A DNA stretch of 64,000 nucleotides, from contig DILV01000013.1 of NCBI GenBank assembly GCA_002425225.1, positions 1-64,000 on the forward strand. Reading direction: 5' to 3'. Source of the DNA: Thiothrix sp. UBA5583 (GTDB lineage: Bacteria; Pseudomonadota; Gammaproteobacteria; Thiotrichales; Thiotrichaceae). The notes beneath the pieces were generated by a model, which ran no database searches, was not told the DNA's origin, and saw only the letters and a list, made by a program, of their open reading frames with translations. The position numbers and the translations under genes are program-made. This document shows, piece by piece, positions 1 to 64,000 of the stretch (its first letter is position 1; every line of letters begins with the position of its first letter).

Positions 1-21
1 CAGGTTAACTGACTGGCATTA

Positions 22-39
22 GGGCGTATTCCGGCTTTT
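22..39 (+). repeat. 18-nt direct repeat, copy 1 (upstream of DUF433 gene)
   Basis: The sequence GGGCGTATTCCGGCTTTT occurs here and again, identically, at 779-796. Each copy lies shortly upstream of a small toxin-antitoxin-type gene pair. A TATACT hexamer at 51-56 could be the -10 element of the first pair, but I see no good -35 box for it. Confidence 0.6.
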
Positions 40-108
40 CCCTTTTCTTGTATACTACACCCAGGAAGCTGGGCAGTATTGCCTTCGATTAATCAAGCAG
101 GTGGATAC

Positions 109-342
109 ATGGCAGTGGAGAATTTGTTGAGCCGTATCACAGTAGACGCTGACAAGTGTGGCGGTCGTCCTTGTGTCAGAGGGATGCGTATCCGTGTGCA
201 AGATATATTAGGGATGTTGGCGGAAGGGATGGAAACGACCGAAATCCTCGAAGACTACCCCTATCTGGAACGTGCCGACATCCGCGCCGTATTGATGTAT
301 GCTGCCCGTCAGTTTGACCACCCCGTGTTGTTGGCAGCCTAA
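109..342 (+). CDS. DUF433 family antitoxin-like protein
   Basis: This 77-residue protein has the DUF433 pattern: an N-terminal CGGRPCVRGMRIRV segment followed by a small helical domain (ILGMLAEGM, EDYPYLERADIRAVL). DUF433 proteins are VapB-type antitoxin-like, DNA-binding partners of PIN-like proteins. I chose the ATG at 109, preceded by a purine-rich CAGGTGG, over a TTG at 79 that would add ten residues without family similarity. The stop overlaps the ATG of the next gene as TAATG, so the two are translationally coupled. The pair is inferred to be a type II toxin-antitoxin-like module; activity is not shown by the sequence. Confidence 0.85.
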   Translation: MAVENLLSRITVDADKCGGRPCVRGMRIRVQDILGMLAEGMETTEILEDYPYLERADIRAVLMYAARQFDHPVLLAA

Positions 343-671
343 TGCGCTTCATTGTTGATGCCCAGTTGCCACCCGCGCTGGCGCGGTTTTTGGCAAGTTT
401 GGGCGAAGACGCTATTCATGTGCTGGATGCTGGCTTGTTGGAAGCGGTTGATAGTGAGATTTGGTCTTTCGCACTCGAAAATGATTGGGTCATTATCACC
501 AAAGATGACGACTTCCAGTTTCGCGCCTCTGTCAGTAAGCATTACCCCAAAATCGTCTGGGTACGTGTTGGTAATTGCTCCAAACAAAAACTGCTGGAAA
601 TTTTCAAGAAACACTGGACTGCCATCAAGCGCGAACTGGAAGCGGGAGCATTTTTAGTAGAGGTCGTTTGA
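342..671 (+). CDS. DUF5615 family PIN-like protein, putative toxin
   Basis: This 109-residue protein begins MRFIVDAQLPPALARFL and continues with GEDAIHVLD and VIITKDDDF, the acidic-residue pattern of DUF5615 (Mut7-C/PIN-like) proteins. These proteins are usually encoded directly after DUF433 genes, as here. The family is predicted to be nuclease-like, with conserved Asp residues (D6 and the DDD near residue 55) as likely metal ligands. It is coupled to the upstream gene by TAATG. It looks intact. A toxin role is inferred from context only. Confidence 0.85.
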   Translation: MRFIVDAQLPPALARFLASLGEDAIHVLDAGLLEAVDSEIWSFALENDWVIITKDDDFQFRASVSKHYPKIVWVRVGNCSKQKLLEIFKKHWTAIKRELEAGAFLVEVV

Positions 672-744
672 TCTTATCTTGCAGCGGTCGGATAACACAT
701 TTGAACACATTGGGGCATCGCGTGTAGTGAATGTAACAGGCGGT

Positions 745-759
745 GAAGTGATTCACTTC
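745..759. promoter_or_regulatory. Perfect 7-1-7 inverted repeat between the two small modules
   Basis: GAAGTGA-T-TCACTTC is a perfect palindrome with a one-base centre, in the 179-nt gap between the DUF5615 gene and the brnT remnant. It could be an operator for one of the antitoxins. No direct evidence links it to a regulator. Confidence 0.3.
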
Positions 760-778
760 CTGATGCATGATGTGCCGG

Positions 779-796
779 GGGCGTATTCCGGCTTTT
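779..796 (+). repeat. 18-nt direct repeat, copy 2 (upstream of brnT remnant)
   Basis: Identical to 22-39. It lies 54 nt upstream of the brnT start. The two copies bracket the DUF433/DUF5615 module, so they may mark a duplicated promoter segment or the scar of an insertion or recombination event. Confidence 0.6.
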
Positions 797-850
797 TCTT
801 TGGTGTGCGAAGCTGTTCTAATGTCTGCATATTGTATGTATGATTAACCG

Positions 851-1006
851 ATGAGAATCGAATACGACCCACGCAAAGCCGCTTCCAACCTGAAAAAGCA
901 CAAAGTCAGTTTTGAGGAAGCGGTTGAAAGCCTGCATGACCCGTTGGCGAGGGTAATTCCCGACCCTGATAAAGCCACCGCACGCGAGGCAGCACTTTAT
1001 GCGTAA
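851..1006 (+). pseudogene. brnT: BrnT-like toxin with an in-frame internal deletion
   Basis: The 51-residue frame starts with a clear BrnT N-terminus (MRIEYDPRKAASNLKKHKVSFEEA, here split as MRIEYDPRKAASNL and KKHKVSFEEA, then DPLARVIPDPD). It then runs straight into a typical BrnT C-terminus (KATAREAALYA). Family members are about 90 residues. The missing part is the central beta-sheet with the hydrophobic LLVVV-type strand and the RIISAR motif, so about 40 residues appear deleted without a frame change. Its stop overlaps the start of the BrnA gene by 8 nt, as in intact brnTA operons. The shortened product is unlikely to be an active ribonuclease toxin. Confidence 0.7.
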
Positions 1007-1274
1007 CGAATACGACTTCAGCCAGTCCAAACCGGCAAGTGAAGTTCCCCACTTGGCAAAGTTACAGGCACAAGGCGGCAAAACCCGCATCACCATGTAC
1101 GTGGATGATGATGTCTTGGCGGCTTTCCGCTCACAGGCAGAAGAGCAAGGCATTGGTTATCAGACCGCCATCAATCAGGTTTTGCGCCATTACTTACATC
1201 AAGGTGAATCGGCGTTGGAAAGCCTGCTACGCAAAGTCATCCGTGAAGAGATGCAAATACGGGACGGACTCTGA
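999..1274 (+). CDS. brnA: BrnA family antitoxin
   Basis: This 91-residue protein has the BrnA pattern: an N-terminal toxin-binding tail (MRNEYDFSQSKP), then KTRITMYVDDDVLAAFR and GYQTAINQVLRHYL, a ribbon-helix-helix DNA-binding domain. BrnA normally neutralises BrnT and represses the brnTA promoter. Here it looks intact while its BrnT partner has lost its core, so it may now be an orphan repressor or antitoxin. It overlaps the brnT remnant by 8 nt. Confidence 0.85.
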   Translation: MRNEYDFSQSKPASEVPHLAKLQAQGGKTRITMYVDDDVLAAFRSQAEEQGIGYQTAINQVLRHYLHQGESALESLLRKVIREEMQIRDGL

Positions 1275-1328
1275 GCGGACAAGTGGTCGGCGCACTGTCG
1301 GGAAGCTGGTCGTGCCAGTCATAAAACT

Positions 1329-1353
1329 TATCGACAGAAGTTATCTGTCGATA
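1329..1353. promoter_or_regulatory. 9-bp inverted repeat upstream of the UbiH-type gene
   Basis: TATCGACAG and CTGTCGATA are perfect complements separated by 7 nt. They lie in the 129-nt gap before the hydroxylase gene. There is no T-tract, so this is not a typical intrinsic terminator. It could be an operator or a weak transcript end for brnA. Confidence 0.3.
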
Positions 1354-1403
1354 GCCACCAAAATATGATAAATATATTCAACGCCCTAAGCAGGGGAAAT
1401 CCC

Positions 1404-2618
1404 ATGTTTGATGTCCTGATCGTCGGTGGCGGCATGGTAGGCGCAAGCCTCGCCGTAGCCCTCAAACCCTTGAAACTGAAAGTCGGCCTGATCGAAGCCT
1501 ACAACTTCGGCGTGGCGGAACAGCCCAGTTACGATGACCGTTCCATTGCGTTGTCGTATGGTTCCAGCCGTATCTATCAAGGCATGGGCATCTGGGGCAA
1601 ATTGCGTTCCGGGGTGGAAAGCATCCAGCATATCCACGTTTCCGACCGGGGGCATTTCGGTGCTGCCCGCATGGAGGCCACGGAAGAAAATGTGCCTGCA
1701 CTGGGTTATGTGGTGGAAAGCCGGGTACTGGGCAAGCTGCTATACGATGAATTGGCTACCGGCGAGATTGCCTTGCTTGTTCCGGCAAAGGTGTACGGGG
1801 TGGAACAGTCTGCTGATAGTGTGCAGGTTCAAATCGAGCGCAATGGTGTGGTGGATACCCTGCAAACCCGCTTGCTGGTGGTATCCGACGGGCGCGATTC
1901 CAGTGTGCGTGAAGCGCTCGGCATTGACAGCATCCGCAGCGAATACCACCAGACTGCCCTGATTGCCAATGTCACCACCTCGGAACCGCACCGCAATACG
2001 GCTTACGAACGTTTCACTGCCAACGGCCCGTTGGCTTTGTTGCCACTGACTGAAGGGCGCTATTCACTGGTGTGGACACATCGGGATGACGAGGTAGCCA
2101 ATACCTTGCAACTTGATGATGCCGACTTTCTGCGCAAATTGCAGTTGGAATTCGGTTATCGGCAAGGTGCTTTCACCAAAGTGGGGCAACGTGCTGCCTA
2201 TCCGCTGGTGTTGCAGAAAGCCGTCAAGGAAGTGGCAGGGCGTGCGGTGGTGATTGGTAATGCTTCCCACGCATTGCATCCGGTGACAGGGCAGGGGTTG
2301 AACCTGGGGCTGCGGGATGTGGCGCAACTGGCTGATTTGTTAGCAGAAACGGTATTGGCGAACAGTGACCCCGGTGCGGCAGACTTGCTGGCACGTTATC
2401 AGCGTTTGCGCGAACCGGATCACCAGTCCGTAGTGCGCTACACCGATACGCTGGTGCGGGTATTTTCCAATGATTTTGCGCCGCTGGCACATGCGCGGGC
2501 GGCAGGTTTGATGGCAGTTGACCGGATTGCGCTCTTGCGTCACTGGAATGCACGGCAAGGTATGGGCGTGCGGCAACGGCAAACGCGACTGGCACGTGGA
2601 CTGGGGCTAAAACAATGA
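1404..2618 (+). CDS. ubiH: UbiH-type FAD-dependent ubiquinone biosynthesis hydroxylase
   Basis: This 404-residue flavoprotein monooxygenase opens with the dinucleotide-binding motif VLIVGGGMVGASLA. It carries DDRSIALS and HIHVSDRGHFG, characteristic of 2-octaprenyl-6-methoxyphenol hydroxylase, and the second FAD motif AVVIGNASHALHPVTGQGLNLGL near residue 290 (shown as GNASHALHPVTGQGLNLGL). UbiH introduces a ring hydroxyl in ubiquinone synthesis at the inner membrane. I chose the ATG at 1404, preceded by CAGGGGAAA, over an upstream ATG at 1365. Its stop overlaps the next gene by 4 nt (ATGA). A second family member lies at 58802-59965. The UbiH assignment within the UbiH/UbiF/UbiI group is likely but not certain. 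Confidence 0.87.
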   Translation: MFDVLIVGGGMVGASLAVALKPLKLKVGLIEAYNFGVAEQPSYDDRSIALSYGSSRIYQGMGIWGKLRSGVESIQHIHVSDRGHFGAARMEATEENVPALGYVVESRVLGKLLYDELATGEIALLVPAKVYGVEQSADSVQVQIERNGVVDTLQTRLLVVSDGRDSSVREALGIDSIRSEYHQTALIANVTTSEPHRNTAYERFTANGPLALLPLTEGRYSLVWTHRDDEVANTLQLDDADFLRKLQLEFGYRQGAFTKVGQRAAYPLVLQKAVKEVAGRAVVIGNASHALHPVTGQGLNLGLRDVAQLADLLAETVLANSDPGAADLLARYQRLREPDHQSVVRYTDTLVRVFSNDFAPLAHARAAGLMAVDRIALLRHWNARQGMGVRQRQTRLARGLGLKQ

Positions 2619-3262
2619 ACATGACAACAGGGGTGGAAACGTTACTGGATCGGGTTGATGTGGAGGCTGTTGCCGATGCATTGGCTGATCAGGGCTGGGT
2701 AGTGTTGCCAGCGTTGTTGCCGCTGGATCAGGTGCGTGAATTGCGGAAGCAGGCACAGGCACAATGGGATGCAGGTGAATTCCATGCTGCTGGTATCGGG
2801 CGTGGGCAGGAACTGAATGTCAACGAATCCATCCGCACGGATCAGGTGCAATGGCTGGAGCGGGCAGCATCCGGTGCATTGGCGGATTACCAGCATTTCA
2901 TCGAAGACCTGCGCCAAAATCTCAACCGTTTGCTGTATCTGGGCTTATTTGAGTTTGAAGCGCATTTTGCGGTGTACCCGCCAGGTGCTTTCTACAAACG
3001 TCATTTGGACAATTTTCGGGGAACCAGCGCCCGCCTAGTCACAGCAGTGCTGTACCTGAATGAGGATTGGCGCGAAAGTGATTGCGGGCAATTGCGCTTT
3101 TACACCGATGGCTCAGATGGCGGCGAATACATCGACATTTTTCCTCATGCAGGCACGCTGGTGCTGTTCCGCAGTGCACGCTTTTGGCACGAAGTCATGC
3201 CTGCACGGCGTGAGCGCTTTAGCATGACTGGCTGGTTGCGTGAACGGGGCAACACGTTTTAG
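2615..3262 (+). CDS. 2OG-Fe(II) oxygenase family protein
   Basis: This 215-residue protein has the iron-binding triad of 2-oxoglutarate dioxygenases: H130-x-D132 in YKRHLDNF and H192 in FWHEVMP, with R202 ten residues later as the likely 2OG ligand. The layout matches the prolyl-4-hydroxylase-like superfamily; the substrate cannot be told from sequence. It is translationally coupled to the UbiH-type gene (ATGA overlap). Its 3' end overlaps the convergent FMN oxidoreductase gene by 4 nt. An O2-dependent step linked to quinone metabolism is possible but is only inference. Confidence 0.85.
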   Translation: MNMTTGVETLLDRVDVEAVADALADQGWVVLPALLPLDQVRELRKQAQAQWDAGEFHAAGIGRGQELNVNESIRTDQVQWLERAASGALADYQHFIEDLRQNLNRLLYLGLFEFEAHFAVYPPGAFYKRHLDNFRGTSARLVTAVLYLNEDWRESDCGQLRFYTDGSDGGEYIDIFPHAGTLVLFRSARFWHEVMPARRERFSMTGWLRERGNTF

Positions 3263-4773
3263 CCTGTTTCTTCCGCTGGTTTTTCGCTGCGTTTGGGGTA
3301 GGGGTAAAGCTGATCCAGCGGCAGTATTTTGCCGTCCGGCTGCACGATGCGGCAGTGCTGGCGGCGCAATTCACGAGGCTCGTGTACCCCACAAGAATGC
3401 GCAATGGTTTCCACTTCATGCACCAGATTCTGGTGGTAACTGGCAACGCGGGTGGCCTTGTCTTCTACCACCAAACCTTTTTGCAGGCGTGGATTATGGG
3501 TGGTAATGCCGGTTGGGCAGGTATTCTTGTTGCACTGCATGGCCTGAATGCAACCCAGCGCAAACATGAAACCACGCCCGCTGTTGACGAAATCAGCCCC
3601 GGCGCACAGTGCCCACGCCACTTGTGAGGGATTTAGCAATTTGCCAGCGGCAATAATGCGAATACGTTCACGCAGGCCAAACTTGTAGAGCATGTCGACC
3701 ACGTTCGGCAGGGATTCCTGGATCGGCAACCCCACATAATCCAGCAGACTCATTGGGGCAGCACCTGTGCCACCATCGCCACTGTCGAGGGTGATGAAAT
3801 CGGGGGCGCTTTCCATGCCGCGCCGGTTGATTTCATGGCACAGTTTTTCCAGCCAGCGGTAGCCGCCAACCACGGCCTTGAAGCCCACAGGCTTGCCTGT
3901 CACCTCGCGGATACGGTTCAGCATGTCCAGCAAATCTTGTTCGTCACTGATTTCCGGGTGACGGTTGGGGCTGATGGAGGCTTGATGTGCTGGAATGCCG
4001 CGAATCAGGGCGATTTCTTCCGTGACTTTTTCCGCAGGCAGGATGCCACCCTTGCCGGGTTTTGCACCCTGACTGAGTTTCAGCTCAAACATTTTCACTT
4101 GCGGAATGGCAGCCACTTCACGCAGTTTGGCATCGCTAAGGTTGCCTTCCAGATCGCGTACCCCGTATTTCGCTGTACCGATCTGGAAAACGACATCACA
4201 ACCGCCCTCCAGATGGGCAGGGGCAAGACCGCCTTCGCCGGTATTCAACCAGCAGCCCGCCTGTTTGGCACCACGCGACAGGGCGCGGATGGCAGGATTG
4301 GATAGCGCACCGTAACTCATCGCAGAAATGTTGAAAAACGCGGGGGCATCATACGGTTCGCGGCAATAGGGGCCGACACGGCGCGGCTGGGTGGGGGCGG
4401 TATCGCTATCCAGCACCGGGTAAGCGCAGTTGACGAAAATGGTCGTCCCCGGTGCGTTGAGGTTGATGGTTGAGCCGAACGCAACCGTAGTATCAATGTT
4501 TTTCGCCGCTCGGTAGACCCACGAGCGTTGGGCACGGTTGAAGGGCATTTCCTCCCGATCCATCGCAAAGAAGTACTGGCGCAGAAACTCGCCCAGATGT
4601 TCCAGCCAGTAGCGAAAATGCCCAATGACCGGATAATTGCGCAAAATGGCACTTTTGGTCTGGCGGGTATCGTGCAGGTAAACGCCGATACCCAGTAGGA
4701 TGGCGACCCCGATCACAACGATGAACAGAGCCGCAAGCAATTCAAGCAATGTGAAAAAGAGGCTGCCGCCCAT
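3259..4773 (-). CDS. FMN-binding glutamate synthase family protein, membrane-anchored
   Basis: This 504-residue protein has an N-terminal hydrophobic helix (about residues 5-28) followed by a glutamate-synthase central/FMN domain. Visible motifs are FNISAMSYGALS, NTGEGGLAPAH, GAKPGKGG and TLDSGDGGTGAAP. A Cys cluster (CIQAMQCNKNTCPTG) is equivalent to the iron-sulfur ligands of GltB. It lacks the amidotransferase and C-terminal domains of full GltB, as is usual for this stand-alone family, so glutamate synthesis should not be assumed. The ATG at 4773 overlaps the TGA of the upstream transglycosylase gene as TGATG; a TTG one codon earlier is an alternative. Confidence 0.88.
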   Translation of the reverse strand: MGGSLFFTLLELLAALFIVVIGVAILLGIGVYLHDTRQTKSAILRNYPVIGHFRYWLEHLGEFLRQYFFAMDREEMPFNRAQRSWVYRAAKNIDTTVAFGSTINLNAPGTTIFVNCAYPVLDSDTAPTQPRRVGPYCREPYDAPAFFNISAMSYGALSNPAIRALSRGAKQAGCWLNTGEGGLAPAHLEGGCDVVFQIGTAKYGVRDLEGNLSDAKLREVAAIPQVKMFELKLSQGAKPGKGGILPAEKVTEEIALIRGIPAHQASISPNRHPEISDEQDLLDMLNRIREVTGKPVGFKAVVGGYRWLEKLCHEINRRGMESAPDFITLDSGDGGTGAAPMSLLDYVGLPIQESLPNVVDMLYKFGLRERIRIIAAGKLLNPSQVAWALCAGADFVNSGRGFMFALGCIQAMQCNKNTCPTGITTHNPRLQKGLVVEDKATRVASYHQNLVHEVETIAHSCGVHEPRELRRQHCRIVQPDGKILPLDQLYPYPKRSEKPAEETG

Positions 4774-5417
4774 CAATAATTATCCCACGGCCAATGCTCC
4801 GGGGTTTTGGTCGCGGAGGGAGCCTGGTTGCGGTAGGAGGCATGTATAACCCTGACCTGAGGCTGCGTCTTTGCTTTTGCTACCGCCTGTGGTTTTGCTG
4901 TGCGGGTGCGCCCGCTGCTGGCCAGCTTGCTGTAAGCATTCAGGACGCGGCGGCTATAGGTGGCGGTTTCCTCGAAGGGGACATGAACACCGTATTCGTC
5001 AACACGCCCTTCACCTGCGTTATAGGCGGCTACGGCATGGGGAATGCTGCCACCGTAACGGTTGAGCAACCAGCGCAGGTAGCGGGTTCCACCCTCAATA
5101 TTTTCTGCCGGATCGAAACGGTCACTAACTCCGAAACGTTTGGCTGTTGCCGGGATCAGTTGCATCAGGCCACCAGCACCCTTGTGGGAACGGGCTTCAT
5201 TCTGGAAACAGCTTTCGGCGGTGATGATGGCGGTGATCAGGGCGGGGTTGATGCGGTACTTGATAGCGGCATCGGTGATGACATCATTGTAGACACTGGC
5301 TTTCTGGCGTAACACGTTCACGTGTTGCTGATCGCAGGAACCTGCAAAGGCGTTGGCTGACATGCTCAACAAGGCGGCTAACACACCAAACCGCTGGATA
5401 AGTTTCTTTATTCTCAT
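4773..5417 (-). CDS. Lytic transglycosylase (SLT domain), exported
   Basis: This 214-residue protein has a signal peptide (MRIKKLIQRFGVLAALLSMS, then ANAFAGS). Its SLT goose-type lysozyme domain has catalytic E68 in TAESCF, GGLMQLIPATAKRFGV, and the AYNAGEGRVD motif. It would cleave peptidoglycan glycan strands in the periplasm, producing anhydro-muropeptides. The ATG at 5417 is chosen because it begins the signal peptide; an upstream extension would run over the divergent bioA promoter. A paralogue lies at 19190-20035. It is coupled to the FMN oxidoreductase gene by TGATG, an unexplained pairing. Confidence 0.88.
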   Translation of the reverse strand: MRIKKLIQRFGVLAALLSMSANAFAGSCDQQHVNVLRQKASVYNDVITDAAIKYRINPALITAIITAESCFQNEARSHKGAGGLMQLIPATAKRFGVSDRFDPAENIEGGTRYLRWLLNRYGGSIPHAVAAYNAGEGRVDEYGVHVPFEETATYSRRVLNAYSKLASSGRTRTAKPQAVAKAKTQPQVRVIHASYRNQAPSATKTPEHWPWDNY

Positions 5418-5446
5418 GGATAAACTACGTTCACTACTCGGTAAAA

Positions 5447-5475
5447 CTGACACGGAGAGGATTCTAGACCATAAT
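5447..5475 (+). promoter_or_regulatory. Sigma-70 promoter for bioA
   Basis: CTGACA at 5447-5452 and CATAAT at 5470-5475 each match five of six consensus bases and have an ideal 17-bp spacer. Transcription would start near 5482. This supports the GTG at 5512 as the bioA start, and rejects upstream ATGs at 5353 and 5416, which would precede the transcript. Confidence 0.7.
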
Positions 5476-5511
5476 TTTCGGAACCAGCAAGATTTGTTAC
5501 CGGAACAAGAT

Positions 5512-6816
5512 GTGTCTGATACGTTAATTTTTGATCGCCGCCATGTCTGGCATCCTTTCACTCAGGAGCAAACAGCACCTGATCCCATCGAAATCGTCGC
5601 TGCTAGCGGTATGCGTTTGCAGGCAGCAGACGGGCGGGAATTCCTCGATCTGATTTCCTCCTGGTGGGTGAATATTCACGGTCATGCCCACCCAACCATT
5701 GCCGCCGCCATTGCCAGACAGGCGCAGACGCTGGAACAGGTCATTTTCGCCGGATTCACTCATCAGCCTGCCGTGCAGCTTGCTACTGAGCTGGTGCAGC
5801 GCCTGCCACAGGGGCTGACACGGATCTTTTTCAGCGATGATGGTTCCACCGCTGTAGAAGTGTCACTAAAAATTGCGCTGCAATACTGGCGTAATCAGGG
5901 TGAGAGCCAGCGTACCCGTTTTCTCGCATTTACCGGTGGCTACCACGGCGATACTGTTGGGGCAATGTCAGCAGGCAGGGGCAGTCACTTTTTCGATACC
6001 TACGGCAGTTTGTTGTTTGAGGTCGGTTTGTTGCCATTCCCGGAAACTTGGGAAGGCGATACCGGGGTAGAAGCCCGTGAGCAAGCTGCCCTGACGTGTT
6101 TGGAAACCTGTCTCGCTGATCATGGCAATAGCATTGCAGCGGTAATCATTGAGCCGTTGGTGCAAGGTTCTGCCGGAATGCGCATGTGTCGCCCGCAATT
6201 CCTGCAAGCACTGGCTAAACGGTTGCGTGCGGCGGGTATCCTGCTGATTTTCGATGAGGTGATGACGGGCTTCGGGCGTACTGGGGCACTGTTTGCCAGT
6301 CTCAAGGCACAAGTGACACCGGATATGATCTGCCTGTCCAAAGGGCTGACAGCGGGTTTTCTGCCTATGTCTGTCACCGTGGTGCGTGAAGAGGTTTATG
6401 CTGCGTTTCTGGGCGAAACTTTTGACCGGGCATTGGTGCACGGGCATTCCTTTACCGCCAACCCACTCGGTTGCGCGGCAGCACTGGCCTCCTTGCAAGT
6501 CTTCGAGGATGAGCAAACCCTGGCAAAACTGCCGCAGATCGAAACATGGCAAAGGCAGGGCATGGCAACCTTGGTAGATCATCCACTAGTGCAACGGGTA
6601 CGGGTGATGGGCACCATTGCGGCTTTCGATGTGGTCGCCAGCGATGCGGGTTACAGCTCTGGCATAGGGGCAAAACTCAAGGCATTTTTCCATGAACGTG
6701 GGCTGTTACTGCGGCCATTGGGCAATGTGGTGTACCTGTTGCCTCCGTATTGTGTGGAAGAGGCAGAACTGGCTCATGCTTATCAGGTGATTGGGCAAGC
6801 GTTACAGACCCTGTAA
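5512..6816 (+). CDS. bioA: Adenosylmethionine-8-amino-7-oxononanoate aminotransferase
   Basis: BioA converts 7-keto-8-aminopelargonate to 7,8-diaminopelargonate in biotin synthesis, using SAM as amino donor and PLP as cofactor. Visible motifs are FDRRHVWHPFTQ at the N-terminus, SSWWVNIHGHAHP, GGYHGDT, the Asp loop LLIFDEVMTGFGRTG, and the PLP lysine in CLSKGLTAG. The proposed GTG start at 5512, preceded by GGAA, gives 434 residues, close to the usual 430, and sits just downstream of the predicted promoter. A TTG at 5494 is an alternative. No other bio gene is adjacent. Confidence 0.92.
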   Translation: MSDTLIFDRRHVWHPFTQEQTAPDPIEIVAASGMRLQAADGREFLDLISSWWVNIHGHAHPTIAAAIARQAQTLEQVIFAGFTHQPAVQLATELVQRLPQGLTRIFFSDDGSTAVEVSLKIALQYWRNQGESQRTRFLAFTGGYHGDTVGAMSAGRGSHFFDTYGSLLFEVGLLPFPETWEGDTGVEAREQAALTCLETCLADHGNSIAAVIIEPLVQGSAGMRMCRPQFLQALAKRLRAAGILLIFDEVMTGFGRTGALFASLKAQVTPDMICLSKGLTAGFLPMSVTVVREEVYAAFLGETFDRALVHGHSFTANPLGCAAALASLQVFEDEQTLAKLPQIETWQRQGMATLVDHPLVQRVRVMGTIAAFDVVASDAGYSSGIGAKLKAFFHERGLLLRPLGNVVYLLPPYCVEEAELAHAYQVIGQALQTL

Positions 6817-6845
6817 AAAAAGTTCCTGACAGCCACAAAAAAATC

Positions 6846-6874
6846 TTTACATTAGAGAATTCTAATATTAATAT
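6846..6874 (+). promoter_or_regulatory. Putative promoter of the sulfur-globule-like gene
   Basis: TTTACA at 6846-6851 and TAATAT at 6869-6874 are 17 bp apart. The -10 match is only four of six. The AT-rich region and the strong AGGAGA ribosome-binding site at 6911-6916 suggest high expression. Confidence 0.4.
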
Positions 6875-6924
6875 TGTCTCATATTCAAACATACTTGAAA
6901 CAACAAGCTTAGGAGACAAGATTT

Positions 6925-7395
6925 ATGAAACTGCAAACTATCGCTTTCGCTGCCCTGATCGCTTTTTCTGGCGCTGCTTCTGCTGAATTCTTTGATGGCT
7001 TCGACAACGGTTCCGGTTACGGCAATGGTTACGGCAACGGCACAGGTACTACCGCTGCTAACGGCAACACCTATGGCAATGGCAACGGCGATGTAAACGG
7101 CTGGGGTCGTGGCAAAGGCACTGCTGACGGTGAAGTTGAATTCAGCATCAACTTCAAAGGCAAAGGCAAAACCGACATGAATACCGACATGGCTGCTAAC
7201 GGCAAAGGCAACGGTGACTGGTACGGCGCTGGCAATGGCTATGGTTACGGCAATGGCAGCGGCAACGGTTATGGTTACAACAACTTTGCGAAAGAAGGTT
7301 ACGGCGTTCCAATGATGGCTCCACAAATGCCGGTAGCCGTTCAGCCTCAGCAAGCGCCTGTAGCTGCTCCAGCAGCTCCTGCTGCTGCCCAATAA
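6925..7395 (+). CDS. Sulfur globule family-like secreted Gly/Asn-rich protein
   Basis: This 156-residue protein has a clear signal peptide (MKLQTIAFAALIAFSGAASA). The mature part is dominated by Gly, Asn and Tyr in GYGNG-type repeats, with a central FSINFKGKGK segment and a Pro/Ala/Gln-rich tail. This layout resembles the Sgp proteins that coat periplasmic sulfur globules in sulfur-oxidising gammaproteobacteria. The assignment rests on composition and the repeat style, not a catalytic motif, so another structural secreted protein is possible. It has a strong ribosome-binding site and its own terminator, and so appears monocistronic. Confidence 0.65.
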   Translation: MKLQTIAFAALIAFSGAASAEFFDGFDNGSGYGNGYGNGTGTTAANGNTYGNGNGDVNGWGRGKGTADGEVEFSINFKGKGKTDMNTDMAANGKGNGDWYGAGNGYGYGNGSGNGYGYNNFAKEGYGVPMMAPQMPVAVQPQQAPVAAPAAPAAAQ

Positions 7396-7420
7396 GCAGA
7401 TTTTGTCATCGAAATCGTGC

Positions 7421-7447
7421 AAAGGCGTCCTGCGGGGCGCCTTTTTT
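7421..7447 (+). terminator. Rho-independent terminator after the sulfur-globule-like gene
   Basis: AAAGGCG (7421-7427) pairs with CGCCTTT (7438-7444) and the 3' arm runs into a T-tract. It separates this gene from trpB. Confidence 0.75.
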
Positions 7448-7520
7448 GTTATATGGATAGCTGATTCGGCTTATGGTAACGTACCCGGTTTTTACGACCC
7501 ACACGCAGGAGCGCGGTGAA

Positions 7521-8735
7521 GTGAAATTCAGCGAATTCAACTGGAACGCCATGCCGGACAAAGCCGGGCATTTTGGTGTTTACGGCGGGCGTTTCGTCGC
7601 GGAAACGCTGATGGAGCCGATCTACGAACTGGAACAAGCCTACGAACAACTCAAAAACGACCCGGTATTCCAGGCCGAGTTTGACAGTGACCTGCAATAT
7701 TACGTCGGTCGCCCCAGCCCGCTGTATCTGGCGGAACGCTGGACACGCGAACTGGGTGGCGCAAAAATTTACCTCAAGCGCGAAGACCTCAACCACACCG
7801 GCGCACACAAGATCAACAACACCATTGGTCAGGCGTTGCTCGCCAAATACATGGGCAAGAAACGCATTATCGCTGAAACCGGCGCAGGCCAGCACGGGGT
7901 GGCTTCCGCCACCATCGCCGCCCGCCTCGGCCTCGAATGCGTGGTCTACATGGGGGCGGAAGATGTGCAACGCCAAGCCCCCAATGTTTTCCGCATGAAA
8001 TTGCTGGGTGCTACTGTCGTCCCCGTCACGTCCGGTTCCAAAACCCTGAAAGATGCGCTCAACGAAGCCATGCGCGACTGGGTAACGAATGTTGATGACA
8101 CGTTCTACATCATCGGCACGGTCGCGGGGCCTCATCCTTACCCCGCCATGGTGCGTGATTTTCAGAGCGTGATCGGGCGTGAAGCCCGCCAACAAATTCA
8201 GGAACTGGAAGGTCGTTTGCCGGATGCGCTGGTTGCTTGTGTGGGCGGCGGTTCCAACGCCATCGGCCTGTTCCACCCATTCCTGCAAGATGAGTCGGTG
8301 AAAATCTACGGCGTGGAAGCAGCAGGTGACGGCATCGAAACCGGCAAGCACGCCGCGCCCTTGTGTGCAGGCAAACCGGGCGTCTTGCACGGCAACCGCA
8401 CCTACCTGATGGAAGACAGCAACGGGCAGATCATCGAAACCCATTCCATTTCCGCCGGTCTGGATTACCCCGGCGTTGGCCCGGAACATGCCTGGCTGAA
8501 AGACATCGGTCGTGCCAACTACGTGGCAGTGACTGACAAGGAAGCGATGCAGGGTTTCCATGCGCTGACCCGCAAGGAAGGCATTATCCCGGCACTGGAA
8601 AGCAGCCATGCGTTGGCCTACGCCATGAAACTGGCTCCCACCATGAGCAAGGATCAAATCATCATCGTCAACCTGTCCGGGCGTGGCGACAAGGACATCA
8701 ACACCATCGCGCGTCTGGAGGGCATCACCTTATGA
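7521..8735 (+). CDS. trpB: Tryptophan synthase beta chain
   Basis: TrpB condenses indole with serine to make tryptophan, using PLP, in an alpha2beta2 complex with TrpA. The PLP lysine lies in HTGAHKINN (about K97 with this start), and the phosphate-binding loop GGGSNAIG is present. I favour the GTG at 7521, preceded by CAGGAG, which gives 404 residues; an in-frame ATG at 7473 lacks a good ribosome-binding site. The stop overlaps trpA by 4 nt, so the two subunits are coupled. trpF is about 50 kb away in this window. Confidence 0.95.
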
Positions 8736-9538
8736 GCCGCATTGCCGCCTGTTTCGCCGCCCTGAAAGCGCAGGGCAAGACCGCGCTGATCCCCTACATC
8801 ACGGCGGGCGACCCGCACCCCTCGATTACTGTGCCGCTGATGCACCGTATGGTGGAAGCCGGAGCCAACATCATTGAACTGGGTGTGCCATTTTCCGACC
8901 CGATGGCGGATGGCCCGACCATCCAGCAGGCGCACGAACGCGCCCTGGTGCATGGAACCAGCCTAGGCGACATCCTCGGTATGGTGAAGGAATTCCGCAC
9001 CACCAATCAGACCACCCCGGTGGTGCTGATGGGCTATCTCAACCCGATTGAAATCATGGGTTACGAGGCATTCGCCAAAGCTGCCGAGGCAGCCGGGGTG
9101 GATGGCGCACTGACCGTTGATTTGCCGCCGGAAGAGGGTATGGGTGTCCTGCCGCTGTTCAAGCAACACGGCATTGCCCCGATTTTCCTGCTCTCACCCA
9201 CCACACCAGCCATGCGCATGAAAAGCGTGGCGCAAGCCGGTGGTGGCTTCATCTATTACGTCTCACTGAAAGGCGTCACGGGCGCCAGCACGCTGGACGT
9301 GGGTGTGGTAGCCGAACGTATTGCACAAATCCGCACACACACTGACCTGCCGTTGGGTGTCGGTTTCGGCATCAAGGATGCGGAATCTGCCGCTGCCGTT
9401 GCCAAAGTGGCAGATGCAGTGGTGGTCGGTAGTGCCGTCATTAAGCAGATCGAAGCGACACCCGCTGACCATGCTGCTATCATGCACAATATCAGTGGCT
9501 TGCTGGCTTCCATGCGTCAGGCGATGGATGCCGCTTAA
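8732..9538 (+). CDS. trpA: Tryptophan synthase alpha chain
   Basis: TrpA cleaves indole-3-glycerol phosphate to indole, which is channelled to TrpB. The 268-residue TIM barrel shows the catalytic regions [18 protein letters not shown] (the Glu and Asp) and LTVDLPPEE. It also shows the phosphate-binding loops GVTGA and GFGIKD and VVVGSAVIK. It overlaps trpB by 4 nt (ATGA) and is followed after 15 nt by accD, the common gammaproteobacterial order. Confidence 0.96.
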
Positions 9539-9553
9539 GGGGTAAAATGACCA

Positions 9554-10447
9554 ATGAGCTGGTTTGAAAAACTGCTGCCGTCACGCATTCGTACCGAGAC
9601 GGCGACTACCGAAAAGAAATCCATCCCGGAAGGTTTGTGGCATCAGTGCCCCGCTTGTCAGGCAGTCCTGTACCGGGCAGAGCTGGAACGCAACGGCGAC
9701 GTTTGCCCGAAATGCGACTATCACATGCGCATCCATGCCCGCCGTCGCCTCGATGTATTCCTTGACCCGGCAGGGCGTGAAGAAATTGCCGCGAATGTTG
9801 CTCCCACCGACATCCTCAAGTTCAAGGATACCAAACGCTACAAGGATCGTCTGGCGGCTGCACAGAAAGAAACCGGTGAAAAAGATGCCCTGATTGTCAT
9901 GAAAGGTACGGTACTGGGTGTACCAATGGTAGTGGCTGCGTTTGATTTCCGTTTCATGGGTGGCTCGATGGGGTCAGTGGTTGGTGAACGCTTTGTTCGT
10001 GGCGCGGAAGCTGCCATGACCCAGAAACTACCGTATATCTGCTTTGCTGCCAGTGGCGGTGCGCGGATGCAGGAAGCACTGTTCTCGTTGATGCAGATGT
10101 CCAAAACCAGTGCGGTATTGACCCGTCTGAGTGATAAGGGCATTCCGTTCATTTCCGTGCTGACAGACCCAACCATGGGTGGGGTTTCTGCCAGTTTTGC
10201 CATGTTGGGCGACATCCATATTGGTGAACCCAAGGCGCTGATTGGTTTCGCAGGGCCGCGTGTCATTGAGCAGACCGTGCGGGAAAAGCTGCCGGAAGGT
10301 TTCCAGCGCAGTGAATTCCTGCAAGAGAAAGGTGCGGTCGACATGATTGTACACCGTAACAAAATGCGTGAAACCATCGCTGACCTAGTTTCCATGCTGC
10401 AACACAAACCCCATCCTGTGCGGGGTGATGAGCCGGTAGCCGCTTGA
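9554..10447 (+). CDS. accD: Acetyl-CoA carboxylase carboxyltransferase subunit beta
   Basis: AccD pairs with AccA to transfer the carboxyl group from carboxybiotin to acetyl-CoA, the first step of fatty acid synthesis. The 297-residue protein has the N-terminal zinc ribbon (C32-x2-C35 and C51-x2-C54), then the crotonase-fold carboxyltransferase domain with [21 protein letters not shown] and [11 protein letters not shown]. It lies between trpA and folC, and its stop overlaps the folC start. Confidence 0.96.
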
Positions 10448-11664
10448 ATACCTTGGATGACTGGCTGCGCTGGCAGGAAAACCTGTTCCTGTCAGCCATC
10501 AAGCTGGGGTTGGAGCGTATCTCCATTGTGGCAGGACGCATGGGGTTGCTGACGTTGCCGGTTCCTGTCATTACGGTAGGGGGAACCAACGGCAAGGGTT
10601 CTAGCAGCACCATGCTGACCAGCATCCTGCAAGAACAAGGCTACAAGGTCGGCACTTACACTTCTCCCCATCTGCTGCGTTATAACGAGCGTATTGCCAT
10701 CAATGGCGAACCGGTGACTGACGCAACCATCTGTGCTGCGTTTGCAGTGATTGACCAGGCTCGCGATGACATTGACCTGACTTACTTTGAGTTTGGTACT
10801 TTGGCAGCCGTCTGGTGCTTTTTGCAAGACAATGTCGATGTCATGGTGCTGGAAGTCGGTCTTGGCGGGCGGCTGGATGCCTGTAACCTGTGGGATGCGG
10901 ATGTTGCCATCATCACCAGTATCGGTATCGACCATGTGGACTGGCTGGGGCATACCCGTGAAGCGATCGGTTATGAGAAAGCAGGCATCATGCGGGCAGG
11001 CAAGCCGGTGGTGTGTGGTGATCCTGAACCTCCGGCGGTCATTGCGGCTCAGGCTGAACGTCTGGGAGCCAGATTGTTGCAATATGGGCGGGATTTCACT
11101 ACGGATGGCATTCCACAACCGGCGCTGGTGGGCGATGTGCAGCGGCGTAACGCTGCCTGTGTGGTGACAGCCTTGCAGCAGTTGCAGGATCGTTTGCCGG
11201 TATCGGCGGCGGCAATCCATGCAGGTCTGGCTTCTGTCCGCATTGCCGGAAGGATGCAGCAGGTGCATGTTGCTCCTGAGGTGATTCTGGATGTCGCGCA
11301 TAACCCGGAAGCCGCGAAAGAATTGGCATTATGGCTGAAAAAAAATCCTGCGACTGGTAAAACCTGTGCAATCTTTTCTATACTTGCAGATAAGGATGTT
11401 ACCGGGGTTGTAGAATCAGTAGCAATGCACATGGATGAGTGGCATTTAGTTCCGCTGCCGGGATACAGGGCAATTAGCGTTGATGCACTGATAGAAAAAA
11501 TGCGGGAAACGGGGGTTCGTAAACCTGTCCATTTGCACGTCGATTTTCAGTCTGCTTGGAATTATATCAAGTTTAGTGCGGAAAAAGAGGATAGGGTAGT
11601 TGCCTTCGGCTCTTTTCTGGTAGTATCCGGTATGCTGGAAATCCTCAGTCCGCAACGGTGTTGA
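10444..11664 (+). CDS. folC: Bifunctional dihydrofolate/folylpolyglutamate synthase
   Basis: FolC adds glutamate to dihydropteroate and extends the polyglutamate tail of folates. The 406-residue Mur-ligase-like protein shows the P-loop [24 protein letters not shown], the FEFGTLAA and [11 protein letters not shown] segments, and [11 protein letters not shown]. The first codon appears to be TTG at 10444, overlapping the accD stop as TTGA; no nearby ATG would preserve the N-terminal helix. The accD-folC-SPOR-cvpA-purF order is conserved. Confidence 0.92.
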
Positions 11665-11743
11665 TTATGCGTCGACCGCTGACGAGCGCGAATCACTAAA
11701 AATTTTTTGAGTGTCACACTTACATGAAGGAGCAGTAAATCAG

Positions 11744-12844
11744 ATGGACAACAAGGCTACAACCAAACGGATGATTGGCGCAGTGGTACTGGTGCTGGTA
11801 GCAGCGCTGTTACTGGCGGCATTGCTGAGAAGCAAAAAGCAGGATGCGCCAGATATGGCGATGAATAACACTGCTGAAACCAAGCCTATTCTGGGTTTCC
11901 CTGGTGTGGCAGGCTCTGGTGAACAAAAGCCATCTCTGATTAACGAAGGAGTTAATCCTGCTCTTCAGGGTGGTGCTGCCCAGCAAAATATGGCTGCTCA
12001 GGGACAGGCAGGTACTGCCCAGCAAGGTGGAGGTTTGTTTCCTGATGTCAATTTACCCAATATGCAAACCAACACGACAGATTTGAGTGTCCGTCCTGCT
12101 CAAGGCGAGTCCCGCCAGATTGTGGATACTGACGGTAAGATCAAGGATGGCACTGGTAATATGGGTGGCAATACAGCAGTTCCGTCAGGTGGTGGTTCCC
12201 AGGCAGGTACTGGTCAGGCAACAGGCGGTCAGGGACAGGCAGCTTCCGGTGTGGCACTGGCGCCTTCTTCCAGCATGGGTGGCAGCAGTGCATCCACTCA
12301 TGACAAACCGGCGACTACAGACAACCAGCCGCCAGCCAAGAAGCCAGCTAATCCGGTTCTGGTAAATGAGCATCGTGTACCGGCTCCAACCTCGGCAGAA
12401 AGCAAGGCAAAAGCTGAAGCCGATAAAGTCGCCAAAGAAAAGGCTGCCAAGGAAGCTGCTGCAAAAGCCGCAGCAGAAAAAGCTGCTGCTGACAAGTCAC
12501 GTGAACTGGCAGCCGCTGCTGGTCGTCCAGGCAACTCCAGCACGGGTACAGGTGCTGGTGCAGGTGGCTCAAACAGTGCGCCGAGCGCTGGTGGTGCTGG
12601 TTCTTTCAATATCCAGTTCGCGGCTGTTTCCGATCAGGCTAAAGCCAATTCCATCGCTGCGTCTTTGTCTTCTGATGGCCAGAAAGTCGCAGTCACCAAG
12701 GCAACTGTCAGTGGGAAGACCATTTATCGTGTACATGCTACCGGGTTCAAGACCAAGGCAGATGCTAGCAATGCACAAGCCAGCCTGAAGCGTCGTTACA
12801 CCCAAAACGAGTATGTCAAGAACAGCTTTGTGACCAGTAACTAA
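11744..12844 (+). CDS. SPOR domain protein (DedD-like)
   Basis: This 366-residue protein has a short cytoplasmic N-terminus, one transmembrane helix (about residues 11-30), a long low-complexity Gly/Gln/Ala/Lys-rich linker, and a C-terminal SPOR domain beginning near FNIQFAAVSD. SPOR domains bind denuded peptidoglycan at the division septum; the position after folC matches E. coli dedD. I chose the ATG at 11744 because AAGGAG lies about 12 nt upstream, although a longer frame starts earlier. Confidence 0.88.
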   Translation: MDNKATTKRMIGAVVLVLVAALLLAALLRSKKQDAPDMAMNNTAETKPILGFPGVAGSGEQKPSLINEGVNPALQGGAAQQNMAAQGQAGTAQQGGGLFPDVNLPNMQTNTTDLSVRPAQGESRQIVDTDGKIKDGTGNMGGNTAVPSGGGSQAGTGQATGGQGQAASGVALAPSSSMGGSSASTHDKPATTDNQPPAKKPANPVLVNEHRVPAPTSAESKAKAEADKVAKEKAAKEAAAKAAAEKAAADKSRELAAAAGRPGNSSTGTGAGAGGSNSAPSAGGAGSFNIQFAAVSDQAKANSIAASLSSDGQKVAVTKATVSGKTIYRVHATGFKTKADASNAQASLKRRYTQNEYVKNSFVTSN

Positions 12845-12847
12845 TTC

Positions 12848-13363
12848 ATGACAGCACAATACCTAGACATAGCTATTCTTGTCCTGATTGTGTTGTCGGC
12901 TGTCATTGGCTTGATACGTGGCTTTGTCAGGGAAGCACTTTCCCTGGCAACTTGGGTGGCTGCTTTTGGGTTTTCCATTTTGTATGTGAAGCCGTTGGCA
13001 GCCCGCTTGCCTTTTGCTGTGCAGAGTGAAGTGGTCAAGCTGGGTATTGCTTTTGCCATCATCTTTTTTGGGGTGTTGGTCATTGGAGCAATCGTCAATC
13101 ATTTGCTCAGCACGGCTGTATCCTCCATTGGTTTGGGTGGTGTTGACCACGTACTAGGCGGGGCATTTGGTGTCTTACGGGGTGGCTTGATTATTACTTT
13201 GCTGGTATTGCTCATGGGGTTGACGGCTTATCCAAAGCAGGACTGGTGGAAAAGTTCGGTCATGATGCCTTGGTTTGAAGGCACTGCTGCCACGCTCAAA
13301 GAGATGATTCCGCAGGATTTTTCCAGTTATCTGGAACGACCTGCGGTGGTGCAGCCTCAATAG
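12848..13363 (+). CDS. cvpA: CvpA family membrane protein
   Basis: This 171-residue protein has about four hydrophobic helices and the family N-terminus (LDIAILVLIVLSAVIGLIRG, then FVREALSLATW). CvpA was named for colicin V production, and its direct biochemical role is unresolved; it is widely conserved next to purF. It starts 3 nt after the SPOR gene. A strong terminator follows it, before purF. Confidence 0.9.
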   Translation: MTAQYLDIAILVLIVLSAVIGLIRGFVREALSLATWVAAFGFSILYVKPLAARLPFAVQSEVVKLGIAFAIIFFGVLVIGAIVNHLLSTAVSSIGLGGVDHVLGGAFGVLRGGLIITLLVLLMGLTAYPKQDWWKSSVMMPWFEGTAATLKEMIPQDFSSYLERPAVVQPQ

Positions 13364-13395
13364 GTTCGGATGTTCCTGTAAAAATACCGTGATAC

Positions 13396-13431
13396 AGCCA
13401 TGCATACATCGTGCATGGCTGTTTTGTTTTT
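13396..13431 (+). terminator. Rho-independent terminator between cvpA and purF
   Basis: AGCCATGCA (13396-13404) pairs perfectly with TGCATGGCT (13412-13420) across a 7-nt loop, followed by a T-rich run to 13431. It implies that purF has its own promoter or is attenuated, although cvpA and purF are co-transcribed in enterics. Confidence 0.8.
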
Positions 13432-13476
13432 ACAGGGTTAGAATATGACGTTTTCGTTTCTGGTGAAGGCATTGCT

Positions 13477-14982
13477 ATGTGCGGAATTATCGGGATTATT
13501 GCTCATGAGCCGGTTAATCAGGCGTTGTACGATGGCTTGACTGTTTTGCAACACCGTGGGCAGGATGCCGCAGGCATCGTGACCAGTGATGGCAGGAAAC
13601 TCTACCTGCGCCGTGAAAACGGTCTGGTCAAGGATGTGTTTCAGGAGCGTCACATGCGGATGCTTCAGGGCACGATGGGGGTTGGGCATGTACGTTACCC
13701 AACAGCAGGGTCATCTTCTTCGGCGGAAGCCCAGCCTTTCTATGTTAACAGCCCGTATGGCATTTCTCTGGCGCACAATGGCAACCTGACCAATGCCCAT
13801 ATCTTGCGCAAGGAGTTGTATCGGCAGGACAGGCGGCAGATTAATACCGAGTCGGATTCCGAGATCCTGTTGAACGTGTTTGCGCAAGAACTGCTGCGTC
13901 AGGATGCCTTGCATGTCACCCCGGATGACATTTTTTCTGCCGTTTCCGGTGTGCACAAGCGTTGCAAGGGGGCTTATGCCGTGGTTGCCATGCTGACCCG
14001 TGACGGGTTGGTAGGTTTCCGTGACCCAAATGGCATTCGCCCGCTGGTGTACGGGATGCGTGAGTCTGCCAAGGGCAAGGAATTCATGCTGGCTTCGGAA
14101 AGCGTGGCACTCGATGCGCTGGGATTCAATCTGGTGCGTGATATTGAGCCGGGTGAAGCCATTTTCATCGGTTCTGATGGGCAGGTTTTCACGCGCCAGT
14201 GTGCAGATAACCCGCGTTATAGCACTTGCATTTTTGAGTATGTCTATTTTGCCCGCCCCGATTCCATCATCGACAATGTGTTTGTGCACAAGGCGCGGAT
14301 GCGTATGGGGCGCAAGATGGCAGAACGGGTCATGCGTGAATGGCCTGAGCATGACATTGATGTGGTGATCCCGATTCCTGATACCAGCCGCACCTCAGCG
14401 TTGGAGATGGCGTATACACTCGGGGTGCAATACCGGGAAGGCTTCATCAAAAACCGTTACATCGGGCGCACTTTCATCATGCCGGGACAAGCCAAGCGCA
14501 AGAAATCGGTACGGCAGAAACTGAACCCGCTAGGGCTGGAATTCAAGGGCAAGAACGTGATGCTGGTGGATGATTCCATTGTGCGTGGCACAACCTCTGG
14601 GGAAATTGTGCAAATGGCGCGGGATGCAGGGGCGAAAAAGGTTTATTTTGCTTCAGCGTCTCCGGCAATCAAGTATCCCAACATTTACGGGATTGATATG
14701 CCTGCCGCCAAGGAACTAATTGCGCATGACAGAACCGAACAACAGGTAGCCGAAGCTATTGGGGTTGACCGTTTGGTCTATCTGCCGCTGGATGATCTGA
14801 TCGCCGCTGTCAGCAAGGGCAATCCACGCCTGAAAAATTTTGACTGTTCGGTGTTTACCGGTTGCTACGTTACCGGCGAGACTGCCGATTACTTTACTGA
14901 ACTGGAGGCTTTACGCAATGATGAAGAAAAAACAAGGCGTGAAAATGACATGGCTGCCATTGATATTTGTGACAGCGCTTAA
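13477..14982 (+). CDS. purF: Amidophosphoribosyltransferase
   Basis: PurF makes 5-phosphoribosylamine from PRPP and glutamine, the first committed step of purine synthesis. The start at 13477 places the nucleophile Cys directly after Met (MCGIIGI), with no propeptide. The N-terminal Ntn glutaminase domain includes HRGQDAAGI and the C-terminal phosphoribosyltransferase domain has the PRPP loop [15 protein letters not shown]. It is 501 residues long. The next gene begins inside its 3' end. Confidence 0.95.
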
Positions 14983-15625
14983 TGGGGGAATGGTGATGGC
15001 GGATAATGGTGGGGTAATGCCGCTGGCTATTCCGACACAAACACCACAGGCGCAGGCGGCACAACCTGACACAACTGAACTAGCATCCATTGTGCAGGAT
15101 TTGGCGCAACGTTTTCCGGGGCATGATACCAAGCAGGTGTTGCTGGTGGATGCTACCGCCCAGAAAATGCTGTTATTGGCAGAGGGGCAGGTTGCTGGGG
15201 AGTGGGTCATTTCCACCGCAAGCAATGGTCTTGGTAGCCAGAAAGGCAGTGATCAGACTCCGCTGGGGGTACATCGCATTGCGCAGAAAATTGGTGATGG
15301 TGCAGCGTTGGGCAGTATTTTCAAGGCACGCCAGAATACCGGGCGTATTGCCGACATCCTGACTGCGCCGGGAGCTGAGAGCAGCGAAGACAATGTGACC
15401 ACCCGCATCCTGTGGCTGGATGGTATGGAACCGGGTGTCAACAAGGGTGGGGATGTGGATTCCTACACACGTTACATCTACATCCACGGTACGGATGAGG
15501 AAGGCAAGCTGGGAGCACCCGCTTCCCACGGCTGCATCCGTATGCGTAACCGTGATGTCATCGACCTGTTCGACCGGGTGCAGGAAAATACGCTGGTATT
15601 GATTACCCGCAAACGTGAGGGATAA
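14918..15625 (+). CDS. L,D-transpeptidase (YkuD domain), exported
   Basis: This 235-residue protein has an N-terminal signal sequence ([18 protein letters not shown]) and a YkuD catalytic domain with the HGT...SHGCIRMRN signature; the nucleophile is C206. Such enzymes cross-link peptidoglycan or attach proteins to it in the periplasm. GGAGG nine nt upstream favours the ATG at 14918, which overlaps the purF 3' end by 65 nt in another frame. The insertion between purF and metZ is not part of the standard purF-metZ order. Confidence 0.88.
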
Positions 15626-15631
15626 GGTTTG

Positions 15632-16834
15632 ATGGATAACGAGTGGGAGTTTGAAACGCTCGCTGTGCGTGCAGGGCATGTGCGTACTCTGGAAAATGAA
15701 CATTCCGAAGCCATTTTTCCAACCTCCAGTTTTGTTTTCAGGAATGCTGCGGAAGCCGCTGCCCGTTTTGGTGGTACTGAGCCGGGTAATATCTATGCCC
15801 GGTTTACCAACCCTACTGTGCGTTATTTTCAGGATCGGCTGGCAGCACTGGAGGGTGGTGAAAGCTGTGTGGCAACTTCATCCGGCATGTCTGCTATCCT
15901 CGCTGTCATGCTGGGTTTGCTGAAGGCTGGCGATCATGTGCTGTGTTCGCGCTCGGTTTTCGGCACAACCACCTTGCTGCTGCAAAACTGTATTGGCAAG
16001 TTTGGGGTTGAGGTTGAGTTTGTGGACCTGCCTGATCTGGATGGTTGGGAAGCAGCTTTGCGCCCTAATACCCGTTTGCTGTTTGCTGAAACGCCTGCCA
16101 ATCCCTTGACCGAACTGGTTGATATTCGTGCATTGGCAGAGATTGCCCACCGGCATGGTAGCCTGCTGGTTATTGATAATTGCTTTTGCTCTCCGGCGTT
16201 ACAACGTCCGTTGGAATTGGGCGCAGATATTGTGGTGCATTCTGCCACCAAATATCTGGATGGGCAGGGCAGGGCGTTGGGCGGGGCTGTTGTTGGTGAC
16301 AAGACGCTCGTTGGCAAAGATGTCTATACCATTTTGCGCAATGGTGGCGTGACCATGAGTCCGTTCAATGCCTGGGTTTTTCTGAAAGGACTGGAAACGT
16401 TGAGTTTACGGATGCGTGCCCACTGTGACAATGCCATGCAGCTTGCCCACTGGTTACAAGCTCACCCGGCAGTGGAACAGGTGTTTTATCCGGGGCTGAT
16501 CTCCCACCCACAGCATGAGCTGGCAAGGCAGCAGCAAAGCGGTTTCGGCGGGATAGTGTCTTTCATCGTCAAGGGTGGGCAAGAAGCTGCCTGGCGTGTG
16601 ATTGATGCAACCCGGATGCTGTCGATTACGGCAAATCTGGGGGATACCAAGTCAACCATTACCCATCCTGCCACCACGACGCATGGCAGGCTGACACCAG
16701 AACAGAAAATGCAGGCGGGCATTGCGGACGGGTTGGTGCGTATTTCCGTCGGGCTTGAGAATATCCGTGACATCCAGCGCGATCTGGCGCAGGGGCTGGG
16801 TGAATCAGGCGTCGGGCAGGCGGAACGGCAGTAA
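15632..16834 (+). CDS. metZ: O-succinylhomoserine sulfhydrylase
   Basis: MetZ makes homocysteine directly from O-succinylhomoserine and sulfide. The 400-residue Cys/Met-metabolism PLP enzyme has SSGMSAI, YARFTNPT, and the PLP lysine K207 in HSATKYLDGQGRALGG. The position downstream of purF is typical of pseudomonad-like genomes, and direct sulfhydrylation suits a sulfide-rich physiology. The start is ATG 15632; a TTG one codon earlier is possible. The C-terminus overlaps the convergent small Cys protein gene by 30 nt. Confidence 0.93.
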   Translation: MDNEWEFETLAVRAGHVRTLENEHSEAIFPTSSFVFRNAAEAAARFGGTEPGNIYARFTNPTVRYFQDRLAALEGGESCVATSSGMSAILAVMLGLLKAGDHVLCSRSVFGTTTLLLQNCIGKFGVEVEFVDLPDLDGWEAALRPNTRLLFAETPANPLTELVDIRALAEIAHRHGSLLVIDNCFCSPALQRPLELGADIVVHSATKYLDGQGRALGGAVVGDKTLVGKDVYTILRNGGVTMSPFNAWVFLKGLETLSLRMRAHCDNAMQLAHWLQAHPAVEQVFYPGLISHPQHELARQQQSGFGGIVSFIVKGGQEAAWRVIDATRMLSITANLGDTKSTITHPATTTHGRLTPEQKMQAGIADGLVRISVGLENIRDIQRDLAQGLGESGVGQAERQ

Positions 16835-17056
16835 CTCGAATTCCTGGCGGATTTCGTTCAGCTCGATGAAGGTTTGCATTTCTGACGGAATCAGACGAAA
16901 ACGGTAGCCGCTATCGCCGGGGTAAGGGTCTACGTGGTCACATTTGCCATCCATGATGGCGGCAGGTATTTCCTCGAAAGCCATACATTCTCTGTCTGGA
17001 TCGTTTTCCAGAAAGTGCTGGCAAAAAACACAGACGGGGGGTAATACACAGCTCAT
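16805..17056 (-). CDS. Small conserved protein with N-terminal CxxC
   Basis: This 83-residue protein has a CVFCQHF motif near the N-terminus, a further Cys at residue 24 (ECMAF) and one at residue 39 (GKCDHVDPYPGDSG). The PYPGD-G-x-RF segment is a recurring feature of small uncharacterised bacterial proteins, which suggests a real gene. The Cys residues may bind a metal. I assign no function. It is convergent with metZ and overlaps its end by 30 nt. Confidence 0.6.
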   Translation of the reverse strand: MSCVLPPVCVFCQHFLENDPDRECMAFEEIPAAIMDGKCDHVDPYPGDSGYRFRLIPSEMQTFIELNEIRQEFELLPFRLPDA

Positions 17057-17149
17057 GCAGTTTTTCAGGGGTGATGGGGGATATTCGAGCCATTATAGAC
17101 AAATATCCCTGTCTTGCGCTGGCAATTTCATGCAAACAAAAGGGTTCAA

Positions 17150-18268
17150 ATGTCCGGTCATCGCAATAAGTTGATAGAGCTGTATGCATCTGCGCTTGCT
17201 GTCGTCAATGGTGAACAGGCGGTTTACCGGGCGCTGGTTGGCAGGGGCAGGCGTGAGCCATGCCATGTGGTTGCCATTGGCAAGGCGGCGGTCGCCATGT
17301 TGCAGGGGGCATCCCGTTACTTGCATGGAAATCTGTGCAGTGGCTTGCTGATTACCAAACATGACCATGCGGCAGGTAACAGCCGTTTGCCGAAACAGGT
17401 GCAGGTGATTGAAGCTGCCCATCCCGTGCCGGATGAGTCTTCCTTGCAAGCCGGGCAACAATTGCTGACATACCTGCAAGACTTGCCAGCAGGCGAGCCG
17501 GTGCTGTTCCTGATCTCCGGCGGCACATCCAGTCTGGTGGAGGTGTTGGAAGAGGGATGGACACTGGAGGGTTTGCAGGCAGCCACGCAGGAATTGTTGG
17601 CTAACGGTTCCTCTATCAGCGAAATCAATGCCATGCGCCGTGGCCTGTCACTGATCAAGGGTGGCAAGCTGTGGCAATATCTTGGGGAACGCCCTGTCAC
17701 CTGCTTGCTGGTTTCTGATGTACCGGGTGATGACCCGCATGTGATTGGTTCTGGTCTGCTATTTCCTGCGCCCTTGGCAACTTTTGACTGGGAAATCATT
17801 ACTAGCAACCGGCAAATGCTGGAAGCAATGACAACGTCCTGTTCCGTCATGCCCGATTTCCTCACAGGCGATGCTGAAGCTGTCGCACAAACCTGCATCG
17901 AATACCTGCGACAGGCTCCCGCAGGATTGTATGCGTGGGGTGCGGAAACTACGGTCAAGTTACCTGCCAACCCTGGGCGCGGGGGGCGCAACCAGCACTT
18001 GGCACTGGCGGCTGCCTTGCATATCCAGCCGGGTGAGAACCTATGGCTGCTGGCAGCGGGAACCGATGGTACGGATGGTGTGACGGCTGATGCCGGAGCC
18101 TTGGTGGATTGCGGAACCTTGCAGCGAGGAAGTTATGAAAACCTTGACCCACTGGCTTGTTTGCAGAATGCCGATGCTGGTACATTCCTCGAAGCCAGCG
18201 GCGACCTGCTTCATACAGGCCCGACGGGCACGAATGTAATGGATGTTATCATCGGCCTGAAACTGTAA
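17150..18268 (+). CDS. Glycerate 2-kinase (GckA/TtuD, MOFRL family)
   Basis: This 372-residue protein has the DUF4147 N-terminal domain (VAIGKAAVAML, AAHPVPDE, FLISGGTSSLVE) and the C-terminal MOFRL domain (GRGGRNQHLALA, AAGTDGTDG, TGPTGTNVMD). Members phosphorylate D-glycerate at the 2-position; older annotations call them hydroxypyruvate reductase. It would serve glyoxylate/glycerate metabolism. The ATG at 17150 is chosen over upstream in-frame codons that add no family sequence. The stop is coupled to the next gene as TAATG. Confidence 0.88.
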   Translation: MSGHRNKLIELYASALAVVNGEQAVYRALVGRGRREPCHVVAIGKAAVAMLQGASRYLHGNLCSGLLITKHDHAAGNSRLPKQVQVIEAAHPVPDESSLQAGQQLLTYLQDLPAGEPVLFLISGGTSSLVEVLEEGWTLEGLQAATQELLANGSSISEINAMRRGLSLIKGGKLWQYLGERPVTCLLVSDVPGDDPHVIGSGLLFPAPLATFDWEIITSNRQMLEAMTTSCSVMPDFLTGDAEAVAQTCIEYLRQAPAGLYAWGAETTVKLPANPGRGGRNQHLALAAALHIQPGENLWLLAAGTDGTDGVTADAGALVDCGTLQRGSYENLDPLACLQNADAGTFLEASGDLLHTGPTGTNVMDVIIGLKL

Positions 18269-19107
18269 TGCAAAACCTGTACGCGGCAGCTTATGCCTGC
18301 CTAATGCAAACTGATCTTGAGCAAAAACTTGCTTGTGCCCAACAATTGTATGCGGATTGGCAAGAGGGTAAGTTGTGGCGGGAGAATACCGCTGAATGTC
18401 CGGTACAGCCTGTACCAATTCCCGGTCGGCCTGCCAAACCCGAGCTGGTGCACCCTCGTCAGGTCAAACAGCGCAAGCTGGCTTCACTGGAAGGCCGTCG
18501 TGCCTTGCTACATGCCGTTGCCCACATTGAATTCAATGCCATCAATCTGGGGCTGGATGCAGTTTACCGTTTCCGCGACATGCCGGATGCCTACTACGGC
18601 GACTGGCTGCAAGTAGCGGCGGAGGAGGCTTATCATTTCAGCCTGTTACAGGCGCGGATGCAGGATTTCGGCTGTCAGTATGGTGATCTGCCCGCCCATA
18701 ACGGCTTGTGGGAACAAGCCTGCAAGACGGATCATGACGTGATGGTGCGGATGGCACTGGTTCCGCGTGTGCTGGAAGCACGTGGGCTGGACGTGACGCC
18801 GGGGATGATGGCGCGATTGCGGGAAGTGGGGGATGAGCAGACTGTCAGCATTCTGGAAATCATCCTGCGTGACGAAATCGGGCATGTGCGGATTGGTTCG
18901 CGCTGGTTCCGGCATTGCTGTGAACAACGCGGGCTGGAAACGGAAGCCACTTTCCGGCAGCTATTGCGTGAAGTCATGGGAGCGCCCTTGCGTGGTCCGT
19001 TTTATACCGAGGCACGCTTGCAGGCAGGTTTTAGCGCGGCAGAGCTGGAACAGTTGCTGGCAATGGAACAAACTTGGGTGACTGAAATTAATGACAATGA
19101 TGGGTAA
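18268..19107 (+). CDS. DUF455 ferritin-like protein
   Basis: This 279-residue helical protein carries ferritin-like metal-ligand motifs: AHIEFNAINL, EEAYHFSLL and DEIGHVRIG (ExxH types). It belongs to the DUF455 family, related to the tRNA hydroxylase MiaE. A di-iron centre is likely; the substrate is unknown. The start at 18268 overlaps the glycerate kinase stop (TAATG), so the two are translated together, although no functional link is known to me. Confidence 0.85.
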   Translation: MQNLYAAAYACLMQTDLEQKLACAQQLYADWQEGKLWRENTAECPVQPVPIPGRPAKPELVHPRQVKQRKLASLEGRRALLHAVAHIEFNAINLGLDAVYRFRDMPDAYYGDWLQVAAEEAYHFSLLQARMQDFGCQYGDLPAHNGLWEQACKTDHDVMVRMALVPRVLEARGLDVTPGMMARLREVGDEQTVSILEIILRDEIGHVRIGSRWFRHCCEQRGLETEATFRQLLREVMGAPLRGPFYTEARLQAGFSAAELEQLLAMEQTWVTEINDNDG

Positions 19108-19143
19108 TCTTATTTTATATATAAAAATATGATTCGTACTCCG

Positions 19144-19176
19144 TTGGTGAGTTGGCTATATAGCTGCTGTCACCAA
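19144..19176 (+). promoter_or_regulatory. Hairpin abutting the ribosome-binding site of the second lytic transglycosylase
   Basis: TTGGTGA (19144-19150) pairs with TCACCAA (19170-19176). The 3' arm shares two bases with the Shine-Dalgarno AAGGAG at 19175-19180, so the structure could limit ribosome access. Confidence 0.4.
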
Positions 19177-19189
19177 GGAGTCTCGTGTT

Positions 19190-20035
19190 ATGCAAATGAT
19201 TATTTCACAACTATTTGTTGCTGTTTTTACAGTGGTTATGGTTGTTTTTCCTTTCAGTGCCAATGCTGAAACAGTTAAAACCTGCGACCAGTACAGCATT
19301 AAAGCCCTGAACAAAAAAGCAGAAAAATACCAGGGTGAAATCAAGAGGGCGGCAAAAAAACACAAAGTTGATCCAGAGCTGATCAAGGCAGTCATTACAG
19401 CAGAAAGTTGCTTCCGCCCGTCGGTTTATTCGTGCAAGGATGCCGGTGGTCTGATGCAACTGATTCCTTCCACCGCCGCCAGCTTTGGTGCATTTGACGT
19501 GTTTGACCCGGCGGAAAACATTGATGCCGGAGCACGCTACCTGCGCTACCTGCTCAAGCGTTATAACGGCAGTGTGATCCACGCCATTGCTGCCTACAAT
19601 GCGGGTGAAGGCCGGGTAGACAAAGGTCAAGAGGAAATCACGGTGCCTTTCCGGGAAACACGACGTTATGTCGGGCAGGTACTGGCAGCTTATACCAAGT
19701 TCAGTACCGAAGCTGAAGAACCCCGGTTGTTACTGGCGAAATGGCAGGAGGCAGATGCTGCTTGGCAGGCAGGGGGGGAGCGAGTGGATACGACGCAACA
19801 GGCAAGGGGTAAGCAAGACGAGCAACCCCGCGTCATCCTGGCTGTCTACAGTGGGGAACAGTCACCTGTCGTGCAGCAGGCAAGTCTGAAACAGCAAGTG
19901 GTGGCTGAGGCTGAGGATGGGCAGGAAACCGCAGCGGAAAACCGGGATTCACCCGTGTTGGTGAAACCGAATATCCAGTGGACAGGGGCTGCCGCAGCCC
20001 GGATCAGGGCTGCGGAGCAAGCGGCAAGCAAATGA
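19190..20035 (+). CDS. Lytic transglycosylase (SLT domain), exported, paralogue
   Basis: This 281-residue protein has an N-terminal signal sequence ending near ANA, and an SLT domain with catalytic E72 in TAESCF, GGLMQLIPSTAASFG, and AYNAGEGRVDKG. It closely parallels the transglycosylase at 4773-5417 but has an extra Gln/Glu/Ala-rich C-terminal tail of about 90 residues of unknown role. AAGGAG lies 9 nt before the ATG. It is convergent with ettA, the two genes ending back to back. Confidence 0.88.
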   Translation: MQMIISQLFVAVFTVVMVVFPFSANAETVKTCDQYSIKALNKKAEKYQGEIKRAAKKHKVDPELIKAVITAESCFRPSVYSCKDAGGLMQLIPSTAASFGAFDVFDPAENIDAGARYLRYLLKRYNGSVIHAIAAYNAGEGRVDKGQEEITVPFRETRRYVGQVLAAYTKFSTEAEEPRLLLAKWQEADAAWQAGGERVDTTQQARGKQDEQPRVILAVYSGEQSPVVQQASLKQQVVAEAEDGQETAAENRDSPVLVKPNIQWTGAAAARIRAAEQAASK

Positions 20036-21700
20036 TCAGGCTTTCAGGCGCTTGTACTTGATGCGCTGCGGGTGCAGCTCATTACCGTGGCGGCGTTTGT
20101 AATCTTCTTCGTAATCGCTGTAGTTGCCTTCAAACCATGTCACCTGTGAATCGCCTTCAAAGGCGAGGATGTGGGTGGCAATCCGGTCGAGGAACCAGCG
20201 ATCATGCGAGATCACCACTGCACAGCCGGGGAAGTTGAGCAGTGCTTCTTCCAGCGCCCGCAAGGTTTCCACATCGAGGTCGTTGGTGGGTTCGTCAAGC
20301 AGCAGCAGGTTGCCGCCAGATTTGAGCAGTTTGGCTAGATGCACGCGGTTGCGCTCACCACCGGACAAGTCACCGATACGTTTCTGTTGCGCTTCGCCCT
20401 TGAAGTTGAAACGCCCACAGTATGCCCGCGCCTGAATCTGGTAGCCGTTTACCGTCATGATGTCATGCCCGTCAGCAATTTCCTGAAACACGGTCTTGTG
20501 CGGGTCAAGGTCGTCGCGGGACTGGTCGACATAGGCAATCTTGACGGTTTCACCCACGCGGAATGTGCCGGAATCCGGTTGTTCCTGCCCGGTAATCATG
20601 CGGAACAGGGTGGTTTTACCCGCCCCGTTGGGGCCGATGATACCGACAATGCCACCTTTGGGCAGGTTGAAACTGACATTTTCGTACAGCAAGCGGTCGC
20701 CAAACGATTTGCTGATGCCGTTAGCCTCAATCACCAGATCGCCGAGGCGCGGGCCGGGAGCGATGTAGATTTCGTTGGTTTCGGCACGTTTCTGGTAGTC
20801 GCTGGACGAGAGTTCTTCAAAACGCTGCATCCGCGCCTTGCTTTTGGCGTGGCGGCCTTTGGGGTTGGAACGTACCCATTCCAGCTCCAGTTTCATGGCT
20901 TTCTGGCGACCTTGTTCGGCTTTGCTTTCCTGAGCTAGGCGGTTTTGCTTTTGTTCCAGCCATGAGGAATAGTTGCCTTCCCACGGGATGCCTTGCCCAC
21001 GGTCAAGTTCCAGAATCCAGCCCGCCACGTTGTCGAGGAAGTAGCGGTCATGGGTGACAGCGACCACGGTTCCTTGGAATTCCTGCAGGAAACGTTCCAG
21101 CCACGCGACTGATTCGGCATCCAGATGGTTGGTCGGTTCGTCGAGGATTAGCATGTCAGGGGAGGACAGCAGCAGGCGGCACAAGGCCACACGGCGGCGT
21201 TCACCCCCGGAGAGCTTGCTGACATCGGCATCCCACGGCGGCAGGCGCAGCGCGTCAGCAGCCACTTCCAGCGTGTGTTCAAGGTTGTGCGCGTCGGCGG
21301 CTTGCAGGATGTTTTCCAGTCGCCCCTGTTCGGCGGCAAGGGCGTCGAAATCGGCGTCGGGTTCGGCGTAGGCGGCGTAGACTTCATCGAGACGGGCTTG
21401 CGCATCCTTGATGACTTTCAAACCTTCTTCGACGTTGCCGCGCACGTCCTTGTCCGGGTTGAGTTGCGGTTCCTGTGACAGATAGCCGATGTTGATGCCG
21501 GGTTGCGGACGGGCTTCGCCCACGATGTCAGTGTCGACCCCGGCCATGATGCGCAACAGGGTGGATTTGCCCGCGCCGTTATAGCCGAGCACCCCGATTT
21601 TCGCACCGGGGAAAAAGTTGAGGTAAATGTCTTTGAGGACGAAACGGTTCGGCGGAACGACCTTGCCGACACCGTTCATGGTGTAGATATATTGCGCCAT
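20036..21700 (-). CDS. ettA: Energy-dependent translational throttle protein, ABC-F
   Basis: EttA is a soluble ABC-F ATPase that binds the ribosomal E site and gates entry into elongation according to ATP/ADP ratio. The 554-residue protein has two ABC domains (Walker [10 protein letters not shown] and [24 protein letters not shown] and [15 protein letters not shown] signatures, Walker B with DEPTN twice). The connecting arm and linker [17 protein letters not shown] is typical of EttA. It lies on the same strand just downstream of the polysaccharide operon but is functionally unrelated. Confidence 0.95.
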
Positions 21701-21747
21701 CCAAAGCTCCCTGTCGCTGCGGCTAAAGGGAGGGATTATGCAATATC

Positions 21748-21768
21748 GGGGCGGGAGGGGGTAGGGGG
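21748..21768 (+). other. G-quadruplex-type G-run array at the operon end
   Basis: Four G-runs of 4, 3, 5 and 5 bases are separated by loops of 1, 1 and 2 bases on the plus strand, in the 71-nt gap between the end of the WecA/WbpM fusion gene and ettA. The transcript of the minus-strand operon would be C-rich and G-poor here, which could also favour Rho loading. Confidence 0.5.
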
Positions 21769-21771
21769 AAT

Positions 21772-24732
21772 TTAGTGTGCGGTGGCGTGGAGAGGCAGGT
21801 GGGCAGGTGTTTGGTCGCTCGTGGGCGCGGGAGGGGGTGTTGCCAAGGCAATGTGTAGCAGCAGGCGCTTGGCAGCGCTGTTTTCATTGTGTTCAAGCAA
21901 TTGCTGAAGTCTGGCAAGCAATTGCAGTAACTCCTGACTGCCCATGAAAGGCTCGCTGCCGCGCATAATTTTAGGGTGACGGGTCGGGGCGGCATTGGTG
22001 TCGGCGATGAGCAACTCTTCGTAAAGCTTTTCGCCGGGTCGCAAGCCGGAGTAAATCACTTCGATGTCACCGTCAGGGTTGCTTGCGTCTTTAACCGTGC
22101 GACCTGCCAGCCGGATCATCTCGTGCGCCAGCTCAGTAATATTGACCGGTTCCCCCATATCCAGCAGGAAAATGTCACCTCCCTGAGCCATACTGCCTGT
22201 CTGGATGACCAGTTCGACGGCTTCATGAATAGACATGAAGTAACGAATAATGTCTGGATGGGTGACTGTTACCGGGCCGCCGTGGGCAATCTGTTCCTTG
22301 AATAGTGGAATGACAGAGCCGGAAGACCCCAACACATTACCGAAACGCACTGCACAGAAATGTTGTCCGCTGCCATTGGCTTTTGCCTGTTCGGCAAAGT
22401 GTTGCATGATCAGTTCCGCCCAGCGCTTGGTTGCACCCATGACGTTGGTGGGGCGCACAGCCTTGTCGGTGGAAATCAGGACGAAGGTTTCGACCCGGTT
22501 GTTGAAGGCTGTTTCGGCTATATTCCAGGTGCCAAAGACATTGTTCAGCGTGCCTTCGCTGATATTGGCTTCTACCAGCGGTACGTGTTTGTGGGCGGCG
22601 GCGTGGTAAATGGTGTGTATGCTGTGTTCCTGGCAAAGCCTGTTGAGCATGGCCTTGTCCTTGACGGAACCGAGTGCGGGAATCAACAGGCAATCAGACT
22701 GTGGTAACAGGCTACGCTCAATCTGGTAGAGGGCATATTCATTCTGTTCCAGCAGAATCAGGCGTTCAGGCTGCAAGGCAATAATCTGTTTGCACAGTTC
22801 CGAACCGATAGAGCCACCTGCGCCTGTCACCATGACATTCTTGCCAGTAATGCATTGGCTCAGTAGCTGGGGGTCGGCTGTTACCGGATCGCGTCCCAAC
22901 AAGTCGCCGATGTCGACTTCCCGCAACATGTTGACCAGATGCTTGCCGCTGGCAATGTCAGTCAGGGCTGGTAGAATACGCACGTTTACCGCACATTGTT
23001 CAAGCTGCTGGACAATTTCCCGGCGACGGTTTTGGGTGGTGGAAGGCAGTGTCACGATGACATCCGCTATACCCAGGCGTTCGATCAATTCGGGCAAAAA
23101 TGACGGCGCGTAGACTCTTAAACCGTCTACATCACGGCCTTGCAGTTCTTTACTGTCATCCAGAAATCCAGCGGGGAACAGTTCCTGTGCCTGCCGCAGT
23201 GAAACAGCCAGTTGACGACCAGCAGCACCTGCCCCGTAAATCAGTACCTGCTTGCCGGTGGAGTATTGCTTGCGCATCGGTACCCACAACAACCAGCGGG
23301 CGGCAAAGCGTGTTCCGACCGTGCAGGCAATAGCTGTCAGCCAGAACAGGAGAGGGACGGAACGCGGCAGGCCCGTTTCCTTGCCTCCCAGCGACAGCAG
23401 GAAGCCGAGGGTTGCCCACAGAATGGTTGTGACCGTGACAGCCTTGATGATGCTCCACAATGCCTGTTCGCCGACGTAGCGGATGACGGAACGGTACAGC
23501 CCCATGCGGATGAATACCGGAATGGCAATCGCTGGGGCAATGACCATCAGGAACATTTGCACATGGTTGGGATGGAAGTTGCTGCCTATGCGCAGGTAGA
23601 AAGCCAGCCAAGCCGCACCCATCAGTGCTACCACATCACTGATTGCCATTAGCCATTGTTTGGCGGGGCGTTGCAGACCAGTCATGTAATTGGCAAAACT
23701 ACCGCTATTGTCAGCTTCGCCAGCACCCAGTGCCCATACTCCCACAATGATAGGCAGGTAGGCCAGCACCAGCCAGAAATGGCTTTGCAGGGGATAGGCT
23801 ATCGACAGCCATGCCAGTGGTAACAGCCACAACAGGTTGATACCCGTTACCAGCAGGGTAGCTTTGGCATGTGACTGCCAGTAACGTGACAGGCGTTGAT
23901 AAGCGTGACTGCGATGGGCTTCGGAAAGTTTCTGCCCCGCCAGCATCCGTTTGAACAGGGTAACGCTGGCATCACTGATAAACACAGCGCCGAGGATGGC
24001 CCAACTGGCATAGTTCATCCATTTCAGGCTGATGGTTAGCAGTGCCAGAAACAGGATCATGAAAGCCAGGAACATGCTGCCGGTGTCGCCCATGAAAATT
24101 TTCGCAGGCGCCCAGTTATGCACGAGGAAACCGCCGGTTGCCGCTGCCAAACACACCATCCAGATCCAGACCGTGGTCTGGGCAACATCAGGGTGTTGCA
24201 GCGCAATCAGCCCCGCTGCTCCCCCCAGCATGAAAATGGCTTGCGCGGCTGCTATACCGTCAATGCCATCCATGAAATTGAACAGGTTGAGCCACCAAAC
24301 CCCCGCAAATAGCACCAAACCAAAGGATAACCACAGGGGGATTCCGTCCAGTGGTTCCAACCCGTTGACGGGTAAGGTATACAGGGTCGCGAGTAAAGCG
24401 GCGCTGGCAGAAAACTGGATAACCAGCCGCAGCGAGGCAGAAAGGGTACGAATATCGTCAACCAGCCCTTTCACCGAAACAACCAGTGCCAGCCCGATGG
24501 CGGCCCAATAGGCGAGATAATCGACATCACGTTCCCACAGCAGCCATAGGGTAAACAAGGTGGTGCTGACCACGATGCCGATACCACCACCGTGGGGGGT
24601 AATTTTGGTATGTGATGAACGATTATTAGGCTGATGTACCAGCCCCATGAATGGCGCATACTGGATTGTGAGCCAGGTTACAAGCCATGCAACAGCCGCA
24701 GGAATAATCAGGTTGGGAAGGAATTCAAGCAT
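21772..24732 (-). CDS. Fusion of WecA/WbpL-type glycosyl-1-phosphate transferase and WbpM-type 4,6-dehydratase
   Basis: This continuous 986-residue protein joins two enzymes normally encoded apart. Residues 1-335 are a multi-helix polyprenyl-phosphate N-acetylhexosamine-1-phosphate transferase: VDDI at 91-94, NFMDGIDG around 152-159, [15 protein letters not shown] at 205-219, and an HRSH motif at 273-276. From about 355 the protein matches WbpM/PglF: four further membrane helices, a Rossmann domain ([12 protein letters not shown], about 496), and the SDR domain with [10 protein letters not shown] (636-645) and the Met-type catalytic motif NVMGATK (763-769). It would dehydrate UDP-GlcNAc to the 4-keto-6-deoxy sugar and initiate glycan assembly on the lipid carrier. 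It overlaps the upstream gene by 8 nt and is the last gene of the operon. Confidence 0.9.
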
Positions 24733-25648
24733 GTTGGTTCCGGCGATAAGCGGCGACCGTATGCCCTAGCCCCGCATCGACAGTAAAAGGTGGTTGCCAG
24801 CCCAGCATCCGGCAGATTTTGCTGTTGTCGAGCAGCAGGGAGTCGGTCAGTCGATCCACTTCCTGTTTGCGCCCGATCAGGCTGAACAGGGTCTGTAGCA
24901 GCCGGGGCGGAATATTCAGCAAGCGTGGTGTTTGCCCGAACTGCTGAGCCAGTTTGTGGATCAGTTCAGCCGTAGAAAGCGGTTCGTTGTCACACACCAG
25001 AAATGTCTGGTTGGCGGCGGCAGGGTGTTCGATGCAAACACGGATAGCATCTGCCAGATTACCGAGGTAAAGCAGGCTGCGCTGGTTGTGGATACTGCCG
25101 AAGGGCAGGGGAATGCCTTTTTCCACCCATTGCAGCAGGCGCAGGAAGTTGGCTTTGACGCCTGCGCCGTAGATAAGCGGGGGGCGGAGAATAACGACTT
25201 CCATGCCGGTTTGGGCGGCAATTTCCAGCAGACCCTGTTCAGCTTCCCATTTGGAAATGGCGTAAGGGTCGGTGGGGTTGGGGGTATCCTGCTCGGTGTA
25301 GGGTGCATCCCGGCCTTCGCCGTTGACCTTGATGGAGCTGAGGAAGATGAAGCGGCGTACACCGGCAGCAGCGGCTTGACGGGCGAGGTTGATGGTGCTG
25401 GCAGTGTTGGCAGCGCGGTAGGCGGCGAGCGGGTCGGTTGCCGTGTCCTGCATCAGGTGGACGCGGGCGGCGAGGTGGATGATGGTGTCGATGCCGCTGG
25501 ACAGGGGCGCTGACCAGTTGGTGGTGGGAGTTATTTCAGCGAAGGTGGTGCGGGTGATGGGGAGGAGGGAGTATTTGTTTTGACTTAATTCAGGGATTAG
25601 TGCCTTTCCGACGAAGCCTGATGCACCTGTGATTAATATGTTGCTCAT
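24725..25648 (-). CDS. NAD-dependent epimerase/dehydratase, WbpV-like
   Basis: This 307-residue extended SDR has ILITGASGFVGKAL at the N-terminus, HLAARVHLMQD, SSIKVNGEG, and the YAISKWEAE catalytic Tyr/Lys. The pattern resembles WbpV-type reductases that convert the 4-keto product of WbpM into UDP-N-acetylquinovosamine; its position next to the WbpM domain supports this. A 4-epimerase role, giving FucNAc-type sugars, cannot be excluded. It overlaps both neighbours (8 nt downstream, 4 nt upstream). Confidence 0.82.
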   Translation of the reverse strand: MSNILITGASGFVGKALIPELSQNKYSLLPITRTTFAEITPTTNWSAPLSSGIDTIIHLAARVHLMQDTATDPLAAYRAANTASTINLARQAAAAGVRRFIFLSSIKVNGEGRDAPYTEQDTPNPTDPYAISKWEAEQGLLEIAAQTGMEVVILRPPLIYGAGVKANFLRLLQWVEKGIPLPFGSIHNQRSLLYLGNLADAIRVCIEHPAAANQTFLVCDNEPLSTAELIHKLAQQFGQTPRLLNIPPRLLQTLFSLIGRKQEVDRLTDSLLLDNSKICRMLGWQPPFTVDAGLGHTVAAYRRNQHA

Positions 25649-26793
25649 TGCAGTTTTTTAGGCTGATTTAAAACTGCTGCATAATAATCTAGCCAGTCCT
25701 GTGTAATTCTTTCAGCCGAAAAGTCACGTTTGGCACGTTCTTGTGCGTAGTTGGACAAATTTTTACGGATAGTTTCATCTAGCATGGTTTGCATGGCTAG
25801 CTGAATTTCATCAATATTTCCCGGTGCAAAGAGTAAACCCGTTTTTCCTTCGACAATAGCATCTGTAATGCCATAGATACGTGAAGCAATACTGGGGACT
25901 CCCATTGCAGCCGCTTCGATTATGGAGGAGCCAAACCCTTCACGGTAGCTTGGAAGACATAGGACATCGGCTGCATCAATGTAGCGTTCGGGTTCAGGGG
26001 TCAAACCAATAATACTAACTGAGTCCATACAATTACGGCAGATTGTTTGGATGGCAGGTATCATGTTTTGTTCGTCACGCCCTACAAAAATCAGATGAAT
26101 TTTTTGATGATGGCTGTGCAGACGGACAAAAGCTTCTGATAATTCTTTAATACCTTTATCATGATTCATCCGGCCTAAAAACAGGAATACGGTAGTATTT
26201 TTTGGTATATCTAGCTGCTGTCTAGTTTCCTGTCGGCGTGAAGGGTTTGCGGAAAAGCGGACAACATCCACACCACTAATGGAGCCAGCACCAAAAACAT
26301 GGATAGGGGTATTGCCCGTAACTTTTTCTTGCTGGAGAAATTTCACTTGGGAATAGCTATCCGCATTAAGATGAGTTGCACAACGCGCCAGTATTTTGTC
26401 CATACTTTTAAGCAAGTAACGTGATACACCAGAACGTGTTGCCCACACCTGACCAGTGAAGGAATGAGTACGTACAGGAATTTGAGCAATCAATGCGGCG
26501 ATCATTCCTAGAAGACCACCTTTAGGGGTCAAACTATGTACAGCATCAAAGCGCTCAGTTTGGAAAAATCGAATTAGACGAAATAAAACAGAGAGGTCAT
26601 TATAGAGGTTTACTTGCCGGGTAATCGGTAAATTGATTAAGCTGACTCTGGGGTCGAGTCTTGACGAAACTGGTACTTCGTCGGCATTAATGCAAACAGT
26701 GACTCGGTAATTTTCGGCCAGCTTTTTGAGATGATTTAACAAGTAGTGATTCAGTACCAATGGACTGGTTAGAACAAAACATAGTTTAAGCAT
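25645..26793 (-). CDS. Glycosyltransferase family 4
   Basis: This 382-residue GT-B glycosyltransferase has HSLTPKGGLLG in the acceptor domain and FLFLGRMNHDKGIKEL plus PSYREGFGSSIIEAAAMG in the nucleotide-sugar domain, the EX7E-type region of GT4. It resembles transferases adding the second sugar in O-antigen repeats; donor and acceptor are unknown. The ATG at 26793 is preferred; a TTG three codons earlier is possible. It overlaps the upstream gene by 8 nt. AT-rich codon use begins here. Confidence 0.85.
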   Translation of the reverse strand: MLKLCFVLTSPLVLNHYLLNHLKKLAENYRVTVCINADEVPVSSRLDPRVSLINLPITRQVNLYNDLSVLFRLIRFFQTERFDAVHSLTPKGGLLGMIAALIAQIPVRTHSFTGQVWATRSGVSRYLLKSMDKILARCATHLNADSYSQVKFLQQEKVTGNTPIHVFGAGSISGVDVVRFSANPSRRQETRQQLDIPKNTTVFLFLGRMNHDKGIKELSEAFVRLHSHHQKIHLIFVGRDEQNMIPAIQTICRNCMDSVSIIGLTPEPERYIDAADVLCLPSYREGFGSSIIEAAAMGVPSIASRIYGITDAIVEGKTGLLFAPGNIDEIQLAMQTMLDETIRKNLSNYAQERAKRDFSAERITQDWLDYYAAVLNQPKKLQ

Positions 26794-27670
26794 TTTCTTC
26801 AATTTCTATAATGGTTTTTATATGTTGCTGTGCTTCTCGCATGATTTTTTCAGGGATAATGGTTGTCTTTTGTTTCCTGATTAATGCGTTCAAGTAAGGA
26901 ATGGGTGCAAGGTAGTCAAATGTGCTTTTTATAAAGAATGCTGAAGTTGCTTTTGCTAAATTTGACCATTGTTTATGATGAAGGAAAAAATTAATTTGAG
27001 AGTTAAGTAAATTTTTTCGGGTGGCAATGATTTTCCTTGGTTCTAAATGCCGTTGTCTATAAGCTAGTAAAACGTCATCCAAACAGTGAAATTGACTGTG
27101 AGCGGAGGTTCTTAACAAGAGTTCCTGATCTTCTACCCGTTTTACTTCCGGGATTTTGTAGAGGTTTTTTTTGAACCAACTCGCTTTTCCCATCCATGTC
27201 GGATGAGGCATGTAAATGGTGTTCCATAGATTTTTGGTGATTTCAGCATGAGACTGCTTGTAAGGTAATAATCCTGTGATACTGTAATCAGTATCTTTAA
27301 AGGCAATCGAACGAGTAGATAACAAGTCTATTTCTGAATGTTCTTCAAGGAATTTTATCTGCTTTTCAAATCTTAGCGGGAATGAAAAATCATCACCATC
27401 CATTCGAGCAATATATTTACCCCGAGCCAAAGCTACACCTTGATTAAGACGCATAGTCAATCCTTTGTTAACTTGGTCATGGATAATATGAATTCTATGG
27501 TCAGGAATAGATTTGACGATGCTCAGTGTTTGATCGGTTGACCCGTCTTCTAGTAATAAAATTTCAAAGTCCTGAAATGATTGATTAAATAATGAGTGAA
27601 GTGCAGAAAAAATGGTGTCTTGGCAATTATAAACTGGGAGTATTACTGTTAGTAATGGGGGAGCGCTCAA
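26786..27670 (-). CDS. Glycosyltransferase family 2
   Basis: This 294-residue GT-A enzyme has LLTVILPVYN, LLLEDGSTDQT and the DxD-type ARMDGDDFSFPLRF. It would transfer a sugar from a nucleotide donor at the cytoplasmic face; specificity is not evident. The start appears to be TTG at 27670, preceded by GGAAG, since no ATG precedes the conserved first strand. It is part of the AT-rich cassette. Confidence 0.85.
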   Translation of the reverse strand: MSAPPLLTVILPVYNCQDTIFSALHSLFNQSFQDFEILLLEDGSTDQTLSIVKSIPDHRIHIIHDQVNKGLTMRLNQGVALARGKYIARMDGDDFSFPLRFEKQIKFLEEHSEIDLLSTRSIAFKDTDYSITGLLPYKQSHAEITKNLWNTIYMPHPTWMGKASWFKKNLYKIPEVKRVEDQELLLRTSAHSQFHCLDDVLLAYRQRHLEPRKIIATRKNLLNSQINFFLHHKQWSNLAKATSAFFIKSTFDYLAPIPYLNALIRKQKTTIIPEKIMREAQQHIKTIIEIEENA

Positions 27671-27695
27671 GATTATTCTTCCAAAAACTTCTTAA

Positions 27696-28373
27696 TCATT
27701 GCAAAGGGCGACGAGCCAGCATATTGAGAGAGAAGAATTCTCCAAAGGGTTCATGTGATAAAGAGCCATCAACGGTTCCAGGGACAAAGTGTGGCTCATG
27801 CGGGTACTCTTCGCAGGCTTCATATCCTACAGATTCAAGTAAGTAAGAAAGCCATGTGGCATTAAAACCAGTTTTATGATGGTCATACTCGTTAACTTGC
27901 CCCCCGTAGATTAATCCAATCCACGGAGCGTTGCCTTTAGTGTGGAAGTGAGTAAGATTTTTCTGGTAAATACTTACAATGCGATCTATATCAGGGACGG
28001 AGATACGTAATATCCCCCCGGGTTGCAATATTTCAAACCAACGTTTCAGTATTGGTTGAATTTCATCGTGACTGAAATGTTCCAGTACATGACATGCATA
28101 GATTTCACTGGCACATCTGTCTGGAAAGTTACGAAGTTTGCGGATGTCATCAACAACATCGACAGCAACCGTGTGAAGTGCATCGACGTTACAAAATCCT
28201 TTGATTTTGATGTTGCCGCAACCTAAATGCAGACGATAGGGAGGCTGGTTTTGGTCCAGATAATTTGCTCTAGGGATCAGGGCAGCTTTGGTAGCGTTGA
28301 CTTTGTTAATAAGTGAATAAACAGCTTGTCGTTGTTGGACTGTCGTAATCTTTCTCAAAATTTGACGTAACAT
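27696..28373 (-). CDS. Class I SAM-dependent methyltransferase
   Basis: This 225-residue protein has the SAM-binding motif LHLGCGNIKIKG followed by an acidic strand end (NVDAL) and ACHVLEHFSHDEI, with LQPGGILRISVPD, a typical methyltransferase type 11 layout. It likely methylates a sugar or glycan intermediate. The target is unknown. It is AT-rich like its neighbours. Confidence 0.8.
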   Translation of the reverse strand: MLRQILRKITTVQQRQAVYSLINKVNATKAALIPRANYLDQNQPPYRLHLGCGNIKIKGFCNVDALHTVAVDVVDDIRKLRNFPDRCASEIYACHVLEHFSHDEIQPILKRWFEILQPGGILRISVPDIDRIVSIYQKNLTHFHTKGNAPWIGLIYGGQVNEYDHHKTGFNATWLSYLLESVGYEACEEYPHEPHFVPGTVDGSLSHEPFGEFFSLNMLARRPLQ

Positions 28374-28403
28374 GGGAAATTATCTCATAAATTTAAGCGG
28401 GTA

Positions 28404-29294
28404 TTAAAGTCTGACCCATGAATCTGGAATCAAATCTTTTGTACTTATTTGGGTGTTTGTATACCATTGCTTAGGGGCAATGACGATCTTCTGGGGGAAG
28501 TTTCCCAACCAAGCCCCCCACCAACTGAAAGAGCTGTTAGCAATAACAAAGTGTTTGCAAGCAGCCATCAGCCAAAGGTCTTCGTGTGCATTTTTTGAAT
28601 GGTTAATATCAACAATAGTTGTTGGGGTAGACCAACTAAAATTTTCCTTAACCCATTCAGGTTCATCAGAAAAAACAAAAATGTGAGTGTTTTTTTCTGC
28701 TTTTTCAATAAGAGATATGCCATTGTAATAGTATTGCAGATCGCAGCTTCCATGAAAGGCATTTGCTGTTGCGTTACTGATATAATCGCCTCGCCGTATA
28801 TGAATGCAAATAGCATTATGTTGCTTGATAGTCTCCAGCATCGCTTGGGAGTCTAAAGATAAAGCACGGGGTGTTCCTATTTCTTGACGGATGATATGAG
28901 CTATTTCGGTAAAATATTTTTCTGATTGCCAATAGCCATTTATCCATGAAGGTGGCTTGAGATTAATTATGTGAGGGTCAAAGTCAGGTTTTTTTTCATG
29001 GTGTATGTTAATTCCATCTTTTTTGAATGGAAAGTACTTCGTGATTTTCCTTAGCATTTTTCCAGCTATTCCTGGTAAATACTTATACTTTGAATCACAT
29101 TGTTGCACTTCGATATTAAGATTAAATGGCGTAAGTGCATACTCACGAGGTGTAGAGCCTTCTGGTGTATTTGTAAAATACGTTAAATCAAAGAACAGCA
29201 TGGCATTATTTTTATAGGCTATAGTTCTTCCTGCGGCATATTGAAAAAGTTGATTTCCTAGACCACCTTGCAAACTAACAACTATTTTATTCAT
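28404..29294 (-). CDS. Alpha-1,2-fucosyltransferase, GT11
   Basis: This 296-residue protein starts with the GT11 hallmark SLQGGLGNQLFQYAAGR and contains HIRRGDY at 165-171, the GDP-fucose-binding motif, and NSSFSWWGAWL near the C-terminus. It would add L-fucose in alpha-1,2 linkage. The donor GDP-L-fucose is made by Gmd and Fcl in the same operon, which supports the assignment. Acceptor unknown. Its ATG overlaps the upstream gene's stop by 4 nt. Confidence 0.92.
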   Translation of the reverse strand: MNKIVVSLQGGLGNQLFQYAAGRTIAYKNNAMLFFDLTYFTNTPEGSTPREYALTPFNLNIEVQQCDSKYKYLPGIAGKMLRKITKYFPFKKDGINIHHEKKPDFDPHIINLKPPSWINGYWQSEKYFTEIAHIIRQEIGTPRALSLDSQAMLETIKQHNAICIHIRRGDYISNATANAFHGSCDLQYYYNGISLIEKAEKNTHIFVFSDEPEWVKENFSWSTPTTIVDINHSKNAHEDLWLMAACKHFVIANSSFSWWGAWLGNFPQKIVIAPKQWYTNTQISTKDLIPDSWVRL

Positions 29295-30607
29295 GATGTC
29301 TTATTTTTGACCTGATGTGCGATTAAACTTATAAACAGGTTTTCGTATTTTTTATAGAGGGTGTCCCAGTTAAAGCTTTCTTGCGATGCCTTTTTTCCAG
29401 CTTGAGAGAGGTCTAATAGCTTTTGTTCGTTTTTAAGTAAATCTATAATGTACGCAGCTAATACTTCGGGGTTTACTCTGGTGTACCCCTTTTCATCAGT
29501 AGGAGCAGGGCAGATCTCCCCTCCGCCTGTCCATACGGTTATTTCTTTAGCATTGCCGACAGGAACGCTGATAAACGGTAGTCCTGCTGCACATGCTTCG
29601 TATAATACTAGCGGGGAGTATTCAATATTGGAAGCAAAAACAAAAATATCAGCGTTTAAGTAGGCTTGTATTAATTCCTGTCGGGGTAAATTACAAATGA
29701 TGACTTTATTGTCTGCTTGTTTGTTTGCATTTATACGCTCCAATGTCTTTTTGATTCTTAGTTGTAATCCAGTTTTTACTCCAAATCTAGCTAGCATTGT
29801 ACTGATTATGACTTTACCGGTAATGTACCATCCGTTTGTTTTTGCATAACCAGCAATGTATTTCCATAATTCTGAAATGGTTTTGCCTGTATGTTGAACT
29901 GGCATGGTGTTTCCATTCAATATCAAACTTGTATTTTTAAGCTGCTTGCTTATGATTTCAAATGCGCTTAGGATTTCAAGATGTCCTTTTGTTCCTGTAA
30001 ATGTTCCAACAGTCATGATAATTTTGGCATTTTCAGGAATATCCATTCGTTGTCGGAAGGTCTGGTCAGTTGCTACAGAAAATTCTGTAATATCAGCCCC
30101 GTTAGGAATAATGCTGAAATGATCTAGGTGATTCTGCTGCCCAAAAAAAAAGTCCCGATACTGCTCAGCATGGTAAATGATATGATCGAATTTTCTAAGA
30201 ATATCCGGGAGTTGTTTAAAATAATCTTTATATGCAGGGTCTTGTAGGCCAGAATATCCACAGGGAACAATAATTTTCTTTGCTTTGATCTGATCTAGAA
30301 TCGGCCATAATCCATCAAAAGTCCATTGCTGAGCCGCGTAAATGAAAATCAGATCGAATTTTGAGCTCAATACGAAATTTTGGTACTGGCTTAGTTCACC
30401 TTGTAATCCTCTGACATTATTGCCTGAAATAGAAAAAGAGAAAATATTAACCTGATTCCAGCTATTAAAATTTCTATTTTTTAGGGCGGTGGTGGCAATA
30501 CTGATGTCATGCCCCTGATGAGCAAAACGTTCTGCTAATTGGCGAACAACTTCTTGTACACCGCCAATACTTGGATAATAGAATTCTGCACAAAGTAGTA
30601 ATTTCAT
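29291..30607 (-). CDS. Glycosyltransferase family 4
   Basis: This 438-residue GT-B enzyme begins MKLLLCAEFYYPSIGGVQEVV. It has IIMTVGTFTGTKGHLEIL and FVFASNIEYSPLVLYEACAAGLP (the C-terminal nucleotide-sugar site). I chose the internal ATG at 30607, which gives an ATGA overlap with the upstream epimerase gene, over a longer frame starting at 30634. Sugar specificity is unknown. Confidence 0.85.
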   Translation of the reverse strand: MKLLLCAEFYYPSIGGVQEVVRQLAERFAHQGHDISIATTALKNRNFNSWNQVNIFSFSISGNNVRGLQGELSQYQNFVLSSKFDLIFIYAAQQWTFDGLWPILDQIKAKKIIVPCGYSGLQDPAYKDYFKQLPDILRKFDHIIYHAEQYRDFFFGQQNHLDHFSIIPNGADITEFSVATDQTFRQRMDIPENAKIIMTVGTFTGTKGHLEILSAFEIISKQLKNTSLILNGNTMPVQHTGKTISELWKYIAGYAKTNGWYITGKVIISTMLARFGVKTGLQLRIKKTLERINANKQADNKVIICNLPRQELIQAYLNADIFVFASNIEYSPLVLYEACAAGLPFISVPVGNAKEITVWTGGGEICPAPTDEKGYTRVNPEVLAAYIIDLLKNEQKLLDLSQAGKKASQESFNWDTLYKKYENLFISLIAHQVKNKTS

Positions 30608-31539
30608 GGTGTACTTTCTTTTACCCATTTCCACGTGGCAGCAAGTCCTTCTTCAAAACTTGTTTGCGAACGCCAACCAGAAATGTAGGTTAGTTTGGCG
30701 GCACTAAGTACATTGGAACTTACATCAAATGGGCGAAGGGGAAGTACTTCAATATCCAAAGAAAACCCATCAAGTTTAATATGATGATTGATCTTTTCTA
30801 GAATGGTGCGATTATCCATGCCTATCCCCGTACCTATATTATATATTTCACCGGGAATCCCATTCTCAAGAGCTGCTAGGATGCCTTCAACCAAGTCTTT
30901 TATATATATATAATCACGGATTGTCCCGCGTTCGCCAAACATTTTTACAGTTTTTTGTTTTTTTCCTGCAAATAATGCAGTTGATACAAACCCTTGACCA
31001 ATATTTCCCCGTTGCCCAGGGCCATAAGGGTTACTGGGGCGCACGATAAGTAACGGTAACGACTGAAAATGATGATACATTAGCCCATATTTTTCCGTGG
31101 CTAATTTTGTTATGCCGTATGGGGAGAGAGGATTGGTTGGGTGGGTTTCATCTATCGGTAATCTTAGTGGAGTTCCATATACCGTCCCGCCAGATGACAC
31201 CAACATAAATCGACGTAAAGATTTCTGGCTAGCTAGTTTTAGTAAATTGACAGTAAATGGCAAGTTTGCGCTAATATCTAAAATTGGGTCATCAAAACTA
31301 GTTTTTGGCACAGTCGCATAGGCTAGATCAATGACTTCATCACATTGATCCATGACTTGAGATAATCCTTCAAGATTTGAGGGGTCAATACATACGTATT
31401 CAATATTTTTGTTTATAAGTGTTTTTGGCTTTTCATGTCGTCCTGCAACAATAAGTTTTTTGTTGTTCCTTTTTAGAATCAGTTCTACAAGGTGGGAACC
31501 AATAAATCCTCCACCTCCTACAATTAAGCACTTGCTCAT
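30604..31539 (-). CDS. NAD-dependent epimerase/dehydratase (GalE-like)
   Basis: This 311-residue extended SDR has CLIVGGGGFIGSHLVE, LVSSGGTVYG and the catalytic YGITKLATEK. It also has RDYIYIKDLVEGI, typical of nucleotide-sugar 4-epimerases. Its product is not identifiable; a hexose or N-acetylhexosamine epimerase supplying one of the glycosyltransferases is likely. It follows the GT2 gene after a 6-nt gap. Confidence 0.8.
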   Translation of the reverse strand: MSKCLIVGGGGFIGSHLVELILKRNNKKLIVAGRHEKPKTLINKNIEYVCIDPSNLEGLSQVMDQCDEVIDLAYATVPKTSFDDPILDISANLPFTVNLLKLASQKSLRRFMLVSSGGTVYGTPLRLPIDETHPTNPLSPYGITKLATEKYGLMYHHFQSLPLLIVRPSNPYGPGQRGNIGQGFVSTALFAGKKQKTVKMFGERGTIRDYIYIKDLVEGILAALENGIPGEIYNIGTGIGMDNRTILEKINHHIKLDGFSLDIEVLPLRPFDVSSNVLSAAKLTYISGWRSQTSFEEGLAATWKWVKESTP

Positions 31540-31545
31540 CTATTC

Positions 31546-32514
31546 TTAATTCTGTTTTAATCGTCTGAGTAAATTGAGTATGGGGGCTGGAATCATTTTT
31601 CTTATCGCTTGTTTTTTGATGTGCGATAGTATGCGTTGGTAGTTACAGTTAAACTCGCTACTCCAAGCCGTGGGGGAGTCGCTGATTTTGTATGCTGCTT
31701 GCGCAAACATACTGATTGCGGTTTTCATCGATAATTGGGTAGAAGGGGTTGACACACCATGATAGAGTTTGCTCAAAAGCATAGATTGCTCTAATGTGTA
31801 TTGCTCTGATAATAAATAATGAATGTTTTCAGCAGATATTCGAATGACCTTTTCCTGAAATGGATTATTACTCGTGCGAGACATGCTACCTGCTACTTCC
31901 CTATAAGCAGTTAAAACTGAATCCAAATTCGCAATATTATATTGTTTAGCAAGACGCGACCATAATTCATAGTCTTCTGGTGGCTGGCGTGCAGGATCAA
32001 TGCAGTAACCACCAAGTTGTATCAGGGGGGCACGGCGTAATAGCATTGAAGAGTGCACAAAAGGGTTATCAAAAAGCAATATAAGTTGTAATGTTTTATT
32101 CTCAGTCGGGTGATGATGGTATCTTTTCGTAGGATTATTGTCTTGGCGTATTTCAGCCCAAGTTCCAACACCAGCATAGTCTGAGTGTTTATTAAGAAAT
32201 GAAATTTGTTTGGCAAGTCTTTCTGGATGCATCCAGTCATCTTGATCTTGTCGGGCAATAAAAGAACCCTGTGACAAATTTATGCCTCGGTTAAGCGTGG
32301 CTGCAAGCCCGATGTTATTTTGATGGTAAGCTTTGATTCGGATATCTGTGAAAGAACAAATAGTATCCCATGATTTATCTGTTGAACCATCGTTTATAAT
32401 GATAAGCTCAAAATCTTGGAATGTTTGATCTAAAACACATTGGATAGCATCTTTCAGCCAAACTTCGCCATTATAAACTGGTAAAATAACACTAATAAGA
32501 GGATGGAGATTCAT
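31546..32514 (-). CDS. Glycosyltransferase family 2
   Basis: This 322-residue GT-A enzyme has LISVILPVYNGEVWL, LIIINDGSTDKSW and ARQDQDDWMHPERL, the metal-binding region of GT2. The ATG at 32514 gives an ATGA overlap with the upstream gene and places the first strand directly after the start; a longer frame from 32547 is less likely. Substrates are unknown. Confidence 0.85.
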   Translation of the reverse strand: MNLHPLISVILPVYNGEVWLKDAIQCVLDQTFQDFELIIINDGSTDKSWDTICSFTDIRIKAYHQNNIGLAATLNRGINLSQGSFIARQDQDDWMHPERLAKQISFLNKHSDYAGVGTWAEIRQDNNPTKRYHHHPTENKTLQLILLFDNPFVHSSMLLRRAPLIQLGGYCIDPARQPPEDYELWSRLAKQYNIANLDSVLTAYREVAGSMSRTSNNPFQEKVIRISAENIHYLLSEQYTLEQSMLLSKLYHGVSTPSTQLSMKTAISMFAQAAYKISDSPTAWSSEFNCNYQRILSHIKKQAIRKMIPAPILNLLRRLKQN

Positions 32515-33266
32515 TGTAAATATTTTTTGAACCAGTAACAACCACAACCATAATGTTGTGAATCAATCATACTTTCAGGCGGGTTGATGATCAAACCAGT
32601 AGGCGCATCACCATCAGGAATAAGAGACATTTCAACCAATTCCATACCTGTAAAATAATTTATAAACTGTTGATTGTTGTAAACCCGATGGGCGTTAAAA
32701 CATATTCGTGCCTGTCCAACGGGAACTGCAACCAATAAATATCCTCCTGGTTTTACAACGCGTATCAGCTCATTGATAGCCTTGATGTCACCCTCAGGAT
32801 CTAATGGATCACCGTAACGCCCTAGACCTATATGTTCAAGAACATGCATACAGGACAAAGATTCTATGGAGTTTGTAGGCCAGTCTAAAGAAAGTAAGTC
32901 TGCGGATAAGCTTTCTAAACCGCTAAGGACTACAGGTGCTGGACGATAATCATAAAACTTTGTTTTGATAAATGCAGAAACGATTGTGCAAAAATGCAAA
33001 GTGGAAGATATGTCTACATGCAGATTTGGGGATATGCTAGCAAGGATACGAGCTGCCCATGCTGGATGGTAAATATAATGACGGTCAAACGCCGTTGTAA
33101 CTGTACTATCATTCAAGCAGGGATAACGGTCATTCCATATTGGGATGCGATTAATATTTTGTGTGTCACTAAGCTCAAGAAAATTTTCAAAATCTTGTTT
33201 AAATTTTTTGTGTGATTGTTGTGTTCTTATTATTTTTGATAATTTATTTTTGAGGTTTCTTAACAT
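32511..33266 (-). CDS. DUF268 family protein
   Basis: This 251-residue protein matches the DUF268 pattern: SMHVLEHIGLGRYGDPLD, KPGGYLLVAVPVG, FNAHRVYN, and a C-terminal YGCGCYWFKK. The middle part looks like a degenerate SAM methyltransferase fold (VLEHIGLG, PGGYLLVAVP). Family members often occur in polysaccharide clusters, and no biochemical activity is firmly known to me. It may be an O- or N-methyltransferase for the glycan. Confidence 0.8.
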   Translation of the reverse strand: MLRNLKNKLSKIIRTQQSHKKFKQDFENFLELSDTQNINRIPIWNDRYPCLNDSTVTTAFDRHYIYHPAWAARILASISPNLHVDISSTLHFCTIVSAFIKTKFYDYRPAPVVLSGLESLSADLLSLDWPTNSIESLSCMHVLEHIGLGRYGDPLDPEGDIKAINELIRVVKPGGYLLVAVPVGQARICFNAHRVYNNQQFINYFTGMELVEMSLIPDGDAPTGLIINPPESMIDSQHYGCGCYWFKKYLQ

Positions 33267-33291
33267 GGTTTTTTATTAATTGGATATTTAT

Positions 33292-33990
33292 TTAATTGAT
33301 TCTTTGTTCCCAAGAATCTTTATGTAAGAAAATAGTGTTGATATATGTATCAGCATAAGAAAAATAATTGTTTTCTTGCATTATTTCGAAAATTTCACTT
33401 ATTTTTCTGCTGCTTTTGTTTTGGGAGTATGTGAGTGTTTCTATGCAGAGTATGGGGGGAGGACATATGTTAAAATCCCAAGCTTCAAGTATGGCTAAGT
33501 CCATCCCCTCTACATCTAATGACACAAATGATGGTGGTGTTATTGGGAAATGTTTTTCCAATAAGGTATTTATATGAAGGTTTGGAACAGTTTCTTTGGC
33601 AATAATTTGATGTTCTGAAATTTGTTCATATAATTCGGCAGTAGATGCTTGAGTTGTATTTAATGTATCAGATGACATTTCGTAAAAGGAAATACTTTCT
33701 TGATGAGAAGAGCTTATTGCTGCTCTCAAAAAAATATCATGAGGACGTTTTTTTTTGATAACATCCGCAATTTTTGTATCTGGCTCAACGAGAATACCGC
33801 TGAAACCGAGTTTATAGAAGTAATATGTGTTATTTAGGTTGATTGGGTGATTGGTTCCAATGTCTAAATAAGAAAAGTCGGTTAAGCCAAGCCACTGTCG
33901 TAAGAAATCAATAATTAAGTCTTCTCCACATTGTGAATAACTAACTTTTTTATGAACATTGTTCTTAAATATTCGATTGAGGATTTTCAT
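33292..33990 (-). CDS. FkbM family methyltransferase
   Basis: This 232-residue protein has SYSQCGEDLIIDFL, FSYLDIGTNHP (SAM-binding motif I), ILVEPD and VSLDVEGMDLAIL, the signature of FkbM-type O-methyltransferases. It is one of several methyltransferases in the operon. Its ATG overlaps the downstream GT2 reading frame, and it is strongly AT-rich. Target hydroxyl unknown. Confidence 0.85.
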   Translation of the reverse strand: MKILNRIFKNNVHKKVSYSQCGEDLIIDFLRQWLGLTDFSYLDIGTNHPINLNNTYYFYKLGFSGILVEPDTKIADVIKKKRPHDIFLRAAISSSHQESISFYEMSSDTLNTTQASTAELYEQISEHQIIAKETVPNLHINTLLEKHFPITPPSFVSLDVEGMDLAILEAWDFNICPPPILCIETLTYSQNKSSRKISEIFEIMQENNYFSYADTYINTIFLHKDSWEQRIN

Positions 33991-34862
33991 AAAAGATTCT
34001 TTAATGTTTTTCTGAGTAAACCAATAGTTAATGGCAGTGCGATTGGCTTTTTTGAGGTTTTGAGAGCGTACAAAATACTGTTAATATTGTCTGATGTGGA
34101 TAAATTACAGGCTATTTCTCTAAAATAGCTTGACAGATGTTTGCCGGCAACGTCATATACATAGTATTTGTTGAATAAGTCTATGTTTTCTTGTGCAGAC
34201 AAAAGTTTATTTTTTTCACATAAACGAGAAAGCTGCTCTTTTGAGTTGGTTGTGATATTTACTGTCGGTTTATCAATGTATTTAAAGCTAATATTCTTGG
34301 TTAAAAGTATGTTTAAATAGTATTCGGTATCTGCTACCCATGTAAACTTGGGGTCGAATGGTTTATGGACTTCCTTTCTTACTGCAATTACACTTGGTGA
34401 GCCCACTAAGTTACCCCAGAGTAAAACCATTGGATTTTCTTCAACTATTTTAAGGTCTTTTTCGCTTATAGAATGATAAAACAAAAAGTTTTCTTTTTCC
34501 CCTACTGCGTTACACGCAGAAAAAGTAATGTCGCATTCTCTGTCAATAATTGATTTCGTTGTTTCTATAAGACTTAAATCTGTTGTAAACCAATCATCGT
34601 GATGTAAGATTTTAATGATGTTTCCTTCGGCAAAGGAAATGGATTCATTCCAGTTTTTTACTGCTCCAAGACGCCGCTTGTTTTTGATGTAACGAATTCT
34701 TTTGTCTTTTGTCTTTAGTAAGAGCGAGTTTTTTTGCTCGCTATCATCTGTAATAATTATTTCAAATAAGCACTCTTTCTGTATAAGTATTGATTCAATA
34801 GCTCGCTGAAGTAATTCAGGCTGTTGATAAGCAGGAATACAAACTGAAATGAGATTTGGCAT
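33987..34862 (-). CDS. Glycosyltransferase family 2
   Basis: This 291-residue GT-A enzyme has LISVCIPAYQQPELLQRAI, EIIITDDSEQ and ILHHDDWFT, the GT2 acidic motif. It is among the most AT-rich genes of the window; the line 34201-34260 contains 17 G/C of 60. Its start overlaps the upstream methyltransferase stop by one base (TAATG). Donor and acceptor unknown. Confidence 0.83.
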   Translation of the reverse strand: MPNLISVCIPAYQQPELLQRAIESILIQKECLFEIIITDDSEQKNSLLLKTKDKRIRYIKNKRRLGAVKNWNESISFAEGNIIKILHHDDWFTTDLSLIETTKSIIDRECDITFSACNAVGEKENFLFYHSISEKDLKIVEENPMVLLWGNLVGSPSVIAVRKEVHKPFDPKFTWVADTEYYLNILLTKNISFKYIDKPTVNITTNSKEQLSRLCEKNKLLSAQENIDLFNKYYVYDVAGKHLSSYFREIACNLSTSDNINSILYALKTSKKPIALPLTIGLLRKTLKNLL

Positions 34863-35689
34863 TAAAATAATTTTCTAATCGATGACTTTAGATTTATTAT
34901 AAGTTGTTTTGTTAGTCTGTATATTAATGCTTTTGAACCATGATCGCCTACTTGATGACTATTAATCTCAGATGTTATTGTGTTTTTTTGTGCGAAAATC
35001 AAGAATTGGTAAGCGGTTAGATATTGATCGTTTCTGTTTGTAATGGCTAATAATATGTTTTCCCATGCATAGCGGAAAGATATTTTGCTGGGAAAGGTGA
35101 ATTGGTTAAGAATAAAAGCTTTTGTGATATTTAATTTGGCCGAGAATAGTATTTCATTTAAAGTTTTAAATGTAAAAAAACGTAAATGTGTACTCTCTAA
35201 TATTCCGGATTTTGTATATTGAAAATAGCCTCGCATTAATGATAATCGTATGGAAAAGTGTGCAATGTTAGGTGTGCTGATTAAGAAGCGAGCATTTGGT
35301 TTGGCATGATCGCTGAGTAAATGTAATATCTCATCTGGATATGGAAGATGTTCAATTACATCAGCGAGAATAAACCAATCATACTGTGCTAAATCATTCT
35401 TTGCTATGAAATCTTCAATGTTGGTCTGATAAGTTTTTCTGTAATAGGCATGTGGAAAGTTACCTTCAGGCAATGAAGGGTCAAGTCCATCGATAACTAT
35501 TCCACTTTTGTTTTGTAATAATTTCCCTAAGATACCACTGCCACATCCAATATCCAGGACAATACCATGATCAATAATTGAGTGTATTTGATTAAGTGGA
35601 TTACAAGGATCAGATAAGATCCAAGATACTAAGCTTGGATCTTCTGTGTAAGTTTCTGACGATCTTTTTAGGATACTGCTATACTGCAT
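34862..35689 (-). CDS. Class I SAM-dependent methyltransferase
   Basis: This 275-residue protein has GIVLDIGCGSGILGKLL (SAM motif I), DWFILADVIEHLPYPDEIL and LISTPNIAH, as in glycan-associated methyltransferases. The only good start is ATG 35689 (a TTG precedes it by three codons); no clear Shine-Dalgarno is seen. Target unknown. Confidence 0.8.
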   Translation of the reverse strand: MQYSSILKRSSETYTEDPSLVSWILSDPCNPLNQIHSIIDHGIVLDIGCGSGILGKLLQNKSGIVIDGLDPSLPEGNFPHAYYRKTYQTNIEDFIAKNDLAQYDWFILADVIEHLPYPDEILHLLSDHAKPNARFLISTPNIAHFSIRLSLMRGYFQYTKSGILESTHLRFFTFKTLNEILFSAKLNITKAFILNQFTFPSKISFRYAWENILLAITNRNDQYLTAYQFLIFAQKNTITSEINSHQVGDHGSKALIYRLTKQLIINLKSSIRKLF

Positions 35690-35748
35690 TTTTAACAATA
35701 ATTTCTGTGACTACTGAGTATTCATGGATAATTATGAATTTGGAACTG

Positions 35749-36579
35749 TTATTTTGTACGTTTCCAGTATACTCCAGTACCATCTATTTCTTTGATTTCA
35801 TCAGTTATATGGTGTTCTTTTCTGAAGTCATGAACAGCTTGTGAGCAGTTTGGCAGACAGTAGTCATCAATAATGATATAGCCACCAACAGAAAGTAGTG
35901 GATATAAATTAGTCAATGCATCCATTGTTGACTCATACATGTCGCCATCCAAACGTAATATAGCTAGTTGTTTGATGCCGGAATTAGGGAGTGTGTCTTT
36001 GAACCATCCTTTCAGAAAAACAACCTGAGAATCTAATAAGTCGTATGCTTGAAAGTTTTTTTGAACACTCTCTAATGAGACTTTCAGAAAATCATAGGTG
36101 TAATGTGTATCACCAATATCTTGTGGATATTTTTCTGTGTTTGGTTTTGGCAGGCCTTCAAAAGAGTCTGCAACCCAGACTTGACGGTCGGTGATATTGA
36201 ATGTTTTTAATACACCTCTCATGAAGATAACAGAGCCTCCACGCCAAACACCTGTTTCGATGAAATCTCCAGGTATCTCTTGTTCAAGGACGTCTAGGAT
36301 ACAGCTTTCTAGGTTATTGAGCCTCTTTATTCCAATCATGGTGTGCGCATCTTCAGGCCAATCTTGACCAAACTCACGTTTTTGATAATCACAAGGAGCT
36401 GGAATAATTACTCGTGAAGCTGGTGGTAAGAGTTTGGATAATAATTTGCCTTTGATTCCTGTTGGAGTCATGGTTTGCCACTCTTCATGCCCATGTACCC
36501 AGTTGGTTAAGGTCTTTTTTAGTAAATCCAAGTAAATTTTCTGGCTGTGATTACAGCTAATTTTCATTTGATTTTCCAT
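35749..36579 (-). CDS. TylF/MycF family O-methyltransferase
   Basis: This protein has the TylF pattern: PGDFIETGVWRGGSVIFMRG, VWVADSFEGLP, RLDGDMYESTMDAL and YIIIDDYCLPNC, with the Asp residues that bind Mg2+ and SAM. Family members methylate sugar hydroxyls (macrocin and mycinamicin pathways) and many polysaccharides. The start is uncertain: ATG 36579 gives 276 residues and overlaps wzt by 23 nt, ATG 36567 overlaps by 11 nt. Its location directly after wzt makes it a candidate chain-capping methyltransferase. Confidence 0.85.
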   Translation of the reverse strand: MENQMKISCNHSQKIYLDLLKKTLTNWVHGHEEWQTMTPTGIKGKLLSKLLPPASRVIIPAPCDYQKREFGQDWPEDAHTMIGIKRLNNLESCILDVLEQEIPGDFIETGVWRGGSVIFMRGVLKTFNITDRQVWVADSFEGLPKPNTEKYPQDIGDTHYTYDFLKVSLESVQKNFQAYDLLDSQVVFLKGWFKDTLPNSGIKQLAILRLDGDMYESTMDALTNLYPLLSVGGYIIIDDYCLPNCSQAVHDFRKEHHITDEIKEIDGTGVYWKRTK

Positions 36580-37819
36580 GTAAAAGGGGTTGAGTATTAT
36601 TAAATTCAAAGTTCAAATCCATATACCCCCAGTCGGGAAGTCTTTCTATATGAAATGAAGTCGTATTACTAAGAATGGAAAATGTTGCGCAATGCTTAAC
36701 ACTATCGAGCGTCTCACCTTGGAATATAATGCTTGCACTAATTAAGTATCTTCCTGGAGTTAATGCTGGATTGTTAATTGTGCAGTGTGCATTTATTTCC
36801 TCATTAATGACTTTTGGTTTGAAATCTACCCAAGATGATAATAATGTGGCAACTCTAGTGCCGTCTTCTGCGTCAATGCCAAATGCAATTTGCATATCTG
36901 TTCGATGTTGTAGTTTTTTTTCTATATGTATTTTTATTGTTATATTGATTTGATTGTTTTCTTGGATGATGGCTTCTATGTTCGTTATTTTGGCATCTCC
37001 ACTTCCACCACGACCTGAGTTATTTTCTATGGAAAAGATTCTTTCTTTAGAAATATCAAGATATATATTTCTGGCATCATGTACGCTGCCATCAAAAAAC
37101 ATACGCCCTTTGTTTAAAACAATTCCTCTGTTACATAGAGAGGTCATAGCATTCATGTTGTGTGTGACAAACAATACTGTTCTGCCTGATTGATTTAAAC
37201 TTTCCATTTTGCCAAGGCATTTATTTTGAAACTGGATATCTCCTACAGCAAGTACTTCATCAATAATGAGAATGTCGGAATTTAAATGTGCGGCTACAGA
37301 AAAAGCCAAACGCATATACATTCCGCTGGAGTATCTTTTTACGGGAGTGTCAAGGAATTTTTCTATTTCTGCAAAAGAAACAATTTCATCAAATTTTTGA
37401 TTAATATCACGCTTGGACATGCCAAGAATTGCACCATTTAGGAAAATATTTTCTCTGCCTGTTAACTCTTGGTTAAACCCTGTGCCTACTTCCAGTAGGC
37501 TGGAAATTCGTCCATGAATTTGAATTTTTCCAGAGGTTGGTTCTGTTATGCGAGAAAGTATCTTTAATAATGTTGATTTTCCTGCGCCATTATGCCCGAT
37601 GATTCCGACACGCTCTCCTGTTTTGATTTTAAACTCAATATCACTCAAAGCGAAAAATTCTTCATATGCTTGTTCTTCTGCAAACGTATTATTGAGGCGT
37701 TTTTTCCATTGAGCTATTTTTTGGGGTATTATGTCTCTGATAGTGCGATATTGTTCTATTTTTGCATGGCTAATGACGTATTTTTTTGATAGATTTTCAA
37801 CTTTAATGGTGACGCACAT
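36557..37819 (-). CDS. wzt: Polysaccharide ABC exporter ATP-binding protein with C-terminal domain
   Basis: Wzt powers export of lipid-linked O-antigen or capsule through Wzm. The 420-residue protein has Walker A GHNGAGKST at 75-83, signature RYSSGMYMRL at 162-171, and Walker B LIIDEVLAVGD at 185-194. Residues from about 260 to 410 form a beta-rich extension, as in Wzt proteins that recognise a modified non-reducing chain end. It starts 2 nt after wzm. The extended type implies a chain-end signal, consistent with the nearby methyltransferases. Confidence 0.9.
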   Translation of the reverse strand: MCVTIKVENLSKKYVISHAKIEQYRTIRDIIPQKIAQWKKRLNNTFAEEQAYEEFFALSDIEFKIKTGERVGIIGHNGAGKSTLLKILSRITEPTSGKIQIHGRISSLLEVGTGFNQELTGRENIFLNGAILGMSKRDINQKFDEIVSFAEIEKFLDTPVKRYSSGMYMRLAFSVAAHLNSDILIIDEVLAVGDIQFQNKCLGKMESLNQSGRTVLFVTHNMNAMTSLCNRGIVLNKGRMFFDGSVHDARNIYLDISKERIFSIENNSGRGGSGDAKITNIEAIIQENNQINITIKIHIEKKLQHRTDMQIAFGIDAEDGTRVATLLSSWVDFKPKVINEEINAHCTINNPALTPGRYLISASIIFQGETLDSVKHCATFSILSNTTSFHIERLPDWGYMDLNFEFNNTQPLLHGKSNEN

Positions 37820-37821
37820 AA

Positions 37822-38646
37822 TTATATTACATCCGCGAATTTTTTCTCTGTCATGCGAAAGTATTTGATGCCAAAAATAAGTAGAATTGCAGTTATACCT
37901 ATAGAAATGCTTATATTGATGGGATCTATTTTATGATCACCTCCAAGGATTGCCCATCTGAAACCATCGATAACGCCAACCATTGGATTAAGAGCATAGA
38001 GGTATTTCCACTGCTCAGGGATAATGCTGGAAGTAAAGCCGACAGGAGATAAAAATAAGCCTAACTGAATGATAAAAGGAATAATGTGCCTAAAATCTCG
38101 GTACGTGACATTTAAGGCGGCAAGAAAAATTGATAAACCGAGAGAAACGCTAATAGCAAGAAAAATGAAAAATGGTAAAAAAATGACCTGCCATGGGGGA
38201 GAGTGCTGATATGCAAACATCAATAAACACAGAATAATAAGAGACAGTAATAAATCAACTAGACAAACACCTATAGCGCTCACTGGAATAAGTAATCGAG
38301 GGAAGTAAACCTTGGATATAAGATTGGAGTTTGTTATCAGGCTATTACCAGCATCATTCAACGCTGTTGCAAAAAAAGTCCAAGGTAATAAAGCTGCAAA
38401 AACCATTATAGGATAGGGAGCCTCTCCTGATGGAAGATTTGCAATTTTGCCAAATATAATGCTAAAAACAATCATGGTGAGTACTGGGCGTATTACAGCC
38501 CAGGCAATACCGATAACAGTTTGTTTATAACGAACCAATATATCTCGCCACGCCAAGAAATAAAGCAATTCTCGATAGTTCCATATGTCTTGCCAGTAAC
38601 GCTGTTCTGTTTTACCAGCTTCAATAACTAAATATGGTTTTGTCAT
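37822..38646 (-). CDS. wzm: Polysaccharide ABC exporter permease
   Basis: This 274-residue ABC-2 type permease has about six hydrophobic helices and the family motifs YRELLYFLAWRDILVRYKQT at the N-terminus, NPMVGVIDGFRWAILG near residue 230. With Wzt it moves the complete lipid-linked glycan across the inner membrane. Its ATG overlaps the fcl stop by 4 nt. It is AT-rich, unlike fcl and gmd upstream, so the composition shift falls at this boundary. Confidence 0.9.
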   Translation of the reverse strand: MTKPYLVIEAGKTEQRYWQDIWNYRELLYFLAWRDILVRYKQTVIGIAWAVIRPVLTMIVFSIIFGKIANLPSGEAPYPIMVFAALLPWTFFATALNDAGNSLITNSNLISKVYFPRLLIPVSAIGVCLVDLLLSLIILCLLMFAYQHSPPWQVIFLPFFIFLAISVSLGLSIFLAALNVTYRDFRHIIPFIIQLGLFLSPVGFTSSIIPEQWKYLYALNPMVGVIDGFRWAILGGDHKIDPINISISIGITAILLIFGIKYFRMTEKKFADVI

Positions 38647-39572
38647 GTTGTTTGCTTCAAGAAGTCACGGGCGGTAAGTTTTATCCCTATTACTAGTGAA
38701 GTGTTGTAACACCAACCACATTGTTTCAGTAAAGAAACATCCAACACCTTCCGCATAGTCCCATCCGGCTTACTCGCATCAAACACAAGTCGTCCTTCAA
38801 ACCCAACTACATCCATGATGGTTTCCGCCAGCTCCCGAATCGTTACATCTTGCCCCGTGCCAACATTCAGCAATGACCCTGCATAACCCTTTTCCATCAA
38901 AAATACGCAGGCATCCGCCAGATCATCTACGTACAAAAATTCGCGCCGGGGTGTACCCGTTCCCCACACTACCAGTTCCTTGTCACCGCGCAGTTTTGCC
39001 TCATGTGCTTTGCGCAACAGGGCAGGTAGGACATGGCTGGTTTCCAGATCATAGTTGTCATTCGGGCCATAAAGATTGGTCGGCATGACACTCACATACT
39101 GTCGCCCGTACTGTGTGTTATATGCCTCACACAATTTGATTCCGGCAATCTTCGCAACCGCATACGGCTCATTGGTGCATTCCAGTGAGCCGGTCAGCAA
39201 GTATTCTTCCTTGATCGGTTGCGGGCAATCACGCGGATATATGCAACTGCTGCCAAGGAACATCAGGCGTTGCACCCCGGCGAGATGAGCACCATGAATC
39301 AGGTTCGCTTCAATCATCAGATTCTGATAGATGAAATCAGCGCGGTAGGTATTATTTGCGTTAATTCCACCGACTTTGGCAGCAGCGATAAAGATGTAAT
39401 CCGGCTTTTCTTCCTGAAGGAATTGCTGAACAGCAGCTTGATTTAGTAAATCCAGTTCTGAGCGGGTACGGGTCAAAATGTTGGTGTAACCACCTGCTTG
39501 CAGGCGGCGCACCAAGGCACTACCAACCATACCCCGATGCCCGGTCACAAATATTTTCGCGTCTTTATTCAT
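38643..39572 (-). CDS. fcl: GDP-L-fucose synthase
   Basis: Fcl (WcaG) epimerises and reduces GDP-4-keto-6-deoxymannose to GDP-L-fucose with NADPH. Motifs are [49 protein letters not shown] (catalytic Tyr/Lys) and [13 protein letters not shown] 39572, inside the last codons of gmd (8-nt overlap), starts the conserved MNKDAKIF sequence, giving 309 residues; a longer frame exists. It provides donor for the GT11 fucosyltransferase. Confidence 0.94.
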
Positions 39573-40662
39573 GGTAATTGAATGTTCCAAAGCCATGATT
39601 CTTTACCAGTTCATCACGTTGGGCGGCTTTAAAGTCTTCCTGTACCATTTCTTGTACCAGTTCGGCGAAGCTGATTTTAGGTGTCCAGCCCAGTTTGGAT
39701 TTGGCATTGGAGGGGTCGCCCAATAATGTTTCAACTTCTGTCGGGCGGAAATAACGGGGATCAACCGCAACAATGCACTTGTCAGTGGCAGCGTCGTAGC
39801 CTTTTTCTTCCACGCCGTGGCCTTCCCAGCGTATGCTCATACCCAGTTCCTTGGCAGCAATTTCCACAAATTCACGCACACTGTATTGCACACCAGTTGC
39901 AATCACGAAATCTTCCGGCTGCTCCTGTTGCAGCATCAACCATTGCATTTCCACGTAATCGCGGGCGTGTCCCCAGTCGCGCTTGGCATTCATGTTGCCA
40001 AGGTAAAGGCAGTCTTGCAGACCCAGCTTGATGCGTGCCAAGGCGCGAGTGATTTTGCGGGTGACGAAAGTTTCCCCCCGGATCGGGCTTTCATGGTTGA
40101 ACAGAATGCCGTTGCAGGCATACATGCCATAGGCTTCCCGGTAGTTTACTGTAATCCAGTAAGCATACAGTTTGGCGACAGCATAAGGGCTGCGCGGATA
40201 AAACGGGGTGGTTTCCCGCTGCGGAATTTCTTGTACCAAGCCAAATAGTTCCGAGGTAGATGCCTGATAAAAACGAGTTTTCTTCTCCAGACCTAGGATA
40301 CGGATGGCTTCCAGGATGCGCAACGCGCCCAAAGCGTCCGAATTGGCGGTGTATTCAGGTTCTTCAAAGCTGACAGCAACGTGGCTTTGTGCTGCCAGAT
40401 TATAGATTTCATCCGGTTGTACTTGTTGAATGATGCGGATCAGGCTGCTGGAGTCGGTCAAATCGCCGTGATGCAGGATAAACTTGCGTTCAGTTTCATG
40501 CGGATCCTGATAAAGGTGATCAATCCGATCGGTATTGAACAGGGAGGTGCGGCGCTTGATGCCATGAACAACATAGTCTTTGTTCAGAAGGAATTCGGCG
40601 AGGTAGGCTCCATCCTGTCCGGTGATGCCTGTTATCAGCGCAACCTTATTATTTGTTTCCAT
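39565..40662 (-). CDS. gmd: GDP-mannose 4,6-dehydratase
   Basis: Gmd converts GDP-mannose to GDP-4-keto-6-deoxymannose. The 365-residue SDR has [40 protein letters not shown], and [15 protein letters not shown] (Tyr/Lys catalytic pair), then [19 protein letters not shown]. It is directly followed by fcl. Its GC-rich codon use matches the housekeeping genes, unlike the downstream cassette. Confidence 0.96.
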
Positions 40663-40688
40663 TGATTCTGATCCATCTTGTGATTGTA

Positions 40689-42116
40689 TTAATGGGTGCG
40701 CCCGTAGGCATCTTCAAACCGGACAATATCATCTTCCCCTAAATAACTGCCTGATTGTACTTCAATGATTTCCAGGGGAACCTTGCCAGGATTACTCAGG
40801 GAATGCATTTCTCCCAGTGGAATGTAGGTCGACTGGTTTTCTGTCAGTAGCAGGGTTTTGTCACCACAACGCACTTCGGCAGTGCCGCTAACGACAATCC
40901 AGTGTTCGGCGCGGTGGTAGTGTTTTTGCAATGACAGCTTGGCGCCGGGTTTGACGACAATACGTTTGACCTGAAAACGTTGTCCCACATCAATGCAATC
41001 ATACGTGCCCCATGGACGGTTGACTTCACGGTGCAGGTTGGCTTCCTGACGCTGCAGGTGATTAAGCTGCCCGACAATGTGTTTGACATCCTGTACCTGA
41101 TCGCGGTGTGCCACCAGCGTGGCATCCTTGGTTTCCACTACTACCAGATTGTCGACCCCAACCAGTGTGACCAAGCGGTGTTCTGCGTAGACCAGATTGT
41201 TTTGTGCCTGATGGGTAAGGGTGTCGCCATGCAGTACATTGCCTTGGTCATCCTGCTGGCTGACTTCCCATACCGCTGACCACGCACCAACATCATTCCA
41301 GTGTGCATCCAGCGGGATGACGACGGCATCGGCAGTTTTCTCCATGACCGCATAGTCAATGGAAATGGAGGGACAGGCGGTAAAAGCTGCCTGATCCAGC
41401 CGGATAAAATCAATGTCATGGCTGGGATGTGCCAGTGCAGCCCGACAGTTGCTTACTATGTCTGGATGGTATTTCGTTAGTTCCGCCAGTAAGCGGTCGA
41501 CCCGGAACAGGAACATGCCGCTATTCCACAGGTATTCACCACTGTCAACATAACGGTTGGCTGTTGCCGCATCGGGCTTTTCCACAAAGGCAGCAACCCG
41601 CTTGGCAGTGATGTCGTCCAATGTTGCGCCTTGGCGGATATAGCCATACCCGGTTTCCGCTCGCAGGGGAACAATGCCGAAAGTTGCCAGATAGCCCGCA
41701 GCGGCTGCCTGTGCCGCGTGCTGGATAGCCTGATGGAATACAGGTATATCCTGGATGACATGATCGGCAGGCAATAATAGCATCAAGGCATTAGTCTTGC
41801 CTTGTGCTTCCAGATACAGGGCTGCCAGGGCAATGGCGGGTGCAGTATTGCGCCCAACAGGCTCCAGCAGAATACCCTGATGGGGAATGTTCAGGCTATG
41901 TAACTGTTCTGCCACCATGAAACGGTGTTCTTCATTGCATACGATCACTGCGTGGTCGAGCTGTGGAATCCCCTGCAAGCGCAGGAGAGTGCTTTGGAAT
42001 AGGGTTTGCTCACTGACCAGCGGGAGAAACTGTTTCGGGCGTAACTGACGGGACAAGGGCCACAAACGTGTACCAGAGCCTCCAGATAAAATGATGGGAA
42101 TGATGGTAGCAGTCAT
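40689..42116 (-). CDS. manC: Mannose-1-phosphate guanylyltransferase / mannose-6-phosphate isomerase
   Basis: This 475-residue bifunctional enzyme makes GDP-mannose and can interconvert fructose-6-P and mannose-6-P. The N-terminal transferase has [16 protein letters not shown] and [10 protein letters not shown]; the C-terminal cupin isomerase domain has [12 protein letters not shown] and [16 protein letters not shown] with the metal-binding His residues. It overlaps manB by 4 nt. It feeds gmd and any mannosyltransferases. Confidence 0.95.
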
Positions 42117-43498
42117 TTTGGGGGGTACTCCGTTGTTATCAACTGCCCAATTTCCTGAGTTTTTTGTTGCATAAGAAGAATATCTGCACGGCTCTCCACG
42201 TTGAGGCGCAGTACGGGTTCGGTGTTGGAACCACGCAGGTTAAAACGCCATGTATCGAATTCCATGCTCAAACCATCCGTGTCATCAACGACACAAGGCA
42301 GCTTCCCGGAATAGTGTGTGCGGATGGCAGTGATGGATGCCTGTGTATCGTGGACGTGGAAATTGATCTCGCCACTACATGGATAACGCTGAATACGTGC
42401 ATTGACCAGGGCTGAAAGCGGCTGGTTTTTCATGCTCATCAGTTCCGCCACTAGCAACCAAGGAATCATGCCGCTGTCGCAGTAGGCAAAATCACGGAAA
42501 TAATGATGAGCGCTCATTTCCCCGCCATAAACGGCATTTTCCTGCCGCATCCTCTCTTTGATGAAAGCGTGTCCGGTTTTGGACTGGATGGGTTCACCGC
42601 CAGCCGACCTGACAATATCTTGTGTATTCCAGGTCAGACGTGGGTCGTGAATGATTTTTGCGCCTTTGTGCTGTTGCAGGAAGGCTTCTGCCAGCAAACC
42701 AACAATATAGTAGCCTTCAATGAACTCCCCGTTTTCGTCAAACAGGAAGCAGCGGTCGAAATCACCATCCCAGGCAATACCCATATCTGCTTGATGGGCA
42801 ATGACTGCGTTGCGTGTATCCGCACGGTTTTCCGGCAACAAGGGATTGGGGATACCATGCGGGAATGTGCCATCAGGCTCATTGTGCAGCTTGATGAAAG
42901 TGATCGGCACGTTGGCTTGCTGGAATGCCTGTTCCAGTGCATCCACGACATGACCGGCTGCGCCATTGCCAGCATTGACCACCAGTTTTAACGGCTTGAG
43001 TCTGAATACATCAATGTAACCAAGCAAATGTTGGATGTAGGCAAGGAGACAGGACTGTTGGGTATAAGTGCCGCGACCTGTCACGACCGGGAAGTTGTTG
43101 TCTTCTGCCAGCCGTTGAATATCTTTCAGCCCACTGTCGCCACTGATGGGCTTGGCGTCTTCCCGCACCAGCTTCATGCCGTTGTAATCCATCGGGTTAT
43201 GGCTGGCGGTGACTTCAATACCACCATCAACACCCAAATGGAAGGTGGCGAAATAGACTTCTTCGGTACCTGTCAGGCCAAGGTCAATCACATGGATGCC
43301 GGAATCCATCAAACCATTTGCCAGTGACTGTTTCAGGGCAGGGGAAGTTAACCGGACATCAGCGCCAACAACGACGGTTTTACCATTCCCCAGTATGAGA
43401 CCGTAAGCCCGTCCAATACGATAAGCAATCGCTTCGGTCAGTTCCGTGTCCAGTTTGCCGCGAATGTCGTAGGCTTTAAAACAGGTCAGATTGTTCAT
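42113..43498 (-). CDS. manB: Phosphomannomutase
   Basis: ManB (CpsG) converts mannose-6-P to mannose-1-P for ManC. The 461-residue alpha-D-phosphohexomutase has [11 protein letters not shown], the phosphoserine loop [14 protein letters not shown], the Mg-binding loop [14 protein letters not shown], and the phosphate-binding [15 protein letters not shown] 43498 overlaps the ugd stop as ATGA. Activity on glucose phosphates is also possible in this family. Confidence 0.94.
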
Positions 43499-44664
43499 CA
43501 ATCACTACCAAACAAATCCCGCGTATAAACCTTCCCCGCCATATCCCGAATCTCATCCGTCATCCGGTTGGCAACGATCACATCGCTCATCTGCTTGAAG
43601 GCTTCGAGATTACGGATTACTGCTGAGCGGAAAAACGTTTCCTCCTCCAGCACCGGTTCATATACCACCACATCAATGCCTTTGGCTTTGATGCGTTTCA
43701 TGATCCCCTGAATGGAGGATGCCCGGAAATTGTCCGAGCCGGATTTCATGATAAGCCGGTAAATCCCCACCACACGTGGGTTCCGCTTGATAATGCTGTC
43801 AGCAACGAAATCCTTGCGGGTGCTATTGGCATCCACAATCGCCCGGATCAGGTTTTGTGGTACTTCGCTGTAGTTTGCCAGCAACTGCTTGGTATCTTTC
43901 GGCAAGCAGTAACCACCATAGCCAAACGACGGGTTGTTGTAATGGTTGCCGATACGCGGATCAAGGCAGACACCTTCGATAATCTGGCGTGAATCCAGTT
44001 CGTGGGTGGCGGCATAAGTATCCAGTTCATTGAAATACGCTACCCGCATGGCAAGAAAGGTATTGGCAAACAGCTTGATGGCTTCTGCTTCGGTCGCGTC
44101 GCTAAACAGGGTTGGAATACCCTGTTTCAATGCGCCTTCTTGTAGTAAGCGGGCAAAGGTTTGTGCGCGTTCGGAGCGTTCACCAATCACGATGCGTGAC
44201 GGATACAGGTTATCGTACAGGGCTTTGCCTTCGCGCAGGAATTCCGGCGAAAAAATGATATTTTGGGTGTTGAACTGCTGACACACTCGTTGCGTGTAAC
44301 CGACAGGAACGGTCGATTTGATCACCATGACGGTCTGCGGATTGATGGTCAATACATCCCGGATAACCGCTTCCACTGATGCAGTATTGAAATAATGTGT
44401 TTCGGCGTCGTAATCGGTCGGGGTGGCAATGACGACAAAATCCGCGCCCTGATAGGCATCCTGCTTGTCCAGCGTTGCCCGAAAATTCAGGTCATCACGT
44501 TGCAGAAAGGCTTCAATCTCGGTGTCAACGATAGGCGATTGCCTGGCGTTAAGCAGGGCAACCTTTTCCGGGATGATGTCGAGTGCCACCACTTCATGAT
44601 GTTGCGCTAATAACATGGCGTTGGAAAGGCCGACGTAGCCCGTTCCGGCAACTGCAATTTTCAT
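43498..44664 (-). CDS. ugd: UDP-glucose 6-dehydrogenase
   Basis: Ugd oxidises UDP-glucose twice with NAD+ to UDP-glucuronate. The 388-residue protein has the Rossmann motif [33 protein letters not shown], and the catalytic Cys in [14 protein letters not shown]. It is the first gene of the 23-kb minus-strand polysaccharide operon and is preceded by an ops/JUMPstart core. AAGGA lies about 12 nt before its ATG. It supplies glucuronate to the glycan, or to lipid A or capsule modification. Confidence 0.95.
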
Positions 44665-44705
44665 GTTTTTATGAATCCTTGTTCTTTTGTCGTTCTGGTG
44701 TCTGG

Positions 44706-44717
44706 CACGCTACCGCC
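44706..44717 (-). promoter_or_regulatory. ops/JUMPstart element (RfaH recruitment site)
   Basis: On the minus strand this reads GGCGGTAGCGTG, identical to the core of the ops element in enterobacterial LPS, capsule and haemolysin operons. There, RNA polymerase pauses and loads RfaH, which suppresses Rho and internal polarity. It lies 42-53 nt upstream of the ugd ATG, in the expected leader position and orientation for the long polysaccharide operon. Confidence 0.8.
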
Positions 44718-44729
44718 CTACCGCGTAGC

Positions 44730-44735
44730 AGTATA
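44730..44735 (-). promoter_or_regulatory. Putative -10 box of the polysaccharide operon
   Basis: TATACT on the minus strand, five of six consensus bases, lies 12 nt upstream of the ops core, so ops would be at the very start of the transcript. No good -35 is seen. An inverted repeat GCCGA-ATA-TCGGC at 44743-44755 sits just upstream and could be an operator. Confidence 0.4.
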
Positions 44736-44878
44736 AAAATATGCCGAATATCGGCGAAATGACACGGATTGTCCCCTAATCATGCGGGAATGACAAGGGC
44801 GCTGCTGATAGCTTGTGCAACGCACAGTACGCTGGTGTTCATGTTATAGTACGGCAATATCAATCACCTGCTGAAACT

Positions 44879-47800
44879 ATGCTGCACCTGCATCATTCTA
44901 ACCATCTAGAGCAACTCGCCCGCCATTTCGCCGCACTTCAGCGGGTTGCGCCACTTGCACCGTTAGCGCAGGAACATGTTGTCGTGCAAAACAGTGGCAT
45001 GGGGCGCTGGCTTTCCCTACAAACGGCAATGATCAACGGTATTGCTGCCAACACCCGCTACCTGTTTCCGGCGGAAATGACTTGGGAGTTGTTGCGTGCA
45101 GTGCTGGAGGATGTGCCAGAGAAAGATCCCTGCGCTCCCCCGATCTTGCGCTGGCGTCTGTTTGAGATTTTCTTGCAGGAACCGGAACAATGGCCGGAAC
45201 TTGCCCATTACCTGCATACGGGTGAAGAAGGTATCTGGCAGCTTGCAGGGCAGATTGCCAAGGTGTTTGACCAATACCTGTTCTTCCGCCCGGAATGGAT
45301 CAGGGAATGGGAGTCTGGTAAAGGGCAGGGGAGTGACTGGCAAGCCCGTTTGTGGTGGCGGGTGGCGGGAGAGCCACATTTGCCACATTGGGTACGTTTG
45401 CAGGAGCGCTTTGCCCATGCCTTGAGTATCCGCGAGGCTCCTCTCAAGCCAGCAAGGATCACTTTCTTTTCTGTGCCCGTGCTTTCGCCCGGTTACGTGC
45501 AGTTGCTGGCGCAGGTCTCTTGGCATATAGATGTGCATGTCTATCTGATGAACCCCAGCCCGCAATACTGGGGTGACATCGAGTCGGAAAAGCGTAAACG
45601 CAAACAGCCCAGCAGAGTGCAGGAACTGGTGGCGGTGGGCAATCCGCTGCTGGCTTCCTGGGGCAGGCAGGGGCGTGATTTTCTGGATTTGCTGATTGAG
45701 GCGGAAGCGGATCTTGATGGCGATGAACTGTTTGTAGAACAGGAAGAGTTTAACCTGTTACAGCGTATCCAAGTGGATATTTTGCATCTGCAAATGCCTG
45801 AAGAAAAATCTCCCCTCTTTGCGAAAGGGGGGGAGGGGGGGATTTCCCTGCATTCCTGTCATTCCCCCATGCGCGAAGCCGAAGTTCTGTACGATCAGTT
45901 ATTGGCTCTGTTTGCGGACAATCCCGACCTGACTCCGGCTGATGTGGTAGTCATGATGCCGGACATCGACACCTACGCACCGTATCTGGATGCTGTGTTT
46001 ACAGCGGCAGAACACCCCTTGCCGTTCAGCATCGCCGACCGCAGCCCCGGTCATGCACAAGGCATCCTCAACTTGTGCCAGCAGTTGCTGGAATTGCCGC
46101 AGGGGCGCTGTGATGCCGAAAGCGTGCTGGCCTTGCTGGAGTTTGAGGAGGTACGTTCTCATCTGGGTATGGATGAAGCACAGGTCATGCAGTGCCGCGA
46201 ATGGATCCGTGCAGTGAATATCCGTTGGGGAACCGATGCACACATGCGCCCGCAACGCGGTGGTGCCGGTACGCCGGAACACACCTGGCGTTACGGGCTT
46301 GATCGCTTGCTATTGGGCTATGCCTTGCCGGGTGATGCTCTGTTTGCCGAGGTATTGCCTTTCAACGAGATTGAAGGCAGTCAGGCGGAAATGCTGGGGC
46401 GCTTGCAGCAGATGCTGGATGCAGTCTTCGCACTGGTGCAGTGGAGTGAGCAGCGTGAAATCTTGCAGGAATGGGATTACCGTTTTCGGCAACTGTTGAA
46501 AGCTGTGGTGGGTGAACAAACCCCGTTGCAGGCGGTATGGCAGGCACTGGATACACTCCGTAAAAACCAGCAGTTGGCGGGCTTTGCACAGGCGATGACC
46601 TGGCCAGTGTTCCGCAGTGCCTTGGCAGAACAGCTTGACAAGCGCAGTGAATCGGAAGGTTTCCTGGGGCGGGGGATCACCTTTTGTGCCCTGATGCCGA
46701 TGCGTACTGTGCCGTTCCGCTTTGTTGGGCTGCTTGGCATGAACGATGGCGTATTTCCGCGCCGTGATACCCGCGCCAGTTTCGACCGGATGGGGCAATC
46801 GGTAAGGCGTGGCGACCGCCTCAAGCGTGACGAAGACCGTTACCTGTTTCTGGAAAGCATCCTGTCGGCACGTGACTGGCTGTATATCAGCTATGTAGGG
46901 CAAAGTTCGCAGGACAACAGCGAGCTGCCTCCCTCAGTACTGGTCAGCGAATTGCTGGATTATCTGGAGCGTTGTGAATCAGGCAGCAGCAAACGCCTGT
47001 TGACCCGACATCCGCTCCAGGCATTCAGCCGCAAGTACCTGACGGGGCAGGATGGCTTGTTTACCTACAGTTCACGTTTTGGCAGAAACCCGGCCTTGTC
47101 AGAGGAAAGTAGCACCCGTTTGGGCTACCGTTTTACCCCCTCCCTGACAAAGGGCGGCTGGACAGGGTGTCTGCCTGTTCCCGATGCCAGCTACCGGAAC
47201 GTCAACCTGTCAGATCTGATCCGCTTCTTCCAGCATCCTGCCCGCTTTTTCCTGCGTGAGCGCTTTGGTTTGCGCCTTGGAGAGCGGGATTATGAAATTC
47301 CAGTGCGTGAGCCGTTTGCGCTGGAAGGTTTCACCGATACTGACATTCGTGCCGTTATTTTTCAGCAATTGCAGCAGGGTGCGGAAGCTGGCAATGCCTT
47401 GCCGCTGCTGCGTGCGCAAGGCTTGCTGCCGCACGGCAAACCGGGTGACTTGCTGTTTGCCCGCGAAGTTACCGTGGTGGAACGTTTCTTTAATAGTTTG
47501 GAACTGCCCACCGAATGGGAACGGCAGGCGTTTAGTGTAACACTGGGGGATTTTCAGCTCAGCGGGGTGGTTGGGCAGTTAACGCCGCACGGGCGCAAGA
47601 TCCATGCGCTGGGCAAACTCAGTTACTGGCAATGGTTGGACATCTGGTTGCAACATCTGGCACTGAATCTGCTGGAGGCAAAGACATGCCCGCCCCAGAC
47701 TGAGGTCTATTCCCCGGAACAGCATTTTCTGTTGTTACCACAGCCGGATGCAGCAGAACAGTTGGCGCAACTGCTGAGCTGGTATTGGCAGGGTTTGCAG

Positions 47801-48058
47801 GAACCGCTGCCATTTTTCCCCAAGACCGGTTTCAACCTGATGGATCAGGCAGAGCCGGATGTGCTCAAGGTCATGAGTACCTGGGAGGGTAGTGGCAATT
47901 TTGCCGGGGAGAGGGAAAAGCCCGAATACCGTTTGTTGTACCGCGATGAAAATCCGCTGGAAACGCAGGCTGAAACGTTTTTGCATATTGCTGGTGGGGT
48001 ATTCGGGCGGCTATTCAGCGCAAGGACAAAACGGGCCAGCCGCGTTCCTGCGCTGTAG
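44879..48058 (+). CDS. recC: Exodeoxyribonuclease V subunit gamma (RecC)
   Basis: RecC is the Chi-recognition and scaffold subunit of RecBCD, which processes double-strand breaks. The 1059-residue protein has the family N-terminus (MLHLHHSNHLEQLA, VVVQNSGMGRWLSLQ), HSCHSPMREAEVLYDQLLALF, GRGITFCALMPMRTVPFR, VGLLGMNDGVFPR and the late nuclease-like domain. Two segments, about residues 310-322 and 753-763, are peptides of the SPLFAKGGEGG and PSLTKGGW type encoded by G/C-run repeats. No recB or recD follows; instead the 3' end overlaps a convergent HAD gene by 44 nt. ATG 44879 begins the family sequence. Confidence 0.9.
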   Translation: MLHLHHSNHLEQLARHFAALQRVAPLAPLAQEHVVVQNSGMGRWLSLQTAMINGIAANTRYLFPAEMTWELLRAVLEDVPEKDPCAPPILRWRLFEIFLQEPEQWPELAHYLHTGEEGIWQLAGQIAKVFDQYLFFRPEWIREWESGKGQGSDWQARLWWRVAGEPHLPHWVRLQERFAHALSIREAPLKPARITFFSVPVLSPGYVQLLAQVSWHIDVHVYLMNPSPQYWGDIESEKRKRKQPSRVQELVAVGNPLLASWGRQGRDFLDLLIEAEADLDGDELFVEQEEFNLLQRIQVDILHLQMPEEKSPLFAKGGEGGISLHSCHSPMREAEVLYDQLLALFADNPDLTPADVVVMMPDIDTYAPYLDAVFTAAEHPLPFSIADRSPGHAQGILNLCQQLLELPQGRCDAESVLALLEFEEVRSHLGMDEAQVMQCREWIRAVNIRWGTDAHMRPQRGGAGTPEHTWRYGLDRLLLGYALPGDALFAEVLPFNEIEGSQAEMLGRLQQMLDAVFALVQWSEQREILQEWDYRFRQLLKAVVGEQTPLQAVWQALDTLRKNQQLAGFAQAMTWPVFRSALAEQLDKRSESEGFLGRGITFCALMPMRTVPFRFVGLLGMNDGVFPRRDTRASFDRMGQSVRRGDRLKRDEDRYLFLESILSARDWLYISYVGQSSQDNSELPPSVLVSELLDYLERCESGSSKRLLTRHPLQAFSRKYLTGQDGLFTYSSRFGRNPALSEESSTRLGYRFTPSLTKGGWTGCLPVPDASYRNVNLSDLIRFFQHPARFFLRERFGLRLGERDYEIPVREPFALEGFTDTDIRAVIFQQLQQGAEAGNALPLLRAQGLLPHGKPGDLLFAREVTVVERFFNSLELPTEWERQAFSVTLGDFQLSGVVGQLTPHGRKIHALGKLSYWQWLDIWLQHLALNLLEAKTCPPQTEVYSPEQHFLLLPQPDAAEQLAQLLSWYWQGLQEPLPFFPKTGFNLMDQAEPDVLKVMSTWEGSGNFAGEREKPEYRLLYRDENPLETQAETFLHIAGGVFGRLFSARTKRASRVPAL
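45806..45845. repeat. G/C-run palindromic repeat inserted in recC, copy A
   Basis: A 40-bp imperfect palindrome with AAATC at one end and GATTT at the other, C-runs on the left arm and G-runs on the right, and a CTTT-GCG-AAAG centre. It is read in frame within recC as a linker just before the conserved HSCHSPMREAEV block. It resembles dispersed intergenic repeats of many proteobacteria and cyanobacteria. Confidence 0.6.
47135..47167. repeat. G/C-run palindromic repeat in recC, copy B
   Basis: CCCCCTCCCTGACAAAGGGC followed by GG and CTGG forms a second imperfect palindrome, encoding PSLTKGGWTG. This is the usual peptide read from this repeat type. It lies between two conserved RecC blocks, before NLSDLIRFFQHPARFFLRE. 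Confidence 0.5.
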
Positions 48059-48668
48059 CCCGCAATACCGGGTCAGGGTTGACGGCAACCGGATTTTCCA
48101 CCATTTCCAGCAAGGGCAGGTCGTTGCGTGAATCGCTGTAAAAATAGCTGCCTGCCAGGGTTTCGGCGCGGTCTTGCAACCATTCCTGCAAGCGGCTGAC
48201 TTTGCCATGCTGGAAGCAGGGTGTGCCTGCCACTTCACGGGTGTAACGTCCATCCACGATCCGGGGTTCGGTAGCCAGCAAGTTGCCAATGCCGAAGGCT
48301 GCTGCAATCGGGCGGGTGACGAAACTGTTGGTGGCAGTAATGACCACCAGTGTATGCCCTGCTTCCCGATGTTTGTTGACCAGTTCATGGGCGGCGGCTG
48401 ACATGATGGGCAGAATGGTTTCCTGCATGAAATCATGGTGCAGAGCCGCCAGCTCCTCCATGTTGCGTTCGCTCAGGGGCTTGAAGGCAAAGGCGGAATA
48501 TTCGTGGATGTTGAGTGTTCCCTGCTGATATTGCCCGAAAAAACGCTGGTTTTCAGCTTCGTAGGTTTGCGGGTCAACCAGCCCTTTCCTAACCAGAAAT
48601 TGTCCCCATTCATAGTCACTGTCACCGCTTAACAGGGTGTTGTCCAGATCAAAAAGTGCCAGGGTCAT
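48015..48668 (-). CDS. HAD-IB family phosphatase
   Basis: This 217-residue HAD hydrolase has motif I FDLDNTLLSGDSD, motif II TLVVITATNSF, the lysine in FQHGKVSRLQEWL, and motif IV YSDSRNDLPLLE. It belongs to the SerB-like subfamily IB with a helical cap; phosphoserine or histidinol-phosphate-type substrates are known in relatives, but I cannot choose one. Its 3' end overlaps recC by 44 nt on the opposite strand. Confidence 0.87.
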   Translation of the reverse strand: MTLALFDLDNTLLSGDSDYEWGQFLVRKGLVDPQTYEAENQRFFGQYQQGTLNIHEYSAFAFKPLSERNMEELAALHHDFMQETILPIMSAAAHELVNKHREAGHTLVVITATNSFVTRPIAAAFGIGNLLATEPRIVDGRYTREVAGTPCFQHGKVSRLQEWLQDRAETLAGSYFYSDSRNDLPLLEMVENPVAVNPDPVLRATAQERGWPVLSLR

Positions 48669-48788
48669 GGCTTGCAGAACTCCCGTAGAGAAAAATGGGC
48701 GATTGTACCCTGTTTCTGTCGTGATGAAATTGCCGAACCATGACGGTTTGTGAAAAAATCAGGGCATATTCAGCTTTGGAGAAATCTC

Positions 48789-49277
48789 GTGATTGATGAG
48801 GAAGGATTCAGGGCCAATGTTGGCATCATCCTCTGCAATTGCGATGGCAAAGTGTTTTGGGGAAAACGGCTGGGGCAGGACTCCTGGCAGTTTCCACAGG
48901 GAGGCATTGATCGAGGAGAGACACCGACAGAGGCGATGTTCCGTGAACTCTATGAGGAGCTGGGGTTGCGGCAGGAACATGTTGAAGTCGTCGGACAAAC
49001 CCGTGGTTGGTTGCGTTATCGCATTCCCCATTACATGATTCGCCGTCGTGCGAAGCCGTTGTGCATTGGGCAGAAACAGCGCTGGTTCTTGCTGCGCTTG
49101 TTGTGCCACGATCATGCGGTTAATTTGCAGGCAAGTGAAAAACCCGAATTTGACCATTGGGAATGGGTGGATTACTGGAAACCCGCCAACCAGGTCGTGT
49201 TTTTCAAGCGCCGGGTATACCGGCGGGCGCTGGGCGAACTGGAAGCCCTGATGGCCTGTGGCATGGGTGAAGCCTAA
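48789..49277 (+). CDS. rppH: RNA pyrophosphohydrolase
   Basis: RppH removes pyrophosphate from mRNA 5' ends and triggers RNase E decay. The 162-residue Nudix protein starts [17 protein letters not shown], and the Nudix box runs [20 protein letters not shown] and LGL. GTG at 48789 with GGAG upstream matches the family start; the longer frame from 48750 adds unrelated residues. It converges with hemJ with a 4-nt overlap. Confidence 0.94.
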
Positions 49278-49699
49278 AACGGTTTCACCACCGCCAGCGC
49301 GATAATGACAATCAGCAGGATGCTGGGTGCTTCATTAAACCAGCGATACCACTTGTGGTCACGGGTATTGGCGTCGTTGCGGAACGTCAGCATTAGCCGG
49401 TAACAGGCATAGTGGTAGGCAAACAGGGCAGCAACCAGCAGCAGCTTGGCATGGAACCAGTGGCTGGCAACCAGCAAATATTGCCAGTTGAGTGCTAGCA
49501 TGGTGAAGCCAAACACCGCAGTAATTGCTGCGCCAATGGTCATGATGGCAAACAGCCTGCGTTCCATTATCTTGAACAGTTCAAAACTGCCCCTATTTTC
49601 CGGCATGGCGTGATAAACATACAGGCGTGGCAGGTAAAACAGCCCTGCAAACCACGTCACCATGAAAATGACGTGGATAGCCTTGACCCAGATATACAT
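49274..49699 (-). CDS. hemJ: Protoporphyrinogen oxidase HemJ
   Basis: HemJ oxidises protoporphyrinogen IX to protoporphyrin IX in heme synthesis at the inner membrane. The 141-residue protein has about four helices and the family motif [20 protein letters not shown] followed by [10 protein letters not shown], with the conserved early His. It lies 4 nt after the TlpA-like gene on the same strand; the pairing suits heme/cytochrome assembly but is inference. Confidence 0.9.
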
Positions 49700-49703
49700 G
49701 CTT

Positions 49704-50207
49704 TTATCCTTTCAGCAATTCGCGGGCGGTTTGTTCCAGCTCGGCGGGAGTCCATTCGCCCAGCTTGCGGGTTTTGATCTTGCCATCAGCCGTGATCATC
49801 AGTGAAGTCGGCGTAACCCGTACATCAAAGGTTTTTCCCAGCTCGCCGTTCTGGTCATGGGCGATGGTGTAAGTCATGCCTTTTTGTGCCTGCATGGTGC
49901 TGATTTCGGCCGGGGTATCATACGACATGGCAACCGCAATGATGCGGAAGCCGGTTCCCTGCATTTTCTTGTCCAGTTCCACCAGATGCGGAATTTCCTC
50001 GACGCAGCCAGGGCAGGAGGTCGACCAGAAGGTCAGCAGATAGGGTTTGCCTTGCAGGGAATCCAGATTGAGCGTTTTTCCATCCAGGGTTTGGATGCTA
50101 GTGGCAGGCGGAACGCTTTGCACCCCTTTGCCAGTTGTCATTAAAAAGAATGCAAGAATGCCTGCGATGAATGCCAGTATGGCAATGCCTTTTATATCCA
50201 GTTTCAT
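49704..50207 (-). CDS. TlpA/ResA-like thioredoxin family protein
   Basis: This 167-residue protein has an N-terminal membrane anchor (about residues 8-24) and a periplasmic thioredoxin fold with the active site WSTSCPGCVEE (C-P-G-C) and the cis-Pro loop VRVTPTS. Such proteins reduce disulfides, often for cytochrome c maturation. It is divergent from argC and followed by hemJ. Confidence 0.87.
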   Translation of the reverse strand: MKLDIKGIAILAFIAGILAFFLMTTGKGVQSVPPATSIQTLDGKTLNLDSLQGKPYLLTFWSTSCPGCVEEIPHLVELDKKMQGTGFRIIAVAMSYDTPAEISTMQAQKGMTYTIAHDQNGELGKTFDVRVTPTSLMITADGKIKTRKLGEWTPAELEQTARELLKG

Positions 50208-50217
50208 AGTGCAGTGG

Positions 50218-50245
50218 TTGTTAATCGTTAAGGAAGGCGTATCAT
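50218..50245 (+). promoter_or_regulatory. Putative argC promoter
   Basis: TTGTTA (50218-50223) and TATCAT (50240-50245) are 16 bp apart in the 74-nt gap between the divergent tlpA-like gene and argC. Confidence 0.45.
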
Positions 50246-50281
50246 ACAGGAATTTTTCGTGTCAGTAGAAAAAGGGTAGTT

Positions 50282-51313
50282 GTGAAAAGGAAGATTGGTA
50301 TTGTCGGCGCGACCGGTTATACAGGTGTGGAATTATTACGTTTGCTGGTCAACCATCCGGGTGTTGATATTACTTACGTGACTTCGCGTGAACATGCTGG
50401 CAGCCGGGTGGATGCCATGTTCCCCAACCTGCGCGGCTTCCTTGATCTGACATTTTCAGCTCCTTCCAACCAGCAACTGGCGGAATGTGATCTGGTATTC
50501 TTTGCCACCCCCAATGGCATTGCCATGAAAAGCGCCCAGGTATTGCTGGATGCAGGGGTGAAAGTAATTGACCTTGCTGCCGATTTCCGTATCAAGGATG
50601 TTGCCTTGTGGGAAAAGTGGTACGGGATGCAGCACGCCAGCCCGCAACTGGTGGAAGAAGCTGTGTATGGTTTGCCGGAACTCAAGCGCGAACAGGTACG
50701 TGGAGCAAGGCTGGTTGCCAACCCTGGTTGCTATCCGACTGCTGTCACGCTGGGTTTGTTGCCGCTGGTGGAAAACAAGCTGATTGATCTGGAACAGGTT
50801 ATTGCCGATACCAAGTCTGGCGTAAGCGGGGCAGGGCGCAAGGCCGAAGTGCATACCTTGCTGGCAGAAGCCGGGGACAATTTCAAAGCCTACGCGGTGG
50901 CAGGTCATCGGCATCAGCCAGAAATTGCCCAAACGTTATCCTTGCTGGCGGGTTGTCCGGTCAAACCGACGTTTGTTCCGCATTTGTTGCCCATGATAAG
51001 GGGTATCCACGCTACACTTTATGCGACGTTGACTTCCGCCACAGATTTACAGCCATTGTATGAAGCCCGCTTTGCCAATGAGCCGTTTGTGGATGTGCTG
51101 CCTGCTGGTTCCCATCCCGAAACCCGTTCGGTGCGTGGAGCCAACGTTTGTCGGATTGCAGTACATCGTCCCGGAAATGAATCACGGGTTGTGGTACTCT
51201 CCGTTATTGATAATCTGGTTAAAGGTGCAGCAGGTCAGGCCGTACAAAACATGAACCTGATGCTGGGCTTTGCCGAAAATACTGCATTGGGGAATCCTGG
51301 TTTGTTGCCCTGA
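50282..51313 (+). CDS. argC: N-acetyl-gamma-glutamyl-phosphate reductase
   Basis: ArgC reduces N-acetylglutamyl phosphate to the semialdehyde in arginine synthesis. The 343-residue protein has [18 protein letters not shown] for NADP binding and the catalytic Cys in [17 protein letters not shown], followed by [13 protein letters not shown]. The start is GTG at 50282 with an AAGGG-type ribosome-binding site. It leads a group with the DUF6776-like gene, bactofilin and erpA. Confidence 0.95.
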
Positions 51314-51347
51314 TGTATCTGACAGTCAAGGATGCAAGTAAACTGGC

Positions 51348-52175
51348 ATGAGCCTGGAATATAAATTTGAGAATCGCGGTACGGTGCAGGTGCGTCCTAC
51401 CGGCAGCGACAAACGTTCCCCTTGTTGGTACATGTTGGGCGCTGTTTTGTTGTTGCTGCTGCTGTTAGCTGCATGGATGTTTGTCAGCGGTTATCTGACG
51501 CCTGCCAGTTCAACGGGTATTCATGCCATGACCTTGCGCGGCAAGATGAACGAGCAAGAAAAGCTGATCAGCAAACAGACAGATAGCATTCGTGATCTGG
51601 AAGAGCAACTGGCTTCCGCCCGGCGCGAGCATCAAGTGCAGGTTGTTGCCAATGAAGAGTTGGGCAAGAAGTTTGCTGTCGTAGAAGCTGATCTGTCCAC
51701 CGAGCGTGAAAAACTGATGTTGTATGAAGGTATCCTTTCGCCCACCGGACTGGATCAGGGATTGCACATCCAGCATTTTGGCATCAGGCAACGCCTAGTT
51801 GATGCGCAAGGTAAAAAGGTTGAGCAGGGATTTTATCAGTACCATCTGGTATTGGCGCAGATTCGTGGGGGAGATACCGTACTGGATGGCAACTACACCA
51901 TTACAGTGAGTGGCAAGCAGGATGGCAAGAGTGTCACTGTGACCCAAACCGATGTCACTCCTTCCGGGGAAAAGGCACAGACAGCTTTTTCTGTTAAGCA
52001 TTACCAGAGTCTGGAAGGCAATCTGTTATTTCCCAAAGATTTCACACCAGAATCTGTCAAGTTGAAAGTAATACTGGCGGCAGGTGATTCCCCGGAACGT
52101 CTGACCAAAAGTTATGATTGGGCTACATTTAGCAAGTCAAGAAATGATCTGACCGAATCCACCCAGAAGGAGTAA
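51348..52175 (+). CDS. DUF6776-like membrane coiled-coil protein
   Basis: This 275-residue protein has one transmembrane helix (about residues 27-46, very Leu-rich), then a coiled coil (about 60-125, KLISKQTDSIRDLEEQLASA), and a C-terminal beta-rich domain. The family is found upstream of bactofilin genes in gammaproteobacteria. It is followed after 6 nt by the bactofilin gene, so it may anchor or position it. Function unproven. Confidence 0.78.
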   Translation: MSLEYKFENRGTVQVRPTGSDKRSPCWYMLGAVLLLLLLLAAWMFVSGYLTPASSTGIHAMTLRGKMNEQEKLISKQTDSIRDLEEQLASARREHQVQVVANEELGKKFAVVEADLSTEREKLMLYEGILSPTGLDQGLHIQHFGIRQRLVDAQGKKVEQGFYQYHLVLAQIRGGDTVLDGNYTITVSGKQDGKSVTVTQTDVTPSGEKAQTAFSVKHYQSLEGNLLFPKDFTPESVKLKVILAAGDSPERLTKSYDWATFSKSRNDLTESTQKE

Positions 52176-52181
52176 TACAGC

Positions 52182-52631
52182 ATGTTCGGAAAAACTGCCA
52201 AGGGTTCCAGCGGCCCAGTCAGCGGCGGTGGTCACAACGACCAGAAAATTCGCAGCGCCAGGGTTGATACCCTGATTGGCAAGGGGACAACGATTGATGG
52301 CGACCTGCGTTTCTCAGGTGGTTTGCACGTGGAAGGTGTGATCAAGGGTAATCTGGTGGCAGATGGTGACGATGCAACCCTGATTCTGAGCGAGCATGGG
52401 CATATCCAGGGTGAAGTGCGGGTTCCCAGTATGGTGCTGAATGGCATGATCGACGGTGATGTTTTTGCCAGTGGCAAGGTGGAACTGTTTGAGAAAGCCC
52501 GCATCTGTGGCGACGTTTACTACAACTTGCTGGAAATGGCGGTGGGTGCGGAAGTCAACGGCAAACTGGTGCGCCAGAAACCGGATTCTTCGGCCTATAA
52601 CGCCCCACGTGCAGCATCCGACAGCGAATAA
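52182..52631 (+). CDS. Bactofilin family protein
   Basis: This 149-residue protein has the central bactofilin beta-helix (DTLIGKGTTIDGDLRFSGGL, then HVEGVIKGNL, HGHIQGEVR and ARICGDVYYN) with short unstructured ends. Bactofilins polymerise into cytoskeletal filaments that scaffold cell-wall or stalk enzymes. In a filamentous, rosette-forming bacterium it could serve morphogenesis; that is inference. GGAG lies ahead of the ATG. Confidence 0.92.
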   Translation: MFGKTAKGSSGPVSGGGHNDQKIRSARVDTLIGKGTTIDGDLRFSGGLHVEGVIKGNLVADGDDATLILSEHGHIQGEVRVPSMVLNGMIDGDVFASGKVELFEKARICGDVYYNLLEMAVGAEVNGKLVRQKPDSSAYNAPRAASDSE

Positions 52632-52701
52632 GGATTCTTTGCTGCGTTACCCTGACGGTGGTAACGTAAGGCAATCGTGTTTTTGAGCAGGAGATTTTGT
52701 A

Positions 52702-53052
52702 ATGACAGTTGAAACAGCTATTCCGGCTCCGCTGGTTTTTACCGATGCGGCGGCGACCAAGGTCAAGGCTTTGATTGAAGACGAAGGCAATTCCGCACTG
52801 AAGCTGCGTGTGTTTGTGCAGGGTGGTGGTTGTTCCGGCTTCCAGTATGGTTTCACGTTTGATGAAAACATGAATGATGATGACACTGCTGTGGAAAACT
52901 GTGGTGTCACTTTGCTGATCGACCCGATGAGCTTCCAGTACATGGTTGGTGCAGAGATCGACTACAGCGAAGGTCTGGAAGGAGCACAGTTTGTGATCCG
53001 TAATCCTAATGCAACGACGACTTGCGGCTGCGGGTCTTCCTTTAGCCCCTGA
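52702..53052 (+). CDS. erpA: Iron-sulfur cluster insertion protein ErpA
   Basis: ErpA is an A-type carrier that delivers Fe-S clusters to apoproteins such as IspG. The 116-residue protein has the three ligand cysteines, one in [13 protein letters not shown] and two in TTCGCGSSF. It has its own ribosome-binding site (AGGAG) and is followed by a bidirectional terminator. Confidence 0.95.
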
Positions 53053-53070
53053 GTTGCACATCACTCCCTG

Positions 53071-53098
53071 AAAAAAGGCCGCATTTGCGGCCTTTTTT
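53071..53098. terminator. Bidirectional Rho-independent terminator between erpA and ppc
   Basis: AAAAAAGGCCGCA and TGCGGCCTTTTTT flank a short loop, giving a perfect stem with A-tract and T-tract on either side. It can serve both convergent genes. Confidence 0.85.
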
Positions 53099-53112
53099 GT
53101 TTTTGCGGCTGG

Positions 53113-55929
53113 TCAACCCGTATTGCGCATTCCCGCTGCAATCGCATTGATGGTACGCAGCAAGGTCGGCAACCATGAGGAATTGGTATCGCCGGTCTGC
53201 TGGACATACTCACGATGCCGCCGGATCAGCACGATCTGGATGTGGTTGAGTGGGTCGAGGTAAGGGTTGCGGCGTTGTAAGGAATATTGCAGCAGTGGTG
53301 CTTCATCCATCAGAACCTGCAAGCGGGCAACCCGCAATACCTCATCGCGGGTCAATTCATATTCGGCGCGGATGTCGGCATAAATGGTCTGGGCATTAGC
53401 CTGATCGCGGGCAAGTGCCGCGTATTCGTGGGCAATATCCATTTCCCCCTTGTACATCGCCATCTGTACGTTGCCGAGCAGGGAGCGGAAGGCAGGCCAT
53501 TCGTCGTACATGCGTTCCAGCAAGCCGCCATTGTCCGGGTGGGCTGCGCGGAACGCTGCCAAAGCCGTGCCGATACCGTACCAGGCAGGCAGGGTGTGGC
53601 GGGATTGTGCCCAGCCGAATACCCAGGGAATGGCACGGATCGAACTCTTGTCGCGCACGGTTTTCTTGCGGTGTGAAGGGCGGGAACCAATGTTGAGCAG
53701 GGCAATTTCCTGTACCGGCGTGGCTTCGTAGAAATAGTCCATCAGCCCCGGTGTGAGGTCGGTCAACAGGCGGTATTTTTGTTCACCACTGGCGGCAATG
53801 TCACTCATGGCAGCATGGAAGTCTTCCGGGTAGGAACCGCGCTTTTTCAGTAAGCCCACACTGGCTTTGAGCAAACCGGTTGTGCCTACCCCCAGCTCAT
53901 ACACGGCTGTTTCCACGTTACTGTATTTGGCTGCCAGTACTTCACCCTGTTCGGTGAACTTGATTTGCCCGTGTACCGTATCGGGTGGCTGGGCAATGAT
54001 GGCTTCGTGGGTAGGACCACCGCCGCGCCCGACCGTACCGCCACGCCCGTGGAACAAGCGGCATTTGACGCCGAAGCTGTCGGTCAGGGCAATCACTTCC
54101 TTCTGCGCGTTGTACAGGTTCCAGTTGGAGGCGAGGATGCCGCCATCCTTGCATGAGTCGGAGTAACCCAGCATGACCTCCTGCATATTGCCGGAAGCGC
54201 TCAGGCAGGCGCGGTAGGCTTCATTTTCCAGCAAGTGGCTAAGTACATGGGTAATGCGCTTGAGGTCGTCGATGGTTTCAAACAAGGGTGAAATCTGGAT
54301 GTGACAGAACAACTGGCGGTCTTGGTCGTAGCCAACCAGCCCGGCCATGTGTGCCAGCAGCAGCACTTCCATGATGTGACTGGCATGGTGGGTCATGGAA
54401 ATGACGTAAGTACCAAAAATACCTGCGCCTGCTTCATTGCGCATTTCCAGCAGGGTATCAAAGATTTCCAGCGTTTCTGCGGTGCGGTCAGTCAGTTTGG
54501 GGCGGTGTGGCATCGGCAGGCGGGGGCGCAGGATCAGTTCCGCCAGCAGTTCCATGCGCTCGTTTTCTGGCAGTTCCAGATAGTTGTGGCATAGGCCGGA
54601 GAGCTGGAGGACTTCCGCCACGGTTTCGCTGTGGATGGTGGATTCTTGGCGGATGTCGAGTTTGTACAAACCAAAGCCGCACGTTTCGGCAAGGCGGATC
54701 AGGTCTTTCAGTTCGCGCCCGGCAATCACATGGTCGCCGTGACTGCGCAAGGAATCGCGGATCAGGTACAGCTCATGGATGAATTCACTCACGTCGCTGT
54801 AAGCATGATTGGCAAGGTTGGCATGTTCGTTTTGCAGGCGTTCATTCACCGTGCGGAGGGTGGCTTGCAGCTTGTGCAGCATGATGCTGAGCAGGCGGCG
54901 GTAAGGCTCCTGACGGAAACTTTCGCTGGCATAGTGGAAAACCACTTCACCCAGGCCAGTACGCTGGTTGGCCTCCTGCAAATAAGCGGCAAACTCGGGG
55001 GTGGGGGTAATGAATTCCAGCGAGTGTGACAGGATGGTACGCAGTTCCTTGGTGCGGCGGATGTATTCCTCCAGTGCCAGTTGCATCTGCATCCGAATCG
55101 CCTTGCGGGTCAGGGCAGGGGTGACGAACGGGTTGCCGTCGCGGTCGCCACCAATCCAGGAGCCGAAACGCAGGAAGCTGGGTACGTTGACCGCACCTGA
55201 ACCGTAAGCAATACGGGCAGCACGCTCGAAGTAGCGGTATACCGTGGGGATGGCATCAAACAGCGATTCGCGGAAATAGTACAGGCCATAGCGGATCTCG
55301 TCTTCGACCGTGGGTTTGCGGGTACGTACTTCGTCAGTACGCCACATGAGCTGGATTTGTGCTTTCAGGTGGCGGATCAGGGATTCGCGTTCGCCGGGGT
55401 CTTGGGTGGTATCCAGTTGGTCGATGACCAGAAATATGCGTCGCTGGATTTCCATCATGGTGCGGCGGCGGGCTTCGGTCGGGTGGGCGGTGAACACCGG
55501 GGTGTAGCGCATGTTGTCGAGCAGGAATTGCAGATCATCTGCACTCATGTCTTCCTGTTGCAGTTCCATAATGGTGCGGCGTACCGAGCCTTTCCACAAC
55601 TGGCTGTCAGGTTTGAGGATTTCGCGGCGGCGTTCACGGTGCTGGAAGTCTTCCTCGACGATATTGTTGAGGATGTAAAAAGTATTGAAAGCGCGGATGA
55701 CCTTTTCCAGCATTTCCACATCCAGCCCGTCGATCAGGGTCATCAGTTCGCTGCGGGTTTCTTCGTCATTACCCTTGCGCAAACGGATGTAGCCGCGTCG
55801 CAGCTTTTCAACAGTAGCGTAGACGGTTTCACCCTCCTGCTCCTTGATGATTTCACCCAGTAGTTCGCCGAATTGGCGGATGTTTTCCTGTAACTTAACA
55901 ACGTCGAAAGGTTTGTCTGATGTCGTCAT
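53113..55929 (-). CDS. ppc: Phosphoenolpyruvate carboxylase
   Basis: Ppc carboxylates PEP to oxaloacetate, an anaplerotic step. The 938-residue protein has [13 protein letters not shown] (catalytic His), [15 protein letters not shown]-type sequence ([15 protein letters not shown]), [10 protein letters not shown] and [14 protein letters not shown], and the C-terminal MRNTG ending typical of the enzyme. In an autotroph or mixotroph it refills the TCA cycle. It is divergent from the phasin genes. Confidence 0.96.
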
Positions 55930-55986
55930 GGCTTTGGCATCCCTGAGTGATTGCGGGTTTGGATTTGTCTACAAAAGTACTGGGAT

Positions 55987-56014
55987 ATTATGCCGTAACT
56001 GCCGCCAGCCTCAA
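55987..56014 (-). promoter_or_regulatory. Putative ppc promoter
   Basis: On the minus strand TTGAGG and CATAAT are separated by 16 bp. The -35 match is four of six. Confidence 0.3.
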
Positions 56015-56072
56015 AGTCAGATGACGGCATGATGAAATTTTGCTGAATTTGTGCGGTGCAGCAAAAAAGTGG

Positions 56073-56101
56073 TTGACATGCTTTCGAGAACCCGATATTG
56101 T
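56073..56101 (+). promoter_or_regulatory. Promoter of phasin gene 1
   Basis: TTGACA (56073-56078, perfect) and TATTGT (56096-56101) are 17 bp apart. The same boxes precede the second phasin gene. Confidence 0.8.
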
Positions 56102-56162
56102 GCACTGCATCAAATGCTGCAAAGCAGCAAAAACTGAACCGCTAACTTTAAGGAGATTTACC

Positions 56163-56666
56163 ATGCAAAACGAAATGATGAACATCGTGAAGCAATTCAG
56201 TGACAGCGCTATGGCTTCTGCCAAGAAAATTGGCGAACTGAACATGAAAACCTTTGAAACCCTGGCTACCAAGCAAGCTGACCTGGTTAAGTCTTGCGTT
56301 GAAATGGGTACCAAGAACGCTGAAGCAGCAACCAAAGTTAAAGATATGGGCGAACTGAGCGCTCTGCAACAAGATGTTACTCGCACTTGTGGCGAAAAAT
56401 GGGTTGCTAACATGCGCGAAGCCACTGAAATGCTGACTGCGGTTCGTGACGAACTGACAGCCATCATGGAAGAAGCTGCTAAATACACTCAAGCTGGTGC
56501 TGAGCAAGCAGTAGAAGCTGGCAAGAAAGCTGCAACTGAAGCTGTCGAAAAAACCACTGAAGCGGTTGAAAAAGCCACTGCTGAAGTCGTTGCAATGACC
56601 AAAGAAGCGGCTGAAAAAACTGTTGATGCAACCAAGCAAGCTGCTGCCAAAGCCAAAGCTGCGTAA
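56163..56666 (+). CDS. Phasin family protein, copy 1
   Basis: This 167-residue protein is almost wholly helical, with the phasin core (FETLATKQADLVKSCVEMG, then MREATEMLTAVRDEL) and an Ala/Lys/Glu-rich C-terminal tail with EKTTEAVEKATAEVV. Phasins coat polyhydroxyalkanoate granules and control their size. AAGGAG lies 7 nt before the ATG. It differs from copy 2 at six of 167 residues. It has its own promoter and terminator and no PHA synthase gene is adjacent. Confidence 0.88.
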   Translation: MQNEMMNIVKQFSDSAMASAKKIGELNMKTFETLATKQADLVKSCVEMGTKNAEAATKVKDMGELSALQQDVTRTCGEKWVANMREATEMLTAVRDELTAIMEEAAKYTQAGAEQAVEAGKKAATEAVEKTTEAVEKATAEVVAMTKEAAEKTVDATKQAAAKAKAA

Positions 56667-56697
56667 TTCTTGAGTTGATACCGATTTTAATCGGTGT

Positions 56698-56745
56698 GTG
56701 GGTCAGGGTGTAATTCCTCCTCTCCTCTCTGGCTATCTGACCCAC
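56698..56745 (+). ncRNA. Conserved 3' UTR hairpin with CU-rich loop, phasin 1
   Basis: GTGGGTCAG (56698-56706) pairs perfectly with CTGACCCAC (56737-56745). The 30-nt loop contains CCTCCT and TCTCCT (56716-56726), complementary to Shine-Dalgarno sequences, including the gene's own AGGAGA. With the downstream terminator it has the layout of a 3' UTR-derived small RNA, which is a hypothesis. Confidence 0.4.
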
Positions 56746-56755
56746 CAATCCTTCA

Positions 56756-56790
56756 TTGCCCGCTGTGACCCAGCGGGCAATTTTTTTTGT
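56756..56790 (+). terminator. Rho-independent terminator of phasin 1
   Basis: TTGCCCGCTG pairs with CAGCGGGCAA across a 5-nt loop, followed by eight T. Confidence 0.9.
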
Positions 56791-56868
56791 CTGGTAACAC
56801 TCCGTTTCAACGTCAGATGACGGAAAGATGAAGTTTTATTATTTTTGTGCATCGCAACAAAAAAGTGG

Positions 56869-56897
56869 TTGACACGCTTTCGAGAACTCGATATTGT
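56869..56897 (+). promoter_or_regulatory. Promoter of phasin gene 2
   Basis: TTGACA (56869-56874) and TATTGT (56892-56897), 17 bp apart, as in copy 1. Confidence 0.8.
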
Positions 56898-56957
56898 GCA
56901 CCGCATCAAATGCTGCAAAGCAATAAAAATTGAACCGCTAATTTAAGGAGATTTACC

Positions 56958-57461
56958 ATGCAAAACGAAATGATGAACATCGTGAAACAATTCAGTGACA
57001 GCGCTATGGCTTCTGCCAAGAAAATTGGCGAACTGAACATGAAAACCTTTGAAACTCTGGCTACCAAGCAAGCTGACCTGGTTAAGTCTTGCGTTGAAAT
57101 GGGTGCCAAGAACGCTGAAGCAGCAACTAAAGTTAAAGATCTGAGCGAACTGAGCGCTCTGCAACAAGACGTTGCTCGCACTTGTGGCGAAAAATGGGTT
57201 GCCAACATGCGCGAAGCCACTGAAATGCTGACTGCGGTTCGTGACGAACTGACTGCCATCATGGAAGAAGCAGCCAAATACACTCAAGCTGGCGCTGAGC
57301 AAGCAGTAGAAGCTGGCAAGAAAGCTGCAACTGAAGCTGTCGAAAAAACCACTGAAGCCGTTGAAAAAGCTACTGCTGAAGTCGTTGAAATGACTAAAGA
57401 AGCGGCTGAAAAAACTGTTGACGCAACCAAGAAAGCTGCTGCCAAAGCCAAAGCTGCTTAA
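56958..57461 (+). CDS. Phasin family protein, copy 2
   Basis: This 167-residue phasin is identical to copy 1 except at six positions, mostly conservative (for example MGA for MGT, KDLS for KDMG, VVE for VVA near the C-terminus). The strong promoter, AAGGAG ribosome-binding site and terminator are all present, so both genes are probably expressed. Retention of two near-identical copies suggests selection for dosage, or a recent duplication. Confidence 0.88.
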   Translation: MQNEMMNIVKQFSDSAMASAKKIGELNMKTFETLATKQADLVKSCVEMGAKNAEAATKVKDLSELSALQQDVARTCGEKWVANMREATEMLTAVRDELTAIMEEAAKYTQAGAEQAVEAGKKAATEAVEKTTEAVEKATAEVVEMTKEAAEKTVDATKKAAAKAKAA

Positions 57462-57492
57462 TTCTTGAGTTGATACCGATTTTAGTCGGCGT

Positions 57493-57545
57493 GTGGGTCA
57501 GGGTGTAACTCCTCCTCCTCTCCTCTCTCTAGCTACCTGATCCAC
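57493..57545 (+). ncRNA. Conserved 3' UTR hairpin with CU-rich loop, phasin 2
   Basis: GTGGGTCAG pairs with CTGATCCAC; the single change from copy 1 converts a G-C to a G-U pair, keeping the stem. The 35-nt loop again holds CCTCCTCCTCTCCT-type sequence. Function is hypothetical. Confidence 0.4.
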
Positions 57546-57557
57546 CAATCCTCCATT

Positions 57558-57588
57558 GCCCGCTGTAACCCAGCGGGCGATTTTTTTT
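57558..57588 (+). terminator. Rho-independent terminator of phasin 2
   Basis: GCCCGCTG pairs with CAGCGGGC across a 5-nt loop, followed by GA and eight T. It lies just before the convergent trpF end. Confidence 0.88.
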
Positions 57589-57596
57589 GTCCACCC

Positions 57597-58235
57597 CTAT
57601 TGGATAGCCAGCATGAAGGCGGCAACTTTGGCGGGATCCTTCACTCCTGGCGCACTTTCCACACCACTGCTGACATCTACTGCGTAGACCCGGCTGGTAC
57701 GGATTGCTGCTGCCACATTTTCCGCTGTCAGGCCACCTGCGAGAATGATGGGTTTGTGGTAATCCTGTGGAACCTGTGTCCAGTCGAAGGTCAGGCCAGT
57801 GCCGCCCGCTGCGCCGGGGGCATGGCTGTCAACCAGAAAGCCTTGTGCATCGGGATAACGGTCGGCATAGGCGGTAAAACCTCCACTAGCAGCCAAGCCT
57901 TGCATACCCACCGCTTTCAGGTAGGGGCGGGAAAACTGACGGCAATACTCCGGTGTTTCCGAACCATGAAATTGCAAAACATCCAGTGGGACGGCAGCTA
58001 GCACGTCACGTACAAAACTTGCCTCAGCATCCAGAAACAAGCCTACGGTTGTGACAAAAGGGGGGGTTTGCTGGCAAATGAGAGCCGCCTGTTCGATAGT
58101 CAGGTTGCGTTTGCTTTTGGGGTAAAACACCAAGCCAATGGCATCAACCCCGGCATTGGCAACGCTTTGAGCATCAGTAGCCGAGGTGATGCCGCATACC
58201 TTGACCCGGTTGCGCATCGGTGCAGAGAGTTCCAT
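57597..58235 (-). CDS. trpF: Phosphoribosylanthranilate isomerase
   Basis: TrpF performs the Amadori rearrangement of phosphoribosylanthranilate in tryptophan synthesis. The 212-residue TIM barrel has VKVCGIT (catalytic Cys), GLVFYPKSKRN, LQFHGSE, FLVDSHAPGAAGGTG (catalytic Asp) and ILAGGLTAENV. In many genomes trpF is next to trpBA; here it is 49 kb away, beside smpB. ATG 58235 is used; an internal ATG at 58217 is possible. Confidence 0.94.
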   Translation of the reverse strand: MELSAPMRNRVKVCGITSATDAQSVANAGVDAIGLVFYPKSKRNLTIEQAALICQQTPPFVTTVGLFLDAEASFVRDVLAAVPLDVLQFHGSETPEYCRQFSRPYLKAVGMQGLAASGGFTAYADRYPDAQGFLVDSHAPGAAGGTGLTFDWTQVPQDYHKPIILAGGLTAENVAAAIRTSRVYAVDVSSGVESAPGVKDPAKVAAFMLAIQ

Positions 58236-58238
58236 GTG

Positions 58239-58718
58239 TTAACCCCGTTTCATGATCCGGTCTTTTTCACGTCCCCAGTCACGGGCCTTCTCGGTATCAC
58301 GCTTGTCGTGCAACTGCTTGCCCTTTGCCAGACCGATTTCAACCTTGACCCGGTTGTTTTTCCAGTACATTGCCAGTGGCACAACGGTATAACCCTTGCG
58401 CTCGACCGCGTTGTTGAGGCGGATGATTTCATAGTCATGTAGCAACAGTTTGCGGGTACGGCGCGAGTCTGGAATGATGTGGGTGGAGGCCGACAGCAGT
58501 GCGCTAATCTGTGCGCCAAACAGGAATGCTTCACCTTTTTCCAGGATCACGTAACTGTCTTTCATCTGGATGCGCCCGTCACGCAGGCTTTTGACTTCCC
58601 AGCCTTGCAAGACCAGACCGGCTTCATAGGTCTGCTCAATGTAGTAGTCGTGGCGTACCTGCTTGTTGAGAGCGATGGTTTTACTGCCGGGGGTGCTTTT
58701 CTTTTTGGGTTTTGCCAT
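58239..58718 (-). CDS. smpB: SsrA-binding protein
   Basis: SmpB binds tmRNA and delivers it to stalled ribosomes for trans-translation. The 159-residue protein has the motifs [20 protein letters not shown] and [13 protein letters not shown], plus the C-terminal basic tail [19 protein letters not shown] with KDRIMKR. ATG 58718 starts the conserved MAKPKKK sequence; the longer frame is spurious. No ssrA gene is seen nearby. Confidence 0.95.
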
Positions 58719-58801
58719 GTTCGTGCAAATGCTGACGTAAAATATGGAATGATAACCGGAACGGCGTAGAATTGCAGGATTCCTTGAAGGAGGGTGTAAC
58801 A

Positions 58802-59965
58802 ATGCAATACGACGTTATCATCGCTGGTGGCGGCATGGTTGGTTCCACGCTGGCCTGTTTGCTGGGCAAATCCGGCAAGCGGGTGGCAGTGCTGGAAGCG
58901 CATCAGCCACCGCCGTTTTCCTCGTCTGGCCCTTACGACTTGCGGGTGTCTGCGATTAGCCGGGCTTCGCAGCGGGCACTGGCAGAAGCAGGGGCTTGGG
59001 AAGGGGTGGCGGCTCGCCGTAGCTGTGCCTATGAAGCGATGCAGGTGTGGGATGCGACGGGTGATGGGCAAATCCGTTTTGATGCGGCTGATATTGGCGA
59101 GCCGGATTTGGGACATATCGTCGAAAACCGTATCATCCAGCTTGCCCTGCTGGATGCCATCCAGAAGCTCGATAACGTTGACCTCTATTGCCCCGACAAG
59201 CTGGCAGGTTTCGCTGTGGATGACAATGCCGTAACCGTCACCTTGCACAGTGGCACAAGCCTGCAAGGACAACTGCTGGTGGGGGCGGATGGGGCGCAAT
59301 CCAGAGTTCGCCAACTGGCAGGGATAGGTCTTGACATCAACGATTACGGGCAGAAAGGGCTGGTATGCGTGGTGCAAACCGAATTGCCTCATCAGGAAAC
59401 GGCTTGGCAACGCTTCATGCCTTCCGGCCCGCTGGCGTTTTTGCCGCTGGGGGATGGCTCCTGCTCCATCGTCTGGACGCTGCCTGCGGATCGTGCCGAT
59501 GCCTTGGTGCAAAGGGATGAAGCCGATTTCCGCCGTGAACTGGCACAAGCGCTGGATAGGCGGCTGGGTGAAATCACGGCAGTAGGTGAACGTGCCGCCT
59601 TTTCCCTGCGTGGGCGTCATGCCGAACCCTATATTCAGGAACGTGTTGCTTTGGTTGGTGATGCAGCTCACACCATCCACCCCCTGGCGGGGCAAGGTGT
59701 CAATCTCGGTATCAAGGATGCAGTGGGACTGGCAAGACAGTTGCAGGCCATTCACGGCGATGTCGGCAGCGTGAAAGTGCTGCGGGCGTATGAACGCGCC
59801 CGGCGCGGTGACAATATCCTTACCCAAAAAGCGATGGAAGGTTTCCGCCTGCTGTTTGGCAACACTCTGACACCTTGGAAAATACTCAGAAATGCTGGGT
59901 TAAATGTGGTTGACCGCATGGAATTCCTAAAATACCAGATCGCAAAACAAGCGATGGGCATCTGA
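58802..59965 (+). CDS. UbiH/UbiF/VisC family FAD-dependent hydroxylase
   Basis: This 387-residue flavoprotein monooxygenase has [30 protein letters not shown] (the DLRV variant of the family DxR motif), [13 protein letters not shown], and [20 protein letters not shown]. It is a paralogue of the enzyme at 1404-2618; the [13 protein letters not shown] and HIVENRIIQ segments are more like UbiI/UbiF, so it probably hydroxylates another ring position in ubiquinone synthesis. GAAGGAGGG precedes ATG 58802. Confidence 0.9.
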
Positions 59966-59986
59966 ACAACACCGGAGGAGGAGACA

Positions 59987-60889
59987 ATGTTGAAAATTTC
60001 CCATATGACCGCAGCACTGACGCTGGCACTGGGCATGGCATTCAGTACGGCGCAGGCGGATGAAGTTACCGTCAAACAGGGCGACACCACCTTGCGTGGT
60101 GAGCTGACGCTGGCAGATGGCAAAACTGCCAAGGATGGGGTAGTCCTGCTGCTGCACGGCACGTTTGCCCACAACAAAATGGAAATCATGCAGGCGTTGG
60201 CTGACCTGCTCAAGGAAAAAGGCTACAACACGCTGGCAGTCAACCTCAGTTTCAGTGTAGACAAGCGCCCTTCCGACATGCTGGATTGCAAGATTGAGCA
60301 CAAACACAAGCATGAAGACGCGATTGCCGAACTGGATACCTGGATGAACTGGCTGAAAGAGCAGGGTGCAAGCAAGGTAGTGGTGCTGGGGCACTCACGC
60401 GGTGGCAACCAGGCCGCCTGGTATGCAGCAGAAAAGGATTCCGCCCTACTAGACAAAGTGGTGGCAGTTGCCCCGGCTACCGCTGACCCGGACAAGGCCA
60501 GCAAGGAATACGAGGAACGTTACAAAAAACCGCTGGCAGACATTCTGGCAGAAGCGCAGAAACTGGTAGATGCAGGCAAGGGTGACACGGTGATGGAATT
60601 GCCGGGGCTGGTTTACTGTGAAAATGCCAAGGCTACCGCCAACAGTGTCATCGGTTATTACAAAACAGACGAACGCCGCAACACGCCCAATCTGTTGTCG
60701 AAGATCAAAAAGCCGATGCTGATCGTGATGGGGTCAGCGGATGAAGTAGTTGCTGATTTGCCTGCCAAACTGGAAGGTATCAAGCAGGAAAACCTTAAGC
60801 TGGAAACGGTAGAGGGTGCTGACCATTTCTTCCTTGACCTGTATGCCGATGAACTGGCAGACAAAGTGGTTGGCTTCGTCGGCTGGTAA
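59987..60889 (+). CDS. Exported alpha/beta hydrolase
   Basis: This 300-residue protein has a signal peptide (TAALTLALGMAFSTAQA) and an alpha/beta-hydrolase fold: VVLLLHGTFAHNK (oxyanion loop), GHSRGGNQ with the nucleophile Ser, LIVMGSADEVV with the Asp, and GADHFF with the His. Substrate unknown; an esterase or lipase-like activity in the periplasm is likely. GGAGGAGGA lies ahead of the ATG. Confidence 0.85.
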   Translation: MLKISHMTAALTLALGMAFSTAQADEVTVKQGDTTLRGELTLADGKTAKDGVVLLLHGTFAHNKMEIMQALADLLKEKGYNTLAVNLSFSVDKRPSDMLDCKIEHKHKHEDAIAELDTWMNWLKEQGASKVVVLGHSRGGNQAAWYAAEKDSALLDKVVAVAPATADPDKASKEYEERYKKPLADILAEAQKLVDAGKGDTVMELPGLVYCENAKATANSVIGYYKTDERRNTPNLLSKIKKPMLIVMGSADEVVADLPAKLEGIKQENLKLETVEGADHFFLDLYADELADKVVGFVGW

Positions 60890-60984
60890 ATACCTAAAGT
60901 GGGAGGTAAGCTGTTGTTTGCTTCCCACATTTGTCGGGATTCCGCTACACTCTGATGGAACAAAAAAGCCAAGGGTTCCCGCAA

Positions 60985-62619
60985 ATGAAAAAGTTACACC
61001 GTACCCTGTTGGGCATTTCTCTGTTGCTGAGTGTTGGTGCTTGTTCTCTCCTGCCAGACCAATGGGTTCCGGGGCAGCAAGTACCAGACGATGAAGAGGA
61101 ACGCCCTCTGACCATCCTGGTCATTAACGACATTTACCGTCTCGACAACCTGCCGCATGTGCGCAGCCTGCGGGCTGAACTGGAAAAAAAGGAGGGTGAT
61201 GTCCTGCTGTTACATGCAGGCGACTTTCTGTTTCCGTCCCTCCTGAGCCAGCGCTACAACGGCGAGCAGATGGTGAATGTCATGAATTATCTGGATGGTG
61301 ACAGCCAGGCATTCGACCCCTACATGTTTGTCACGTTTGGTAACCACGAGTTTGAAAAGGGTAAGCTCAAACATGCCAACATGCTGCAAAGCCGTATCCG
61401 CGAATCACAGTTTGCCTGGCTGGGAACCAACATTGAGTTCCGGCAGGTGTCAGCGGGACGCAGCATCATTCAGGCTGACAACTTGCTACACTCGCAATTG
61501 CTGACCATCAAGGGCAAAAAGGTAGGTGTGGTCAGTGCTTCCACTGATGTGAAATCTGCCGAATACATTGCCCGTTTTACGCCGCCAGTCGATGCGGTAC
61601 GCACGGCAACCCGGCAGCTACGCCAGCGAGGGGCTGAGGTGGTGATTGCCCTGACCCACCAGACTGTACAACAGGACAAGGAACTACTGGCAGCTTTGGG
61701 TGATGATGCTCCCGATCTGATTGCTGGTGGGCATGAACACGAACGTCAGGATCAGCAAGTCAACGGGCGGCGCATCGTCAAGGCGGATTCTGATGCCGCC
61801 AGTGTTGCGGTGGTACGTTTGCAACCGGGCAAGCCCGCGCAGGCTTCACTGGAATTTGTCGATTTGCCCGGCAAATACCTCCCGGATATGCTTGCCCAGC
61901 AACAGATTGCCCAATGGGATGCGCGTTTTGATGCAGAATTCTGTGCAGAAAAAGCTGACGCAGCGGGTTGCCTGAATGCCGTATTGGGTAAAACCCAGGT
62001 TGCCCTCAAAGGCGAAGAACTGACTATCCGCCGCTTTGAAACCAATCTTGGCAACTGGTTGGCAGATACTGCCCATGCGCAATTTGCGGCTGACGGGGCA
62101 CAAATTGCCTTCCTCAATTCGGGTGGAATGCGCCTGAATCAGGACATCCCCGCCGGTAACATTACCCGTAAGCATATTGATACCCTGTTTGCTTACCCCA
62201 CCCGTTTGTCGATGGTGCGCCTGACCGGCAAGCAGTTACAGGCAGTAGTCAACCGTTCCATCACCGACTGGACGGGCAACGGTCACTGGTTGCAGGTCAG
62301 CGGTTTTACTTTCCGTCATGACCCGGACAAGGGTACAGCAGAAAATCTCAGCCTGATTACTCCGCAAGGCATTCGCCCGGTCAAGCCGGATGACACTATT
62401 CTAGCAGTCGTCAATGACTATTTACTGGACAGTTCAGGTGATCAGGATGGCTATACCATGCTCAGCGAAAAGTTAATCGTTGACCCTGGCAAACCCCGCC
62501 CGGATTTGAAAGACTTGGTTGTGTCGGCATTGCAGCGAAGCAGTGGGCAAGGCATTGCCCCTCAAGTTGAAGGGCGGATCTGCAATACCCAGAAGAAAAC
62601 ATCCTGTCTGTTGGGTTAG
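60985..62619 (+). CDS. 5'-nucleotidase/metallophosphatase family lipoprotein (UshA-like)
   Basis: This 544-residue protein begins with a lipoprotein signal (MKKLHRTLLGISLLLSVGAC), so Cys20 is the likely lipid anchor. It has a calcineurin-like metallophosphatase domain (INDIYRLDNL, HAGDFLFPS, TFGNHEFEKG, ALTHQTVQQD, AGGHEHERQD) and a C-terminal 5'-nucleotidase domain (ETNLGNWLADTAHAQF, FLNSGGMR, DQDGYTML). Where UshA has D-x-H in the first metal motif, this has D-I-Y. It likely hydrolyses nucleotides or other phosphoesters in the periplasm. ATG 60985 is chosen for the signal. Confidence 0.87.
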   Translation: MKKLHRTLLGISLLLSVGACSLLPDQWVPGQQVPDDEEERPLTILVINDIYRLDNLPHVRSLRAELEKKEGDVLLLHAGDFLFPSLLSQRYNGEQMVNVMNYLDGDSQAFDPYMFVTFGNHEFEKGKLKHANMLQSRIRESQFAWLGTNIEFRQVSAGRSIIQADNLLHSQLLTIKGKKVGVVSASTDVKSAEYIARFTPPVDAVRTATRQLRQRGAEVVIALTHQTVQQDKELLAALGDDAPDLIAGGHEHERQDQQVNGRRIVKADSDAASVAVVRLQPGKPAQASLEFVDLPGKYLPDMLAQQQIAQWDARFDAEFCAEKADAAGCLNAVLGKTQVALKGEELTIRRFETNLGNWLADTAHAQFAADGAQIAFLNSGGMRLNQDIPAGNITRKHIDTLFAYPTRLSMVRLTGKQLQAVVNRSITDWTGNGHWLQVSGFTFRHDPDKGTAENLSLITPQGIRPVKPDDTILAVVNDYLLDSSGDQDGYTMLSEKLIVDPGKPRPDLKDLVVSALQRSSGQGIAPQVEGRICNTQKKTSCLLG

Positions 62620-63185
62620 GCGGGTTCCAGCATTCCCAGTCTTGCCAGCACTTTTTTGTAGGTGGTGAGAATTTCCGGCATCAGTACGCGCTGTATGTAG
62701 TCCAGCACCCATTTCTTGTCACGCGGCCCGAGGCTGTCGGCGACGAAATTACCGAACGCCAGACTCATGGAAAATCCTGGTTCTTGCCCAACTTTGCCCC
62801 ATGTGGTTTCTGCGTAGTCAGACATGCGTTGGTTCAGCTTGTTGATGAACGGATTACGGTAATCGCCGGGGCCGCCGAAATCACGCGCATTGTCTTGCAC
62901 ATGGTCGGCAATTTTCAGTGCAAAGGTCGTGACCAAATGGGCACGGTCTTCGTCGTTCATCACCTCGTGCGAAATGCGGTCGAGGACGTGAATCATGAAG
63001 GCCATGATTTCCTCCATTACCATCACGCGCTGCATTTGGGTATCGGTCTGGAAATTCTCGTTCTCGATTTCCAGCAGGGCTTTCATACCGATTTTCCAGG
63101 CGTTGAAGGCCAGCACGCTGACGGTTTCTTCCAGCGAAACTTCACGTTCCTGCTTGTTCCATTTGGTGTTTAGGCGAATGCGCAC
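62616..63185 (-). CDS. Conserved protein of unknown function
   Basis: I do not recognise this 189-residue protein. It is mostly helical, without signal peptide or membrane segment, and has acidic and aromatic-rich stretches (FNAWKIGMKALLEIENENF, RDFGGPGDYRNPFINKLNQR, SMSLAFGNFVADSLG). The start is GTG at 63185 with AGGAA upstream. It overlaps the convergent lipoprotein gene by 4 nt. Codon use is normal, so it is probably a real gene. Confidence 0.75.
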   Translation of the reverse strand: MRIRLNTKWNKQEREVSLEETVSVLAFNAWKIGMKALLEIENENFQTDTQMQRVMVMEEIMAFMIHVLDRISHEVMNDEDRAHLVTTFALKIADHVQDNARDFGGPGDYRNPFINKLNQRMSDYAETTWGKVGQEPGFSMSLAFGNFVADSLGPRDKKWVLDYIQRVLMPEILTTYKKVLARLGMLEPA

Positions 63186-63333
63186 GGGGGTTCCTCTCTC
63201 AAAACTGTGTGTGGCGCATTATAGGGGCAGGCCATGCAGAAATGCGAATTACCCGCGAGACTTTACCACAGGCTGGTATCGTTGCCGCTGGTAGTGCTAT
63301 GGTTGCTCAACGTATTCGCTTAGGAAATAATCC

Positions 63334-64000
<667 letters not shown>

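Follow-up and report, generated by a model that had tools for sequence, protein, structure and literature searches.

An exact copy of the ops element heads a long polysaccharide operon in the 64,000-nucleotide stretch of Thiothrix sp. UBA5583 DNA analysed here (hereafter the window), and we consider it very probable that this element is a working ops of a Thiothrix RfaH system that extends the known one. Our reading builds on the exact element itself, an rfaH gene in the same genome, a second ops-headed polysaccharide operon, and the genus-wide enrichment of ops and its placement outside open reading frames (ORFs). Environmental sulfur bacteria would thus have an RfaH/ops regulon of their own, with an unchanged ops and with most of the known protein contacts changed. 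By analogy with E. coli, the single RfaH encoded elsewhere in the genome would bind the non-template strand exposed at ops while RNA polymerase, having started a few nucleotides upstream as a TATACT hexamer suggests, pauses during transcription of the element; RfaH would then exclude NusG and ride the polymerase through the 23 to 25 kb of the AT-rich operon, limiting Rho-dependent polarity. Promoter activity, pausing, RfaH binding, and antitermination at the window ops, like RfaH action at any ops site considered below, are predictions from sequence.

An earlier note on this DNA had described an exact ops core on the transcribed strand 42 to 53 nt upstream of ugd with a TATACT just ahead of it, and coordinates and sequence agree with both descriptions (Table 1): the ATG of ugd lies at 44664, which sets the distance, and the hexamer is found 12 nt before the element, where it may serve as a −10 box. 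The promoter consensus scan found no good −35 partner for this TATACT and scored another pair instead (window 44796-44768). The combined ops/JUMPstart label given to the element stands for the ops core, which is an exact 12-mer, and is not supported for the full JUMPstart RNA (RF01707), which was the only Rfam match at the window ops (E up to 1) and scored below threshold at 21.4 bits (E 0.53) against a gathering cut-off of 35. Together with other ugd-headed and epimerase-headed sites, the window ops belongs to a leader family of 19 rows, the second of two families discussed here. Between recC and ugd, just upstream of the putative promoter, a hairpin (GCCGATATTCGGC) followed by a T-rich stretch resembles a terminator (window 44755-44743, minus strand).

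Table 1. Features of the ops leader and the polysaccharide gene run in the window.
Feature	Position	Strand	Basis
−10-like TATACT, 12 nt before ops (putative promoter)	44730..44735	-	sequence inspection
decamer abutting ops upstream, 8/10 bases as in the Thiotrichaceae consensus GACACGGTAG	44718..44727	-	consensus comparison
exact ops element GGCGGTAGCGTG	44706..44717	-	exact match
ugd-like UDP-glucose/GDP-mannose dehydrogenase, first gene	43498..44664	-	Pfam
phosphoglucomutase/phosphomannomutase (PGM/PMM)	42113..43501	-	Pfam
ManC-like nucleotidyltransferase / mannose-6-phosphate isomerase	40689..42116	-	Pfam
GDP-mannose 4,6-dehydratase	39565..40662	-	Pfam
NAD-dependent epimerase (GDP-fucose synthase-like by position)	38643..39596	-	Pfam
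Wzm-like ABC-2 permease	37822..38646	-	Pfam
Wzt-like ABC ATPase with Wzt C-terminal domain	36557..37819	-	Pfam
13 genes for glycosyltransferases, methyltransferases, a DUF268 domain, and sugar epimerases, covering the greater part of the AT-rich region	24725..36609	-	Pfam, GC
fused glycosyltransferase-4 (GT4) / Polysacc_synt_2 protein, last clear polysaccharide gene	21772..24732	-	Pfam
ABC-F-like ATPase, maybe outside the operon	20036..21700	-	Pfam

The 12-mer is the sole exact copy in the window, which holds 9 ops-like matches with at most two mismatches (4.3 expected). It might be a chance match, since exact copies do arise by chance (39 in RfaH-negative genomes), but only 0.006 (first-order Markov) to 0.011 (genus-wide reversed-pattern rate) chance copies are expected on both strands of 64 kb, and its placement, the decamer upstream, the second operon, and the genus-wide pattern speak against coincidence, which we regard as highly improbable.

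The element lies in the leader of a long operon. Closely spaced minus-strand ORFs fill the 22.9 kb between 44664 and 21772, and counting the ABC-F-like gene moves the end to 20036; this same-strand run of 23 to 25 kb overall and the Pfam names of its genes bear out the polysaccharide operon of about 23 kb proposed earlier. The AT-rich middle assigned to it is likewise apparent in 2-kb bins, with a GC content of 0.335-0.394 at 26-38 kb and 0.456 at 38-40 kb compared to 0.51-0.58 in the other bins between 18 and 48 kb. The product class predicted from these genes is a surface polysaccharide of the ABC-transporter type. The only other exact ops of the genome (contig 34) has its first base 63 nt upstream of the GTG start codon of a wecA-like gene, after which come genes for an RmlC-like epimerase, an oxidoreductase, a nucleotidyltransferase, an epimerase, glycosyltransferases, a flippase, and a Wzz/tyrosine-kinase-like protein, so that a search for further copies ahead of surface operons, as the earlier note had advised, finds this sole second exact copy at the head of another polysaccharide operon.

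Two NusG-family genes are encoded in the genome, the housekeeping NusG (224.4 bits, TIGR00922) and a separate paralogue that exceeds the cut-off of the RfaH equivalog TIGR01955 (155.2 vs 144.5 bits) and barely attains that of NF006534 (124 of 124). An RfaH above its curated cut-off is therefore present apart from NusG, and the case that would have told against the proposal, a genome with no RfaH or NusG paralogue, does not apply. When this protein was searched against solved structures, the best matches were chains named RfaH, which we take to be E. coli RfaH. Its gene is flanked by a short-chain dehydrogenase gene on one side and an ABC transporter gene on the other (judged by eye from the translations); being unlinked to the operon, it would therefore act in trans. 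An RfaH-type protein of at least 133 bits is found in all 16 Thiothrix genomes, and the curated cut-off is passed in 11 of them. In the wider comparison, 54 of 144 genomes count as RfaH-positive at 130 bits or more, and the next match listed, a truncated one in G128 (68.3 bits), was tallied as RfaH-negative in the counts below yet is among the 11 rfaH-ops genomes described further on. As the earlier note had remarked, ops is best known outside the Thiotrichales, and no paper combining RfaH with Thiothrix was among the literature matches listed.

With the reversed pattern as control, the 16 Thiothrix genomes hold 64 exact ops compared to 11 reversed copies (binomial p 1.6e-10). The other members of the family with RfaH hold 20 vs 11 (p 0.075) and class-level genomes with RfaH 24 vs 20, a pooled excess of 44 vs 31 outside Thiothrix that is not significant (p 0.083), and the enrichment in counts is therefore secure only within the genus. 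RfaH-negative relatives show no excess at all (39 vs 74). The evidence from context is stronger than that from counts: the share of ops sites that lie inside an ORF of at least 120 amino acids is 11/66 rows in the genus (64 sites, two listed twice), 5/20 in RfaH-positive members of the family, 12/24 in RfaH-positive genomes of the class, and 19/19 in RfaH-negative ones, the last set comprising one site per genome from 37 class-level sites. An AG directly precedes ops in 55/66, 16/20, 10/24, and 1/19 of the same rows, respectively, and one of the two family-level RfaH-negative sites is inside an ORF.

The leaders themselves are conserved as well. The decamer preceding ops matches the consensus GACACGGTAG at an average of 7.3 positions over 47 non-redundant Thiotrichaceae sites, compared to 2.3 at a control offset. 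At 22 of these 47 sites a NATRCT hexamer, a motif picked after inspection of the sites, ends 12-21 nt before ops (shuffled mean 1.4, maximum 7); it occurs 0-3 times in windows farther upstream. A generic search for −10 boxes (A2, T6, and a minimum of 4/6) gives a modest excess of 22 vs 10.5, the largest of 500 shuffles reaching 24. If NATRCT is the −10 box, ops would start at about +5 to +15 of the transcript.

Polysaccharide operons are not the only setting of ops in Thiothrix. Of the 64 sites, 28 (class B; L130, L137, L165, and 25 others) form one homologous promoter-ops leader family, outside which the window site falls, and at most of them ops is followed by an attI-like stretch ending in AAACTGTT and then by varied genes. 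At L165, the order is ops, an integron integrase in antisense, the attI-like site, and cassettes with 84-nt attC repeats. Of two attC finders built on textbook core sites, the first returned no attC and the second one palindromic match; the repeats were first seen by repeat search, and a covariance model was then built from 23 copies, the fold having 12 pairs and no compensatory changes. This model matches at 21 of the 28 class B sites, always downstream and in ops orientation (at L120 as a 29-bit match near ops), and at none of 28 non-class-B sources, a set that includes the window and leaves out L092, L111, L113, L117, and L118. With scoring limited to 150 candidates in each genome, it finds at least 240 attC in 15 of the 16 Thiothrix genomes and none in the genome of the window. 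When 150 listed attC were grouped into 50 clusters by a 15-kb rule, 25 had ops or its position-12 variant (14 exact, 11 variant) no more than 10 kb upstream in the same orientation, and none had it there on the opposite strand; past the cluster tails, a single same-strand ops was seen and no opposite-strand one. The model had been trained beside exact ops, and without the ten clusters that hold training copies (hand count) the figure is 15/40.

Starting from the integrase gives a view chosen independently of ops. An integron integrase above cut-off is present in 13 of the 16 genus genomes (23 matches in all), and at 9 of 13 full-length loci examined the 11-mer GGCGGTAGCGT, with position 12 free, follows the integrase stop by 5-24 nt in antisense, amid non-coding flanks that vary. 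The genome of the window is one of the nine, with GGCGGTAGCGTT beside its integron integrase on contig 21. The 11-mer is absent past the 3' end of the integrase at L173, L179, L180, and L181. The main integrase of G009 and that of G005 have lost the 11-mer, and all three listed attC clusters of each of these genomes are among the 25 without ops. Two further observations concern repeats: three equal-scoring integron integrase genes are spaced by 4,482 bp in G010 (contig 2, 3154819-3164715), where another pair, from 2266577 onward, shows the same interval, and G009 (contig 1, 1571032-1571799) carries six copies of AGCGGTAGCGTG at multiples of 108 bp, apparently a tandem repeat.

Because ops or its position-12 variant heads half of the listed attC clusters, integron cassettes are probably part of the RfaH regulon as well, though with less certainty than the polysaccharide operons. 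We moderately favor a model in which Thiothrix RfaH/ops drives chromosomal cassette arrays besides polysaccharide operons: a promoter with ops past the 3' end of the integrase would read antisense through the integrase into attI and the cassettes, and RfaH would sustain the polymerase over arrays of up to tens of kb with phage-defence genes among their content. Alternatively, ops at the integron leaders may only have been inherited with a repeated leader and lie idle there, which we consider possible but doubtful. In favor of this reading, the 28 leader sites all belong to one homologous family and, having been collected by exact match, are invariant by construction; the signal is also lacking at half of the listed clusters and at 4 of 13 full-length integrase loci. 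The reading does not, however, sit well with an 11-mer kept at 9 of 13 integrase ends while the flanks vary, nor with exact ops beside diverged integrases (51% and 45% identical) in two genomes of other genera. Of these two, L246 (another family) carries ops on the strand opposite to the integrase, 61 nt beyond the match; at L245 (same family), ops flanks the integrase at its other end and is directed away from it. The attC model gave no matches in 29 sources outside Thiothrix, so any integron link beyond the genus rests on these two loci.

With regard to cassette content, strong PADLOC matches were obtained for first cassettes at 6 of 9 sites in a first set mostly picked by Pfam hints of defence and a single weak match in a second set of ten; "defence islands" would be an overstatement. 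Other class B first cassettes start with transposase or recombinase genes. Like chromosomal integrons with a Pc promoter such as the Vibrio superintegrons, several related loci combine an integrase, an attI-like site, and an attC array. They differ in having ops or its position-12 variant at half of the listed clusters and, at 9 of 13 integrase loci, a signal that lies past the 3' end of the integrase and reads antisense into it. A Vibrio study (PMC11014356) gives as the general model that cassette expression drops with distance from Pc. It nevertheless describes promoters within cassettes that lack a gene, an array of which most is not silent, and an assay in which inhibiting Rho changed little; all three findings call for caution over a role of antitermination. 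The integron link bears on how distal cassettes are expressed in long, mostly promoterless chromosomal arrays, for which an antiterminator loaded at the array head would, if true, be a simple answer that predicts rfaH-dependent cassette expression. By title and start of abstract, none of the papers retrieved joined RfaH with integron cassettes, none among the matches listed joined integrons with NusG, and a search for integron antitermination with cassette-array transcription found none. The papers listed for Thiothrix and integron cassettes dealt with environmental resistance, and the word "integron" is absent from a 2020 paper on RfaH evolution (PMC7593976).

Outside Thiothrix, 11 genomes carry ops 81-760 nt after an rfaH match on the same strand (about 0.008 expected), five from the same family and six from other families, one of these with the truncated rfaH match (loci L189, L190, L193, L195, L198, L218, L042, L223, L222, L031, and L221). 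Several of these loci have an extra ORF of about 200 amino acids between rfaH and ops, and in a twelfth genome ops lies 3.2 kb past rfaH. According to the literature consulted, E. coli RfaH acts in trans on ops, and recruitment of locally encoded NusG paralogues is unknown or, for monomorphic RfaH (preprint), independent of ops. The modules resemble local paralogues such as UpxY, TaA, Shewanella CL7 RfaH, and monomorphic RfaH in that rfaH directly precedes an ops-marked leader; unlike these paralogues, which are described there as sitting within or beside their own operons, the local rfaH of these relatives precedes an exact ops. Together with the integron leaders, these modules make the Thiothrix system a variant worth testing.

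Features in common with E. coli are a leader with the same 12-mer ahead of a surface-polysaccharide operon that is long and AT-rich, an unlinked rfaH presumed to act in trans, and the autoinhibition residues E48, I93, and F130, all kept in the RfaH of the window genome. The Thiothrix system differs in the decamer upstream of ops and in a JUMPstart score below the Rfam cut-off, in the putative position of ops only about 5-15 nt into the transcript, and in the contact surface of the protein. The E. coli side chains listed as touching ops in the excerpted text of Zuber et al. (PMC5995543) are K10, H20, R23, and R73; the RfaH of the window genome has K, N, K, and L at these positions, so only K10 is kept. 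Among the 17 of 30 RfaH loci that could be parsed by motif (the window's included), K10 is present in 16, H20 in 3, R23 in 5, and R73 in 4, alongside Q24 in all 17, E48, F130, and L142 in 16 each, and I or V at position 93 throughout. In the AlphaFold2 model of a 79%-identical relative (L225), pLDDT is below 50 over residues 120-176, too low to judge whether the C-terminal domain has the alpha-helical, fold-switching form. An identical ops with altered contact residues thus pairs an unchanged DNA signal with a changed contact surface, a natural variant pair that makes the way in which RfaH reads ops testable.

These substitutions would also fit an element that is no more than a promoter-proximal consensus pause unused by RfaH, as would the match of the ops core to the consensus pause in the same excerpt (PMC5995543) and a predicted start so close to ops that the polymerase would pause almost as soon as it sets out. 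We nevertheless judge this unlikely: the integrase ends keep the bases that matter according to that excerpt for RfaH and not for pausing (G4, G5, A7, and G8) and leave free G12, on which the U11 pause depends, in line with the excerpt's report that G12C abolishes the U11 pause and not RfaH recruitment. Furthermore, ops enrichment tracks RfaH in the data for the genus and the family, and 11 genomes have the two side by side as rfaH and ops. Among the remaining sites in relatives, L097, L131, and L141 carry tandem or repeated ops upstream of genes that include ugd-like ones, the copies being separated by 69 nt to several kb. Finally, at L101 and L117 an exact ops is followed within 40 nt by an ORF with a Pvc16_N domain, which belongs to contractile injection structures.
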